In this document: piece by piece, positions 1-64,000 of the stretch
How the letters are laid out: the number at the start of each line of letters is the position of its first letter
Position numbering within the stretch: position 1 is the first letter of the stretch
Origin: Phlegmacium glaucopus
Lineage: Eukaryota > Basidiomycota > Agaricomycetes > Agaricales > Cortinariaceae
Length of the DNA stretch: 64,000 bases
Direction: 5' to 3'
NCBI GenBank assembly: GCA_015039465.1
Contig: MU130029.1
Coordinates: 21,994 to 85,993 of the forward strand
The notes under the pieces: model-generated
What the model saw: the letters and a program-made list of their open reading frames with translations, nothing else
The model's database searches: none
What the model was told of the DNA's origin: nothing
Translations under genes and position numbers: made by a program

Positions 1-1
1 C

Positions 2-133
2 AGGTACCTTGCGCTTTTTAGTACTATATTCGGACTGTAGGTGGAACGTGGTCTCAAACTCATCAAGGCGGGAAAAATAAGGCTATATGAGGACCATGTG
101 GCAGAAAATAGTACTAAAAAGCGCAAGGTGCCT
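2..133. repeat. 26-bp near-perfect inverted repeat
   Basis: Bases 2-27 and 108-133 are reverse complements of each other with a single mismatch, separated by 80 bases. The arm contains TTGCGCTTTTTAGTACTAT. It could be the end of a small foldback element or a transcribed hairpin, because an open frame (41-292) runs across the right arm. No flanking duplication can be checked because the left arm starts at the window edge. Confidence 0.85.
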
Positions 134-292
134 GACTATGCAGCCTATTGTGAATCTGTTTGGGGTGTCAAGACTCGAGGCTATGTCGCATCGGCAAAAC
201 GGATGGACAAGCCAAAGTGGGATTTAGTGATGGCAGCAGGTGTCTCGAGAATGGATGTGTCTGCTGCTGATGATGACATGCTGATGATCTAG
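41..292 (+). CDS. uncharacterised 83-codon reading frame, possibly a last exon
   Basis: This open frame ends with TAG at 290-292. Its product is Lys/Arg-rich in the first half and has an acidic, Met-rich end (ADDDMLMI). I recognise no domain. The frame includes the right arm of the inverted repeat at 2-133, which may supply its KKRKV stretch, a possible but weak nuclear-localisation-like string. The gene would begin outside the window if it is real. It could equally be a chance frame. Confidence 0.2.
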   Translation: MERGLKLIKAGKIRLYEDHVAENSTKKRKVPDYAAYCESVWGVKTRGYVASAKRMDKPKWDLVMAAGVSRMDVSAADDDMLMI

Positions 293-934
293 TTGATGCT
301 GCGACCGATCCTCGTGCTTTCCTTGAAATTTGGTATGTTTCTTTTTGTAATTCATTGTTTGAAATATATTATTGACTGACTCGGATAATGTTCTTGCAAA
401 TTGTCCTAGAACCAATGCCATGTCATCAAACTCAAAATTGGTGTTTCGAAAACGAGCCTACAATATTATTAAATCTATATTCAATAAATACCCGTTTTCA
501 CCCTATAATTGTGATACAAAAGATTAAGCAATGAAAATAGAATTAGAAAATAGAATTATGATATAAAAAGTGTATGTACTACATCCAGTAATAACCTCTA
601 GATAAAGCTGAGACGCTGGCAGTAGTGACTTTATTGCTCCAGTACATGTGATACAATCGGACATATCAAGGTACTGGTAGTGAAATTGCTTTAGAGCTGG
701 AATCACTAGAAATGATAGCTCTAGCTCGTCAAGCGCCTTGCTATTTTCCTGATGAAATAAGTACGGATCAAAGTTCATGAAGCTGAAATGAACAGATGTC
801 CTCCTTTAAATAACTTAACTTATCAACGTTCAACGTTGAGTTTGAGTTACCGTTACATTGTGCACTGGCGCCCTACATAGAACCCCCAATGATCCTGTGA
901 TTCCTTGACAAACGATGAGCGCTTGAGCCTACAT
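293..934. other. no gene seen
   Basis: AT-rich sequence with only short frames on either strand and no recognisable protein motif, RNA gene or repeat. Confidence 0.5.
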
Positions 935-1561
935 CAGTAAAATAGCATTTCAGATTCCGTGTTTTCAAGAGTTTTCATTTGTTTCTACATGATTCTGGGT
1001 TTTCGGAAGCCTGGAAACACAGAAACACAGAATGCAGTTCTTACATTGTATGACAACAAAAATGCTAAGTATTCAGTCACTATGAAATTTAGTCTACCAA
1101 AGTAATACTACTAGTTACTAGTAACTAGTAAGACTACGACTAGCTGATGCTAGTGGGGAATTAACTGTGCAGTGGTGGCTTTATATAAGTAACTGGCCTC
1201 AGGGTTAGCTTGCTAGAAATCACCAGAATATTCCATCAATTCCAGTTGTCAATGTCAAGCAATTGATGGAATATTCTAGCGAACTAACCCTGAGCCCATT
1301 TACTTATATAAAGGCCACCACTTTTCGCCCAATTCCCATGAGCATCTGCTCATCATATGTAGTCTTACTAGAGTAATTATGTATGTAAATTGTTAAATTC
1401 GAGTTTCTACAAGTTTCCTAGGTTCCCACACCCCACCCAACAGGTGTGTTTCCTGGAAAAGGGACATAAGTTTCCTGATGTCTGAGTTTCCATAGTTTCT
1501 GTGTGTTTTCTCATGTTTTCTATGTTGTGCAACCTCTGGAAACTCAGATGCAAAGTTACTG
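935..1561. mobile_element. GTTTCC-rich TIR element, copy 1
   Basis: The left end reads CAGTAAAATAGCATTTCAG. The right end, read on the other strand, begins CAGTAACTTTGCATCTGAG. Many GTTTCC/GGAAAC words lie just inside both ends, the usual look of sub-terminal repeats in hAT-like elements. A second copy with similar ends lies at 19,022-19,299. I see no matching target duplication, so the limits are approximate. A foldback element (1101-1379) sits inside it and a hAT-like element abuts its right end. Confidence 0.45.
1101..1379. mobile_element. foldback MITE
   Basis: Two arms of about 120 bases face each other around a short centre near 1250. The left arm contains GTGGTGGCTTTATATAAGTA and CAGGGTTAG; the right arm contains their complements (CTAACCCTGAG, TACTTATATAAAGGCCACCAC). 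The outer parts share GTAGTCTTACTAG. Both arms carry small differences, so the copy is not recent. It has no coding capacity and is nested in the GTTTCC-rich element. Confidence 0.8.
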
Positions 1562-1570
1562 ATGTATATG

Positions 1571-3498
1571 TAGTGATGCCAAAGTTCGGTTCCGAACTGG
1601 CGCAAGAACCGAGAACCGAAAGAACCGAACCGTCGGTTCAGGTTCAGTTCAGTTCGGTCCAAGGATCTTGGACCATCGGTCCGGTTCTCGGTTCTCATAT
1701 TCTACAATTTTGAGAACCAGGTTCGAACCGGTTCGAACCGAACTTTATGTAGATTTTTTTTCTAATTTTTCCGCAGAGAATTGAATTTATAATCTATAAA
1801 ATATTGTTAGGCGCCCGACCCAATGTTTTGGATTTCGGAGTTTGAAAAATCCGCGACTCCCATTATCACGCTGACAACACCACTAACAACACCACAACCA
1901 CACCAACAACACCAACAACCCCACCGGGGGTGTTATTTTTGGTAAGTTTCTTTATTTAATTAATGTATATGACAGTACACAGGGATGACTACCATGGGTA
2001 TGGACAACAATGTCGAGCACAATGATGACGAGCTTCCGAGTCGGTACTACCTTGGCAGGTATTTTTTTAAATTTAAATTTAAATCTAATATAAACTACTA
2101 CAGACAAACGACGATTCAACAAACGACGATGAACAAACGACAACAACGAACACCGACAATGAATGAACAAACATGAACAAACGACGACAAATGAGAACCA
2201 GCAACTTCGACATCGATCATTGACACAAACACACGCTGATCCCATGCTATCGGCACCGCACAACAACCAACTGAGCAGGCGAAACACCATCGTTTGGGTC
2301 CCCACAAGACCCAGAAACAGCGGAGAGGTAAGGAGGACATTTCCCCCACCAGCACCAGCATCGACATCGGCTGCGTCAACATCAACTGCATTGACGTCGG
2401 CTGTGCCCATCTCAACGCCTGCAACAGCCGAGATATACCGACAAGGGCAATGTCAAGGTGTGAAAACATACGTGTAATTTACTATCTTTCTTAATTTCTG
2501 AACATCGTCGCTAATATCCTTCTGCAGCGAAGGTCTATGACGACGACTCGTATTTTCACCAAGTATCATCTGGATCTAAGACCGATTAGCAGTATTGAAG
2601 GGGGTGATCACTAACAACTCCCCACTTATTTTTGGTAAGCATCTTGATTTAATCAATGCACTATGACAACACACAGGGGCGACAACGACGGGCATGGCCG
2701 ACGACGTCACAACGATGACGAGCACAGGCATACCCCTTCACAGGTTTTTTTTTTTCAATTTCAATTTTAATCTAATGTAAACTACTACAGACAAATGAAG
2801 ACAACGATTCAACGAACGACAACGAACAAATGAGAACAAGGAACGATGACGAAGAACAAACAAACACAAACAATGACAAACAAACAAACGACAAACGATA
2901 AACAAATGAAGCAGAGACAACAAACGGATGGATTAACGGACAATAACAACGAACGATTGGACAACAACGAACGAACGGACACGACAGTGGCGACGAGCCA
3001 TGCTACCTTGCCACAACACCACATCACCACACACAAGCACAACAACGAAGATGATGCGCTCAGAGAGGAATACCAAGGCAGTGCCAAAGTGGCAGGACCA
3101 ACAACACGATGCGAACAACACCAGTGGGGTAGTTAATTTTAATTTTAATATCTAATGTACTAAAGCTATGACAGATGAACAATAAACGACGACAACCGCC
3201 GTTTGGACCCAGCCACCACCCGTTTAGACAACCAACCACCACCGACCATCTGTTTGGACCCATTTTTTATTTTATTTGATAGTAATAATTGTAATAATGT
3301 CATAATGAATTATATGGGGGTTTTTTTTCATCGGTTCGATGGTTCGAACCGGTTCTAGAACCGAACAGAACCGACAGAACCGGGTCTTTCGGTTCCGGTT
3401 CCGGTTCCGGTTCAGTTCAGCCAGGAACCCTTCGGTTCGGTTCTCGGTTCTCCAAAAATGGTTGAAGAACCGAACTGAACCGAACTTTGGCATCACTA
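1571..3498. mobile_element. non-autonomous hAT-like element, 1,928 bp
   Basis: The ends are TAGTGATGCCAAAGTTCGGT and its reverse complement. The flanking 8 bases are identical: TGTATATG at 1563-1570 and at 3499-3506. An 8-bp duplication with TAGTG-type ends is characteristic of the hAT superfamily. Sub-terminal zones (about 1,575-1,735 and 3,330-3,490) are packed with GGTTC/GAACC words. The interior holds imperfect tandem units rich in AACAACGAC words and codes for no transposase. The apparent open frames at 1.95-3.14 kb on both strands come from this low-complexity sequence. Confidence 0.9.
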
Positions 3499-3506
3499 TG
3501 TATATG

Positions 3507-6500
3507 GAGACCTACCAAACCAAACTCTGCAACACATACTCTGCCTGAAAGGCTAAAGGGGTGAGTTTCTTGATTATCCCGATTCCCCAACCAATTTCCG
3601 ACTTGGATTCACCATTATCTGTTGTAGCGCGAATCAAGTCTCGATAAGCTAAATATCATTTCCGTGAAACCTATCTGCGTCGGACTCTTTGAGTACAAGG
3701 TGTGTTCACCAGTTCCAATGCCAGAATATTCTTGCACGGCATTTTCATAGATGTGTCGAAATTACCTTTCATAGTCAGGTAAAAAAGTGATTCATGTATA
3801 GGTTCAAGTTGCTTATTAAAACCTGGGGTTGGGAAGGATGAGGAGTAAGTAGGCTGTGTCAGCGGCGAAGGCAAAGAAACAACGGCGACCGGGGCCGTTA
3901 GAGTATGCATCTTTGGGGCGAGAAATGATGCGGGGAGGGGTCAATGACGGCGATGTTGGTGTTGAAGAACCTGAGATGAAGCGAGCAAGGTCGGCGATGG
4001 AAGGCCGTACATGTGAGGGGCGTCTGGAAAGTGGGGTGTGAGTGCTATGTCTTGGTGACAGTGACGAAAGAGGTGGTTGGCGGGTGGTTGGCGGGTGACA
4101 GATGGTCTTTGGATCAACGTCAGACCTATTCTCATCATGGAGACCCGACCTTTTCTGAAAGAGAAGGTAATGGTGGAGAACAGCGTGGCGGGGGTACATC
4201 GTCTTTGCGCTAGCAATAGCAGCGTCGATGAATGTAAATCCACTGCTAGTCCTGGCTCGTTTCTGGATAGGTGTAATGATATCCGAACAAAGATGCGGCC
4301 GTCTTCGTCACTCTGACGACTTCCCATCCTGAAGAAGCTGCAAGTACCACGATCTCTCGTAACGTCCTCTCCTGATAATTGAACATCACTTGCATCTATA
4401 TCAAAGAGTCAGTAGCGTTTCAAAAGAAAAGATAAAAACCAACCGTTAAGTTCACCCAATAGCCATTCGCGCTAGCTCTACCCAGATTGGACAGCGATGG
4501 AGTAGGAGCAACAACCTCTCTCTGCGCCTTCCACACCTTTCAAACCACCACTTGCAAGTTGTATCTTCCGGGCATGCGAGTTGAAGAAAATCTGCTTATA
4601 AGGAGCCTTGTGTCATTCGCGGCCGCAGCTGTAAAAGGATACTTCGTGCGAAATCATGAGGCGAATCGTGTAGGACTATACGAAGCAGAACTACAGCTGC
4701 ATTCCAGACAGGCTGAGGCGTGAAGAAGTCATGAACTATTTAGAATGAATGTTTTGTTACTGTTGCGAAAGTGAGGGTTGATTGTCATTACAACTTGCCT
4801 TGGAAGTGACTGCTGATTCTAATAGTTCTGGGCATTTCGCGTTCCAAGCCTGTCCAAACGTCAACTAAACAATGATACTTTATTTTAATGGGTATATAGT
4901 ACCTTTTTACTACCACAGGGCAATCCTGGATAATGAACTTCTAAGCCCAATCCACCTTCATCTGTTGAGGAAAGAGGCTAAAGCAAGGAGCCTATTTGCA
5001 GAGCCGATTCCGCTTCCAACGCAAATAAATATACCTCCCTGAGGTACAGAATTCCAGTCAAACCCTATATCGATGAAAAGGTTCTTCAGCAGCGTGCCTA
5101 GGCGAAGACGGGAGGATACGACAGAAGTGATTGAACAGGGCTTGAAGCATTTGCCATCTCTTCCCCCATCGTCTCGTGCACAGGAGCGTGAGTTATGGGA
5201 CTTGGAGTATCGTCGTAGGTAGCCGGTGCCTCGAGCACGAGCACGAGCCTTATTTCTTGCAATTGTGGACATAAGGTGCAAGAGTGCGAGATTAACTCAA
5301 AGGTGAGCGTGTAGTGGTATAGGCCTGGTAATGACAAGCACAGTACGACCTAGATAACCAATTAGCATTGAAAAATGAAAAGTGTGGAAAATACTCACAA
5401 GCGCTCGCCACTCCTCACCGTCTGCACTCAACTGGCTATCCTCCAGACCTTGTCGCTCCAAAAGACCTCGATGAGCTCTGATCGTCTGTTCACCACCAAA
5501 TTGATAGCATGAGATAGAGGCTGTTGAGGGCTTCGCCACGATACCAAGCTGTGTTGGCGATTTGTAGGGATTCCCCTGGTCCTTGTGCATCTGAATCCCT
5601 TGGATGGCAGAATGCCTCCGTTTATCGACGCCGATACAGGGCAAGGTTCCAGAACGACGACGAACATGTCCTCCTAGCACCTGTAATGTGAATTTTTTTA
5701 AATTCAAGAGACAAAAAGGGAATATACTGACACTAATCAGTATTGCTATATTTTATTGGGCTATGGATGCTGTTGATATTGAGAGACAAAAGAGGTCGTA
5801 AATGATTGAGAGGAAGCAATCCACCGTCCAGAGGATGGGAATAATCGTCACCAAAACGGAGTCAGATGACGTGGAGGAACGATTGTTGATTTTCTCGAAT
5901 AAAAAGGCCTGTCGAGTGGTCAAGGTCTGTCCAATAATTTGGTTGGATACCTACGATTGGAATCCCGGTAGTGTCTTTGACAATATGGATACCGCGGAAC
6001 GATCAGCCCGGAGCTGCAGGTGGTGTCCACAATGAAAGAAGGATTGTGTACGTCAAGAAGGCTAGAACGCAACAAGTGTGGGTATTTAGCCGTTTATCAA
6101 GGTAATTTACTCACTAGCTGATCCATTCGCAAGCCTTGCTTGTGGCAACACCGAGCATGTAGAATCTGGTATAAGCTGAAGAAGAAAATGTAAGATGACA
6201 AGTGCAGGAACCCTGAGAGGTAGACACAAACTCTTATTTATCTGGGAACAAAAGCTTGGCGTGGCCTTAATCTATCCCAACAGCAACGAAGACGCCCATA
6301 TCGCTGCTTTTGATCGGAATGGGCATTTTCCAAGGCTTCGAAAGCAATTTTCAACGAAAGAAACATGGAAAGCCTCCGCTGAAGAAATGCCGAAGAATGA
6401 GTGATGAAACTTTGTTAGGTCGACCAATCTAACCTTGTCAATGGTGCCGCAGAGAGTCTGATGTTGTCTTGTTGGTCGATGATCAGTATTCTCGTCCTAA

Positions 6501-8053
6501 CAAAGAATGAGTGTAGACTAGTAGTAGAAGTAAGTGAACAAGGTGTGACACAGCGTTACATGCTCCCTTTCTAACGTCTTGCTTGTTATATATATGAGTA
6601 AGTCGTCAATCAATACAAATAAAAAAGGACTACGAATTTTATTAGTCTGACTACGGGAGACTACTTGTTACACAAATACTGAAATCAATATGTAACCAAA
6701 GGTTTTCTGGCATCTGTCCTTGCCCGGTCTCTGGCTTTTGATAATTTTATCTTGTTGACAATCTGGATTAACCTAACACATAAATTTGATTTAGATCAGA
6801 ATTTGACGCTAGTAGGGGATGCTCTGAATACTGTTTCCCTTTGTAAATGCCAAATACAAGCACGGCCGTTTCCAAGAAACACAGTTGAGGTCATTTTTTG
6901 TCCTGTAGTTTCATCACTCGATTTGACATACAAATTTACTGTCGTGGAAGCTGTGGAATTGGTCAATAAGTCTGAAATACGTGACGCTCTCCATGCGATG
7001 TGTTGGACATTGATGATGTAGGTCGTACCACAGCTGTAGAAGGATTGGGATGGTTCTAATTATACATGTATCAACCAATTTAAACGATCCTTCGATTACG
7101 CTCATACTTTATGACATACTTGGGCTACAGATGCAAAAGTACAACCATTATGACCAATATCGAAGCGATCTAAAGGTTCCAGAATCTCTCGACGCGCTAA
7201 CTTACAGATTTCTGGTGCGATTTTAGCGTAGTGTTGCTTAATATGATAAATACGTCTCGTACCTCTGACCCGTAGGACCTGGGACATCAGGAAAACGGCT
7301 GGAAGTCTTGGGGCTTCTTTGAGGTCTTTGTAAAGACACAAAGATATCCAAGACTTAAAGACGCTGCGTCTTTGCCAGGTAAAAACCATGGTCTCGCAAT
7401 CTAAGTCAAGGGCATGCATGACTGTGGAAACTGCGATGCTGGCGATAAGTGGAGGATATGGTGGGTGGAGCGTCAGCTGAGGGTCATCGGGCAGGCTTGT
7501 TAATGAAGGATAGAAGGTACGAAACTTGTTAGAAGAATGCATACTTATCCTATACGACGACAGCCAACCTCTTTCCTTACAACCCAAACCCATCCATGTC
7601 GTCACCACTCTGGCTGAGTGCCGGAGTCATGCTGGTGATCGTATGGGTCGTCGTCGGGCTATTGACGAATTATGGAGACTGGTAAGTACGAAATACAAAA
7701 GACTAGGACAAGAATGACTTACTTTACCTGCAGAACATCCTTTCGCCTCACCGCTGCTCCCGAGCCACTCCATGCCTTCAATATCGAACAGTGCACCGGT
7801 AGAGGTAATAGGTGTTAAGAAATATCTCGTAGGCATGCCTCTAGAGGTATAGACGAGTTGCCGGAGTTGTAGCAATAGTGCAGGTCTGTACACACCGTGG
7901 CATGGTACTACCCGGGACGGTTGAACGTGGGGCGGCTAGTTCGTATCAGGTGTAGCTGGGTCATCGCGAAATTTGGTGACTGATCAACGTGGAGGTGTCG
8001 TATGGGTATTAGTTACGATTTGAGGCTGTTATGACGAAGAAAGGAAGGTAAGA
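3507..8053. other. no gene recognised
   Basis: Many short frames and plausible splice sites occur on both strands (for example minus-strand frames at 3,816-4,199, 5,297-5,707 and 7,102-7,608). None gives a product I can assign and none has a clear motif. The stretch may hold decayed genes or lineage-specific hypothetical genes. I see no TIR pair or RNA gene. Confidence 0.4.
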
Positions 8054-8444
8054 CTACAATTTAGATAGCAGAAAAGTCCAGTACTTGTTTTTTCTCATAG
8101 AATCCGCTCTCCGGCTTCCAGCCCAATCCTCAACCTTACAGAACATCGTTGGGGCATCCATACACGCGCTACGTCTGTCATGGCGGTGAAGAGTCTCGTC
8201 CTCGCTGGTTAAGCTGTCGTCGTGTAGTCTGTTGATAGATCAATACTTTCCAATGAACTTTGAAGCGCATTTTACCTTGAAGGAGAGCAACAGTAGTGTC
8301 GAACTTGGGCATTGAGCTGTGGAAGAGGGAAGAGACACTGAGCAGAAGTGGTGGATGAGAGTTGATTTTACCTCAGCTGAGATCAGGACTCACAAGCATG
8401 ACAACAGCGATCGCAATAATAGGTAGGGCAGATGGCGTCGCCAT
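8054..8444 (-). CDS. possible small secreted protein, three exons, 83 aa
   Basis: Reading the minus strand, exons 8444-8394, 8316-8276 and 8213-8054 join in frame across two short introns with GTGAGT...CACAG and GTAAAA...GACAG borders. The product starts MATPSALPIIAIAVVMLLNA, which looks like a signal peptide (short N-region, 14-residue hydrophobic core). The remaining 60 residues are hydrophilic with few cysteines. It has no recognisable domain. An alternative last intron (GTAAGG...TTGTAG) would change the C-terminus. The evidence is only the clean splicing and the leader. If real, it would be exported; the function is unknown. Confidence 0.35.
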
Positions 8445-10592
8445 GTCGTGGAATGTCCGAATAGAGTCGAGCTAGATAGACTTGAGCCATGTCCGACTCC
8501 TCTCGATTGTAAAAAATACAGAAAAAATACTGTTATGTATCCAACTCGATTTAATTTTTACATGGTCTGGAGATGGGAGAATGGATGCGCCATGGAATTC
8601 GGCCGCTGGTCACTCATAAAATGACAGCTTAGTAAGCCAGGCCCGCAGCTCAGCCGAAAACCAACCGAAAACATCTTGTTTTTAAATTTAACTTCGATGA
8701 TGTACATCTCTTCACTGCCCACCTCATCATCGTGCACCGCATATCTCATGTGCTTTTGGTCACTGATACAGTAATATCTTTTGATCACTTGAATCATAGA
8801 GTAAGATAGATCAGCAACTTCTGTTCTTCCCTCAGTTACCAACTACTTAATCGCCTTATCTGCGTTCAGTTCACAGTCATGTCGTAGTCTCATAACACGA
8901 AGATTCCATCATTTGCACGTCTTGGCTCCTTGATCACTGCGGAATTGATGCTTTGTTCAACTGCCAACCACGAAATATATTCTGCGACCACTCAGCAACT
9001 CCCCGCATATAGGATGCAGAACTGACTCGGCATTGCCATCTGGTTGCAACATCTTTATCTCTTAAAGACTGCGGAATGTTGCTATGAAAGGGAGATCTCG
9101 CCTTACTGGTCTCGCCTTTAATATTCCGACACCCCTGCGGTTCAAGCAAGCCGATATAAACTTGTGCCCATATAAATAGGCTTGCCAGTGCGGATACATT
9201 CCTGAATTTGACCTACCCAGCCAAGGGCTCATGAAGTTGAACTCTTCTAATAATCGTACTTTTTCTTCTATCGATTGAAACCAGCGAAGCGATTATGTAT
9301 ACTACTTGGCGCCCTCCCCCCGCGTCATCAGGCAAATTCTTTTTGGGGGTACTAACAGAATGTCAGAAGATAGTTCACCCGTGGATCGGATCTCTTATTG
9401 TATCAAATATGTCATCGTCTATGCTGCCAGAAACAGCTATCTTCTCCCGAACGACATTCATAGTGATCCCGAAATATCGTTACACTTGTCACCGTCTTAG
9501 CCTAAAGGAATACTCAACGGTCTCCGGCTACTAGTAGGAAAGATTTGACCTCAACTTAACTCTTGATATCATGCTAAGTAACCCACGTTGATATAAGTTA
9601 ATACAGGGACTTCGTCTGTGATACTAGTTGGACTTTCGTGTGTCAAGGTAGGATCTTTTGATCTCTTCCTTCAGGTGGCCATCTCATCTCTATTTGATAT
9701 CGAAGTTATCAAGGTTTGTTTGATGATCACTGAATTGATGTCACTGCAGTATAGCTTGCAGTATTCACTAATGATCCGGCGAGTTCGGTCGACAGTTGCA
9801 AATCATATTACCAGCCTTTATACCTTCAATGAGCATGAAACTGCCTAGACGACAACTCATGGATCAGAGCATCACTCAGGGCAGATAACAATTGCGGCTT
9901 CAGAGGCTGACTCTGGTCGAGAGCCTACACCAGCGACCGCGGGACAACTATGTCTGCCATCATCTGAAGTGACAGGACATACCGAGATCTGGTGTTCATC
10001 AATGTTAGTTCATCTAAAGAACGTATATCCTGAGAAGTTGAGTGTCCATCACTTCGTTATTCACCCAGCGCCCAAGGCAGTACTAACCCATATCTATATA
10101 TTTGTAACACAGATGTGTTTGCGTCCATCAAGATGTTGGCAAACCGTTTTTTTTGACCTAGAAAACAGAACTGATCATACTGATGATTGATGCAGCAGTC
10201 CCCAAGCAATCCCTTTCAACAAATTAAAAATGCCCTTTAAAGCGAGAAGCGCGTTGGAGCCCTGAACCTCTCGGAGGTACGCCAGAAATAGATAAAATAA
10301 CTCTTATATATGGTACGCCACAAAGGCGTATATATTATAAACTAGGAAGAAAAAACGTCAAGAATAATTTCTTCACAACCCAAAGTGACTTATCTGTAAA
10401 TATCTATTTAGAAACTTTAAAATAATTTTTTCTAAGTACTTGCAGTGCATGTGGCAACATTACATAATGATGCCGATCGCATCATGTATCTGATGGGGAT
10501 CTTCTAGATATCAAGGGCTGTATATATAAAAGTAACGAGCTGCAAGAACACCCATCACCATCTAGTTTCCTCGACACACCACCTCCATCATC
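8445..10592. other. no gene recognised
   Basis: Only short frames occur (for example minus 8,558-8,842, 94 codons without a motif; plus 9,295-9,534). Near 10.5 kb the sequence TATATATAAAAG, about 70-80 bases before the ATG at 10,593, is a plausible TATA box for the next gene. Confidence 0.4.
10515..10535 (+). promoter_or_regulatory. TATA-like box of the heptahelical gene
   Basis: The string TATATATAAAAGTAAC lies about 70 bases upstream of the ATG at 10,593, with a pyrimidine-rich stretch (CACCATCTAGTTTCCTCGAC) between them. The position and sequence suit a core promoter. There is no experimental support. Confidence 0.45.
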
Positions 10593-11716
10593 ATGAGTTT
10601 CACCACTCTCGACACTATGCGCTTCATTGGAACGGTCCTCGAATCCTCGTTTTACGGTACTATGACTTGCTTATATATGGAAATGACATATCACCACTCA
10701 CGCTTTTCCGTCTAGGACTGTACTGTGTCGCATTCGCTGTGTATGCGCGCATTCGTGGCACCAAGAAAGGGGGTGGCACAAACATCCTTATTTATCCACT
10801 TTCTTTGCTGTTTGGTCTGTGCACCATATTTTGCGCCGTGGATACAGCGCAGACTCTATTTATCGTGAGTATTGATCTTCAGTCTATCAGTCCGTCAAGC
10901 TTGACGCTTCCCAGCTCCGTTACGAAGGCACGCAAGATCCTAGTGTTGGCCTCTCGTCCTACAACATGAATATCTTCAATACTTCTATGTACTGTGCTAT
11001 CACCTTCATTGCACAGGGTACCTTAGTATGTCCTCATAATTCTCGGAGCCCCTCTCTTGACTTATAAACGAAGATCCACCGATGCTGGCTGATGTGGGAT
11101 AGAAAACCGATAGTCATAGTCGTTCCTGTGATTTTGGCATGGCTATCATTTGGTAAAGCAGCCTAATCCTTTGCATTGTTTCGTCTAATCGACTCAACGG
11201 GGCTTCAGGTACCTCATTGGCAATGATCGGAGCACTTGTAGAACCCTCCCCCTCAAGAATCCCCGACCAACAAAAAGGTTGGATCTATCCACTAGGCACA
11301 ATAGCTTTCTCTTTAGCCATAGCCTCGAACGGAGTCATTACCGGCCTACTCGCACTCAAGATCTTCATGAATTACCTCGAAACTCTGTCTCCTAAATTCG
11401 ACAAGGGCAGAGTAAACTTTTTTCGTGTTATCGTAGCCATCCTCAACGACTCGGGTCTGTTAATGCTCGGATGCGAGATTATTTGGCTCGTACTATTCCG
11501 CCGTCGTAACGCTGCTTTCTTGCTCGTTAGAGGGCCAATTGTGATGATCTATGTAAGGAATAAAATATCCATCATAAAATGTCATTATAAATAACATTAT
11601 CGTTATAGGGATTAACGCCAACGCTCATCCGACAGCGGGTCGGTCAACCAATGGGTGAGATGCCAAAGGAGAAACCGAAAACCGACCGCATTACTACGAT
11701 TCGCTTCGCACAATAA
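10593..11716 (+). CDS. heptahelical membrane protein of an Agaricomycete-expanded family
   Basis: Six exons (10593-10656, 10716-10864, 10915-11025, 11074-11152, 11209-11552, 11609-11716) join in frame to 284 aa. All introns have GT...AG ends and are 48-59 nt long. The product alternates hydrophobic segments and short loops, giving about seven membrane passes (the first near residues 12-30, the last before the C-terminal tail). It carries HRCWLMWDRK, equivalent to the YRCW-x-VW motif of this family, and IYGLTPTLIRQRVG near the end, also typical. The tail is Lys/Glu-rich and cytosolic in most predictions for such proteins. The role of the family is not known to me; it is often listed as an integral membrane or receptor-like hypothetical protein. 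A broken relative lies at 14,650-15,398. The gene appears intact. Confidence 0.85.
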
Positions 11717-13300
11717 GGTCGTGGACTCATTATAAGTACGTTCCAGATGTAAACCGTATTGTACGATGCACCAGATCAGTCAACGAAGGGGAGAAGGATG
11801 TGGAGTGCCTAACTACTATGGATGTAACCTGATATTTATGGAAAATATTGCATTGTGGATTCATGATCTTAAAAGGTACCGATTCCGATAACCAAAAACT
11901 TGGAATGACAATATGTAAGAAAATATTGAGCCGGGTCTAGCACGATTGCTTTTTTTGAAAGTTCGCGGCGATAGTTTTTGCTAAAAAAGAAGACGCCATG
12001 CTAATCTTAAGACTGAAATATGGTTCCGTCCTCAAGAACAATTTATAAAATGAAGAATTTTTTCCTTGGGGATATGAACCTTGACCCGAAAAACTGTCGA
12101 TAAATTTATCAAACATTACTAATATCGGAATTGACCCCTGAATTCAGGAGTAGTCCAACTTTTGCTGTACCACCTGACACACTGGCAAAATGTGCTAATG
12201 ATGATAAGGACGTTATTATATATCTCTCCCTAACATCGAAAGAATTGGTGTAAAAATGAAGGAGCTACGTAGGTGCATAACTTTGTTGATGGACAGGCCG
12301 ACAACACTGCAACGTGGCTTCCATTTCCATGATCGTCCTGTATGCTGTATTGGGCGCTTTCTGGGCCTCGTCAAACGCCAGAAACAAACCGTGCTAACGC
12401 AGCAACCATGTGGAACGCAGTCAACACGTACCGTAAGGAACTGATCTGAGTGGACCATTGCCTGCCATTGCCTCCAGTATTACGGCAGATCCGAGTTCTG
12501 TCAGTCGAATAAATATCTTACGATACTCACTTATCGGCATATCCCTTGTAAGTGACGTAACGCTATGACTTCTATTTTAAAGCTGATCCATTATTCAAGG
12601 ACATGCGCCTGTGTGGATAAGGGTCGTTCCAATCGACTGGAAGCTTTATAGGGCTCTGTATATGACGCCTGTTATTTTCGAGAGATTTGGTGGCATGAAA
12701 GATGGCGGACATACCTCTTGGTTCGACAAGGTTCGACAATGGTTCGACGGCGGCCGAATGTTGGCACTTCCGCTGAGTTTCAAGTAAAATCACTTTCAAG
12801 CGAAGGCAGTGCAAATCATAATCATATTTTCAGGTACATAGGAATGGTCTTTAGGTACCCTGCCAGTTGTCCGTTATTCCGAGGTAAGTAGGTATATCTA
12901 GTATGTCCCTCGAATTTAAAATAGTACTACCATTATCTGGGGTTACTCTGGGCAGTGGGGACTTACGAAAGGCGTAGGATGTTTTGTCTGGTGACCTTCT
13001 CTCGTTGAAAACTGTCGACAGAAGGATGATCGTGATAGTACTACCAATGTACCATATCGATTAATTTATGCAAAATTTATGATCCAATTAAAGACTTTAA
13101 AGTGATAGCAAGTAGCGTATTCACGGTAGACGAAACCAGCCGGTTTCGAATGTGGTTGAGTTTTTCTGATACACGAGACGCAATGACGAAACTTAGACAG
13201 ACCTAAATGCGACAGGAAGACAACTGAACTTTTAGCCAATTTTAGCTTGCCAGCGGAGCTTGAATTCAGATGCATTCTCTTCACGCGATGATGCCCGCTA
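11717..13300. other. no gene; contains a dispersed repeat copy
   Basis: Apart from the repeat at 12,445-12,800, I see only short frames and no motif. Confidence 0.45.
12445..12800 (+). repeat. dispersed repeat, copy 1 (with 16,095-16,315)
   Basis: Shared words in the same order include GACCATTGCCT, TACGGCAGAT, ATATCTTACGATACT, GCATATCCCTTGT and TATTTTAAAGCTGAT, then GGCCGAATGTTGGCA. Copy 1 has extra sequence in the middle. I find no terminal repeats or coding capacity. It is probably an old transposon fragment. Confidence 0.7.
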
Positions 13301-13936
13301 CTAGCCTCGTGACCGTCCCTTCCTAAAGAGGAAACAAGAACCCAGAGGGTTTCCTCGATAGAGGGCCTGGTGAAACTGAGTTTGAATTAGTAGGCAATCC
13401 CTTATGATCGAAATCAAGCACGGCGATCAGGCGGCATCGTTTGTCGTTTCCTAATAGAGGCAACCATGTCAATTCTATTTTTATTTTAAGACACTTTTGG
13501 AGTGGGTCAAGAGCGCTGCCTCCTCCTCAATAGACTTATACCACATTAATAACACATATATCTTTTCATTTATAGACCATGGCCTCAAATATCTGAAAAA
13601 AAACCACAGCAATGACTCTTTCAGCCCTCAGCCAAGACTTCATAGCAATACAACGGCTTGCTTCAAAATTTTGGCGAAAACTTCGATTTTCTGAGGGACC
13701 TGGCTGTATTAAAGTCTTTCTAATGTATCTAAAATATGTATCGTAGCGAAATATGGAGGGAGAGGGCAAAGAGCAAAGAAATCTGTGAGATGCATTCCCA
13801 AAACGAAATCGGCTTTGATCCTGTTACCTCTATTAGGAAACGACAAACGATGCCGCTTGATCGCCGGACTGATAAGGGATTCTCTACTAATTCAAACTCT
13901 GTTTCCTCTTTAGGAAGGGACCGGTCACCGGTCTAG
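13301..13936. mobile_element. 636-bp MITE with the same ends as the RecQ/DUF6589 element
   Basis: The terminal inverted repeats are about 150 bp: the left end starts CTAGCCTCGTGACCGTCCC and the right end, complemented, CTAGACCGGTGACCGGTCCC. Both continue TTCCTAAAGAGGAAACA and later share TCCCTTAT, GGCGATCA and GCGGCATCGTTTGTCG. The flanks CCCGCTA at 13,294-13,300 and 13,937-13,943 match (7 bp, extendable to 10 with ambiguity). The ends are close to those of the 6.56-kb element at 30,825-37,386, so this is probably a deletion derivative mobilised by such an element. It has no coding capacity. Confidence 0.85.
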
Positions 13937-14649
13937 CCCGCTACTCCCACCACACTGGAAAATCTCAACCATGTAGAATGTCGCTCATATTTTGCTCTGG
14001 CTGCGACACCCTGGTCCCTCGGTACGTTATAGAATATTTTTCTATGGCGCTTCTCATCATATATGTTCAGATTCCGAAGTTCTCAGCAGAATTATGACCA
14101 ACGAAAATGCTTCCCCATAAGTTTTTCAATCATGGCTGAGGGCTATCGAGGTCAAGAATGTTTTATATACCCTCACTCCCATCCACTCAGTTAATCTGTT
14201 GATAACCATTAATATGTGGTGCTATTGCTACTTGCAAAACCCTAAGCGAAAAGACACATTCGCAACGGTAAGTCTTGGCCATAGTTTAATTGTAGTAATC
14301 AGAGATACGTGTCTACAAGTGTATGCTGCTCCCTTTGGACTCAATATGATCATCTATCTACCATCTGGATATCGTCACATGGTTGAACGCCAATATCACC
14401 GTCCCTACTCACAATACCAACATCTTCCGTTTCTGGTACCTGAATTTGGATTGTTAGCCTCAAAGCGCAGCGTCCCGATGGTAGATTCTATCATGGATTT
14501 CTCGTCATGGAAAGACAATACCATTGAGACCCGCACCAGGATGATTGTAGGTGTTATACCCTAGATAGTTATTAGTAAAATAAGTAGCGATGACTGATAT
14601 TGTAATCACCTTGAGCATTCGGTGGATATAAATGATGATGGAAAAAGCC
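13937..14649. other. no gene recognised
   Basis: A 121-codon plus-strand frame (14,199-14,564) has no motif I recognise and no good splice partners. Confidence 0.4.
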
Positions 14650-15398
14650 TTAAGCAGCGGCCGTCGTTTGAAAACTAACCACGAGCCGAGCCAATTGGAT
14701 TGAAAATAATATCATGCCAGATTCAATTAGTACGAATATAACAGTCCGAATTTTACTCCCGCCACTGACGCCCAAAGTTTGATCGTTTGAGGCTGATTTG
14801 ACTTCACGGTACACATTGAGGATCTTAAGCCTGTCACCAGAGCTTTCACAGTCATGGATATGGCGAGACTGGCCACATTCAGCCAAATCCCCCAGCAGGT
14901 TCCACGATTTGGTCTGAGAGAATGTGTGTTGAATTGGCACCCACTAGACACATAGCTAGAGGCAATCAATTGAAATTAATCAGTCAAATTTGAAATTTGA
15001 AATGAGATAAGTTAACGGGCCTAAGAATACAAATGCTAAGCTTGAAGGAAGTATCATGACACAGATATTGCAACCCCACACAATCCAGCAACGGTAAATC
15101 TTTAAGATTTGCATGAATAAAATAATTGATAGACAAAGTAGTTTATACATACTAAGATAGATTGAGTTAGAAATTGCAGCAACCAGATAAATTGCCTTGA
15201 ATAAAAGATGTCTGGATTATTCTTGTCGAATTCCTGGGAAACTGCCCAACTAAAAGCGTAAAAAAAATCGTAAATGTTACCGATGGAATTGTTACTAACT
15301 ATAAAACATGGGATATTAAGCAAATTTTCATATTGCCTCATTAAATCCACGATTTTCTGTTCTATCCTGAAGTTATTAATCCCCCGATTATCAACCAT
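14650..15398 (-). pseudogene. heptahelical membrane protein, frameshifted and truncated
   Basis: On the minus strand the segments 15398 to about 15150, then about 15102-15010, then about 14947 downwards join across GTATGT...TAAAG and GTTAAC...CTCTAG introns. They give a product with the family motif IYRCWIVWGCN, followed by a membrane segment. The last part (KILNVYREVK, then a Gly/Ser loop, then FVLIESGMILFSIQLARLVV) is in another frame, so there is an indel near 14,830. The usual C-terminal PT-type motif (GLTPT in the gene at 10,593) is missing. It is a relative of the intact gene 3 kb upstream, in opposite orientation, and looks non-functional. Confidence 0.6.
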
Positions 15399-17200
15399 AG
15401 TAACTGGAAATAGTCAAATTTGAGACTTACTCACGAGTCACCATTCATGAGCGCGATGCCGGATGCTGTTGGCGCAGAATGGAGCGCATATACGCATGAG
15501 AAACGGTTAATCCCTTGAATAAGAAAGCCTATAATGGACTTACCGATGTGCTAGTATCGAAGGGACGCATATGTGCGCCTTTATGAGAATATTAATTCAT
15601 TCAAGATAGAAAACACGATTCTAATTTGGCACGCCTGCTAGACTGATGGATCGTTGCATGACGCCCATGAATTCGCGATACATCCACTAGAGGCCGCAGG
15701 ATGAGCAGAGCGATGTGTAGCATTCTTAGGGGATGGGATGGGGGGAAGTTGAGGGAAGGAAGAAAGCCTAAGAAAGGGGAATTTTGCGACATCCGATATA
15801 CAATGAGTAATTAATTACCCCCAGAGTCTAGTCAAAGTCGAGTTGTCTTTTTGAAAAAGGATTCCGAAAAGAAGGTCGGAATGATATCATCATGAAGGTC
15901 GAAGGCAAAAAGAAGCTCACGTTGCAGCAAGGTCGCCAGGAAACACAGATCGGGGCCGAATTTGTCCTACGCCACCGTGACCAATATATGCAGCCTCCGC
16001 GTGGAACGGTGCAGAGTTGATATTCACTGGGGTCTAGCATCCACATCAAATACAGTTACTGAGATAAAACTTGAGGTTCGTGATGATCGTAGCAAACTGG
16101 TTTAAGCGGACCATTGCCTTCAGTACGGCAGATTCATATCAAGGGTCCAAGTTGATATCTTACGATACTAGTGGAGCTCACTTATCTGCATATCCCTTGT
16201 GACGCCAATGGCTTTTATTTTAAAGCTGATACATTGGGTGGAATGGAAGACGGCCATGATGGGCAGCCGAATGTCGGCAGTTCAATTGCGTTTGAAAACA
16301 GCGAAGTCCAGGACTATTTTCAGAAGCCGACCGGCTAAGCCCACAAGAATAGATGCCAACCAACCAACAACCAACCCGTTCGATTTTGGGGCGCTCAGGC
16401 CGTAATAAGAACTCGGAACAAGACTAGAGCTGCGAGAACAGCAGAAAGAGAAGGAGAACAAAGCTGACAAGGCAAAGAGGAAGAACGTCAGTGTTCTTTC
16501 ATTTTCTTCATTCATCTCTCTACCTGGCCATAATGCATTTTGATAGGCCCCCCAGTACTAACGTTGAGCCGGCCTATGCCAGTTTCCGAAGCTTTCAGAG
16601 TGTGCTACGCTGCTTCTAAACAGTTCCATCCCATCGTCGCTATCGGGGCTACTCACTCCTCAAGCGTCAAAGGGAGCTTGTGGACGGCTGCGATGTACAG
16701 TGTTTCCTTCTGAAAATTTATGTATCAATATAACCGTTTTACCTTCAGGTACTCATTTGTGCTCAAACAATGGTTTTCATGGTTTTCAGGTCTCTCTACG
16801 GGATCTGTCTGGCTATAAGGACACAATCATCCCTACGTGTACTACCGCATCTATTTGAATTCGATGGTTAGGGAAACTCTGTAAATTCCAAATAGCTGGT
16901 GAATTGGAACGCAGATTGCAAATGCCACCATATATTCACCACAAGATCTTGTACCAAAGAGTTTAGGCCTGCCACGATTCACCTATTTCTCGAAAAATAA
17001 ACGAAAAAGGACGTCAGAGATCAACATCGAGGCATAAATCCTCCTCAAAAATGGCAAGTAGGCTGCCCTCCATTGTTGAATTGTTTCCGTGACGAACTTT
17101 TGATTAGGGACGGCCCCTTAGGACAATGGGCCACCAGAATCGAAAATGGCAACGTGGGGGATTGCCACAGGAACATGGGGCCACCAAGATCCAGTACGAC
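15399..17200. other. no gene; contains a dispersed repeat copy
   Basis: Only short frames occur. The repeat at 16,095-16,315 is the sole recognisable element. The 150 bases before 17,317 form the promoter region of the next gene. Confidence 0.45.
16095..16315 (+). repeat. dispersed repeat, copy 2
   Basis: This is the second, shorter copy of the repeat at 12,445-12,800, in the same orientation. The two diverge by substitutions and indels. Confidence 0.7.
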
Positions 17201-17205
17201 AGTTA

Positions 17206-17220
17206 GTATATATACATAAA
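17206..17220 (+). promoter_or_regulatory. TATA box of the hypothetical gene at 17,317
   Basis: TATATATACATAAA lies about 105 bases before the ATG and is followed by a CT-rich leader (CATTCTTTCTTCAACTC), a common arrangement in well-expressed fungal genes. Confidence 0.5.
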
Positions 17221-17316
17221 GCGTCTGCTCATTCTTTCTTCAACTCTATTCTGCAACCCGCGTTACGCCCCTCCCGCGATACATCCTTAACCCTTTACAC
17301 ATTTTCATTATCTATA

Positions 17317-18267
17317 ATGTCACATAACCCTTACCCATCCTCAGCCAACACCGATATAGCATCCATAATCATGTACTCTCCTCGAACTTCTGCGGATGAT
17401 CTCATCTCAACCTCCTCTCTCCAAGGATTATATATTCGCTCTCGTCCTACATCCGTGGGAGTACCCACTGATAGTCTTGGTATGGATTTTGGCGGGTTCT
17501 GCCAGACCTCTTTCAACGGAAATCTACAGAGTATTCAAATTACGGAGCAGGCCTTACAACCCATTCTCACTTCTTCAGAGTCTAGCCAAACCATTGCTAC
17601 GTCCGTGAAAACGACGGCGAGCAAAAACGCCATTCGTACCCTTGCGCTTAGGCGTCACTTTAACATGAAGGGCGATCAGGGATCAGCCTTCTTTGACATT
17701 GAAGGCGACGATTCCTCTGGTGTACCAGAGATAATGAAAGATCAGTCTCGAGCCCAGAGGACACTCAAGATTCCTGATGTTTATCGCGCCGTTTCCAAGA
17801 AGGTCTATGGAGTCTTTCATCGCAAGGCACATTCGACACCTGAATCCATTCAAGGCGATTCCCACTTCCCTGATAATTCCGTGAACGACCGGACTGCCGC
17901 TCCGATCCGGGAGCCCAAGCCTGCCGAACCTATCAAGTCTTCCTCTGTCTCTCTGTTCACAAGGAATCGACGTCCAACGATTGGCAGAGAACAAGATCCC
18001 CACCGTTCTAAGAGGATTTTCTCCCCCCGCGCACTTTCCATTCGGAGGAACCAAAATTCCTCCCCTGCTCCAAACATTGTCAGCGCTACTTCGACCTCCC
18101 TCGCAATCGAAAATCATGCATGTCTTCGGCGCTCGCTATCCGTTTCTGGGATCTTTGACCCGCCTGAATTAGACAGTGAGTTAGACGAAGCAACGGCTGA
18201 AGCTACGCAAGTCGCTTCAGCCACGATTCGTTGGGCAAACGTACACGGTCGGTCAAGAATGGGGTGA
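17317..18267 (+). CDS. single-exon hypothetical protein, disordered and basic
   Basis: The frame is open from 17,146, but the ATG at 17,317 (MSHNPYPSSANTDIASI...) is preferred: it follows a TATA box and CT-rich leader, and sequence upstream of it looks like leader. The product is 316 aa, rich in Ser, Arg and Pro, with no long hydrophobic stretch. Basic clusters (SKKVYGVFHRKAH, RNRRP, RRNQNS) sit in the middle and an acidic patch (PPELDSELDEATAEA) is near the end. It is probably largely disordered, possibly nuclear or regulatory. I do not recognise a family. Uninterrupted coding over 316 codons and sensible codon use support a real gene. Confidence 0.65.
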   Translation: MSHNPYPSSANTDIASIIMYSPRTSADDLISTSSLQGLYIRSRPTSVGVPTDSLGMDFGGFCQTSFNGNLQSIQITEQALQPILTSSESSQTIATSVKTTASKNAIRTLALRRHFNMKGDQGSAFFDIEGDDSSGVPEIMKDQSRAQRTLKIPDVYRAVSKKVYGVFHRKAHSTPESIQGDSHFPDNSVNDRTAAPIREPKPAEPIKSSSVSLFTRNRRPTIGREQDPHRSKRIFSPRALSIRRNQNSSPAPNIVSATSTSLAIENHACLRRSLSVSGIFDPPELDSELDEATAEATQVASATIRWANVHGRSRMG

Positions 18268-20584
18268 TTCGACTGGGGTCGACGTCTTCGAGGGAAGTGT
18301 GGAATTAAAACAATGATCAACATTTCAAGGCACGAAATCATTCTGAACGAAACCAAGGCTTTTCAGCCTAGGTATACTATGTATATCACTTATGCCTACT
18401 TATGCCTCTTATTTGTAAGTTATATATGCATTTTCAAGGCACCGCATCTTGGGCAAGACCTTTGTTTACCTGGTAAATGTTGGTTTTTGATTTTTTAGTG
18501 AGTATATCGCTGAGAACTTTAACGACGATGCCCAAGCAGTGCTGTTCGGGTTAGTAATTGTAAACAAACATTACATGGCTTGTGACCGTTCAAGTGCAAG
18601 GTTGCTCACGAGAGTACGGAAATTAGAAATGCAGCGAAAACGAGCGAGAGGAACCAAAAGGATACACACTGAATGCACAAGCCCTCCACATAATCACACC
18701 TAGCGCACGTTGCTGAACCAAATGGGAATACAAACTCCACCATCACACTTTCGGATATCACATCCATACACTTTCCAAAATAACATCAAACTTTTAGAGT
18801 ACGGAAACATCTCTGTTCCGAAGCAAATAAACTGTATATTATTCATTTTTACTAAAACATTATTATCACTGGTAGGGAGAATGTTAAACCTTTCGGAAAA
18901 TCCTTCCGGAATCCATCAGTTCTTCTTCTTTGAAAACTGGTAGACGTATAATCCAATATGTAATCCATTTTGAATTCATTTGAATACAAGTCAAGTGAGT
19001 ATGGTGTCGGAGCATGCGCACCAGTGAAATGGCAAAATAAATTCCGGGTTTCCGCTGGTTTCCGCTGATTTTTCGGTTCCCGGAGACCTGGAAAGGAAAA
19101 TTGTAACAAATATCGAATGATTTTCTTACAATTTTGTAGTCCCTGAATCAACTCTGTCAGATCCCTGTAGCAAGTTTCCACCAAAGGGGACATAGGTCAC
19201 CGACTGTCACCGAGTTTCCGAAGGTTTCCGATTTCCTGCCTTCTATAAGTAGGTTTCCCAGGTGTAGAAACCCGTGGAAACTAAAATGCCAAAATACTGA
19301 GGAGTCCCGGAACTCTCAAAGGTTTCAATCTTTTTTTTGCTTATCCCAGAGACGGTTCGATGAAAGATTTTTCATAAATAAATTGCTACATTCATACTTG
19401 TACGATACAACCGTACTCACCGGGGAGAAATTTACGGGCAGTGTTGATGCAGTGCCGAGCGCACTGCCATTTTTCGACTTGCGCCGCGTGCACAGCTTCC
19501 CGAGTATGTATCATATATGTAGTTTCCGCAGCAATTATTGCTAAACTTTTCGAACTTTCAAAGTCTCGAAGACCTTATTAAATTAGGTAGTGACAATAAA
19601 GATGCCGTATGGATAAGTAGAAATAAATCACAGTTTTTTTGGTTATCATTTCATATACTTATTATAATTACTCACGCCACGTTGGAAGCGGGGGGAACTA
19701 GAAATTGCATGAGGTCGGCAAATTTCTTTTTAAGGTGTCGAGACTATAACCCCCCCCCAAAAAAAGGGTATGTTTTGGCCCAAAAATGTACTTCTCCGTG
19801 TCGGGAGCGAGAACAAATGTCTAATGTTTTCGGAGATGTCTCATGTCGGGCTGACTTCGGAATAAGGCTAAATATTTTATTATCACCGGATGGCCCCTAT
19901 ATATATGGTTGCCCAAAAATATCCAAGCCCCGGTGTGGGGACACTGGTCATGGAACAACATTCCGTTTGGTTGGAAGTCTCACTACCCCGGATGGTTAAG
20001 TATGTTTACTCAAGGTGTTTATTCCGTTCTATATTCCTGAGGCTGATAAACTATAGTACATATATGTTAATCTGGAATAGAATTAATATATACTAAAAAC
20101 GACAGCAACCTTGTTCAAACTGCCTCAAGTCCATTCTCAACCCGTGGCCAAGCATTTCCATGCTGCAATAAGACTTCTGGGGGCCACCAACGTAAGTAGA
20201 TATCTGAACTGTTTATGCAACGGACTTCGTGAGCAAAAATCGATTTCATTTTCATGACGCGCCACGTCCGCCACATGGACTTCGTGACCGACTCGGAATT
20301 TTGTTCGATTCGACTTCGCCTTATATAGGCAAATTAGATCTGCGTTCCATTCTTTAAATAGTATTCCGTCGCAGGCTCGCACGCATATTCTCCGCTCTAT
20401 GCAGGTGGTAGTACTCTACCACCGGCCTCCCTATATTATTCTTTATTTTAGATTGTTGTTTAACTCAAATTACATGTACTATTGAACACAGATATATGGA
20501 GATAACAGCGGTCCTCACAGCCCTTGATACAAACATATAAAAGGTCAAATTGTCAACCTGCACAGAGTTCTTGGGAGAAACGAC
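18268..20584. other. no gene; contains GTTTCC-rich element
   Basis: Frames up to 153 codons (plus 19,538-19,999) have no motif. A C/A homopolymer pair (9 C then 7 A) at about 19,751-19,767 is low complexity. Confidence 0.4.
19022..19299. mobile_element. GTTTCC-rich TIR element, copy 2
   Basis: The ends CAGTGAAATGGCA and (other strand) CAGTATTTTGGCATTTTAG resemble those of copy 1 at 935-1,561. Inside are CGGGTTTCC, GGTTTCCG and GGAAACC words. I find no matching target duplication. Confidence 0.4.
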
Positions 20585-22886
20585 ATGCCACCACTGTGTA
20601 AACTCGTATATAGTCTGTCGGGACGATTTATCAGCCTCCTCAAGAGAATCTTATCAGCCATCCGCAAGCATAATTTTTTTTCCTACCTTTTTGGGAGACC
20701 CATACAAGATGAGGAAAATTACGAGATCACGTCAGTCAGATCTCCCACCATTGACACTGGCTTGGAAGAGGCACAACTTGGGCCATCACCTTCATTTCTA
20801 CCTACTCCCCCGCCTACTTCTCCAATTGACTACCACCCCAAATCACCGCAGAGCTACAAGAAGAAAGCCCTCCTCGTAGGCGTCGAGTCTACCAATCAAC
20901 CCGGGTCGACAGAGCGAGCCATGAGAGGACCCCATAACGATATCCGTAATATGCGTCAATATTTGATTGGTAAGTTTAAAAACACATTTCGCACAAAGGT
21001 TCTTAGGTTTTCTTGCGAGCAGACTATCGCCAGTATCATCCAGATGAGATCATCGTTCTTGTAAATACCGACGATCCGGCACAAATACAACCCACCAAGA
21101 AGAACATTGTAGGTTTTTTTTTAACACTCCGAGTGATGATCTGAGTATAATGTCTATTCCAGGAGCACCATTGTATAGCAATGGTTGCCGGAGCTTGTAA
21201 AGGGGATCGCTTCTACTTCCATTGTAGGTCCTACATATGTTGTAGTATCCACTGGCACCAAAGCTATCGTTATGGGTGCTATTTTCTCTACTTTCAGTTG
21301 CAGGTCACACAACCCAAAAACCAAGCGAAGGCGACGAAGAGGAAGATGGAAAGGACGAATGTATTTATATTCCATACCTTTCTGAAACCAGATGACCACA
21401 TCGTTTGACAGACATCCGGACATGTGATGATGAGGTGATACAAGATAACGTCAGTCCCTTTGTTCACTGCAAGCAGCACATCATTTACCTTGCATTTAAC
21501 ACTCCACTAGAGCCTCCGAAAGATGTTGGTGGATCCGTTGCCGGCGGGTGCTAAGCTTGTTGTGCGTCGCTATCGTTCGTCCATGATGTCCATACCTGAT
21601 GCTGTTATTTAAGGCGGTCTTCGATGCCTGTAATTCGGCCACTTTACTCGGTAAGACTTCAAGTTACGATGAGCCTTTGAAGCTATGGGACATTTAAGTT
21701 CTCAAACTAGACCTGGAGCACTACCGATGCAATAGAGTGTATGTTCCTTGGATTAATAAAGGGTTCCGACGAACGGCGTCGAGATGGAACACCGTGGGTG
21801 AGCGTGATTTTTCGATATCCCTTTGATTTGTGGAGTCTGATTAATGAAATAACGGCAAGTGCGCCAAGGCGCCGCTCGTAAGTCTAAATTCCTTACTGCA
21901 TCTTAGAACCTTTCATAACGCATCTTTGCAGCCCCCAGTGCCCTAAGCTTGAACTCTGTAATGCTATCTCCGACCACCCTACCTGCAGAAATGGTTGCAG
22001 AAATATTTCCCTTAACACAACCCCCCCGACGATCTGCGACCATCACCGCAGGTTCTAGCCGAGATGGTAGTTCTATATGGTTTAATTGCCCTGAGATTCC
22101 CATAGATCGCTGTGACTCGCCGGTTTCACGTTTCTGTACGGGACATTGTAACAACAGTGTTCCACAGCCGCATTGTAGCGACGATAAGGCTGATGTGGTA
22201 TGTTTTTTGCATTGGTTTCATTACTTGTATAGTACAGCGACTAATGTCTCGCGTTAGATTTGTCTCTCTTCTGCGAAGGACTGTCAACGCTCATGGCAAG
22301 ATCGACAAGGATCCTCTATGACGCAGGTATGTATCGACTCTTCTGAATTGATCTCCGCGAGTAATCTTACTCCGAGCCAGGCCTTGATAAAATTTCTAAG
22401 TAAGATCATCGCTGACTTTGATGCTTTATTCGGTTACGCTGAAATTGCACCAGCACATAAATCCGATCCCACCATTGCAGAGGTTTTGACAGCTGTGAGG
22501 TCAGGCACATTTATTCGTTATCTTTTCTCGAGTCCCGATATGCTGAAGTTGTGCCTTTCACTTAAGCCACGAGCTACATACGCTTTACCTCGTTTTGCAT
22601 CAAGATGCTCGCCAATACAAGCAGGATTTCAGGGAAACTAATGGGAGAAGACAGGAGAAGGGGAAACCGCTTCTTAGACGACGAACAGTTGAGATGGACA
22701 ATTTCCAGGACCCTCAGGTAAGTTATTGTTTCCTGCTGCCCTTAAGTATTCTCCAACCAATGCCGAAATGATATTTTTTATAGGTATCAAGTCATAGACC
22801 TCTGGTATGGGCTTTAATATCTGTTTTTATTCGTCTTTCGACTTACCATTTCCCACAAGGTTATGAAGAGGCGGTGGGAGATGTAG
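20585..22886 (+). CDS. metacaspase (caspase-like cysteine peptidase, C14 family)
   Basis: Sixteen exons join in frame to 474 aa: 20585-20969, 21023-21108, 21163-21223, 21298-21360, 21412-21449, 21511-21561, 21614-21650, 21711-21797, 21860-21877, 21932-22197, 22258-22326, 22381-22399, 22454-22499, 22567-22717, 22784-22804, 22860-22886. The order is typical: a Pro/Ser-rich N-region, KKALLVGVESTNQ (start of the p20 fold), DYRQYHPDEIIVLVNTDD, then FHFAGHTTQ with the catalytic His, DPLPAGAKLVAVFDACNSATLL with the catalytic Cys, and the p10 part (ADVICLSSAKDCQRSWQD, SMTQALIKFL, LTAVSHELH). Metacaspases cut after Arg/Lys, usually need calcium, and act in stress responses and cell death. The last exon is less certain; without its intron the C-terminus would be longer. 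The gene looks intact and stands alone. Confidence 0.88.
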
Positions 22887-23368
22887 ACTTAAATTCTACT
22901 CCCCGACCCTTATGCATTTGCCTCGTTTCTCACTGACCTCTCAGTTCATACACTTGCACATTACCAGCTGCCTCGGCCCTTACGTATTTGCATCGTTCTC
23001 TCATTGACTCTTAGTTCATACACTTAGGCATTAATATAAGACTTTCTAGTTTACAAGTACTTATTTCATGATAACCATTCTCTAATTCGATCTTTGTCCG
23101 AGGCTGTACATCGAGGTTCCAGAGTTAAACCCGTTGACAGCTACAACCAGTGCAAATGAATTAAAATAATAATAATAATGGGAGAACTTATAAAATGTGT
23201 GGTGCTTCCTTATGGAGAATCACGGAAATTTCGTCCATTACCGTGTGTGCCCATCGTGTGGAGCCGCAATGATATTCGTATACTAAGTCTTGTGTGAATG
23301 TTATTGCCACGCAAGACTTGGTATCCGAACCCTCATAGCTAAGAGTTCCATCTTACTAAGCAACTGTT
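22887..23368. other. intergenic; no gene seen
   Basis: This 480-base spacer separates two same-strand genes. A near-duplicated phrase (CTCACTGACTC...CAGTTCATACACTT / CATTGACTCTTAGTTCATACACTT, about 22,932-23,025) and an AATAATAATAAT run are the only features. Confidence 0.6.
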
Positions 23369-24589
23369 ATGCCTACTACAACTCGTTCATACACCATCGC
23401 CGTTTTACCTGGAGATGGGATAGGTCTCGAAGTGATGCCGCCAGCTCTACGATGCTTAGAAGCAGCATCCTCCACATTCGGATTTCAACTGGAATTTCGT
23501 CATTATCCTTGGGCATCGTGTATCTATTATAACCAGCATGGAAGGATGCTTCCTGATAATTGGAAAGAGTTGTTGCAGGATTGTGATGCGATATACTTTG
23601 GAGCAGGTACGAGATAGAGCAATTTACCAAAAAAAATAAACAGTAAAAAAAAATTTGTTGGTGATTTTGTTTCAGTTGGTGACCCTGCTACAGTGCCTGA
23701 TCATATCTCTCTCTGGGGAAGCTTACTCCAATTTCGTCGGGAATTTGATCAATACATAAACCTTCGTCCATGTCGTCTCATCCAAGGCGTTCTCTCTCCT
23801 CTCGCCAATCGTGATAATAGACCAATCGATTTCATAACTGTAAGAGAAAACACAGAAGGAGAATACAGTTCCATAGGTGGAAGAATCTTCCAAGGCACCG
23901 ATCGCGAAACCGTCATCCAAAATACAGTGTTCACACGTACGGGTGTAGATCGTGTCGTACGTTTTGCTTTTGAATTAGCAAGGAGTCGTCCTCGGAAAAG
24001 GTTAACATCGGCGACCAAATCGAATGGGATATCGATAACGATGCCGTACTGGGATGAGAGGGTGGAAGTTATTGGAAAGGAGTATCCAGATGTCAAAGTG
24101 GATAAATATCACATCGATATCCTCTGCGCCCATTTCGTACAACGACCACACATATTTGACGTTGTGGTTGGTTCCAATCTCTTTGGAGATATCCTTTCAG
24201 ACCTGGGCCCAGCATGCACCGGTACCATCGGAATAGCACCCTCCGCCAACCTAAATCCTTCCTCCAAACGCAATGATAAAGGCTCCAACTCGGAATGGAA
24301 ACCCAGTTTATTCGAGCCCGTCCATGGGAGTGCTCCTGATATCGCAGGGAAGGGAATAGCCAACCCAATAGGGATGATATGGGCCGGACAGATGATGTTG
24401 GAACATCTAGGGGAGAAGGAAGCTGCTGATGCAGTTATGAAGGCGATTGAGAATGTATTGAGGGATGCTAAGGATGCTCAGTTGAGAGGCGATGACAATT
24501 TGTTGACTCCTGATATGAATGGGAAAGGAACAACGGAGGCGTTGGGAAGAGCGATCGAAAATGAGATTCTGAAGACGAGGGGCTCCTAA
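23369..24589 (+). CDS. tartrate/D-malate dehydrogenase (isopropylmalate dehydrogenase family)
   Basis: Exons 23369-23606 and 23676-24589 give 383 aa, the usual length. The start fits the family: MPTTTRSYTIAVLPGDGIG, with the GDGIG turn. Further motifs are ENTEGEYS (substrate and Mg site), the KSN region with the catalytic Lys, VDKYHIDILCAHFV with the catalytic Tyr/Asp set, SNLFGDILSDLG, and [19 protein letters not shown] (NAD-binding loop). The enzyme oxidatively decarboxylates tartrate or D-malate with NAD and a divalent metal; it is cytosolic in most predictions. 3-Isopropylmalate dehydrogenase is an alternative, but ENTEGEYS and the absence of leuB-type spacing favour tartrate dehydrogenase. 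Two truncated copies lie at 40,831-41,356 and, written backwards, near 29,100-29,600. This is the only complete copy. Confidence 0.92.
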
Positions 24590-24663
24590 AAGATGTTGTC
24601 CAGATAGTAAATCGTAACCCGTTGTAGTCCTCGTGGAAAAGATGTTGAATTGGTATTTAAACG

Positions 24664-25444
24664 TTAACGGACGTAAGCAGGAGGTGGTTCGCTGGTGTGG
24701 ACACTAGCTAATCCAGGAAGATTCGTTGATGGAATATTTGAACCGACTTGACGTTGACCAACAACATCGGTGGTAGTGGCAGGCATAGTATCGCTTAATT
24801 CCATAACACGTCGTTGAAGCTCCTGGATTCGTTGTCGATGGTTCACTGCACCCCCTGATTCATTTTCCAACTTATGAATCTCTACCATCAATACCTGCAC
24901 CTGTCGCATGCGCTCCACGAGGTCAAGGGTAAAATCTGGCTGTTCATGTTCAGCAATGGGAAAATGAAGGGGTCGTGGTTCCGGTGGAGGGGTGACGGAC
25001 AGGAATGGCGGCGGCTCCGCGACTGGAGAATTTGAATATCTGGTATTCGGACTAGGAGGTTGCTGAACCAGTGTGGTAGTAGTTCTAGTAGTAGGCCTCG
25101 TCGGCTGATAGACGAAATTTGCTCTCGTACTCCTATTGGCAGCATATCTATTTGGCTGTCGAAAGTTTCGCCTCGTATACATCGGGAGTTGCTGACGTGG
25201 CGGTATGATGCCAGGCGCAGCTGGAAACATAGTTCTAGACCTCCAATACCCTGGAGAATAACGAAGAAGGGCTTTCATGAGCATATGTCAGTTGAAGAAA
25301 CTTTATAAGCTTACCACGACGTCTCTTAATTATCCAGATCCTGAGAGCCGCGGATAGAACAACAACGACGACGACGACAACAGCGACGACGACGAAGTTG
25401 TTATGACCAAATGAGGGAGGCGAACTTGGATTTGACACGGACAT
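24664..25444 (-). CDS. single-pass membrane protein with C-terminal PPxY motif, copy 1
   Basis: Exons 25444-25315 and 25250-24664 join in frame to 238 aa. Residues about 17-37 form a Val-rich membrane helix, followed by a basic stop-transfer sequence (IIKRRRG). The rest is Pro/Arg-rich and cytosolic. It includes a predicted coiled-coil (VERMRQVQVLMVEIHKLE; RIQELQRRVMELSD) and ends EPPPAYVR. PPxY motifs bind WW domains of NEDD4/Rsp5-type ubiquitin ligases, so an adaptor or ligase-substrate role is possible; that is inference. It converges with the dehydrogenase gene, whose stop is 75 bases away. The gene is repeated at 41,408-42,059 (shorter) and within the backwards block near 28,500-27,870. 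Confidence 0.75.
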
Positions 25445-25556
25445 GATGCTTGCGAAGGAGGCAACAGCTCAGCGCTCAGGGTCTTAAGGCGGTGTGAAAC
25501 TATATGTAGTCCAAATACGGATTCAGCTGACCCGTGTGTCCAACGCGCGTCATAGC

Positions 25557-26286
25557 AGGACCCCGGATAATGGCAGGTGCGCCCTGATACCCATCCGGAC
25601 AGATTTTTTAGAAATTTTGAAAACGGCCGGGAGCCAATCCGGACAAAATCGACCCAAATTTCGAAAAGGCCACGGGCCTTCATCCGGACAGAAATTTGAT
25701 TTCACTATGTAGCCAGGTCCCAGTCCGGACATAAGTCAATCTACCAGTTCCGCGCCAAATGTTGAGTGCAACTGTGCTCGTGACTTGCGGGTTCGAACAC
25801 GCCTTGCAACATATTTTCTGAATGTTTCTCATCTTATGCTGTTTGGACTTGTGTAGTATATCCCATGTTTTTTTGCACGAGTGAGAAACCATGGGATCTA
25901 ACTCGATTTCGCACCCTCCAAAAGGCAGACAAGCAACTGCAAGAGGCATTGAAGCTTTCTCGAAAGCGAGGTGGAAATCTGATGGTGAAGATTAGTAAAG
26001 ATTAGCTACGATGTTGAATACACATGGCTAGTCTATATCATAGCTGGTGTTCTTGAGTATTATTTAGCTTAATACCTCATTTTTCTACCTCGTCTGCGGC
26101 GATTTTCAGGCCAGATCCCACCGATCCGGACAAAAATTAGCAAAAAATAGGCTGGGCACGGGGGTCCGGACAAATTTTGCAAATTTTGGGGAGGCTAGGA
26201 GCAATCCGGACAAATATCTGGGACCTCTGTCCGGACGAAAAGTGCCTTTCTAGGATCAGGCCTCCCTTACCATTATCCGGGGTCCT
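25557..26286. mobile_element. 730-bp TIR element with 8-bp target duplication
   Basis: The terminal repeats AGGACCCCGGATAATGG (17 bp) are perfect. The flanks are GTCATAGC at 25,549-25,556 and at 26,287-26,294. CCGGACA words recur through both halves, as sub-terminal binding sites do in hAT-like elements. It codes for no transposase. The equivalent place in the third unit (about 42,130-42,235) lacks it, so it inserted after the unit was duplicated. Confidence 0.88.
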
Positions 26287-26295
26287 GTCATAGCC

Positions 26296-26530
26296 TCAGA
26301 GTGAGAGGTTTTCGAATGTCCAAAAAGTGGAATAATAACTTATTGTGGTAGACATGGATTGAAAGAGATTCGAAAGATAACATTGCGTGGGATGGAGGTA
26401 AGAAAATAGAAGATATAGTACTTTGTATCGTAATGATAACGGAAAAGCAATATAACCCAAGCCCAAATAGAAAAAAGAAGGATGCCCTAGCGCAAGCATA
26501 TGTCCAATAAGTCGATCATTACCATCCATT
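26296..26530. repeat. spacer of the duplicated unit, copy 1
   Basis: This segment (GAGGTTTTCG..., then GAAAGAGATTCGAAAGATAACATTG and GATGCCCTAGC) matches 37,466-37,620 and 42,237-42,420. It lies between the membrane protein and the protease in the complete unit. Here the protease is missing and unrelated sequence follows. Confidence 0.8.
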
Positions 26531-27049
26531 TACAGCTGTTCTCATATCTGTAGACGTTTTTGAAATTTCGCATTGTGCGCCTTTGCTCACAAACTAGCCT
26601 TGAACTAGGGATAAAGCTATCCGTTACTCTGCAGGGTCGCTTATCGGCACAAAGTCGGCACACCATATTTTCCCTTCCGATGTTCAAAGTCCGACCAACA
26701 ATCGATTCGCTACATAGTACTAATTTGTGAAATAGCGCGCCTCCACAACGCCTCCAGGGGACTATTTTTTTTATTTGAATCTATATGTTTCAGTTTTAAT
26801 ATACTAGACATTCTCTATACAAAAATTGATGAGCTGTGGACATCGTTGAAGAGAGAGATAATTCAGTTCAGGCAATATGAAATTATGAATTGTACGCTAT
26901 CCATGGTGGCAGAGTGAAAACTTCCAGTCCACACGAGGTTGCAGGAGGAAAAAAGAATGTAAGATGCTCCGAAGAGAGCAGATGGACAAAGTTCACTCAT
27001 GAGAAGGAGTAGTGAAGGGGTCTGTTTTTGCATTGAAGCCAAGCCACAT
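26531..27049. other. no gene seen
   Basis: This is the stretch between the end of the duplicated unit and a run of 25 A. A minus-strand frame crosses the A run and is therefore unreliable. Confidence 0.45.
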
Positions 27050-27074
27050 AAAAAAAAAAAAAAAAAAAAAAAAA
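27050..27074. other. run of exactly 25 A, probable assembly gap
   Basis: Two other runs of the same length occur at 48,283-48,307 and 55,320-55,344, both at backwards-written blocks. A fixed length of 25 suggests a standard N gap converted to A rather than a biological tract. Confidence 0.75.
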
Positions 27075-27210
27075 GAGCATATTGTGGAAGTTTTAGATGG
27101 AGTTTGAGAGAATTATGATAGGGAGTTCGTGATAAGTCGTCACTCCATATACAGCCAAGTAGCATCATTCGAAGTTACTTAAGTAATTATCTCGCGGTGG
27201 GTCTGCGAAA

Positions 27211-27490
27211 GTGGAACAACTGTCATTGAACCTCAAATCAAAAAGTTGGTAAAAAAGCCCGTCCTACGTATTCTCTCTGCTATTGCTGTCATCGACGACG
27301 AGCGTGCCAATACCGCCACGCCACACTGCACATACACTGAGGCCCTTGAGTTTGTGTTTTCTGATGTTTTTCCCTCTGGACTAAAACAAGACATTAATAG
27401 TATGGGACAGGTAACGCTATTTTATTTTATTTTTAGTATAAGTACTTATATTAATTGGTGTCTTCTTTGTAACAGATAAATTATTTAATG
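27211..27490 (+). CDS. uncharacterised coding exon(s)
   Basis: A clean frame includes IEPQIKKLVKKPVLRILSA and then AVIDDERANTATPHCTYTEA. It ends at a GTAACG donor near 27,413, with a possible acceptor TGTAACAG at 27,477. The composition is that of a globular protein, but I recognise no family. The downstream part is lost in the backwards block. It may belong to a transposon. Confidence 0.25.
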
Positions 27491-27559
27491 GGTCTCGTCA
27501 TACTTTCCACTATAATTTATTTGTTTGGCCTTTAAATGTAACGGGACTACTTTGGGGAT

Positions 27560-29900
27560 GGGAACAATATTCGGGGTGAGTGCAAACGTGCACCACCCAA
27601 CGAATTAACTCGGATGGCCAGGAGATAGCTCCTCTGCCCAAGAACAAAGGAGAAATCCTTCCCTGGCCAGTGGCCAGATAAAGTTGGGTATAGATGATGT
27701 TATTTAAGGTAAAGTGAAAAACCTGTTGACTTTTGGAGAGCAAGTGCTCCCATGTTTATAATTTAAAATTTTTCTCGGGTAAAGCAGTCCAACCGATGCC
27801 CTCTGATGCGAGTGCTCCGTTACGTGATTTGCCATCTTGGCACTGCATGCCCGGTCGACCTAGATGATTAATCTCGATCAAAGTGTGGCATAGTTCTCGA
27901 CGGAGGAAGCGTTCGTGGTACGGGCTAAGTGCTTTGGGGTTATAGACAGTGACGCAGTAACTATAGCGGCAGCAAGAATAATAAGATACGTATAAGCAGG
28001 GGGTGGAGACCTAACCGCGGCAGCAATAACAGCAGGAGCAACAAGATAGGTATCGGGAGACATAGACCTCATGCGAATATCTCAAAGAAGTTTACTGTAC
28101 ACAAGTACCCGCGGGAAGAAGCAATAAGAAATCCCAGAAGATCTTGATGATGGTGTCAGCAAGTCGTTGGAGGATCAGGCTTATGGTCTGTAAGTTTAAG
28201 AGTTCAGCGTCCCGGCGGTAAGGAGAGGTAGTGGGGAGATTGCCTTGGTGTTGGGTAAGTAAGAGGGTAAAGACTTGTACTCGTTGGTGTAAAATAGGAA
28301 CTGAAGCTCGCGTAAGTGGTTCACGTCCACTACTACCAGCTGTAAGTATCCAACCTTTTACTTGGTCCCCCACGTCACTTGGTAGCTGTTGCTTAGGTCC
28401 TCGAAGTTGCTGCACAATACCTTAATTCGTTATGATGTGGACGGTGGCGGTGGCTATAACTTCAACCAGTTATAGTTCAGCCAAGTTTATAAGGTGGTTA
28501 TGGTTGCTTAGAAGGACCTAATCGATCACAGGTCTGGTCGCTTGGTGGGGGACGAATGTAGGCAATTTGCAAAGTTATGGTGATTTAATTAGGTTGCCAT
28601 CGATGCTAAGGAAATCTTTGTAGGAACTGGCTTAAGTAGTCGTAGGATAGTGCGCCCAGGATGCGGCTTTAACGAGTGGTAGGGTAGTTGCTGGCTAAGT
28701 TTTAGGACAGACGTAGGTGGACCTAGGAGAGTATTAATATATCTAATTGCCACATAAGTAGTACAAAGTTGGTGGCCGGGATTTCAGGTACGACATTTGG
28801 GAACGAAGGCACCGTATGTACGACAATTAGAGAATAACAGACGACTTCCTTCCAGTTCAGACCGGTAAAAGCACGAAACAAGTTTGGTAGGCTATAACTA
28901 TTGACGGTGACTTTCATGGGAAGTTTTTTTGTTAGCACGGACTTTTAGGGTTTTTCTGCGTAAACCTTCTCTTCGCAGTTTTTGATGATGCGTTGTAGCT
29001 TGCCAATTCGGTCTTTTATCGGCTTTGTCTTTCTCGTGTTCGTCGGGAAGCTGAGATGCTATTCGTAGGTGGTCAGGAGTCGGAAGGTTATGTCCATTGT
29101 AATAACTGGAAGGCTATTGACGTAGTCGCTGCTACCGGTCGAGTGTATCTACAAGGTTGTAGTAGACAGGCCGGGTATAGTAGGGATAACCCAAACGATA
29201 AGGGAAGGGACGCTATAGTCCTCGTGAGGGCACCTGCCCGAGCTTATTTGACCCAAAGGTAAGGCTCAACCTCGATAATAGTAACGCAAACCTCCTTCCT
29301 AAATCCGGCCGTCTCCCACGATAAGGCTACTATGGCCACGTACGACCCGGATGTGGCGGTTTACATACAAGTGATACTGAGCTCGAAGGTGTTTATAGAG
29401 CTCAAGCACGTTTAAAGTGTATTGTTTGTGTAAAACGTGTTTACCGTCATCCAGACTTTCCTATAGAGGTTGAACTTTCTCTAACCTTGATTGGTGTTGT
29501 AATTTATGCATACCAGAAACATACTTTACCCACGTCTCCTATAGCTACACTATAAATAGGTGAAACTGTACCAACTAACCGTTGATTGGCAGGCAACGTT
29601 AGGTAATTACGTATATTACAAGAACAGTCTTATGGAGTTGTTTGGTTGTTAAGAGTAATGTTCAACTATGGCCGAGAAGACTAGAGTATGCAAGGGAAGA
29701 ATGGGAGAATTTGTAAAAAGAAAGAATGAATTTATGTGTCTCCTAGCGAAGCTGTAGTACAAGGTGTAGCTCAACAAACGTCTGCTTATATTCAGGATAA
29801 ATATCCTGAGTAAGAAAATACCTGGACCCGTATGACGCAGCTCCCCTGAGCATTACGGCCCGCATCGGTGCCGGGGTGTGGGTTCAAGTTAGTATATACT
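27560..29900. other. mirror block 1: sequence written backwards, not complemented
   Basis: Read base by base from 29,840 down to 27,660, the text aligns closely with 40,590-42,300: the protease upstream region, the dehydrogenase fragment with the same 5' junction, the membrane-protein gene and the spacer. For example 27,781-27,840 reversed equals 42,137-42,196 exactly (60 of 60). Below 27,690 reversed it continues into a transposon end (TAGACCGGTGACCGGTCCC). Reversed in place, it supplies the missing left part of the second unit, whose protease is at 37,668-39,938. Frames called here on either strand, including one with PPPAY near 27,980, are accidental. The block limits are approximate. Confidence 0.93.
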
Positions 29901-30480
29901 GTCACCATTCACCGTGACACGAATGTTGATGAGGTGACACCTCTGACTAGTGTTGGATGGATATAAACTGGATATATCCGATCAAGTTCCTAATTTGATA
30001 GGTCTTTGGGGGCAAAGTTTCGCTTTGGGCCCCAAGGTTTGTAAAACCCTTTTTTGGAGGTACTCGACTCGTTACAACAAACACATACAATAGTCTTTGG
30101 GGATCCAGCCTCGAGTTATTATCACGGTTTGAACACGGCCGGTCTACGCCGTCTGATCGGAACGGGAACGTCTCACGCCTATGTATGATTGTATCCGAAC
30201 TCCGAACTAGAGATAATAGAAAATACACGAAACAAGATCCTGAGATGCCAGTGTAGATATAATTAAAGGATTGTCATTAGCATTTTCACAGCGTGAAATG
30301 CTCATTACTAGAGTATCCGAGTCAATCATTGGGCAATTTCGAATACTCATTCATGTCTGTCACGCAGACTCACACCTTGTTTACCCCGGCAACTAAAATT
30401 TTGTATTGATTTTTTGTAAAGACTACAAACAATAATCTAATGGATGTGACATTAAACACTGCCCTGCTACGTGACCTACT
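29901..30480. other. no gene recognised; side of mirror block uncertain
   Basis: A 93-codon minus-strand frame at 29,947-30,228 has no motif. I cannot tell exactly where the backwards text ends. Confidence 0.3.
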
Positions 30481-30489
30481 TTAGTACAA

Positions 30490-30824
30490 GACCGTCCACA
30501 AAGTGGACGTGTTTGGCACGAGACTAAGAGGACCGGTATAACTGAGTTTGAATTAGTAGAGAATCCCTTATCAGTCCGGCGATCAAGCGGCATCGTTTGT
30601 TGTTTCCTAATAGAGGTAACAGGATCACAGCCGATTTCGTGTTGGGAATGCATCTCACAGATTTCTTTGCTCTTTGCCCTCTCCCTCCATGTTTCGCCAC
30701 GTACATATTCTAGATACATTAGAAAGACTTTAATACAGCCAGGTCCCTCATAAAATTGAAGTTTTGGCCAAAATTTTGAAGCAAGCGGTTGTATTGCTGG
30801 ACTTTGAGAGGTGGCTTAGTTGAT
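30490..30824. mobile_element. partial MITE of the RecQ/DUF6589 family
   Basis: About 30,528-30,800 is the reverse complement of the right half of the MITE at 13,301-13,936 (shared: GAGAATCCCTTATCAGTCCG, GCATCTCACAGATTTCTTTG, CTTTAATACAGCCAGGTCCC). It abuts the left end of the 6.56-kb element, so one inserted into or beside the other. Confidence 0.75.
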
Positions 30825-31068
30825 CCTAGCCTCATGACCGTCCCTTCCTAAAGAGGAAACAAGAACCCAGAGGGTTTCCTCAATAGAGGGCCTGGTGAAA
30901 CTGAGTTTAAATTAGTAGGCAATCCCTTATCAGTCCAGCGATCAAGCGGCATCGTTTGTTGTTTCCTAATAGAGGCAACAACATCATTTCTAACTTTAGC
31001 GGTTGTATTTTTGGAACACCTGTACTTCCTGCTCCTCCCTTGCGCTTACTATCGAGTTCCATGGCTTC

Positions 31069-33277
31069 CGCACCCATTGACTACATACCAACTCTGAACG
31101 AGAGGTTAGACTTCCTGAGAAAAGCTTCTGCCACAGCTATCTCTGCTCTTGTCGACTCAATTTTGGAGCTGTGGACCTGCTTACCACAAGACTACCTTTG
31201 AGAACTGGGAGCACTCAACCGTACAATATGTCTTCGAAGCTCTCTGGTGTGCTGGGCTGTCAGTCAAGGAAGAATTGTACCTCGAGAAATGCAACTTTGC
31301 TCAATTCTTGCGGACCAACAAGGCTGGGATAGTTTGATTTCTGCAGGGACTGGAAGTGGAAAAACCTTGCTGATCACTCTCTGTACCTTGCTTGACAACC
31401 CTGCAAAGAAAAAAGTCACCATCATTGTATCTCCTCTCAAGCGGCTGCAAAAAAGTCAAGCAAATGAATTCACGACATGTTTTGGAATTTGTGCTGTCGC
31501 TATCAATGAAGACACACCCCGGGACTCCACCTGGTGGTCCGTAAGTCATCTGTTCATAATGTTTAACAAACACATATACCCACATATTTATAGGAAAACA
31601 TATTCTCCACTAAACACGGCATTGAAATGCATGCGCAACTCCTCATCATCACCATTGAACAGATTTTTTGAACACCTGAGGGACATTTCCCTCAAATGGC
31701 CCTTTTATTGCAACAGCTTAACTTCCAGGCTCTCATTTCTTGGTTCTGTGTTGATGAGGCTCACTCATTTTATACTGCTGGGTTTGCTCTGTATGGTCTA
31801 CCTGCGTTTCGGCCTCCCTGGGGAAAACTTCACAAGCTCAAAGCATCTCTTCGGCCGTCCATACCCTGGCATTTCTTTTCACCAACTTTTCCACCACACA
31901 TTCTGGAATTAGTCAAGGAAAAACTTCTCCAGCTGGGTTACGACTACATCCACATTACATCCAATCGTCCAAACATTATTTACACCACCCATCAAGTCGA
32001 GAACAGTATTGAGGATGTCCACAACTATGAATGCTTTCTCCAATCACCATTCAACACCGACTCTCAACCTCATGTTCTGATTTTTTTTGATGACAAGAAA
32101 CTAACAACAAAGGTTGAAGCACACCTTGAATCTTGCCTTCCACCTCGAGAGCATAGCAAGGGCATTACTCAATATTACCACTCCTCAATGTCTAAGGACT
32201 ACCTCAAAAAAGTTCACAATGATTTCATTTTGCCCACCAGAACATGCAAAATCCTAATTGCTACTTCAGGAGAATCAGTCGTAAGTTGTCTTTCAATATT
32301 AACTTTTTGTGTGTTAATACTACTGGTTGTTTTGAGGGAATTGACTTTCCAAATGTGAAAATTGTGTGTACAGTAGGCCTGCCAACCAATATTGTTGATG
32401 CCCTCCAACGGGGAGGCCAAGCAATTTGCATAGGAGCTGAGCATGCGCTCTTTGTCGTGTTCTAAGAACCCTGGGCACTCGAAATAAATTAGGAAGAGTA
32501 CCTTGACATCAATGGCACCCATACTATTGACGACCCCGACCGACCGCGTGACAAACTGAAAGTCAACTCTCAACAATGAGAGCGTGCACCATATTCCTCA
32601 GTCCACCTTGTGCAGTGTCCAACCTGCTTGCGTCAGTTTTATGTGGACTACCTTAACAATAAATCAGTTACTGGTGAGTTATTCCAAGTCGGTTATTCTA
32701 CGTGGTCATTGACTAAAATATACAACTATCAGCGGTTATATACACTAGCAAATTCTGTTGCGATTGACACAATGACGGATTCAACTTGCAACTCTTTTTA
32801 ACTGGCACACTCTATAAGATGGCTGGGGAGAAATGGAAAGCCGACAGCCAGGCGGACGGAGCCTCAGCAAAGCTTCGACCTAAAGCTGACCGAATTATTC
32901 TCAACAACAAAATTATTGAATGGTCGAAAGGCGAGACTACTCAAGATCCAATTGGTCGCCCCTACTACCACATCCTTTCTGACAACCAGAAGAAAAAACT
33001 CATACAAATTGCCTCAAAGGACCTTCAGTCCTCGTCAACCATCATGGAAGCCTTAGAAGAAACTGAAGAATGGGGCACACAGTGGGGTGGTAAATTGTTT
33101 TGCCTAATTCTCAAGCATGACATGGCTACCAAGGCAGCTGCAACTAAGGTGAGGGCCCAGACTGTGAGGGCTTGTAAGGCTGCAACTTCTGGGAGTGGTT
33201 TTATTAATGCTACTCCTGATACTTATTTAAATTCCGAAGGGAGTAGAACGACTCGCAAAAAAGTAAAAAGTAATTAG
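31069..33277 (+). pseudogene. RecQ-like DEAH helicase, decayed
   Basis: Walker A AGTGSGKT at about 31,343, VSPLKRLQ (motif Ia), FCVDEAHSF (motif II, 31,750), SNRPNI, FFDDKK, YYHSSMS and ATSGESV / GIDFPNVKIVC (motifs IV-V) appear in helicase order, with introns at 31,540-31,594 and 32,281-32,336. Damage: a frame change before Walker A (about 31,200-31,300), another near 31,664, and stops TAA 32,463, TAG 32,490 and TGA 32,577. Motif VI reads QRGGQA, lacking the expected Arg finger position. A CPTC pair follows (about 32,613) and an uncharacterised C-terminal domain ends at 33,277. RecQ proteins unwind DNA 3'-5' with ATP. Many copies of this helicase type occur in Agaricomycetes, apparently on mobile elements. 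Confidence 0.82.
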
Positions 33278-33459
33278 ATTTGTAATTACTCCACATCATC
33301 ATGTACAATAGTCACTAGTACTGAGCCATCTGTATCAATAATGGTCTCCTGGAATTCTGCAGGTGAGATGTCGTCTGTTTCATCCACATCAAAACCCCTG
33401 CCCATCTTCAGCTCCTCCATCTTCTTGTTGTATGTAGCGAGTGATGACATCTCAAATTT

Positions 33460-36400
33460 TCAGTACCCAACTCGGTGAAGATTGGGAACTGTCTTGGATT
33501 GAACATTGCACCGACTTTGATGCTCATGTTGGAATTTAAGCTCCTGAACATGGTCAGCAATATGTATCACGAGAACATTTACTGGGGTATTCTTGTGTGT
33601 TGAACCCTGGTAATTGGTCCCCAAGCTCCTCGTCACACGCTTCTTGATGAGCTGAAGGTAATTGACCACTGCTGAGATATTCCCCAGACAATCCCAGTCG
33701 GCGTAAATCCCCTTTGCAGCAAATAAAGCCTTAAGAGAGTGCAGTGAGTAAGAGGTGGCTAATAGAGAAAATGCAAACCTTCAAATATCCAATAAGGTGT
33801 TCGATATTCATATCAATCCCCATGGCATGTCCTTGGAGCCCAGATGGATTCACAAGCATGATATCTTGCATAATATTCCTGGAACTAGTGGTTAGGCAAG
33901 TATAATTGACATGAATCACAGAACCTATGCAAACTCTGGTGTCCAAACCTCCTTGATGTTGAAAAGTAAATGCAGAATTTTGGTTGAATAGTTGTTCAAG
34001 CCGGCACCTCAAAAAATGCATGCAATGTCAGGTAAAATATCTTCTATGCGTCCAAAATCTCCAGTAGCAATGGCATTAGTGAGTTCAATGACATAAAGCA
34101 GGTCGTGAGTAAGCAGGACAGTGTTTTTGTGGACGGAGTCGGCTGGAGAAGTTTGCTCGACCTTGTCTTCCAAGTCAGAGTTGGTGGATGTTTTGGACTT
34201 CTTAGACTTCTTTGTGTTCTTGGGAGCATTGGACTTTGGTATGTTGGAAGTTGGTGTGGCATATTTCTTGATAATACGTTGAGCTATCAAAATAAGGTCC
34301 TCGGGCTTGGGATGTGCTTTTGCAAAGTCAGATAAGGACAGTTGGCCACATTCCTCACACCATGCATTGAAAATAAGGCCTTCGAGGATTTGTGTAAGTG
34401 CTGTCAAAAGGGTATGGAAATCGGGTTTTTCAGAAGCTAGGCGAACTTTTTTGAGGATATTGAAATAGTATGTGAGTGAGCCATGTTCAGATATCACTCC
34501 ACGGTGGACGTTGAGGAGCACCCAGATCAGATTCATTAGCAAGTGAAACATCCCAAATGCCAGCATGAAGATTTCGCATCGTTCCCAAGCAGAGACATCT
34601 TTGGTGCGAAGAGCCTGCACACTGCATATCCTAGAATTGGTCAATTGATCATTTAGACAAGGAATGGCGTATTCATTCAATTCCTGAGGATCTCGCTTGA
34701 GCTGCTGGATATAGACTTCGTCATGTACATGCAGGTTGCCAGTAATGCTAGCTTCCTCGATAGTCGAAGTGCAAACAGGGTAGCATCTCATTTTCTCTCC
34801 TGGGGGGAGTTGGCGTCGTGGTTTGTTCTGGAATAAGGGGTCTGAACTGAGATCTGAAAGCTCAGGAACGTACTTCAAGAGAATTTTCAAGATGTTGACA
34901 GTGGTCTGTGAGAAGTATGAAGTAGACGCCTCAACAGAAGGCCATAAATCTTGCATTTTGAGCGGCTTTGCTTTTTTGAGATTCTCCATCATTGGTGCCA
35001 AGCGCATATCATCAAGTTGTGCGTGCGGAAGTTCGTAAATGACTAGGAAGGTGCCAGATTGGACTTTACTCATTGCATCAGGACACTGTTCAATGAAAAT
35101 TGAACTTCTCATGTTCATGTTGAATGGAGAAGCCAGCTAACGTGGAAACAGTTGTGGCAATAGACAAGAAGGACATCATCAATCCACATCTTTGAAGGAT
35201 GTTCATCAAATTATGCGATGCCCCAGTCAATGAGGCCATTAATCCGAGCCCTACTTGTACCCGGCATGAGTTATGAGAGTGTAGGTAATGGACTTGCGAG
35301 CTAATAATATTTCTTGTCTGGAAATAATTAATTGGCGTTTTTAAAAAAAAAGGAATGGTAAAACTCACTGTAGGGCAATTGCGTGACTGTTTGTCGTGAG
35401 ATCCCTTTGGCTCACTTGCTGTGTGAAGAACCGATGACCAGGTAGGGGTAACATCCTTGGCAATCGGATCCATTATCGTGTTGATATCCCATCCTTCAAC
35501 GAATTCCGGAGTTGTTTGTGCAGTTGTCATAAAGATGTTGGGTTTAGCGGCCTCCATCTCCTCATTGACCAGATCACAAGCGATGTCAACAGCATGAGGA
35601 ACCATCCATTTCTTGAGAATCCTAGAGCCTTTGTCATCCTCAAGAATTGTAGACAGAAGTTGACAGATATTATCTTCATTTTTTTGACGAAAGAAAGCGG
35701 TACGAGCCAGGGGATTAGAAGTCTCAGAGCCCAGAAGATGCAGCAATAATAGTGTCGGGGTCAGGTCAGCGTCCAGAAGAATATTCTGCACCAATTTGAT
35801 AGCCTCAACTTTTGTTGTCTTCTTCTTTCACAATCGTGGTTTGGTATCTGTCGGAGAGGCTGGACTTAGATCGTTCCCGAAAGTGTCTTTGAATGCAGGG
35901 AGCAGTTGACGGTTGTCAATCGCAAGAGGTGATAGGTTGTTGGCAAACATGTGGCCATCCCAATGATCCAGACAGTAATCAGAGTCAGGCATGAGAGATT
36001 GAGATTCCGGATATGCACTGGGTGAGTAGCTGTTAGACTCATGTGGTCCGGATTCGCTCCAATGTTGGATTGGTGTATAATTTGGTGACGGGGTAATCGG
36101 CAAGAAGCTGGAGGGATTTTGCACTACAGGATGACTGGATTTCGAGGTCAGAGAATAAATTAGATAGTAGAAATTCAGTGACATACCTGGTGTAATAGTC
36201 TGGGTAGAATCCATTGGAACAATCTTGAGGTATTAGAGGCACAGCAAACATATCTTCTTGGCCCGGCCTGTAATGATATCCAGAGTCAACATCCATCAGA
36301 AAAGAATCAGGTGTTTTGGGAGTCATTAAGCCATGTGGTGCCGAGTATTGGGGGTGAATTGAACCAGAGGCCTCCCAGCGTCTATTGGGAACAGTTTGGA

Positions 36401-36548
36401 GAGCAGGAATGGAGCCTTTCTTGCGTCTAGCATTTCGTTCCGCTGCTTTGCTGCCAGGGATAACAAAGGCTGGTTGAGTATTGTAGCCAGTATTTTCATC
36501 AGGGTGAGCATGCTGGGGTCTAACAGAAAAGGATGCAGGGTGGGGCAT
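33460..36548 (-). pseudogene. DUF6589-type protein, decayed
   Basis: The probable start is ATG 36,548 (MPHPASFSVRPQHAHPDENT). A disordered Pro/Ser-rich N-region is followed, across an intron near 36,180, by the conserved part: KVEAIKLVQNILLDADLTP, then SIFIEQCPDAMSKVQSGTF, EWTPEFA-like VWTPEFA, IDMNIEHLIGYLK and VNYLQLIKKRVTRSLGTNY near the end. At least four introns join cleanly. Damage: TGA at 35,830-35,828, a 1-nt loss near 35,120 and TGA at 34,011-34,009. From memory this family is called DUF6589 and is expanded in Agaricomycetes; no biochemical role is known to me. Its position inside TIRs suggests a part in transposition. It converges on the RecQ-like gene. Confidence 0.75.
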
Positions 36549-37465
36549 TTTATTCAAAAAGGCGGGGTATTGAAGCAGAGTACAGAGGATAGCAAAGAGC
36601 GAAAGGTATGAATGACCAGAGCAGGACTGAGCGCGTTCCAAAAATACAACCAAGGGGGTGTCGGGATCGAAATCCTGGACCACTACCCGGTTAGTTAGTC
36701 CCCGCTGGAGGCCCCTAATTTTTTTTCTGACCCCTAAGTAGAGAGGTCTCAAAAGATGATTCCCAGACCTATTATGACTATTGGACTTGAGAAAAGTACC
36801 CTACATAGCTATAGAATACATATCACAATGTTGTATTGCACAAAATTCCCAAAAATCCAATGATCAATGGGGTAATTGCTCTGTTATAATCTTATATGAC
36901 CATGGTCTGACTCATAATTTTGACCAGTATCACCTGCACTGCATTGGACTAGAGCAGCAGCCCCGAAAATGGATTTGCAACGCTTGCAAGGCATCTGGGT
37001 TGGGCGAGGCGATGATGTCATATTTCCTTATATAGATGTGTGCCTGATTACGTAGTATGGTTAGTCCGCCCAAGTTGGCTAAAATAAAAAATCCGACACT
37101 AGGTCGGATTTTTTAATCCCAACACCCCCTTGAATACAACCGCTAAAGTTAGAAATGATATCGTTGCCTCTATTAGGAAACAACGAACGATGCCGCTTGA
37201 TCGCCGGACTGATAAGGGATTGCCTACTAATTTAAACTCAGTTATACCGGTCCCTCTATCGAGGAGACCCTCTGGGGTTCTTGTTTCCTCTTTAGGAAGG
37301 GACCGGTCACCGGTCTAAGTTGAGCCTACGAGGAAACCCTCCGGGTTCTTGTTTCCTCTTTAGGAAGGGACGGTCACGAGGCTAGGGTTGAAACATCTGA
37401 GTTCATTTGGTGGTTTCGTACCAACTTCCAAGATCGTCCACGTGTGGTGGTTTAGTTGAGCCTAG

Positions 37466-37625
37466 AAAGAGATTCGAAAGATAACATTGCATGGAATGGA
37501 CGTATGTACTAAAAAACCCAAGCCCCAGTAAAAAAAAAGGATGCCCTAGCATAAAAGTAAGTCTAATAAGTCAATCATTATCATCCATTCGAAAGTATAT
37601 ATATGTGCCCAATATCCACAGAGAG
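37466..37625. repeat. spacer of the duplicated unit, copy 2 (right part)
   Basis: It starts GAAAGAGATTCGAAAGATAAC, exactly where the backwards block at 27,690 stops matching the unit. Together they show that the second unit was split here by transposon insertion. Confidence 0.8.
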
Positions 37626-37667
37626 AAACCGAAACCGATGAATATCATAACAAGTCCGAAATTAGTG

Positions 37668-39938
37668 TTATCGGAGGTCGGGCAACTGGGGTTGTCCGTG
37701 CGCCCTAGTAATTGGAGATAAAAGGCTCATCCGAGTAGTTCCTTCGCGACCTTGTCCTTGATCCAACGACGACGGTAACGATTCCGAAGGAATTTCAATT
37801 GAGTTACCAAAACTTCTCCTTCCTCCCAAATTGTTACCTTCATTCACATTACCACCGCCACCAACATCAACAATCGCGCCGACATTACTGCTTTGCGTAC
37901 TCAGCAAGCTGTCTCGTCCAAACTTGGACTCGGGGCCAATCTTCTTAGTCCTCGAAGCTGTACCGACCCCAACCATAGTTTGAGTCGTACTCATCCCATC
38001 GAAGCCCATTAACCCGAACTCGCCTAAATCCTCAGGGTAGGGGATCACGGTCTGGAGAGTACAACTGTCTTGAGGTTGGGATGACTTATATGGTGTGAAG
38101 GGATCGTATCCTTCTGCAGGCGTTTCTTCCTGAGAAAGGAGAGGCACAGCAAGACTAGAGCTCTGTCGGTGGGGAGAAGCTTCGTTCTGAAGCCTAAGAA
38201 GGGTCACGCCGGGAGGAGAAGAAGGCGGACTTGTCGATCGTGGTCGTTGTCTTGGTCCGCAACCAACGATACATCACTTGCTTGTCGTCGATATTGAGTA
38301 GGACTCCAACTTTCAGTCCTAGTCCCACTTTTCGGACCCCACACCTCATCATCCTCATCTTGCTGCGAGCATTCAAAGATAACTTCACTCCAAACTCATC
38401 ATCATCCTTGCCGTACCCGTACCCGTACCCATGCCCGTATCCATAACCAAGAGGTTCATAATCCGTTACCTGCGTCCCGGCGCTACTTATCGTCGTAGTC
38501 GATAGCATCCTGTCTTGCATAGGACTCGCATCCATAAAAGCCACTCTATCCATCTTGAGAGCATCTCCTGCTCGATCCTCCTTACCACCACCACCACCAG
38601 CCTTTTCACGATATTTCCTTCGATAAATGAACCACCGAACGACGAAAAGCAGACAAGAAAGCGCAAAGAACGATAATATCCCAATAAGGACCATAATCCC
38701 AACTGATAATCGCTTCCCGCCTACATTCACCATTGAACTATCTCCATTACCATTCCCATTAGTAGAGATGGGTTGGTTCGACATTCTTGCGGTGTTGAAC
38801 TCCTGCAACGCCTGCGTAGGGTTCGTCAATGACATCAACCCTAACTGTGGTTTTATAGTCTGCAATGCGCCGCCATCCGTTTGGTTATCAGAGGGAGGGA
38901 AAGATCCATCAGGGTTAGGTGTCGTATACGCCATAACAGTATACACATTCCTCATGAACGGAACGCCAAGAACCATATCTTCTACTAAATGTGAATTCAA
39001 TAGTTGAGCATCGGCGATTTGTATGAGTCCGGTACAGAATTGGGATTGATTGTCTTGGGGTGGTTCAGCTGTGAGATCGAGCGGGTGAAGGGGTATTTCT
39101 GGACGGTCGTCGAGTGATATAGTCATGTTGAGTGGTGTATTACATGGAACGTAATCTGAATAAAAAATATTAGAGACTATTGTCGCGAGGGTACAAAAGA
39201 AAGAAACGCACACATCCCATCCTGCGCAGGACGTATCCCAATCGCGCCATAAATCCCATTAGCTATCGCCGTCGTCGTCAAAATCAGAGGAACTCCAGAA
39301 TCCAAGATAGCAATAGGGGAGGTACGTCCACTAATCGATCTGCCCACTTGGATCTGTTGGGTTGTCCCATTGACATACACAGTAATGGCTGTAACAGTAA
39401 CCTTCCAAAATAATGTCCCTGGTGTGTCCCCACTGGCGTTGAATATTGTATGAGACTTGGGTTAGAGACGACAGAAGAGGGGTGTCGTCCGATACCGAAT
39501 ACAGATGGTATTTGAGTTGATCCAGGACGGGAGAGTGCTAGAGAGAGAAATTGGGATGATGGAGCTACGTTGGTAGGAGTGAGTGAAAAGAGGTTGGAGG
39601 CCCAAGCCGCTCCGTCTGGGTTGTTATCTGTTCCTGGCCAGACACGTTGTGCGATAATCGAGTTGAGAGGGAGTGCTAAACCAAGGACACCACTGGGATT
39701 TGTGGCTAAGGCTCGTTTTCAGCGTCTGTCACTGCAGCTGCCAATAGGTGGCTAGGTCCGAAGAGAAAGATGTCGACGGACCAAAAGCTTGGTTATCTAC
39801 CACATAACCCCCAATCGATACTTTATCCCACACATTGGGTCCAGAAGCCGACCCAGATAGACACGGAATGGAAAAGTTTTCACCGGTCTGAATTGAACCG
39901 CTTGGATCGTACATAGTTTGAGGGCCATCGCCTTGCAT
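37668..39938 (-). pseudogene. membrane-anchored aspartic-protease-like protein, copy in unit 2
   Basis: On the minus strand the order is VWDKVSIGGYVVDNQAF (pepsin-type strand), AILDSGVPLIL with the second catalytic motif DSG (about 39,295), an intron at about 39,210-39,155, CTGLIQ...VLGVPFMRNVYTVMAY (end of the pepsin fold), a membrane helix (VLIGILSFFALSCLLFVVRW, about 38,690-38,630) and a long cytosolic tail with YGYGHGYGYGYG. Frame changes near 39,760, 39,715, 39,440 and 38,215 break it. I cannot find the first catalytic DTG upstream, though remnants may extend to 40,324. It is a paralogue of 42,490-44,713. Family A1 proteases cut proteins at acid pH at the cell surface or in vacuoles. Confidence 0.78.
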
Positions 39939-40559
39939 GGCATTGAGTCCTCTTCCCTTCCTTAAAGTCTAGACACTCACAGATTGCACTGGCAGCTCCT
40001 CAGCGGCTCACCCAAATTATCTTCATAACCTCTAACTCACTGTCTGAAGCATGGCAGGTAAGGGAGGACAAGATGCTTCGAGATGACTAGTATAAGAGGA
40101 TTGTTAACTCCACAAGAAATGTAACCTACCCGTTGGACCTCAATAATATGGAAATTCTCTTTTTTGCAGGTCATACATAGTGCGTTCACAAGGCCAATGC
40201 GACCACGACGGTCCTGGTCGGAACGGAGACGGGCGACCCATCGGTCTTCGTAAAATCGACAATGCATTGTAGGTTTTGTCAACTGCATATGCCGTGCCTC
40301 CCTCTGATATACTTTGACAATCAACTAGTTGGTGTTAGATTTGGAGTTGTTGTGTAGTTGTTGTGTATGGTCTAATGATAGTCGCTGAGGTAGAGACCTT
40401 GTGAGGTGTAGGATTAAAGGAAGCGTAACTCGGTTGGATATGTCCAGTCTACGAGTAGGGAGTAAACCATAGATAGGAGCAAAGTGACGAAGAAGAGGGA
40501 AAAATAGAGAAGAATGTGATTAGCCGTGGGAAAAATAGAACCCGGCGTTTGCCGGTGCA

Positions 40560-40830
40560 TTAAGCGTCAATCCTGATGGAGACTCCACAAAAGAACGAGT
40601 CCTATAAATAGGACTTGTAATGTCGTCCGCAGACAACTCGATGTGGAACATGATGTAGAAGCGATCCTCTGTGTATTTAAGTAAGAAAGAAAAAATAAGT
40701 CAAACGTTTAAGAGGGTAAGAAGGGAACGTATGAGATCAGAAGAACCGGTATCAACTTGTAATGAGAATTGTTAGTTTGTTGAAGGTATGCACTATTGAA
40801 TTGCAATGGACGGTTATTTTCCAATCAACC
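40560..40830. repeat. upstream region of the protease, directly joined to a dehydrogenase fragment
   Basis: 40,590-40,830 matches 44,690-44,960, the sequence 5' of the third-unit protease (GTATTTAAG, AAGAAAGAAAAAATAAGTCAAA, ACTTGTAATGAGAATTGTT). At 40,831 it changes without spacer into the interior of the dehydrogenase gene, which marks a tandem-duplication breakpoint. The same join is seen in mirror block 1. Confidence 0.85.
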
Positions 40831-41356
40831 ATGTCAAAGTGGATAAATATCACATCGATATTCTGTGCGCCCATTTCATACAAAGACCACACATTTTGAC
40901 ATTGTGGTTAGTTCCAATCTCTTTCAAGTTGGAGATATCCTTCCAGACCTATAGGCCCAGCATGCATCGGTATCATCGGAGTAGCACCCTCTGCCGACCT
41001 AAATCTTTCCTCCAAACGCAATGATAATAGCTCCAACCCGGAATGGAAGCCCAGTTTATTCGAGCGCGTCCACGGGAGTGCTCCTGATATCGCAGGGAAG
41101 GGAATGGAAAACCCAATAGGGATGATTATGGGCCGGACAGATGATGTTGGGACATCTAGGGGAGAAGGAAGCTGCTGACGCGGTTATGAAGGCAATTGAG
41201 AATATATTGAAGGAGGCTAAGGATGCTCAGCTAAGAGGCGAGGACGATTTGTTGACTCCCGATGTGAATGGGAAAGGAACAACGGAGGCGTTGGGAAAAG
41301 CGATCGAAAATGAGATTCTAAAGACAAAAAGGTCAGAAAGGATGTTGTCCGAATAG
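40831..41356 (+). pseudogene. tartrate dehydrogenase 3' fragment, unit 3
   Basis: It begins in the middle of the gene (VKVDKYHIDILCAHF) and lacks the first 62% of the coding sequence, including the GDGIG turn. A 6-base insertion (near 40,930), a frame change before GPACTG-equivalent sequence (near 40,955) and another near 41,127 break it. The 3' part (41,141-41,356) remains open, with DAVMKAIENI and the same C-terminus. It is non-functional. Confidence 0.9.
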
Positions 41357-41407
41357 CAAATCGTAGGCCGTTGTAGTCCGCGTGGAAAAGATGTTGAATT
41401 GAAACGT

Positions 41408-42059
41408 TTAACGGATGTAAGCAGGGGGTGGTTCGCTGGTCTGGACACTAGCTAATCCAGGAAGATTCGTTGGTATTGGTAGAATATTTGTACCGGCTTG
41501 ATATTGACCAACAATATCGGTGGCGGTGGTAGGTGTAGTATTGCTTAATTCCACAACACGTCGTTGAAGCTCCTGGATTCGTTGTCGATGGTTCACTGCA
41601 CCCCCTGGTTCATTTTCCAACCTATGAATTTCGACCATCACCACCTGCACTTGCTGAATGCGCTCCACAAGGTCAAGGGTAAAATGTGGTTGCTCGTGTT
41701 CAGAAATGGGAGAATGAATAGGTGGTGGTTCTGTTGGAGGGATGATGGAGAGGAGTGGCGGCTCTGCGACTCGAGAATTTGAACGCCTGGTATACGGACT
41801 AGGAGGTTGCTGAACGAGTGTGGTAGTAGTTCTAGTAGATCCTAAAGAATAACGAAGAAGGGCGCCCATGAACACATATCATTTCAAGAAACTCTATAAG
41901 CTTACTCCAGATACAGAGAGCTATGGGTGAAACAATAAGGAGAACGACAATAACGACGACGGCAATCCAGAAGTCAGGGACTATTACGCATAGAACAATA
42001 ATAACGACGACGACACCAATGATGCTGAAACAGATCTTGGAGTTTCGTGACTGGGACAT
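41408..42059 (-). CDS. membrane protein with C-terminal PPxY motif, copy in unit 3
   Basis: Exons 42059-41906 and 41841-41408 join in frame to 195 aa. Two adjacent hydrophobic stretches (about residues 10-27 and 30-50) replace the single Val-rich helix of copy 1, so it could form a hairpin or a single longer anchor. A Pro/Arg segment of about 50 residues found in copy 1 is absent. The coiled-coil (ERIQQVQVVMVEIHRLE) and the ending EPPPAYIR are kept. The retained frame, intron and motif suggest it is still under selection or recently duplicated. WW-domain binding through PPxY is an inference. Confidence 0.7.
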
Positions 42060-42236
42060 GGTGCTTGCGAAGGAGACGGCGCTTGATACGGTGTGAAACT
42101 AGCTCTAATTAGTAGATCCAGCTGACCCGTACGTCACGGTTCTACCGTTTAGTGCATTGCCTCGTGAGCGTAGTCTCCCGTAGCCAACCTGACGAAATGG
42201 GCTCTTTTTAAAATGTAATATTTGACACCCTCGTGA

Positions 42237-42430
42237 ACGAGAGGTTTTCGATTGTCCAAAAAGTGAAATGAAACTTATTGTAGTAGATATGGGTTGAAAG
42301 AGATTCGAAAGATAACATTGTATGGAATGGACGTACTAAGAAACCCCAAGAGAAAAGAAGGATGCCCTAGCATAAAAGTAAGTCCAATAAATCGATCATT
42401 ACCATCCAATATATATGTGCCCAATATCTA
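42237..42430. repeat. spacer of the duplicated unit, copy 3
   Basis: The uninterrupted version of the spacer, from GAACGAGAGGTTTTCG through GAAAGAGATTCG to GATGCCCTAGC. It serves as the reference for the transposon insertions in the other two units. Confidence 0.8.
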
Positions 42431-42489
42431 CACAGAGAAACAAAGAGAAAGCGAAATCGATGAATATCATAACAAGTCCGAAATTGGTG

Positions 42490-44713
42490 TTATGGGAGGT
42501 CGGGCAACTGGGGTTGTCTGTGCGCCATAGTAGTTGGAGATAAGAGGCTCATTTTCCCGACCTTGTCTTGATCCGACGATAATGGCGAAGATTCCGAAGG
42601 AATATCAAAATTACCACAACTTCTCCTTCCTCCGTCACCTTCGTTCGCATTATCACCGCCACCAAGATTAACAATCGCGCCCAACATTACTGCTTTGCGT
42701 ACTCAGCAGGCTGTCTCGTCCAAACTTAGACCCAAGGTCAATCTTTTTAGTCCTCGAAGCTGTACCGACCCCAGCCATAGTTTGAGTCGTACCCATCCCA
42801 TCGAAACTCATTAACCCGAACTCGCCTAAATCCTCAGGATAGGGGATTACAGTACGACTGTCTTGAGGTTGGGATGAGTTATATGGTGTAGGATTCTCTT
42901 CATGAGAAAGGAGAGGCACAGCAAGACTAGAACTTTGTCGATGAGAAGAAGAAACAGGAGCAGCTTCGTTCTGAAGCCGAAGAAGGGTGACACCAGGAGG
43001 AGAAGAAGGCGGACTTGTCGATCGTGGTCGTTCTTGGTCTGCTACCAACGGTACATCACTTGCTTGTTGTCGATATTGAGTAGGACTCCAGCTTTCAGTC
43101 CTAGTCCCACTTTTCCGACCCCACACCTCGTCATCCTCATCTTGCCGTGACCGTTCAAAGATAACTTGCGTTTTCTTCACCCCAAATTCATCATCATCAT
43201 CCTTGCCGTACCCGTACCTGTATCCATGCCCGTATCCATAACCAAGAGGTTCATAATCCGTTGCCTGCGTCCCGGCGCTACTTATCGTCGTGGTCGATAA
43301 CATCCTGTCTTGCATAGGACTCGCATCCATAAAAGCCACTCTATCCATCTTGAGAGCATCTCTTGTTCCCTCCTTACCACCACCACCAGCCTTTTCACGA
43401 TACTTCCTTCGATAAATGAACCACCGAACGACGAAAAGCAGACAAGAAAGCGCAAAGAAGGATAATATCCCAATAAGGACTATAATCCCAACTGATAATC
43501 GCTTCCCGCCTACATTCACCATTGAACTGTCTCCATTACCATTCCCATTAGTAGAGATGGGTTGGTTCGACATTCTTGCGGTGTTGAACTCCTGCAACGC
43601 CTGCGTAGGGTTCGTCAATGACATCAACCCTAACTGTGGTTTTATCGTCTGCAATGCGCCGCCATCCGTTTGGTTATCAGAGGGAGGGAAAGAACCATTA
43701 GAGTTAGGTGTCGTATACGCCATAACAGTATACACATTCCTCATGAACGGAACGCCAAGAACCATATCTCCTACTGAATGTGAATTCAGTAGTTGAGCAT
43801 CGGCGGTTTGTATGAGTCCGGTACAGAATTGGGATTGATTGTCTTGTGGTGGTTCAGCTGTGAGATCGAGTGGGTGAAGGGGTATTTCGGGACGGTCGTC
43901 GAGTGATATAGTCATGTTGAGTGGTGTATTACATGGCACGTAATCTAAATAGAAATTTTAGAAACCATCGTTGCAAGGGCAAAAAAAAGAAACGCACATT
44001 TCCCATCCTGCGCAGGATGTACCCCAATCGCACCATAAATCCCATTAGCTATCGCCGTCGTCGTCAAAATCAGCGGAACTCCAGAATCCAAGATAGCAAC
44101 AGGGGAGGTACGTCCACTAATCGATCTGCCCACTTGGATATGTTGGGTGGTCCCATTGACATACACAGTAATGGCTGTAACAGTAACCTTCCAAAATAAT
44201 GTCCCTAGTGTGTCCCCTACTGGCGTTGAATATCGTATGAGGCTTGGGTTAGAGACGACAGAAGAGGGGTGTCGTCCGATACCGAATACAGATGGTATTT
44301 GAGTTGATCCAGGACGGGAGAGTGCTAGAGAGAGAAATCGGGATGATGGAGCTACGTTGGTAGGAGTGAGTGAAAAGAGGTTGGAAGCCCATGCTGCTCC
44401 GTCTGGGTCGTTGTCTGGGTTGTTGTCTGGTATTGGCGGGATATGTTCTGATATAATCGAGTTGAGAGGAAGTGCTAAACCAAGGACACCACTAAAATTT
44501 GTGGCTAGAGGCTCGTTTTCAACGTCCGTCACTGCAGCTGCCAACGGGTCATCAGTTTGCCAAGTCCAAAGAGAAGGGAAGTCGACGGACCCAAAGCTTG
44601 GTTATCTGTCACATAACCCCCAATCGATACATTATCCCACACAATTGGTCCAGAAGCTGATCCAGATAAATACGGAATGGAAAAGTTTTTACCGGTCGGA
44701 GTTGAACCACTAG
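42490..44713 (-). pseudogene. membrane-anchored aspartic-protease-like protein, copy in unit 3
   Basis: This is the better-preserved copy. LAAAVTDVENEPLATNFSG, then GLALPLNSII, AILDSGVPLIL (second catalytic motif), an intron at about 43,997-43,945, YYVPCNTPLNMTISL, FCTGLIQ, VLGVPFMRNVYTVMAY, one membrane helix and a Ser/Gly/Tyr-rich tail of about 200 residues are in one frame from 44,544 to 42,680. A frame change near 44,600 separates it from the preceding NFSIPYLSGSASGP...VSIGGYV part, and another near 42,687 truncates the tail. The first catalytic DTG is not visible. It could still make a truncated membrane protein but probably not an active protease. Confidence 0.75.
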
Positions 44714-45842
44714 GATTGTATAAATGTCCTTTTGTCTGCGAACAACTTGATGTCGAACATGAAGTCGAAGCGATCCACTATGTATTTAAGAAAGAAAGAA
44801 AAAATAAGTCAAATGTTAAAGAGGGTAAGAAGGGGACGCACGAGATCAGAAGAACCGGTATCAACTTGTAATGAGAATTGTTGGTTTGTTGAAATTATTT
44901 TGACAAGAACAGTATATGCACTATTGGATTACAACGGACGGTCGGTTGCCAATCAACCAGAGAGATGAAAAGATGGAGTGGAAAAACGGGCTTTGAGTGA
45001 TGGATCGATGCGCTGGACTCGGATGGAACTTACACATCATACACCCCAGTGCCTACCATCTCCAACGGTAATACTATGCCGCCTTCCCCACCTGTGCCTT
45101 CATCCCTTACATCTAATTCGAAGCCGACCGCCCGTTGTTCTCCTTGCCATCGTCGACGAATTGGCATTTTCACTATAGAGATAGTCTGCTAGAGCCTGTG
45201 TTCAAACTTGATTCCAGCGTGTTCAAAAAAAAAAGGTTGTTTCAAATTCGAATTCAACGACACGAAAGTATTGAAGAAAGATCCATCCAAATCGACTGAC
45301 TGAAAATGAAGATATTGTAGTCAACAAAAGTCGTCATTCGAGATAGTTGCCAATCCGACGAACCCGAACCGAGGTAAATCCCAGCTATTATGAAACTTAC
45401 AGCAGATTCCAGATATGCTTTACTATTCTTCAGGAGATTCAAATTCGAAGGTAGTGCATTTAGAGGGGGGAGACAAGGGACGGAAATCAACCTCAATTTT
45501 TAGTTGCCGTTATTAAAACCGTTCATAATGACCAGGGTTGTCGCACATTTACATAATACAAATTATGGTTACTGTAACGGTTTGTTGTGTTGATTGATCG
45601 TACAAATATAGTTACGGGTACAAGGTTGCCTTAGCTCTATCTCGAGACCCTGCAAATCCCAAGCACTTTGCTTCTCTTGGAACGCCCTCCTCACTTGCTC
45701 CTCACGACCAGGACTATGAGGCTTGAACGACACAGGGAAAATGCGCGGCACACTTACAAATCCACTCTTTTATGTCTCTTCTTCGTCATTGATGTCTGTC
45801 ACTTTTGCACGTCCGGTAGCAGAATCAACTGGGGCGGTCAAC
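44714..45842. other. no gene recognised
   Basis: 44,750-44,960 is the protease upstream region also present at 40,680-40,830. Beyond it are only short frames. Confidence 0.5.
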
Positions 45843-47195
45843 TCATGAACCCAGCCTTGAGAGGACGATGAAAAGGGATGCTTCGGCGCTGCCCAAGCAG
45901 AACCCTCGACCCCAGCCGAATACGTAGCTGGTGCAAAATCCCCCAAGTCGATGTGGGATGCCTACCCATCGGTCCTTTCGGTCGCAAGCCACAGAACTAA
46001 GGCCGGACGTACCCATAATGGTTGGCGGACGACGACGTAGTGTTTCCTTGATGCACGTCACGAAATATGGTCATTTTTCCTCATTCTTAAACTTTGGCAA
46101 TCGTCCATCACGTCCATCCACAGTGCCATCAATTTCAGCGTACGCCCGCGAACGCGGGAGGATTGGAAAGCATAATGAGGACGAAACTCTGCATTGTACT
46201 TGCGGTGGTGTCGCTTCCTGCTTCTAGGATCGTGCCTGCAGTATACGCGAGAAGGAAGCAATCTGGTGTTATGCCAACACCTGGCATGCCCAGAGTGGCC
46301 AGCGTCACTGCGAGTGCGCAAATATGTGGTGTGACAGGACGTGTTGGGTATTCTGTCCTTGATCATGCGTTTGCCTCCGTCAAGCAATCCACCCCAGAGT
46401 TCCGTTTCCCTACAAATTCTGGTCAGCGCGTCCCATATGTGAAATGGCAATGCACATTGGCACACCATTCATGCATTTTCTGTATGGCACTCCGCCACGC
46501 TGCGAGGAAATTCAGAAACTTTCGTAAAATGGGCAAGACATCCGCACTGTATATTTGGGGCGAGGTTGGAAAGTCTGTGGAATACGGAACGCCATACAGG
46601 TAGTTACCAGGTTGTCATACATGGGCAAAGTTGGCTAACACGTCGTAGATCTTGTGCCTGTGTTACAACGTCAATATCACCGTCAACGTCCTCAGAAGCC
46701 GAAATTTTTAGTTTAGGGTGGCGGTCATGATGACCCTTTTCGTCTAACATCACAGGTTAGACTCCCGTCGATCTTTGTGATATGAACTACTCACATATCT
46801 CTTTATCAGTGCGAACCAATGTGTCTTTGGCTCCTCCGAGACTGGATCGCTGAACCTAGACACACAAAAATTGTCACCATGGTTTGTGGGGTCCCGGGTA
46901 ACGGCGCGAGACTCGAGCTCCTGTATGGCGCATAACGCTTTGTCCTATCGCGGAGATGAGGGTCTTACGTGCTGTCTTCTATTCTGTGTCGTATGGATGG
47001 AACACGAGTCGCCGACCTGCGGACAAGATGTCGTGAGCAACATGAGGTGGTGCTCGAGATGGGTAGATCTTGGAGCACTCATGAAGGAGTTCATTCGCTG
47101 CTTATGCCGTGTTAAGGATGTGTGTCGAGTTTGAGGGAAAAGATGGAGCTGTATTTCTGTGTCTATTCTCTGAACTGTGGGTAAGGCCGAAGAAT
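45843..47195 (-). pseudogene. cytochrome P450, 3' part
   Basis: On the minus strand, fragments in changing frames follow P450 order: ELLHECSKIYPSRAPPHVAH, then YGVPYSTDFPTSPQIYSADV and LPILRKFLNFLAAW (about 46,590-46,490), AEIDGTVDGRDGRLPKF (46,150-46,100), CIKETLRRRPPTIMG with the ExxR motif (about 46,050), and FGWGRGFCLG, the heme-binding loop with its Cys (about 45,910). A TGA interrupts just before the ExxR part, several indels shift the frame, and the ExxR-heme distance is too short, so sequence is missing. The N-terminus lies beyond the Gypsy element, at 51,241-51,430. P450s are ER-anchored heme monooxygenases. Confidence 0.8.
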
Positions 47196-47200
47196 GGAAA

Positions 47201-47295
47201 TGTAAGGAACGGAAATTGTTCAGACGCGTATTTCGCAAGCGTATCCCGTTTTAGCAATACGTCACGCGTGACTTTTCCCATTCCGGAAAAGTGAC
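47201..47295 (+). repeat. start of the left LTR
   Basis: 95 bases identical to 50,710-50,804. It contains a hairpin-forming stretch (ACTTTTCC...GGAAAAGT). The rest of this LTR is in mirror block 2. Identity suggests recent insertion, but it covers too short a length to date it. Confidence 0.85.
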
Positions 47296-48282
47296 CAAAC
47301 CGCGTATAGACTGCCAGGTAAGCTACCAAACGGAAAGCAGATCGGGCGTACGTCACCGGTTGACAAGCTGAAGTAGATCTTTATAGCTATCGCTACGGCC
47401 GGACGGTAGTTTAAAACCGCGGCGCACTACTAAGGCCGGACCGTATTAACTACACCGATAAAGACCGTAACACACCACATAAGCGAGCCGACCATTCGAT
47501 CAACAGGACTACCTAAGACTAGCCGCACAAAGCCGACTACAGGTTTGTCGTCCCTGATCCGCTTCCGAACCGTTGCCCAAACAACAAACCAATCCCCAAC
47601 AAAGAAGACTACTACTACTAAGAAGGCAACGACATCCTGATAAGCCGCCAAGACCCATACGGCTTAGACCCATACCGTCTGAAGGTTTCCCGACTATAAG
47701 CAACAAGCACAAACAGATGAAAACATAACAACCGAAAGGCTTCCATAGGCCGGAAGCTTTAACGGAAATCTCTTATAACCAAACTAAATAAAATATTCGA
47801 ACGTGGAGGGAGCGCCACCCGAGGTTCAACATTCACCCATTTGCAAGGCCCCAAGCTTTGCCCATGAAAAACCACTCCCAATCAGTCTTTATAATTAAAG
47901 GCTACCACGCTCGTTACATCAGTGTTCTATAAACTAGTGTTATTGTTAATTCGCGAACACTTTAACATTTACATTATGCAAAAACTATAAACTCTCTAAT
48001 TACGCCATTTCTCCAAAAACTTCAGAGAAATACTCTTACTACATTCTCTAGGCTCCGATCGATTTACCACCCGACAAGGTGACAGGAAGATGTCATTTAT
48101 GCTCGACGAAAATATACATCTTTCCTTTCTTTAAAATTTTACTTTAGAGAATCGCAGACTAGAAATTCTTTTAACAAAAAGAAATTAATTAAAAACTCTC
48201 GTACGATCGAGTAAAAATCGACAGAAGTAAAAGTAAAGGTAGCGCGCTCGGGCAACGACGGGCACGAGGAAAAGGACACGCG
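47296..48282. other. mirror block 2: backwards LTR remainder, leader and gag start
   Basis: Reversed, 47,296-47,352 equals 48,308-48,364 in all 57 bases. Reversed, 48,282 downwards reads GCGCACAGGAAAAGGAGCAC..., the direct continuation of the LTR as seen at 50,805. Between these, the reversed text gives the LTR end (CGAACCCCGGAACGTTTAC), a primer-binding-like GGAGCCCACCG and an open gag start with APKFDGRPASLSIFLDEVEQ. Reversing the block in place therefore rebuilds a continuous LTR-leader-gag. Frames called inside as written are meaningless. Confidence 0.97.
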
Positions 48283-48307
48283 AAAAAAAAAAAAAAAAAA
48301 AAAAAAA
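48283..48307. other. run of exactly 25 A, probable assembly gap
   Basis: It lies between mirror block 2 and the gag coding sequence. The text on either side overlaps by 57 bases after reversal, so no sequence is missing here and the run has no biological meaning. Confidence 0.9.
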
Positions 48308-50092
48308 GCATGCGGGCTAGACGAAAGGCAAACCATCGAATGGACCGTCAGATATGCGCCAAACGAAGATAGAGAGTTATGGCAGATGCAAGACGCTGTA
48401 GCAACGTCAAAATGGGTTGATTTCAAAATGGAATTATTTGATTTGTACCCTGGATCTACGGGCGAACGAAAATACTCGGTAGCCAACCTCACAGCCCTAG
48501 TCGAAGATCAAGCTTTAAGAAATATCCGGAACGCAGAAGAACTAGGAGCATATAGACGCTCGTTCCTAACGATCGCCACATTCCTTAAAAGTAAATCACG
48601 GTTGACGGACAGAGAGATCAGCGGGTATTTTGTGCAGGGGATGGACCCCTCATTCAGAGCCGAGGTACAAAGCCAGCTGAGAGCCGAAAACCCCAGGCAC
48701 CATTCCGACGATCCATACACGCTCGCTGAGATTTCCTCAGCGGCACTATTCGTTTTGACATGTAATTACACGGATTTTCCCCGAAAAGAAATCACTACGG
48801 CTACAATACCAATCAAAAAAGAGACGTATGATATGTCACAAGGCTTCGGAAGCCTGAACATAGGAGCCATAGCATCCGAGATCATGAAACATCTCAATCT
48901 CCATCCGAACACATTAGCCCCTGAAACCGGACCACGGCTACGCAGCAACAATTGTATTTTTTGCTCAGACCCAGCACATTACCTAAACAAATGTCCCAAA
49001 GCTATGGAATACATCCAGAAAGGACTATGTCAAAGGAACAACGAAGGGCAAATTGTCCTGCCAAACGGAGAAAGAATAAGCGCCCGGGACAGCCCAGGAC
49101 GAAATATCATGGAGCGCTTAGACAACTGGCACAAGACCCGCGAGATTCCCAAAGTATCTACAAATTTCATAGGCACCGCAGATACGCACGCGAGATACAT
49201 ATGGACAACTACGCAGGCAGACGAAGACGAGCCAGCCCCCATGACTATGCGAGAAGAAGAAGAACTATTAATTTTAGAAAATTTAGTAGCGTCTACACAA
49301 AAGAAAATCGATAATACTCGCCAAAAGAAATACGGTGGCGCAGCCAAGCCACAAACACAGCAAGGGCCGCCAAAGAAAGTAAACGACATAAGCTCGGCAC
49401 CGGAGCCCCAGTTTCGTTACAGCACGCCAATTGAGGAACCTTCGCTAATCAAAAAGGTGGCAGAGCAAGCCCTAGACATACCTATCACTATCACTACACA
49501 GGAATTGTTATCCATATCGCCCGATGTTAGACGCCACATCAAGGAAAGGTTGACAGTTAAACGAGTTGGCACAGCGGCGTTCGTCGAGACATCAAGCCCA
49601 GAGGATAGCCATCAAATTTTATTGGCCAGCCTGGCAGCAGAAAATAGAATAGTAGCAAGAGACATAGAAGAGCTCCGAGCGGTTGACGTCATAATAGAGG
49701 GATGCGAGGTGGAAGCGACGATCGACGATGGGTCCCAGATATTAAGTATCCGGGAAGATATTTGGCAGAGGTCCGGCCTTCCCTTGCGAGCAGATAAAAC
49801 CATAGTCATGGAATCGGCTAATCTTACGAAAGACAAGACTTTGGGGTTAATTAAGGATCTCAAATTAACAATCGGCGGGTACGATTTCTACGTCCAGGCT
49901 CAAGTCGTCAAAAACGCACCTTATGAAGTTCTACTAGGACGGCCATTCTTTACCCTCACGGAAGCATCGCATCAGCATTACTCAAACGGAGACTCTCGGC
50001 TCACGGTACTGGACCCTAATACTCAGGAATTAATAACCATCCCCACTCGACCCCGAAATCGAAAACGCACCAACGTAACGCAGGGTTTTTAG
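48308..50092 (+). CDS. Gypsy gag-protease
   Basis: The frame is open from 48,308 (GLDERQTIEWTVRYAPNED...). The ATG at 48,386 is not the true start, because the gag start lies in mirror block 2. Visible parts: capsid-like WVDFKMELFDLYPG (typical of fungal Gypsy gag), a CCHC zinc knuckle CIFCSDPAHYLNKC (about 48,955), and a retropepsin with DDGSQI as active-site D-x-G-S and LLGRPF near its end (about 49,935). The frame ends TAG at 50,090-50,092, with GGGTTTT immediately before it. It packages element RNA and matures the polyprotein; pol is mostly missing. Confidence 0.85.
   Translation, partial: ACGLDERQTIEWTVRYAPNEDRELWQMQDAVATSKWVDFKMELFDLYPGSTGERKYSVANLTALVEDQALRNIRNAEELGAYRRSFLTIATFLKSKSRLTDREISGYFVQGMDPSFRAEVQSQLRAENPRHHSDDPYTLAEISSAALFVLTCNYTDFPRKEITTATIPIKKETYDMSQGFGSLNIGAIASEIMKHLNLHPNTLAPETGPRLRSNNCIFCSDPAHYLNKCPKAMEYIQKGLCQRNNEGQIVLPNGERISARDSPGRNIMERLDNWHKTREIPKVSTNFIGTADTHARYIWTTTQADEDEPAPMTMREEEELLILENLVASTQKKIDNTRQKKYGGAAKPQTQQGPPKKVNDISSAPEPQFRYSTPIEEPSLIKKVAEQALDIPITITTQELLSISPDVRRHIKERLTVKRVGTAAFVETSSPEDSHQILLASLAAENRIVARDIEELRAVDVIIEGCEVEATIDDGSQILSIREDIWQRSGLPLRADKTIVMESANLTKDKTLGLIKDLKLTIGGYDFYVQAQVVKNAPYEVLLGRPFFTLTEASHQHYSNGDSRLTVLDPNTQELITIPTRPRNRKRTNVTQGF
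50083..50092 (+). promoter_or_regulatory. candidate -1 ribosomal frameshift site
   Basis: GGGTTTT at 50,083-50,089 fits the X XXY YYZ slippery pattern in the gag frame (..G GGT TTT) and is followed directly by the TAG. Slipping back one base continues as Leu-Gly-Ile-Asp-Asp into an open frame that holds the start of pol. No structure was modelled downstream. Confidence 0.6.
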
Positions 50093-50763
50093 GCATCGAT
50101 GATTCATCCGGAAATAGAGGAGATAGCCCTGATACACCGAGTCAGACATATAAAACAAGTAAAAACATTTCGACCTACCACAGAAACAAGACCGACGAGC
50201 CAGCCAAGCCAAGCCAAGAAGAAAGCCGAGAGTTATTTGTCTACAAAAAGATAGCAGACAGAGTCAAGCCAGTAGCAATGACGCTACCAGAGAAAGATAG
50301 AATCATACGAAACACACCTAGTAAACCATTATCCGAGCTGCCTATATTGCCGATATCACCCCCGGAAATCTTGCCAGGAATTCGACGCACCCTAGAACAA
50401 AAAGAACAGATACCAGTCAACAAAAATCAGTTCTTAAAGTCCGAAGAAGAAAAATTGGCCTACCACCTAATCAAAATTCACGAGACGACATTCGCATGGA
50501 GCGAGACTGAAAAGGAAAAATTGTCAGATACATATTTCGAACCGGCAGTCATTCCAACAATCGAGCACGTACCAAGGGTCTTAAGAAACAGTACAGTACT
50601 TCCCGGAATTTACGGCGGCATAACGAAAATCATCAAATGGCCGAAATTGAAAGAAAGGCTCCTGAAGAGTTGGTTGACTAGGGAGTCAACATTTGTAGTC
50701 CCCTGGAGGTGTAAGGAACGGAAATTGTTCAGACGCGTATTTCGCAAGCGTATCCCGTTTTAG
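50093..50763 (+). pseudogene. Gypsy pol, internally deleted remnant
   Basis: The -1 frame is open from the gag stop. It contains PLSELPILPISPPEILPGIR and, after FAWSETEKEKLSDTYF, VIPTIEHVPRVLRNSTVLPG, the usual lead-in to reverse transcriptase. After GIYGGITKIIK (about 50,640) it jumps to a short tail and the right LTR, so the RT, RNase H and integrase domains have been deleted. Confidence 0.8.
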
Positions 50764-51240
50764 CAATACGTCACGCGTGACTTTTCCCATTCCGGAAAAG
50801 TGACGCGCACAGGAAAAGGAGCACGGGCAGCAACGGGCGCGCGCGATGGAAATGAAAATGAAGACAGCTAAAAATGAGCTAGCATGCTCTCAAAAATTAA
50901 TTAAAGAAAAACAATTTTCTTTAAGGATCAATAACGCTAGTAAATTTCATTTTAAAATTTCCTTCATCCTAGGTATAAAAGTAGCAGAGTTTTATCGTAG
51001 AAAGGACAGTGGAAAATCACCCCTCATTAGCTAGCTTCAGAATCTTTCTCATTCTCAAAAGGAGACTTCAAAATCTTCTTATTACTTTATCTCTAAACAA
51101 CGAATACACACAATTTCGCAGCAACCTAAAACTCGTTAGTGTAAATGCACGTCACGTGACATAAGCGCTTGCACCCTCGGAAACCGACTTTCCGGCTTAC
51201 CCTCTCAAAATCATCTGTTTCGAACTCCGGAACATTTACA
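50710..51240 (+). repeat. right LTR, about 531 bp
   Basis: It starts TGTAAGG after a purine tract and ends TTTACA, so TGTAA/TTACA form the short terminal inverted repeat. A TATA-like GTATAAAAGTAGCAGAG at about 50,970 is a plausible promoter. Reversed mirror block 2 gives a diverged version of its 3' half. Confidence 0.75.
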
Positions 51241-51430
51241 TATCTACAGAAACTTGACAAAGATTGCATCCCACTTGGTCTTGGAGGTAGCCGTTTATGG
51301 CTCGACTTGATGTACAACTGGACAATGGTGAAGACGACGCGTAGGAGGGCGAGGAAAATGGCAGCATAAAGGTCTTTCGTACGGCAGCCCGAGTACCCAA
51401 ACCCCCCAAACCTCCACTGGCCATTATATC
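51241..51430 (-). pseudogene. cytochrome P450, N-terminal part
   Basis: On the minus strand, LYAAIFLALLRVVFTIVQLY (membrane anchor) is followed by KSSHKRLPPRPSGMQSLS, the Pro-rich hinge of microsomal P450s. It stops at the right LTR; the continuation is at 47,195 on the other side of the element. The start codon is uncertain, since MASGGLGGLGTRAAVRK upstream is in another frame. The gene is disrupted. Confidence 0.65.
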
Positions 51431-51682
51431 AACCTACATGATAGCATCTACCCGATCATCCGTACCCGCTTGATTCTCCGTCGCCGGGTCACGTAGGACA
51501 GCCACATTTTGAGTATCCAGGCTATAGTTGATGGCAACCAAGATACGACTTCGATCTTGACAGTTGGTGCACGATGACCGCAGTACGACTCCCCACTTTA
51601 TATTCCGGCAAATCGCAAGCTATTTTCGCCAGCAAGTCATTCATTACCACTCTCTCTCATACACAACTCTTTCTCATACACA

Positions 51683-53537
51683 ATGGCTACCAACGCTACC
51701 TTTACCGCGGACGGGAGCAGCAGTACTGACAACATCGCAATGCAGCAGCTCCCTACTCGTACATTGAGAACTCAGCCATCTCAGGCAAGCTCTCTAGCCA
51801 CCATGGTCCAAAAAACTCGCTCAGTGAAGACAAATCTCTCTCAAGCAACTCTTGCGGATACGTATTTCTCAACAGAATTCGACTCTGTACCAGCATTGCC
51901 GACTTTCAAGCCTGGATTTGAGAAATTGGTTGAACCTGTCGTCGAAACTTCACCACCCGATCCTGGTCCTCCGGATGGTGGATTACAAGCTTGGCTGACC
52001 GTCCTTGGTTGCTCTCTCGTTGCTTTCAGTACTTTTGGGTGCGTTGTATTTTTCCTTCTTTAACTTGGATTTTGTCTCATTGCTGTTTGCAGAATCGTAA
52101 ATGCCTTTGGCGCTTTCAACGATTTCTATCGTGCCAACTACCTTTCCAACTATTCTCCCACTCTCGTTAGTATGGTCGGGTCCATCGGTGTTTTTGTTCT
52201 ATACGCGTGTTCGTGGCTTCTAATGCTACTCCGTGTCGGTGGTTTTTGACTAACGAGGTTGATCCGTTATCAGTTGCTGCTGTCACCGGCCCAATTTTTG
52301 ACGCTTATGGGCCTCGTTACATGATTCCTCTGAGCGGGATCGTTGCAGTCTTTTCCCTATGCATGCTCTCTATCGTACAGCCTCATAAGATATACCAGGA
52401 GTTCCTATGTCAAAGCGTTCTGTTTAGCGCCGGTGCCGTATTCGGGTTTGTTTACATTATTTTTAACTCAATAGTTGTGGATTGAACTTGTGGAGCAGGT
52501 ATATGCCGTCAATGGCGATCATACCACATTGGTTCAAGAAGAATACAGCAGTCGCCCTGGGTATCGTGCTCGGTAGTGCAAGTCTTGGTGGTATTGTGAT
52601 CCCAATTATGCTGCACAAGCTCATTCCGCGCATTGGATTTGGTAGGTTACCCGATTCAAAATTCTCTCCTACACACTTGTTGAACTACGTAATTATTTTT
52701 ATTCTTAGGTTGGACAATTCGTGCCCTTGCTCTCATCGTCCTGGCATCGTATGTTGTTGCTACGGTCACCATTCGTGCTCGTCGACCTCGTCGACCTCTT
52801 CCACCCCTTGCGCGACTCATCGACTATCGCGCCTTCTTGGACCCACGCTACACCATTTTCGTGGCCGGCGCATGGCTGAATATCATGAGCGTCTTCAATC
52901 CCTTCTTCCAAGTTGGTGCATACGGTGTCGCCGCTCACGGTGCTAATGGGCTCACTCCGTACTTGCTCGCGATCATGTGCGCGACGAGCATATTCGGGCG
53001 TGTACTTCCAGGTTACCTTGCAGACCGACTTGGGCGGTTCAACACGATTGCGACTGCCACGACTATCAGTTCCATCCTCACGCTCGCTCTGTGGTACACA
53101 TCGACAGCAGAGACGAACATTGTCGTCTTTGCTGCTTTGTACGGGTTTGCTTCTGGCCCGTTCTTCTCCCTTTTACCGGTACTTTGATTTTTTTTATCAT
53201 CGTATTATAGTACTCACAACCTCATTTTTTAGGCGTGTGTAGCACAGATTTCTCCAGTAGACCGCGTGGGTGCCCGAATCGGCATGCTCTTTGCGACTCT
53301 TTCGACAGGTGCACTTGCAGGCACCCCAATAGGCGGTGTCTTTATTCGTGACCCAACAGTTGCCAACTTCAAACATCTTATTTTATACACCGTAAGTCCT
53401 GATTTCCTAAAGCGAGAAAGAACCATCTTTTATATCATTGACGCCTCCCATTATAGGGCGTCCTAGGTCTCGCCGGCTCTGCTTTCCTAATTGCTGCTCG
53501 TTTCAAGTGTGATTCTCGTTGGCGTGCTGTCGTCTAA
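51683..53537 (+). CDS. MFS monocarboxylate-type transporter
   Basis: Seven exons (51683-52038, 52093-52208, 52274-52445, 52499-52641, 52709-53178, 53233-53391, 53457-53537) give 498 aa. About 90 hydrophilic residues precede PPDGGLQAWLTVLG, the DGG-x-x-AW signature opening the first helix of the monocarboxylate porter family. Further signs: GSIGVFVLYAF, GPIFDAYGPRYMIPLSG (loop 2-3), PHWFKKNTAVALGIVLGSAS, a central cytosolic loop (RARRPRRPLPPL), FGRVLPGYLADRLGRFNTI (loop 8-9), and APVDRVGAR-like SPVDRVGARIGM. About 12 helices. It probably moves monocarboxylates or related small molecules across the plasma membrane; the substrate cannot be told. All introns are in frame and there is no damage. 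A TTTATATTCC at about 51,597 may be the TATA box. Confidence 0.92.
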
Positions 53538-54265
53538 GCATATTTATATCGTGCAATGAAGTTCACGACCTCTGTTCCTCTAGAATTTTTTGCTCATTTC
53601 TACTATGATTCAACTCTATATTATTAGCACTGTACCCTGTATCAGGATGATGGAAGTAGTGCAAATAGGTAATTTATGATGTATCCGAAATGGATAATTT
53701 GAATATTTTATTTAATCAGAGGGTTAGCTGGGAAGCTCCATTTTTCTGGTGGTTCAATCAAGTTGTGAGAATGATTTGTCAGGCATAATGTAAGTTTTTG
53801 CTTGATGGGAAGAAAACAAGATAATGGATAGAGAAGTGTTTGATGTCAAGGGGGTTTGGGATCAAAATAATTGTGATTGGTTGCCAAAGCTCTCTCATGT
53901 GGCCCGGATTCCCAACATGGGAAAGGGGCTGAGTTCAAGCTAGAGCCTAGCATAGGCAAAAAAATTACAAAATTTAAGATTGTAAATACAAAGAAAGAGA
54001 GAAAAAAAGGGAGAGAAAAAATAAATAAAATTGGGAATGTGGTAAAGGTGGGGTGAGCTTGAGGTGTTTCCCTGCTGTTTCTGAAAGGTAATCCTTTTAA
54101 AGAAATATGATTTATCTTTGGGAAACACATGAGAAACATATATGTCTTTAGAAGTTTTCTTTGAGAAATACTTTTTGTGTTTTCATGAGAAAAATTGTTT
54201 GGAAATGACAAGGAATATATAAATATAAGTTTTTCTAAGGGAAACACCACCTGGTGCCAGCAATG
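53538..54265. other. no gene; GTTTCC-rich tract
   Basis: After the transporter's 3' region, 54,060-54,260 has many GTTTCC, GGAAAC and GAGAAA words like the elements at 935 and 19,022, but I cannot define ends. Confidence 0.4.
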
Positions 54266-54478
54266 TGTTGGAATGGTGGATTCCGCATGCAAGCTGCAAG
54301 GAGCACAGACCAGCAGATATTACTAATTGGTTACTAGTATATAAGGCTTATTTTGTATTGTAGTATAGGTATCTGTTTGCAATGAGTTATATATGTATCT
54401 CAAAAAAAAAAAGTTCATGAACCGAAACTCATTCTTTTACCAAGGTCTTTATTGGGCCTTTTTTTTTTGGTTATGATA
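54266..54478 (+). repeat. LTR fragment (TGTTGGAATGG type)
   Basis: It starts TGTTGGAATGGTGGATTCC and holds a TATA-like GTATATAAGGC. Segments ACCAGCAGATATTACTAATT and AAGTTCATGAACCGAAACTC recur at 57,470-57,640 in the opposite order. Its start is matched, backwards, at 55,345-55,390. Confidence 0.65.
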
Positions 54479-55319
54479 GACTCGAGTCATGTCTCCTCAA
54501 CCTTGAAATTATAAAGCGTCGATCTTGTTATGTATACGATTATGTGAAGAGGACAGAGATTTATACAACGACATTATAAAACGTCGATCTTGTTATTTAC
54601 TTATTCAGAGTTGAAAACTATCTTTCAACCAAATAATTATATGGATCTTGTTATTTACTTATTGATCCATATACAATCTATAATATTGATTCCTTATTTG
54701 CTCACTTGAGTGTAGAGTTGAAAACTATCTTTCAACTCTGAGCGACATGATTTTAGGCACTGATATATTACACTGACAATAGCACTGTGTTTCTATTTTC
54801 CTTACTATTCTACATCATATCTATTTATGAATTATCCTCTAATTGTTCTACTTTGAGCATATGAGGTTGTGTCTCATGATACCTTGATATGCCTCGATAA
54901 TGTCTCACGATACTTCAGGGATACACTACGATACATCACGATATATCACAGACGACCTGTGATGTCTTTATCCCTGGGTACGATACCGTGATACCACGAT
55001 ATCTCGTAATGTATCACCAGGATATCGTCCCGGACCCAAACGACTACATCAGTTTGTTATTAAACCCGGACTCGTACCCGTCGTACTATTACACCATTAT
55101 CTCAACAACAACACACTTCATACACTACTTACTATTCGCTGTTTATCACACTGTTTACCACGTGTTGTAGTTTTTGAGAAGTTCGAACTGTTTTTTCCCA
55201 CTAGGTACTTGTCGTGGGTCGAAACCACTTACCATCGATCGGTACTAGGTAAACACATCTTTATACTCCAGCATGACAAGTATCTGGTCTTATATTGGCA
55301 AACCGTCTCATTCATCGCA

Positions 55320-55344
55320 AAAAAAAAAAAAAAAAAAAAAAAAA
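55320..55344. other. run of 25 A (26 with one neighbouring A), probable assembly gap
   Basis: In the reversed text it replaces the middle of an LTR (between GCAAGGAGCAC and CGCTACTTAC), where other copies have about 85 bases of real sequence. Confidence 0.85.
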
Positions 55345-56784
55345 CACGAGGAACGTTGAACGTGTACCTTAGGTGGTAGGGTTGTGTGAGGGAGTTCGTT
55401 TTCCTCGAACCTTATCCGGTTATTTGTGAGTGACTTTGGATTCAAGGGATTCAAAGGGACGGATTTGTGGACTCTATGGGAGGTTGTTGGTGATGTTGGA
55501 GATTTAGGGAGTCTACGTGAGGGACTTAGAACTTATGAGGGTAGACGTTGAAGGTAGTGAGGTTGAGGATGAGGGTTAGGTTAGTGTTTAGAATAGAGTC
55601 TAGAAGGTCGTTATTACTGTTCACCACTACAGACCGTTACTAGGTCCTTGTTGAAAACGACCGATGTAGTCGTTTGAGGTTAAAAATTAGTATTGTGTGG
55701 TATTGTTTACCCGATTCGGATATCGTAGGGTATCACACCCTCACAACAGATCATGATATATCTGTCGACCACAACGAGACATCGCTATTGTGCCCTGATG
55801 TGACGATGTGTTATGAAACATCGACAATGGTATGGATCAAATACATTCGAAGTAAAAAAAAAGAGTAAAGAAAATTCAAGTTGTCGGGTCGGGATTTGGA
55901 ACGTTTGTAAGTTGTTGTAGTGGTGTAGTGGTCCAGTGTTGTCTAGTGGTGAAGGTGGACGGTGCAGTGGAGCCTGTTGTTGTTGGTTACTTACGTTGTT
56001 ACCATTTATGGAATGAAACCAAAAAAAGAAAGAATCCGGTACCGTGACTGCTGTCGTTGGGGGGGAGTTGTCTCAATAATGATTCGTGATGAGACTGTTA
56101 CCCTTGTCGTTACTGTTTCTACGCAGAAAAAAAAAGAAAAAATTAAAAGAAATAATTGATGTGAGGTGTAACAACCGTTGTAGTTTCGATGTTATTCGTT
56201 ACCTGTTGTATGTTGTTGTATGTTGTTGTATGGTGTTATATGGTGTTATATGGTGTTACATCCTACATGGTGCTGTTCTACTGGGTGTTACAATCCCCTG
56301 TGGGCTGAAATTGGGTTTGGAGTTGGAGTCTTAGTATGTGGGGTGGAAAGGCTGCTGGAGGCTGGAAGGCAGGTTGAGGTGAAGGTAGTGGTGAAATGAG
56401 GCCTTGGGGCATCAAGGTGAGGCTGAGGTTAGGAGGTAAAATGAGGCAGAAAATAAAGATAAAAAGTGTAGTGTGGTGAAGAATAAATTAATAAATTAAT
56501 AATAACATAGTAAGGAAATAAATAAAATATAGAGGCAATACAGGTATAATCATGAATTTGTGGGGGTCGGATCGTCCCTAGGGGTAGGAAAGGAGAAACC
56601 TAGGGGACGATCCATTCAGTGGACATCTATAGAAAAGACTTTATAATAATTGAAACCTAGGGGACGATCGAACTGATTCAGTCGCAGTGTCAACGGGATT
56701 GTAGAGGGTACTGTTTGAAGAGTGTATATGGCGTCCGTGCTAGGATCTTCGTCCTTCACTGTGGTGGCGTTCATGTTACGTGAA

Positions 56785-56984
56785 GACCGTCGTCCACCAC
56801 AAAGAAAACCTTTTTGGATAAAAGTCTTTACAAAACAGTGAAGATTTTGTAAAAAGATTCCAATGTGGTTTAATTAAGGGAATATTCCTTCAACAAAACC
56901 ACATTGAAATCCTTTTTACATTAGTCTTTACTGTTTTGTAAAGGTTTTTATTCAAAAAGGTAGTCTTTGTGGTGGACGACGGTC
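56785..56984. mobile_element. foldback MITE inside mirror block 3
   Basis: Two arms of about 85 bases (GACCGTCGTCCACCACAAAG at the left; its complement at the right) face each other around a centre with TTAATTAAGGGAATATTCC. The arms differ by about ten substitutions. Because it lies in the backwards block, its true sequence is the reverse of what is written; the palindromic design survives reversal. Confidence 0.75.
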
Positions 56985-56989
56985 GTCAC

Positions 56990-57365
56990 TACGTCTCAAA
57001 ACAGGAGAAGTACGAAAGGGTGGGAGGTCATGAACTTACACATGCTCGACTTTAACTACGACGACAACCACGACATCTACCTTCACTGTCTACATACGGT
57101 CTCAAACTTCTACTTCTTTTTACAGGTATAAAGTACCGTACGTAGTTCCTTTGCGAGACAGCAGCAGGTGGTTGGTAATACCCATACAGGCCGAATAAAC
57201 AAGAACGTTGGTTTACGACTATGTTCTGGTTTTGTGCATCCATAGGGTGTAGAACGTCTACTCCTACTGCTCATGGTCCCATACAAATAAGGTTTTCCTA
57301 GATGATAGTAGCCGTTGCAGACCCGATAGGTGTACCTGGGGTGGTGTATGGCTTATTTACTGCTT
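56990..57365. pseudogene. cytochrome P450 fragment, only legible in mirror reading
   Basis: Taking the plain complement left to right (equivalent to reversing the block and reading its minus strand) gives FVLFMLSHPPVLECVRAEID, FEDEEKCPYFMACIKETLCR with the ExxR motif, then IPHLADEDDEYQGMFIPKGS and TIIGNVWAIHMDPTTYRI. This is contiguous P450 sequence from the I-helix end to past the PKG strand, better preserved than the relative at 45,843-47,195, with one stop between the two halves. Confidence 0.8.
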
Positions 57366-57469
57366 CCTACTTGTTACATGTTGTATAGTAATAAAAATAA
57401 AAATAAATTACACATTGTACACATTAATCTGTTACATGTAACATCCATCAACCTGTTATATGCATCTCA

Positions 57470-57660
57470 AAAAAAAAAAGTTCATGAACCGAAACTCATT
57501 CTTTTACCAAGGTCTTTATTGGGCCTTTTTTTATTTGGTTATGATAGACTCGAGTCTAGACCAGCAGATATTACTAATTGGTTACTAGTATATAAGGCTT
57601 ATTTTGTATTGTAGTATAGGTATCTGTTTGCAATGAGTTAACGCTACTTACTATGCCAAA
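57470..57660 (+). repeat. LTR end (permuted copy of the 54,266 LTR)
   Basis: The order here is AAGTTCATGAACC...GACTCGAGTC, then ACCAGCAGATATT...GAGTTA; at 54,300 it is the reverse order of these two segments, same strand. A gag fragment follows directly, so this is probably the 3' part of a 5' LTR. Confidence 0.55.
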
Positions 57661-57742
57661 CGGTTATATTCTGGTCTATGAACAGTTTCCCCATCTCCCA
57701 AATTAATCAAAATGGTACAGTACAATGAGCTCATCTAGAATT

Positions 57743-58090
57743 AAATATCAACCTCCAAAGACTATAAACTCACACAACACATACTTTGCTGATGAAATCA
57801 GGGTAGCATTCATGCTATCATATATGAATGAGAAAGAAGCACAACAGTGGAAGGAAACACAACCACAGATCAGAACACCAGAGACATTGATCCACTAGAG
57901 ACATCACCCTCCCAACCCTTGCCAATGTCATTGTACTTCTGCAAGACTACTTCAAATCTGCAGATCATGTGCAAGAAGCAACAAGTTGAACTTGTTGAAA
58001 CAAGGGAATAGGATGGCAGAAGAAGTTAGAACTAGTCATGGAATTCAGATTGTTAATGGCATAAGCAGGAAAACCAGACTGAACTGCAAA
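57743..58090 (+). pseudogene. LTR-retrotransposon gag fragment
   Basis: TYFADEIRVAFMLSYMNEKE followed by AQQWKETQ is typical of capsid regions of fungal Ty3-type or related gag. A TAG at 57,896 ends it; NVIVLLQDYFKSADHVQEA and LLKQGNRMAEEL follow in other frames. It is decayed, and no zinc knuckle or protease follows. Confidence 0.65.
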
Positions 58091-58648
58091 AGGCTGCAAA
58101 AAAAATGATCAAAAACAGTTCAAGTTGACTAAAACTGATATTTAGGTCATACTGTATCATTTCATCTAATTTGGCCACCACATGACCTTTTATTTTTCCA
58201 ACAAATCCCTAAAATCTCCATAAATTGAGAAAAAAATTAATCTGGTGTCAAAAATTGTACTTGACACTCCCCCACCTAATCCACATGGAGTCCAAGCAAG
58301 ATCTGAATAGAGTGCTAGGAATCCAAGTGAAGTCTGAGCTGTCTGAGTGAAGTCCAAGCTACAGTGAATTCCTAGCTGTCCAAACAAAAATTCCTACATC
58401 AGCAAATTCAAGATTTTCCCATAGTTTGTCATAGTCACATCACACATAGTTATAATTTCCCATAGTATCATATAGTCACATCACCATACTTATAGTTCCA
58501 TAGCAGGCACACCAGCACTGTCCAGCAGTGTGTCATCACTCTATCACACTGGCATAGCTTTGTCACCATGTCACATTAGAGCCACACATTTTCATTTAAG
58601 TTAACTAAACCAACCCTAAACAAAGTCTATGCACAAAGTTGATCTTAC
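58091..58648. other. no gene; decayed retroelement sequence
   Basis: The phrase CTACATCAGCAAATTCAAG (58,393) and CATAGTCACATCA words also appear, backwards, in mirror block 3 (near 55,040 and 55,675), so this is internal sequence of the same element type. Confidence 0.5.
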
Positions 58649-58977
58649 TGTTAGGGGACACTCATTGTGTCCGCCCCTAGTTACACTTAGCTACTCATAC
58701 TTTCACTTTCACTCTACGATCATATCACTTGCCGTGTTCCCCATCCTACCCTTTACGGACTCCCTCTTATTGTTGTAGTAGTTGACACTTCGCTGATGAC
58801 ATCGTGAGATGTCAGTTTCTATTCTTGTACTTATCACACGCGCCCTACCTTCTATTACATCCTAGCCATATATAGTTGTATTGGCTCACACGCTTGTAGT
58901 ATATAGGTGTAAGGTGGTTATTGAAGATAACCACCTTAGAATTCAACTTGGTTCTCGGGTCCTTACATTCCCTAACA
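58649..58977 (+). repeat. LTR A, 329 bp
   Basis: It starts TGTTAGGGGACACTCATTG and ends CCCTAACA. A TATA-like TATATAGTTG is followed by AAGGTGGTTAT...ATAACCACCTT, a hairpin of about 10 bp. It is related to LTR B (60,103-61,209): shared GTGTCCGCC/GTATCCGCC start, ATTGTTGTAGTAGT middle and AACTTGGTTCT after the hairpin. Confidence 0.75.
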
Positions 58978-60102
58978 CTTACATATTTGGGAATTTTTTT
59001 GTCACTCCAACTTTGTTACCATGCATCTGTTGCCATGTCTACCCTCATCTATCTTGCTTTCAACCACCACAATGTACACTCTGGTGTTGTATGTTGAGCT
59101 TGTTTTATTCCTTTTTAAATTGTTTTTTAACTAATTAATACTACTTCTTAGGTTCTACCACTGATGATGCCAGATGCTTGCTCATCTTTATCATTTACCC
59201 AGCCCCTCCCCATCAAAATAGGTTTGTTTCAGTACATTTGATACCCACCCATTTTCTGCACATTACCACAACTGTTAACAACAACAAATGATAAGTCACA
59301 TACCTACTTAGCCCCAGAAGATATGAGGCAACAACAAGCACCAACTTGCCACCAAGGTAAGGAGTTCTTTGAATTTATTACTACTTTTTTAAAGTAACAA
59401 TGTGTTGAGAATTTGAGCAAATAGGCCACCAAGGCCACTGCAGACTAAGTAAGGACTGTGGCATAGTAAAGCCACAGTCATTGTTTCTACGTGTATATAT
59501 ACTAGATAGACTACACAACTCAACCTCAGTTCGTTATACCACGACTGAGGTGAGCAACTACAAGACACTTCCTTATTTAACCCTTTACTTACCCTTACCT
59601 AGTCTTGTGATATCAATCACGGTTATCTAGGTACGGTTGTTATCTAAATATAGTTCATTATACCACGACTGAGTCTTGTGATATCAATCACGGTTATCTA
59701 GCTTAATCAAAGCATACAATAAACCCATTAACTTAACGGTTTAAATTTCTACACAATGTTCTACTTTTAGCTACAATTTCAACAACCTTAACTACCTAGC
59801 CCCTCCTCCCCATCCAAATGGGATGTGAGGGGTTTGTTTTGAGCAATTTCAACACTCCAACCACCTCTGCCTGTTTTTGACACACAACAGCACCCAACAC
59901 CTCATTTAGCAGATGACAAACCTACTATTGATAATATGAGTAGTACATATGACTCAGGCTCTGTGTAGATAGTTGAATATGATTTATATATATATTAATT
60001 TGCCTTATCCTTGTGCAAACATTAGCTTTCTAGCCTCAGATTGAAAGTATATTGCAATATTAACCCCACCCTATATAGCACTGTATAGTAATATATAGTA
60101 CT
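58978..60102. other. no coding; internal repeats
   Basis: Between LTR A and LTR B. Direct repeats: TCTTGTGATATCAATCACGG with GTTATCTAG at about 59,604 and 59,672, and TTATACCACGACTGAG at about 59,535 and 59,659. GACTGTGGC...GCCACAGTC (59,455-59,480) forms a 9-bp hairpin. No retroelement protein is visible, so A and B may be solo LTRs. Confidence 0.55.
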
Positions 60103-61209
60103 TGTCAGGGGATACTCATTGTATCCGCCTCAATATGCTTAGTATGTGTATACCTTCACTTTATTCTATGATCATATCCCTACCACATTTCCTTATCCTG
60201 CACTAGTGCTTGAAAGTCCGGTTAGGTCCAGTTATTTGGTGCCCAGGTGCTCTAACCGAGACCGAGACTGGTTAGGCTTTGTTCCAAAGCCCAAAATAAC
60301 CTAACCGGACCGAAAATAACTGACCAAAACCGGTTAGTTGCAGTTACTAACCAGTTAGGACCGAAAAAATGAAAAACCGGTTATAACCGGGGAGGACCGT
60401 ACATATTTCTCTCAATAAACATTATTTCCACGCATTGTAGCTTTAAAATGAGCCCAAGAACACTAAATTTGATGAAGAATTGACAAAGCTATGATAATAT
60501 TCTTGAAAGTCTACTTTTGGCCAATATTTTAAATATTTGACCATAACTCAGTCAGATTTTTAGCGTTTCTCACGTTTTTGGGTGCGTTTTGAAGGGGTAT
60601 AATAGGGTCGTCTATAACCGGTTATAACCGGTTTTTTAACGGTTAGCTAACTGCAAAATAACCGGTGATTTTATTTTCAGAATCAACTAACCACTAACTG
60701 CAGTCTGGTCTTTTTGCGGTTAGGTCCGGTCCAGTCTTGGTTATTTTCCGGTTAATTAACCGGACTTTCAAGCACTATCCTGCACCTACCCTCATCCCTT
60801 CATTGTTGTAGTAGTAGTCCCTCCACCAATGATGTCTCTGACTGAAGTCATGTTAAAGGACACTACATATGTGCATTCTTACTAGCTATGAACTCTATCT
60901 CTCTTCCTCTTCTTAGTCACTACAAACAGTTACTAGTAGTTCCAATGAACATTTGTTAGTAGTTACACATGCTGACTCTGAGTAGATACTTATCACACAT
61001 GTTCTTAGGAATGTGTGTGCTCTACTTCTATTTTACTTACTCATGTCGTTACCTGGGCCTAGGGTAGTTACTCTGGTCCATCTTGTATTTTGTATATAAA
61101 GGTAGCAGGTGTCATCTTAGAATGACACCTTGATATAAACTTGGTTCTGGTGACAACCTCTTCTCTCTAATTAGCAGTAGTAACCTCTGGTAGCTAATGT
61201 CCCCTAACA
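60103..61209 (+). repeat. LTR B, interrupted by a hAT-like element
   Basis: It starts TGTCAGGGGATACTCATTG and ends TGTCCCCTAACA. Without the inserted element and one duplicate it is about 525 bp. TATATAAAGGTAGC is followed by AGGTGTCAT...ATGACACCT, a hairpin at the same place as in LTR A but with a different stem sequence. Confidence 0.75.
60204..60777. mobile_element. non-autonomous hAT-like element, 574 bp
   Basis: Perfect ends TAGTGCTTGAAAGTCCGGTT and complement; perfect 8-bp duplication TCCTGCAC at 60,196-60,203 and 60,778-60,785. Sub-terminal CCGGTTA/TAACCGG words are dense. It inserted into LTR B, so it is younger than that LTR. It has no coding capacity. Confidence 0.92.
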
Positions 61210-61574
61210 AGTCACACATCAATGTCTATTAGGGATTGTCAGGGGTCAGAGCCAAATTTTCTCAGATGTACATATTTAAAATCCTTGGTTGAAATAAAAA
61301 CTGTATTACTTTTGTTTCTACTAATATTTTGGACTCAAAAATTTTGTGGAAGACCTTTGGATATCTGAAACTCATGAAGAAGATGCATCTGTCTGTCTGA
61401 TTTTATGAACCATCTCATCCAACACTGCAATATCTTTTTAGGCAGGATCAACTGGACTATAGACTATTTGTAGGTCTTGATACTTTCTTTGCCATCCGCT
61501 CTGAGTTCATCAAATTAGGGACAAGAAATCAGGATATGGCCTGCCTCTTCAGCAGTTGGATCGCTATTGGGAGC
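61210..61574. other. no gene seen
   Basis: A short flank between LTR B and the next gene remnant. Possible upstream exons of that gene lie at 61,440-61,574 but I cannot join them. Confidence 0.4.
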
Positions 61575-62401
61575 AAATGAACCTCCTTGAGCTGGAAACT
61601 CGAGTATGGCCCACGCCGAACCACGTCAATAAGGTGTCCCTCATCAAACACCTGGACTAAATAGCCAGAAAGCTGGGATCACCAAGGCCTAAAACAGTTG
61701 TTCTGATGAAGGGGGGCCCCATTCCTGCCAATACTGTCCTGAAAAGGACGCACAGCGATGGAGAGCTCCACGTTCAAATTCCAGGGCAGCATGAGAGGAC
61801 CTGGAATCAGCTGGATGATGGCCCAGATGGCGCCCTTTGGTTCTCCCAAGAATATGTTGCTTTGCTGCGTGAAGTGGGGGAGTGGAGGGTTGTGATGGCA
61901 GGTGTGAAAATTGTCTACATTGTCCACACCGCATCCAATGGTGGCAGCTGGAGCTTTCTAGACATGAATAGACACCTCTCCCTAAGAGAATTGCGGTGAG
62001 AATCTCCAAAACTATCTAATTAATTGCTTAGTCATTTGCACAGAAAAATGTTGGAGCTGGGAAAGTTGAACCAAATAACGGTGCTCGATACCAACACCGA
62101 CATTCCCATTATGGAGAGGGAAATTGGCCAGTGAGAGTTCCAAACCTTTGCAATGGATACCTACAGCCACCTGGTTGGTTGTGAGTGGAAGAAAATGGGA
62201 GGGATGAGCACATTGGAGGTCTTTTGTCGCATTGATGTTGGGCTCATGTTGAAGGAGGATGGCGAATTGGGTTACTTCATGAACAAAGTAGAGCAAACAC
62301 TTACAGCAGGGCTCTGGACTACAAGGCTTGACGTAGATTACAATGTATTCGCTACCACATTTGCCCAGGCCTTGTTACGCTGGGCTAATGCCCTCCCTTA
62401 A
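61575..62401 (+). pseudogene. ATP-grasp-like hypothetical protein, damaged
   Basis: From ATG 61,575 the frame reads to TAA at 61,658, then continues open as RKLGSPRPKTVVLMKGG, VLKRTHSDGELHVQIPG, LWFSQEYVALLREVGEWRVV and GVKIVYIVHTA. Introns (GTGAGAATC...GCACAG near 62,000; GTGAGAGTT...CTACAG near 62,130) join to VFCRIDVGLMLKEDGELGYF and VEQTLTAGLW, ending at 62,401. The Lys-Arg, W-x-Q-Y-V and GEWR-x-x-x-x-G pattern resembles ATP-grasp folds; this is resemblance, not certainty. Related copies are common in Agaricomycete genomes as I recall. The in-frame stop makes it probably non-functional, unless translation starts at 61,706 (MKGGPIP). Confidence 0.5.
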
Positions 62402-63501
62402 GGAATGTCCAGAAACACCCTGCACCCATATTGTAAATCATAAACCTTGCCTCTACTCTTCCTGATTTTCCCTGATAATGCCTTATTTATCCTTCCTATT
62501 TCGTTTTGCGTGTGTTCAGCTTGCCTTCCTGGTGGCACAGTTGGAGAGATGGAGATAGGTAATTACATACATTGATTTTTTAATATATTTGGAGCCCCGT
62601 GGTAGTCTTGTCACGCTACGTCTTGCGGTCTGACTGGATTCATGCATCGCTGGTAATTGGCCATCATGAAAAGATCGCAATTTATGTAAGCTCGCCAAAA
62701 TTACAAGAGACATGAAACTATGGCGAAACAATCAAGCAATTGCTATACTAAGGTATAAATAGTAGCAGAAGAATGCAATTTATTTCAAAAAATTAGACCG
62801 AATATAATGAAGTGGCATTAGTTTCACATCGCAAATAAAAATTCCAAAAGATGGACATAGATAATAAACCATGCACAATAATGCCATGTTTGCCCACAAT
62901 TACCCACTCTTATTTGGGAATAATCACATGTGATCATTCCCATTTAGGAATGCTCACATGTTACCATTCCCATTTATATCAGAGCCAGAGGGTTCATGAT
63001 GACTAGTGTTGCCGTGAGCCAAGCCTGACTCAAGCCCCCAAAATGCTAAGTCCACAGGCTTGAGGCAGCTTGAGTCTTATCATGATCAAGCCCGACTTGA
63101 GCCGTGAACCTAAATAAGTTTTCCCATCAGATTCCTTTCTCTGCTCTCTACCATGACATTCTGATATGTGAAAGTATTATGATATTGGGAGGGTATTATG
63201 TCACCACTCGCATTCTGGCGGTCTGGAAGTGTCCGGTGTGTCTGGCTCCAGACCAGCCACACAGTTGGACTTTTCCTGATGCGTGTTGTTATCATTCCTT
63301 CAATCTTAGCATGTGTATTCTTAGGTCAGTCAACCCATCTTAATTGACTGGCTAATCTCAATTCATTGCCTCTAGCTATGTGGATAGCAAGTAACAGCTC
63401 ATTGTACATTGGGAACATTCCTTCAGGCCAATTCGAAATTACGCAAAGTGGCTGGGGGATTTGGCTGGCTGTGGCAAGTGTTGCTATGTCCATGACCATG
63501 A
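62402..63501. other. no gene seen
   Basis: Short frames only. A palindrome lies at 62,916-62,941, and CTTGAG/CTCAAG words cluster at 63,015-63,105. Confidence 0.5.
62916..62941. repeat. palindrome GGGAAT...ATTCCC
   Basis: GGGAATAATCACATGTGATC followed by ATTCCC is nearly self-complementary (13-base arms with one mismatch). A partial repeat, GGAATGCTCACATG...CATTCCC, follows at once. It may be a protein-binding site or MITE remnant. Confidence 0.6.
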
Positions 63502-63779
63502 TGTAAGAATAATAGCAAGAATGAATCAGATTTGATATGGTATCATACAGTTTATATACTACTTGTTTGTAACAGTAAAGTACAACTACAGGGTTTTTAG
63601 TATCTGTAAAGAGTACTGTGGGTTTTATAGAAGCGAGTAATTAAGCAGTTGATGAAACAGAACAGATCAGCGCCTTGTGTGCCATGTGTACTTCATAAAC
63701 CCTTGGGCCTTGGAGCGCATTTCTCCTCGGCTACCTTTTCAACCTCGGAACTGACTTTTTGGTTCTCCTCACTCTAACA
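63502..63779 (-). repeat. 3' LTR of a Copia element, 278 bp
   Basis: On the minus strand it runs from TGTTAGAGTGAGGAG to ATTCTTACA. It directly follows a purine tract (GGAGGAG) after the pol stop. TATAAAACCC in the middle is a plausible promoter. Confidence 0.85.
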
Positions 63780-63786
63780 CTCCTCC

Positions 63787-64000
63787 TCAATGTGTTACAA
63801 GGCCTAACTTGTTAGTGAAATGCTTGACTTTTGTGGATGGTAAAGCCTTCATGAACACGTCTGCTACCATTTCTTCTGTAGGGCAGTAGATTAGGCGTAG
63901 TAATCCTTCTTCGACAATCCATCGAATAAAATGAAAATGAATGTCGATATGCTTTGTGTGTGCATGATACTGGTGATCCTTCGTCAATGCAATTGCGGAT
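63787..64000 (-). CDS. Copia (Ty1-type) RNase H C-terminus, cut by the window edge
   Basis: On the minus strand: IALTKDHQYHAHTKHIDIHF, then IYCPTEEMVADVFMKALPST and KLGLVTH, stop at 63,789-63,787. The HTKHIDI-x-x-H-F-I-R and ADVF-x-KALP motifs are those that end Copia polyproteins. The visible part has no stop or frame change. The rest of the element lies beyond base 64,000. Confidence 0.9.
   Translation of the reverse strand, partial: SAIALTKDHQYHAHTKHIDIHFHFIRWIVEEGLLRLIYCPTEEMVADVFMKALPSTKVKHFTNKLGLVTH

What the first reader, a model, noticed from the sequence alone, without database searches (positions are those of the whole stretch)
47296..48282. A 987-base block written in reverse but not complemented restores an LTR and gag when reversed
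Reversed base by base, 47,296-47,352 is identical to 48,308-48,364 (57 of 57). The other end continues the LTR exactly as the right LTR does after position 50,804. The reversed text in between holds an LTR end, a primer-binding-like site and an open gag start. DNA strands cannot be spliced with reversed polarity, so this must be a data-processing error (gap filling with reverse instead of reverse-complement), not biology. Any annotation inside is wrong as it stands.
Basis: seen in the sequence. Interest (0 to 1): 0.95.

Follow-up and report, generated by a model that had tools for sequence, protein, structure and literature searches.

The report
Backwards gap-fill in a mushroom genome
A stretch of this mushroom genome was written in backwards, most likely by gap-filling software, next to a fixed 25-letter filler, and similar backwards stretches lie beside many such fillers in the same assembly, so this is a data error to correct and not biology.

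Summary
Window 47,296-48,282 is written backwards: reversed (not complemented), it continues the LTR at the exact next base in 6 of 7 other LTR loci held (one is the window's own 3' LTR), and 57 of 57 bases at its far end repeat the start of the right flank. Reversed, it matches 40 of the 44 best Gag relatives; as written, 0 of 44.

Exactly 25 A separate the block from the right flank. Runs of at least 25 A occur 298 times on the + strand of the assembly and 14 times on the other; exactly 25: 157 to 1; exactly 24: 0 to 1. These look like fixed-size gap fillers. Backwards text lies beside 14 of 30 sampled runs, and 7 of 15 in a second sample, against 15 of 732 control points.

The genome is very probably Phlegmacium (Cortinarius) glaucopus, named in a JGI study whose hybrid assemblies were patched by PBJelly. 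Best explanation: long-read extensions were reversed without being complemented, so true overlaps were hidden and a 25-base spacer was left. An assembly artefact, recurring across the genome; program and code step are inferred.

The parts
47201..47295 (+). Left part of the 5' LTR, normal orientation; contig end before the fill
   Evidence: 101-base match 47195-47295 ~ 50704-50804 at 98%; 33 matches in the genome, many of them starting at query base 7
47296..48282 (.). Reversed, uncomplemented fill: backwards it is LTR remainder, primer-binding word, leader and start of gag
47296..47352 (.). 57-base overlap of the fill (backwards) with the right contig start 48308-48364
   Evidence: 57 of 57
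48283..48307 (+). 25-A filler (fixed-size gap spacer)
48308..50092 (+). Right contig: rest of the gag-protease open frame, normal orientation
   Evidence: 594-codon open stretch; Pfam PF13975 and PF13650 above cut-off for 48386-50089
50710..51239 (+). 3' LTR, normal orientation; serves as the ruler for the reversed LTR part (right edge = end of the match)
27050..27074 (+). Another 25-A filler in the window
27075..29823 (.). Reversed block to the right of that filler (right end uncertain, 29823 to about 29900); backwards it encodes an isocitrate dehydrogenase fragment
   Evidence: 27676-28577 reversed ~ 41398-42303 at 91.4%; orientation HMM 27171-29685 with k=4, 27890-29900 with k=3, 27897-29665 with k=5; tblastn 69% over 106 aa reversed, none as written; PF00180 E 2.3e-16
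55319..55344 (+). Third filler (26 A, one probably native)
55049..55318 (.). Probable reversed block left of the third filler (left edge approximate)
   Evidence: 55274-55320 reversed ~ 57640-57686, 97.9% of 47; HMM k=4 and k=3, not k=5; under threshold in the anchored test
55345..57456 (.). Reversed block right of the third filler (right edge approximate, before a direct repeat copy at 57457); backwards it encodes cytochrome P450 pieces
   Evidence: reversed matches of 46002-46254 to 56717-57193; PF00067 E 7.2e-7 and 1.9e-6; HMM k=4 and k=3, not k=5; under threshold in the anchored test

Best explanation
The block is an assembly artefact. A scaffold had a gap inside the LTR/gag part of an LTR retrotransposon between 47,295 and 48,308. 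A sequence extending the left contig by 987 bases, right across the gap and 57 bases into the right contig, was written into the scaffold with its letters reversed but not complemented. In that form it overlaps nothing, so the gap was treated as not closed (PBJelly calls such gaps 'overfilled') and a 25-base spacer was left, which reads as 25 A here. Backwards text lies at about half of the spacers sampled, on the left, the right or both sides. Shown: the reversal, the exact joins, the spacer, its recurrence, host genes affected. Inferred: long reads as the source of the fill, the program (PBJelly or a wrapper round it) and the code step.
For: Exact reversed overlap 57/57. Reversed base 1 follows the LTR at the exact next base in 6 of the 7 other LTR loci held (L002-L005, L007, L008; L006 has no match), out of 33 LTR places in the genome; as written, no match in those 7. 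A 277-base reversed piece is 100% at C83, 99% at C7 and 70-73% at three more places. 40 of 44 Gag relatives match the reversed block, 0 of 44 the written one. Runs of >=25 A: 298 forward, 14 reverse; exactly 25: 157/1; exactly 24: 0/1. Orientation test: 14 of 30 distinct runs and 7 of 15 in a second sample, against 15 of 732 control pairs (first versions). At C13 the left contig's last 675 bases recur backwards, exactly, in the right-hand fill. Backwards host genes: Iso_dh and p450. Contig length 250,399 ties the window to Phlegmacium glaucopus; a study naming that species patched its hybrid assemblies with PBJelly.
Against: The passages seen do not say that this very species was a hybrid assembly. 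No source seen states that PBJelly writes 25 N at overfilled gaps; that is recalled, and the only nearby passage is a default minimum gap of 25 in its summary utility. Runs of N exist in 5 of 70 loci (gaps or withheld stretches), so why the 25-base spacers read A is open. 24 of 45 sampled runs show no reversal by the test. An exact reversed overlap at the spacer edge was found at only 4 of 45 runs within 1.5 kb, and reverse-complement overlaps at as many, 4 of 45; complement-only 1, direct 1, so more than one fault is at work. The third run of the window fails the orientation test.
Confidence: 0.96

Rival explanations
1. The reversal was made by the copy of the genome held for this scan and is absent from the deposited assembly.
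For: The 25-A runs may themselves be Ns rewritten in the held copy, since other gaps read N; no deposited record could be read.
Against: The reversed text starts exactly at a contig end and overlaps the opposite contig. A copy made afterwards has no knowledge of where fills begin and end.
Confidence: 0.04
2. A different gap filler or an in-house patch step, not PBJelly itself, made the error.
For: The fault is deduced from letters; program code was not seen. A wrapper that parses PBJelly output could do it equally.
Against: The study names PBJelly for hybrid patching, and the layout (extension, spacer, unjoined ends) is that of its overfilled class.
Confidence: 0.2
3. A real biological mirror repeat of about 1 kb.
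For: The letters exist in an assembly; nothing else.
Against: No recombination or repair that I know of joins strands with reversed polarity. Backwards text recurs at fixed 25-base spacers, in unrelated genes, and reads as known families when turned round.
Confidence: 0.005
4. Chance or low-complexity match.
For: Mirror matches are common in simple repeats.
Against: 57/57 complex bases, 34 and 82 exact bases on the other side, a 675-base exact case elsewhere.
Confidence: 0.001

Closest known systems
PBJelly 'overfilled' gaps (PMC3504050, passages seen; Trematomus assembly paper PMC9635638, passages seen)
   Same: Extensions from contig ends with no identifiable overlap, left unjoined; inflated assembly.
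   Different: [quoted passage not shown] here a true overlap exists and is hidden because the extension is reversed without complement.
Ordinary inverted misassembly (fill on the wrong strand)
   Same: Wrong orientation of a fill; reverse-complement overlaps occur at 4 of 45 sampled runs.
   Different: An inversion reads correctly on the other strand; this block reads correctly on neither strand as written (both searched on both strands).
Fungal LTR retrotransposon with gag-retropepsin ORF
   Same: LTRs, primer-binding word, retropepsin domain.
   Different: Only about 600 bases lie between the gag-protease ORF end (50,092) and the 3' LTR, too little for a full pol; that concerns the element, not the artefact.

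Membership tests
PBJelly-type overfilled gap | Contig extension entering the gap from one or both ends | tested here: met
   Reversed fill starts at the exact next LTR base in 6 of 7 other loci; left, right and two-sided cases
PBJelly-type overfilled gap | Fixed 25-base spacer where the ends were not joined | tested here: met
   157 forward vs 1 reverse runs of exactly 25 A; 0 vs 1 of exactly 24. That 25 is PBJelly's spacer is recalled, not seen in a source
PBJelly-type overfilled gap | No identifiable overlap between extension and opposite contig | tested here: not met
   As written, a direct 16-base edge overlap is found at 1 of 45 runs (L014), but once reversed the finding's fill overlaps by 57 bases and the C13 fill by 675
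PBJelly-type overfilled gap | PBJelly was run on this assembly | tested here: inconclusive
   The study names PBJelly for hybrid assemblies and names this species; whether the species was a hybrid was not seen (supplements not readable here)
LTR retrotransposon | Two direct LTRs | tested here: met
   47195-47295 ~ 50704-50804 98%; reversed block continues the left one
LTR retrotransposon | Primer-binding site after the 5' LTR | tested here: met
   TGGAGCCCACCGCGAGG in the reversed block; reverse complement followed by CCA at 8 of 8 sites inspected out of 55; primer tRNA not found in those 8
Ty3/Gypsy group | Reverse transcriptase phylogeny and RT-RNaseH-INT order | not tested
   The one ORF of the element that was scanned shows retropepsin models and a sub-threshold DUF4100 only

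The most novel reading that the evidence does not exclude
A strand-handling fault in PBJelly or in the pipeline around it, which the papers searched here do not appear to describe, reverses extensions without complementing them and thereby creates a good share of the gaps reported as 'overfilled'. If so, many hybrid assemblies hold such text, with lost genes, false orphan genes, inflated size and distorted transposon ages.
Probability: 0.3. Interest if true: 0.5.

Novelty: not a real feature. Interest (0 to 1): 0.3.

Why it matters
The block itself says nothing about biology. It does show that this mushroom assembly probably carries reversed, uncomplemented text at roughly half of some 284 spacers (an extrapolation: 298 minus 14 runs; 21 of 45 sampled runs), including pieces of metabolic genes. 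Ordinary alignment misses such text on either strand, so genes in it count as absent, and repeat ages or LTR-pair counts near gaps are unsafe. The spacer plus a backwards reading makes the fault easy to find, and the same test can be run on any gap-patched genome.

Tried and rejected
So no sign of the fault in that collection at that word; few of those assemblies are likely to be PBJelly hybrids (inference).

Orientation HMM: k=3 flags four stretches, among them 58,595-61,210, which k=4 and k=5 do not; k=4 flags three, of which the one at the finding starts too far left (46,889); k=5 flags only 27,897-29,665. Only blocks with further evidence are listed as parts. The third run failed the anchored test (6.4 and 9.8 against 11.25) and rests on reversed matches and Pfam.

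Controls: one control stretch (L053) ends in 2,150 N, which lowers the null a little; the test was repeated without them (threshold 11.41, 15 of 732 control pairs above it; before, 16 of 753 at 11.25). The counts of runs did not change (14 of 30, 7 of 15). Control points overlap one another, so no P value is given. The first sample is the first places of a list plus the window's three runs, the second was picked by hand from the list; neither is random. Test loci L013 and L036 contain N in one flank.

Edge overlaps (16-mers at offsets 0-12, flanks of 1.5 kb, 45 runs): reversed 4 (L017, L027, L068, the finding), reverse-complement 4 (L016, L021, L024, L030), complement-only 1 (L017), direct 1 (L014). 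With longer flanks the L035 run (read as L042) shows reversed and complement-only overlaps too. L017 lies in a short repeat, so its overlap is weak evidence.

As-written copies elsewhere (7 rows besides itself): 4 rows at C90, C217 (two) and C31 have a 25-A run in their locus; the other C31 row belongs to the same backwards stretch; the C7 row abuts a run of N and the C106 row (54 bases, 86%) has N about 320 bases away.

Whether the 25 A stand in the deposited record: an as-written frame of the window runs through the spacer, but among 76 proteins no near-identical record of this locus came back (only the candidates sharing most words were scored). Not settled.

Dropped rows: L015 (T run) gave no row because of its position filter; L034 (T run) scored 11.0, under threshold; L038 equals the window's first run, so that call's 15 of 31 rows is 14 of 30 distinct runs.

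Literature: passages only of PMC3504050, PMC7550596, PMC6240028, PMC5689209, PMC8848313 and PMC9635638. The search listings show no title or abstract start that describes reversed, uncomplemented gap fills; one search found no paper; the one paper holding 'reversed but not complemented' (PMC8920891) was not opened and by its title concerns regulatory elements. Only open-licence PMC papers are searchable; program issue trackers are not.

Full report
What was checked. Window 47,296-47,352 read backwards equals 48,308-48,364 at 57 of 57 bases. The block is 987 bases long and ends at 48,282; exactly 25 A follow (48,283-48,307), then the right flank. The block's right end, read backwards, continues the LTR as the 3' LTR does after 50,804: 34 exact bases, one difference, 82 exact bases, 76.8% over 453 columns.

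Other copies settle the orientation. The LTR start has 33 matches in the genome, of which eight loci were held. Of the seven besides the finding itself (L002-L008; L002 is the window's own 3' LTR), six continue into the reversed block at its first base, directly after the last LTR base (L002, L003, L004, L005, L007, L008; L006 does not), while the block as written matches none of the seven. A 277-base piece from the leader and gag start, reversed, is found at C83 (100%), C7 (99%) and three other places (70-73%). Of 76 Gag relatives the best 44 were tested with their first 220 residues: 40 match the reversed block, most of the eight best ending at its last base, and 0 match the written block. 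The reversed block has a frame open for up to 140 codons, in the phase of the right flank's open frame.

The signature. The assembly (G000, 60.5 Mb, 259 contigs) has 298 runs of at least 25 A on the + strand against 14 on the minus strand; exactly 25: 157 against 1; exactly 24: 0 against 1; at least 33: 18 against 6. Natural poly-A should be about even between strands and graded in length (inference). These runs look like fixed-length spacers, some lengthened by neighbouring native A. Whether they are N in the deposited record is unknown; runs of N, gaps or withheld stretches, occur in 5 of 70 loci.

Recurrence. A strand-symmetric 5-mer model, trained on window parts away from the runs and on five control stretches, was used to ask whether text next to a run looks backwards; each control part was scored with itself left out. 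With N removed from the controls, 14 of 30 distinct runs pass the 99th percentile of the control sides (9 left sides, 7 right sides) and 7 of 15 in a second sample from other contigs (4 left, 5 right), against 15 of 732 control pairs (first versions, where the second sample was tested at the threshold fixed by the first). At C13 the last 675 bases of the left contig recur backwards, exactly, in the right-hand fill: the mirror image of the finding. Exact edge overlaps within 1.5 kb are few, and reverse-complement ones are as many as reversed ones (4 of 45 each; complement-only 1, direct 1), so wrong-strand fills or hairpin reads may exist beside the reversal. As-written text of the block recurs at seven other rows: four have a 25-A run in their locus, one more belongs to the same backwards stretch at C31, the C7 row abuts a run of N, and the 54-base C106 row has N about 320 bases away.

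Host genes. Backwards, the block right of the spacer at 27,050 (27,075 to about 29,823) encodes a fragment of isocitrate dehydrogenase, 69% identical over 106 residues to the ORF at 23,693; as written it gives no match (PF00180, E 2.3e-16). Backwards, the block right of the third spacer gives two cytochrome P450 pieces (PF00067, E 7.2e-7 and 1.9e-6). Four as-written frames of the same blocks give no family. The third spacer fails the orientation test.

Source. A protein of the window is 99% identical to one of Phlegmacium glaucopus on a contig of 250,399 bases, the length of contig C24. A study that names Cortinarius glaucopus states that JGI hybrid assemblies were made with ALLPATHS-LG and patched with PacBio reads by PBJelly (PMC7550596, passages); that this species was one of the hybrids was not seen. 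The PBJelly paper defines overfilled gaps as extensions without identifiable overlap (PMC3504050, passages); a later paper found 28,377 such gaps in one assembly and suspected hidden scaffolding errors (PMC9635638, passages).

Mechanism. Shown: text reversed without complement, starting exactly at a contig end and running into the opposite contig, next to a 25-base spacer, with backwards text beside many other spacers. Inferred: that an extension step reversed letters for one orientation without complementing them (or complemented without reversing), that this hid true overlaps, and that the program was PBJelly or a wrapper. The rate of roughly half fits an error tied to one of two orientations, but test sensitivity also limits the rate, so this is only a hint.

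Limits. No raw reads, program code or deposited record could be read. Edges of the blocks at the first and third spacers are approximate. The reversed block was studied as a separate piece; it was not put back between its flanks.

Noticed in passing
L016, L021, L024, L030 (spacer at about 1502): At 4 of 45 sampled spacers the flank edge recurs as its reverse complement on the other side (324 and 248 exact bases in L024), which suggests a second fault such as wrong-strand fills or hairpin reads.
   Followed up: partly
L047 (G000:C7:494760-497894): Backwards text abuts a run of N with no 25-A spacer in the locus, so reversal may also affect partly filled gaps.
   Followed up: partly
54307-54488 and 57457-57640: Two neighbouring pieces of 83 and about 100 bases occur in swapped order on the two sides of the third spacer, as if cut from a tandem repeat.
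   Followed up: no
50093-50709: Only about 600 bases separate the gag-protease ORF from the 3' LTR, too little for reverse transcriptase and integrase, so this copy is short or collapsed.
   Followed up: no
genome-wide: The word CCTCGCGGTGGGCT occurs 55 times against 7 for its backwards control; the 8 sites inspected are all followed by CCA in mostly differing contexts, which suggests one primer tRNA shared by several LTR families.
   Followed up: partly
42296-44720 and 37465-39911: A 2.5-kb direct repeat at 87.8% identity, not studied.
   Followed up: no
23693-24586 and 40831-41838: Isocitrate dehydrogenase ORF and a second, diverged copy in normal orientation; a third copy is in the reversed block, so the family seems locally duplicated.
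   Followed up: partly
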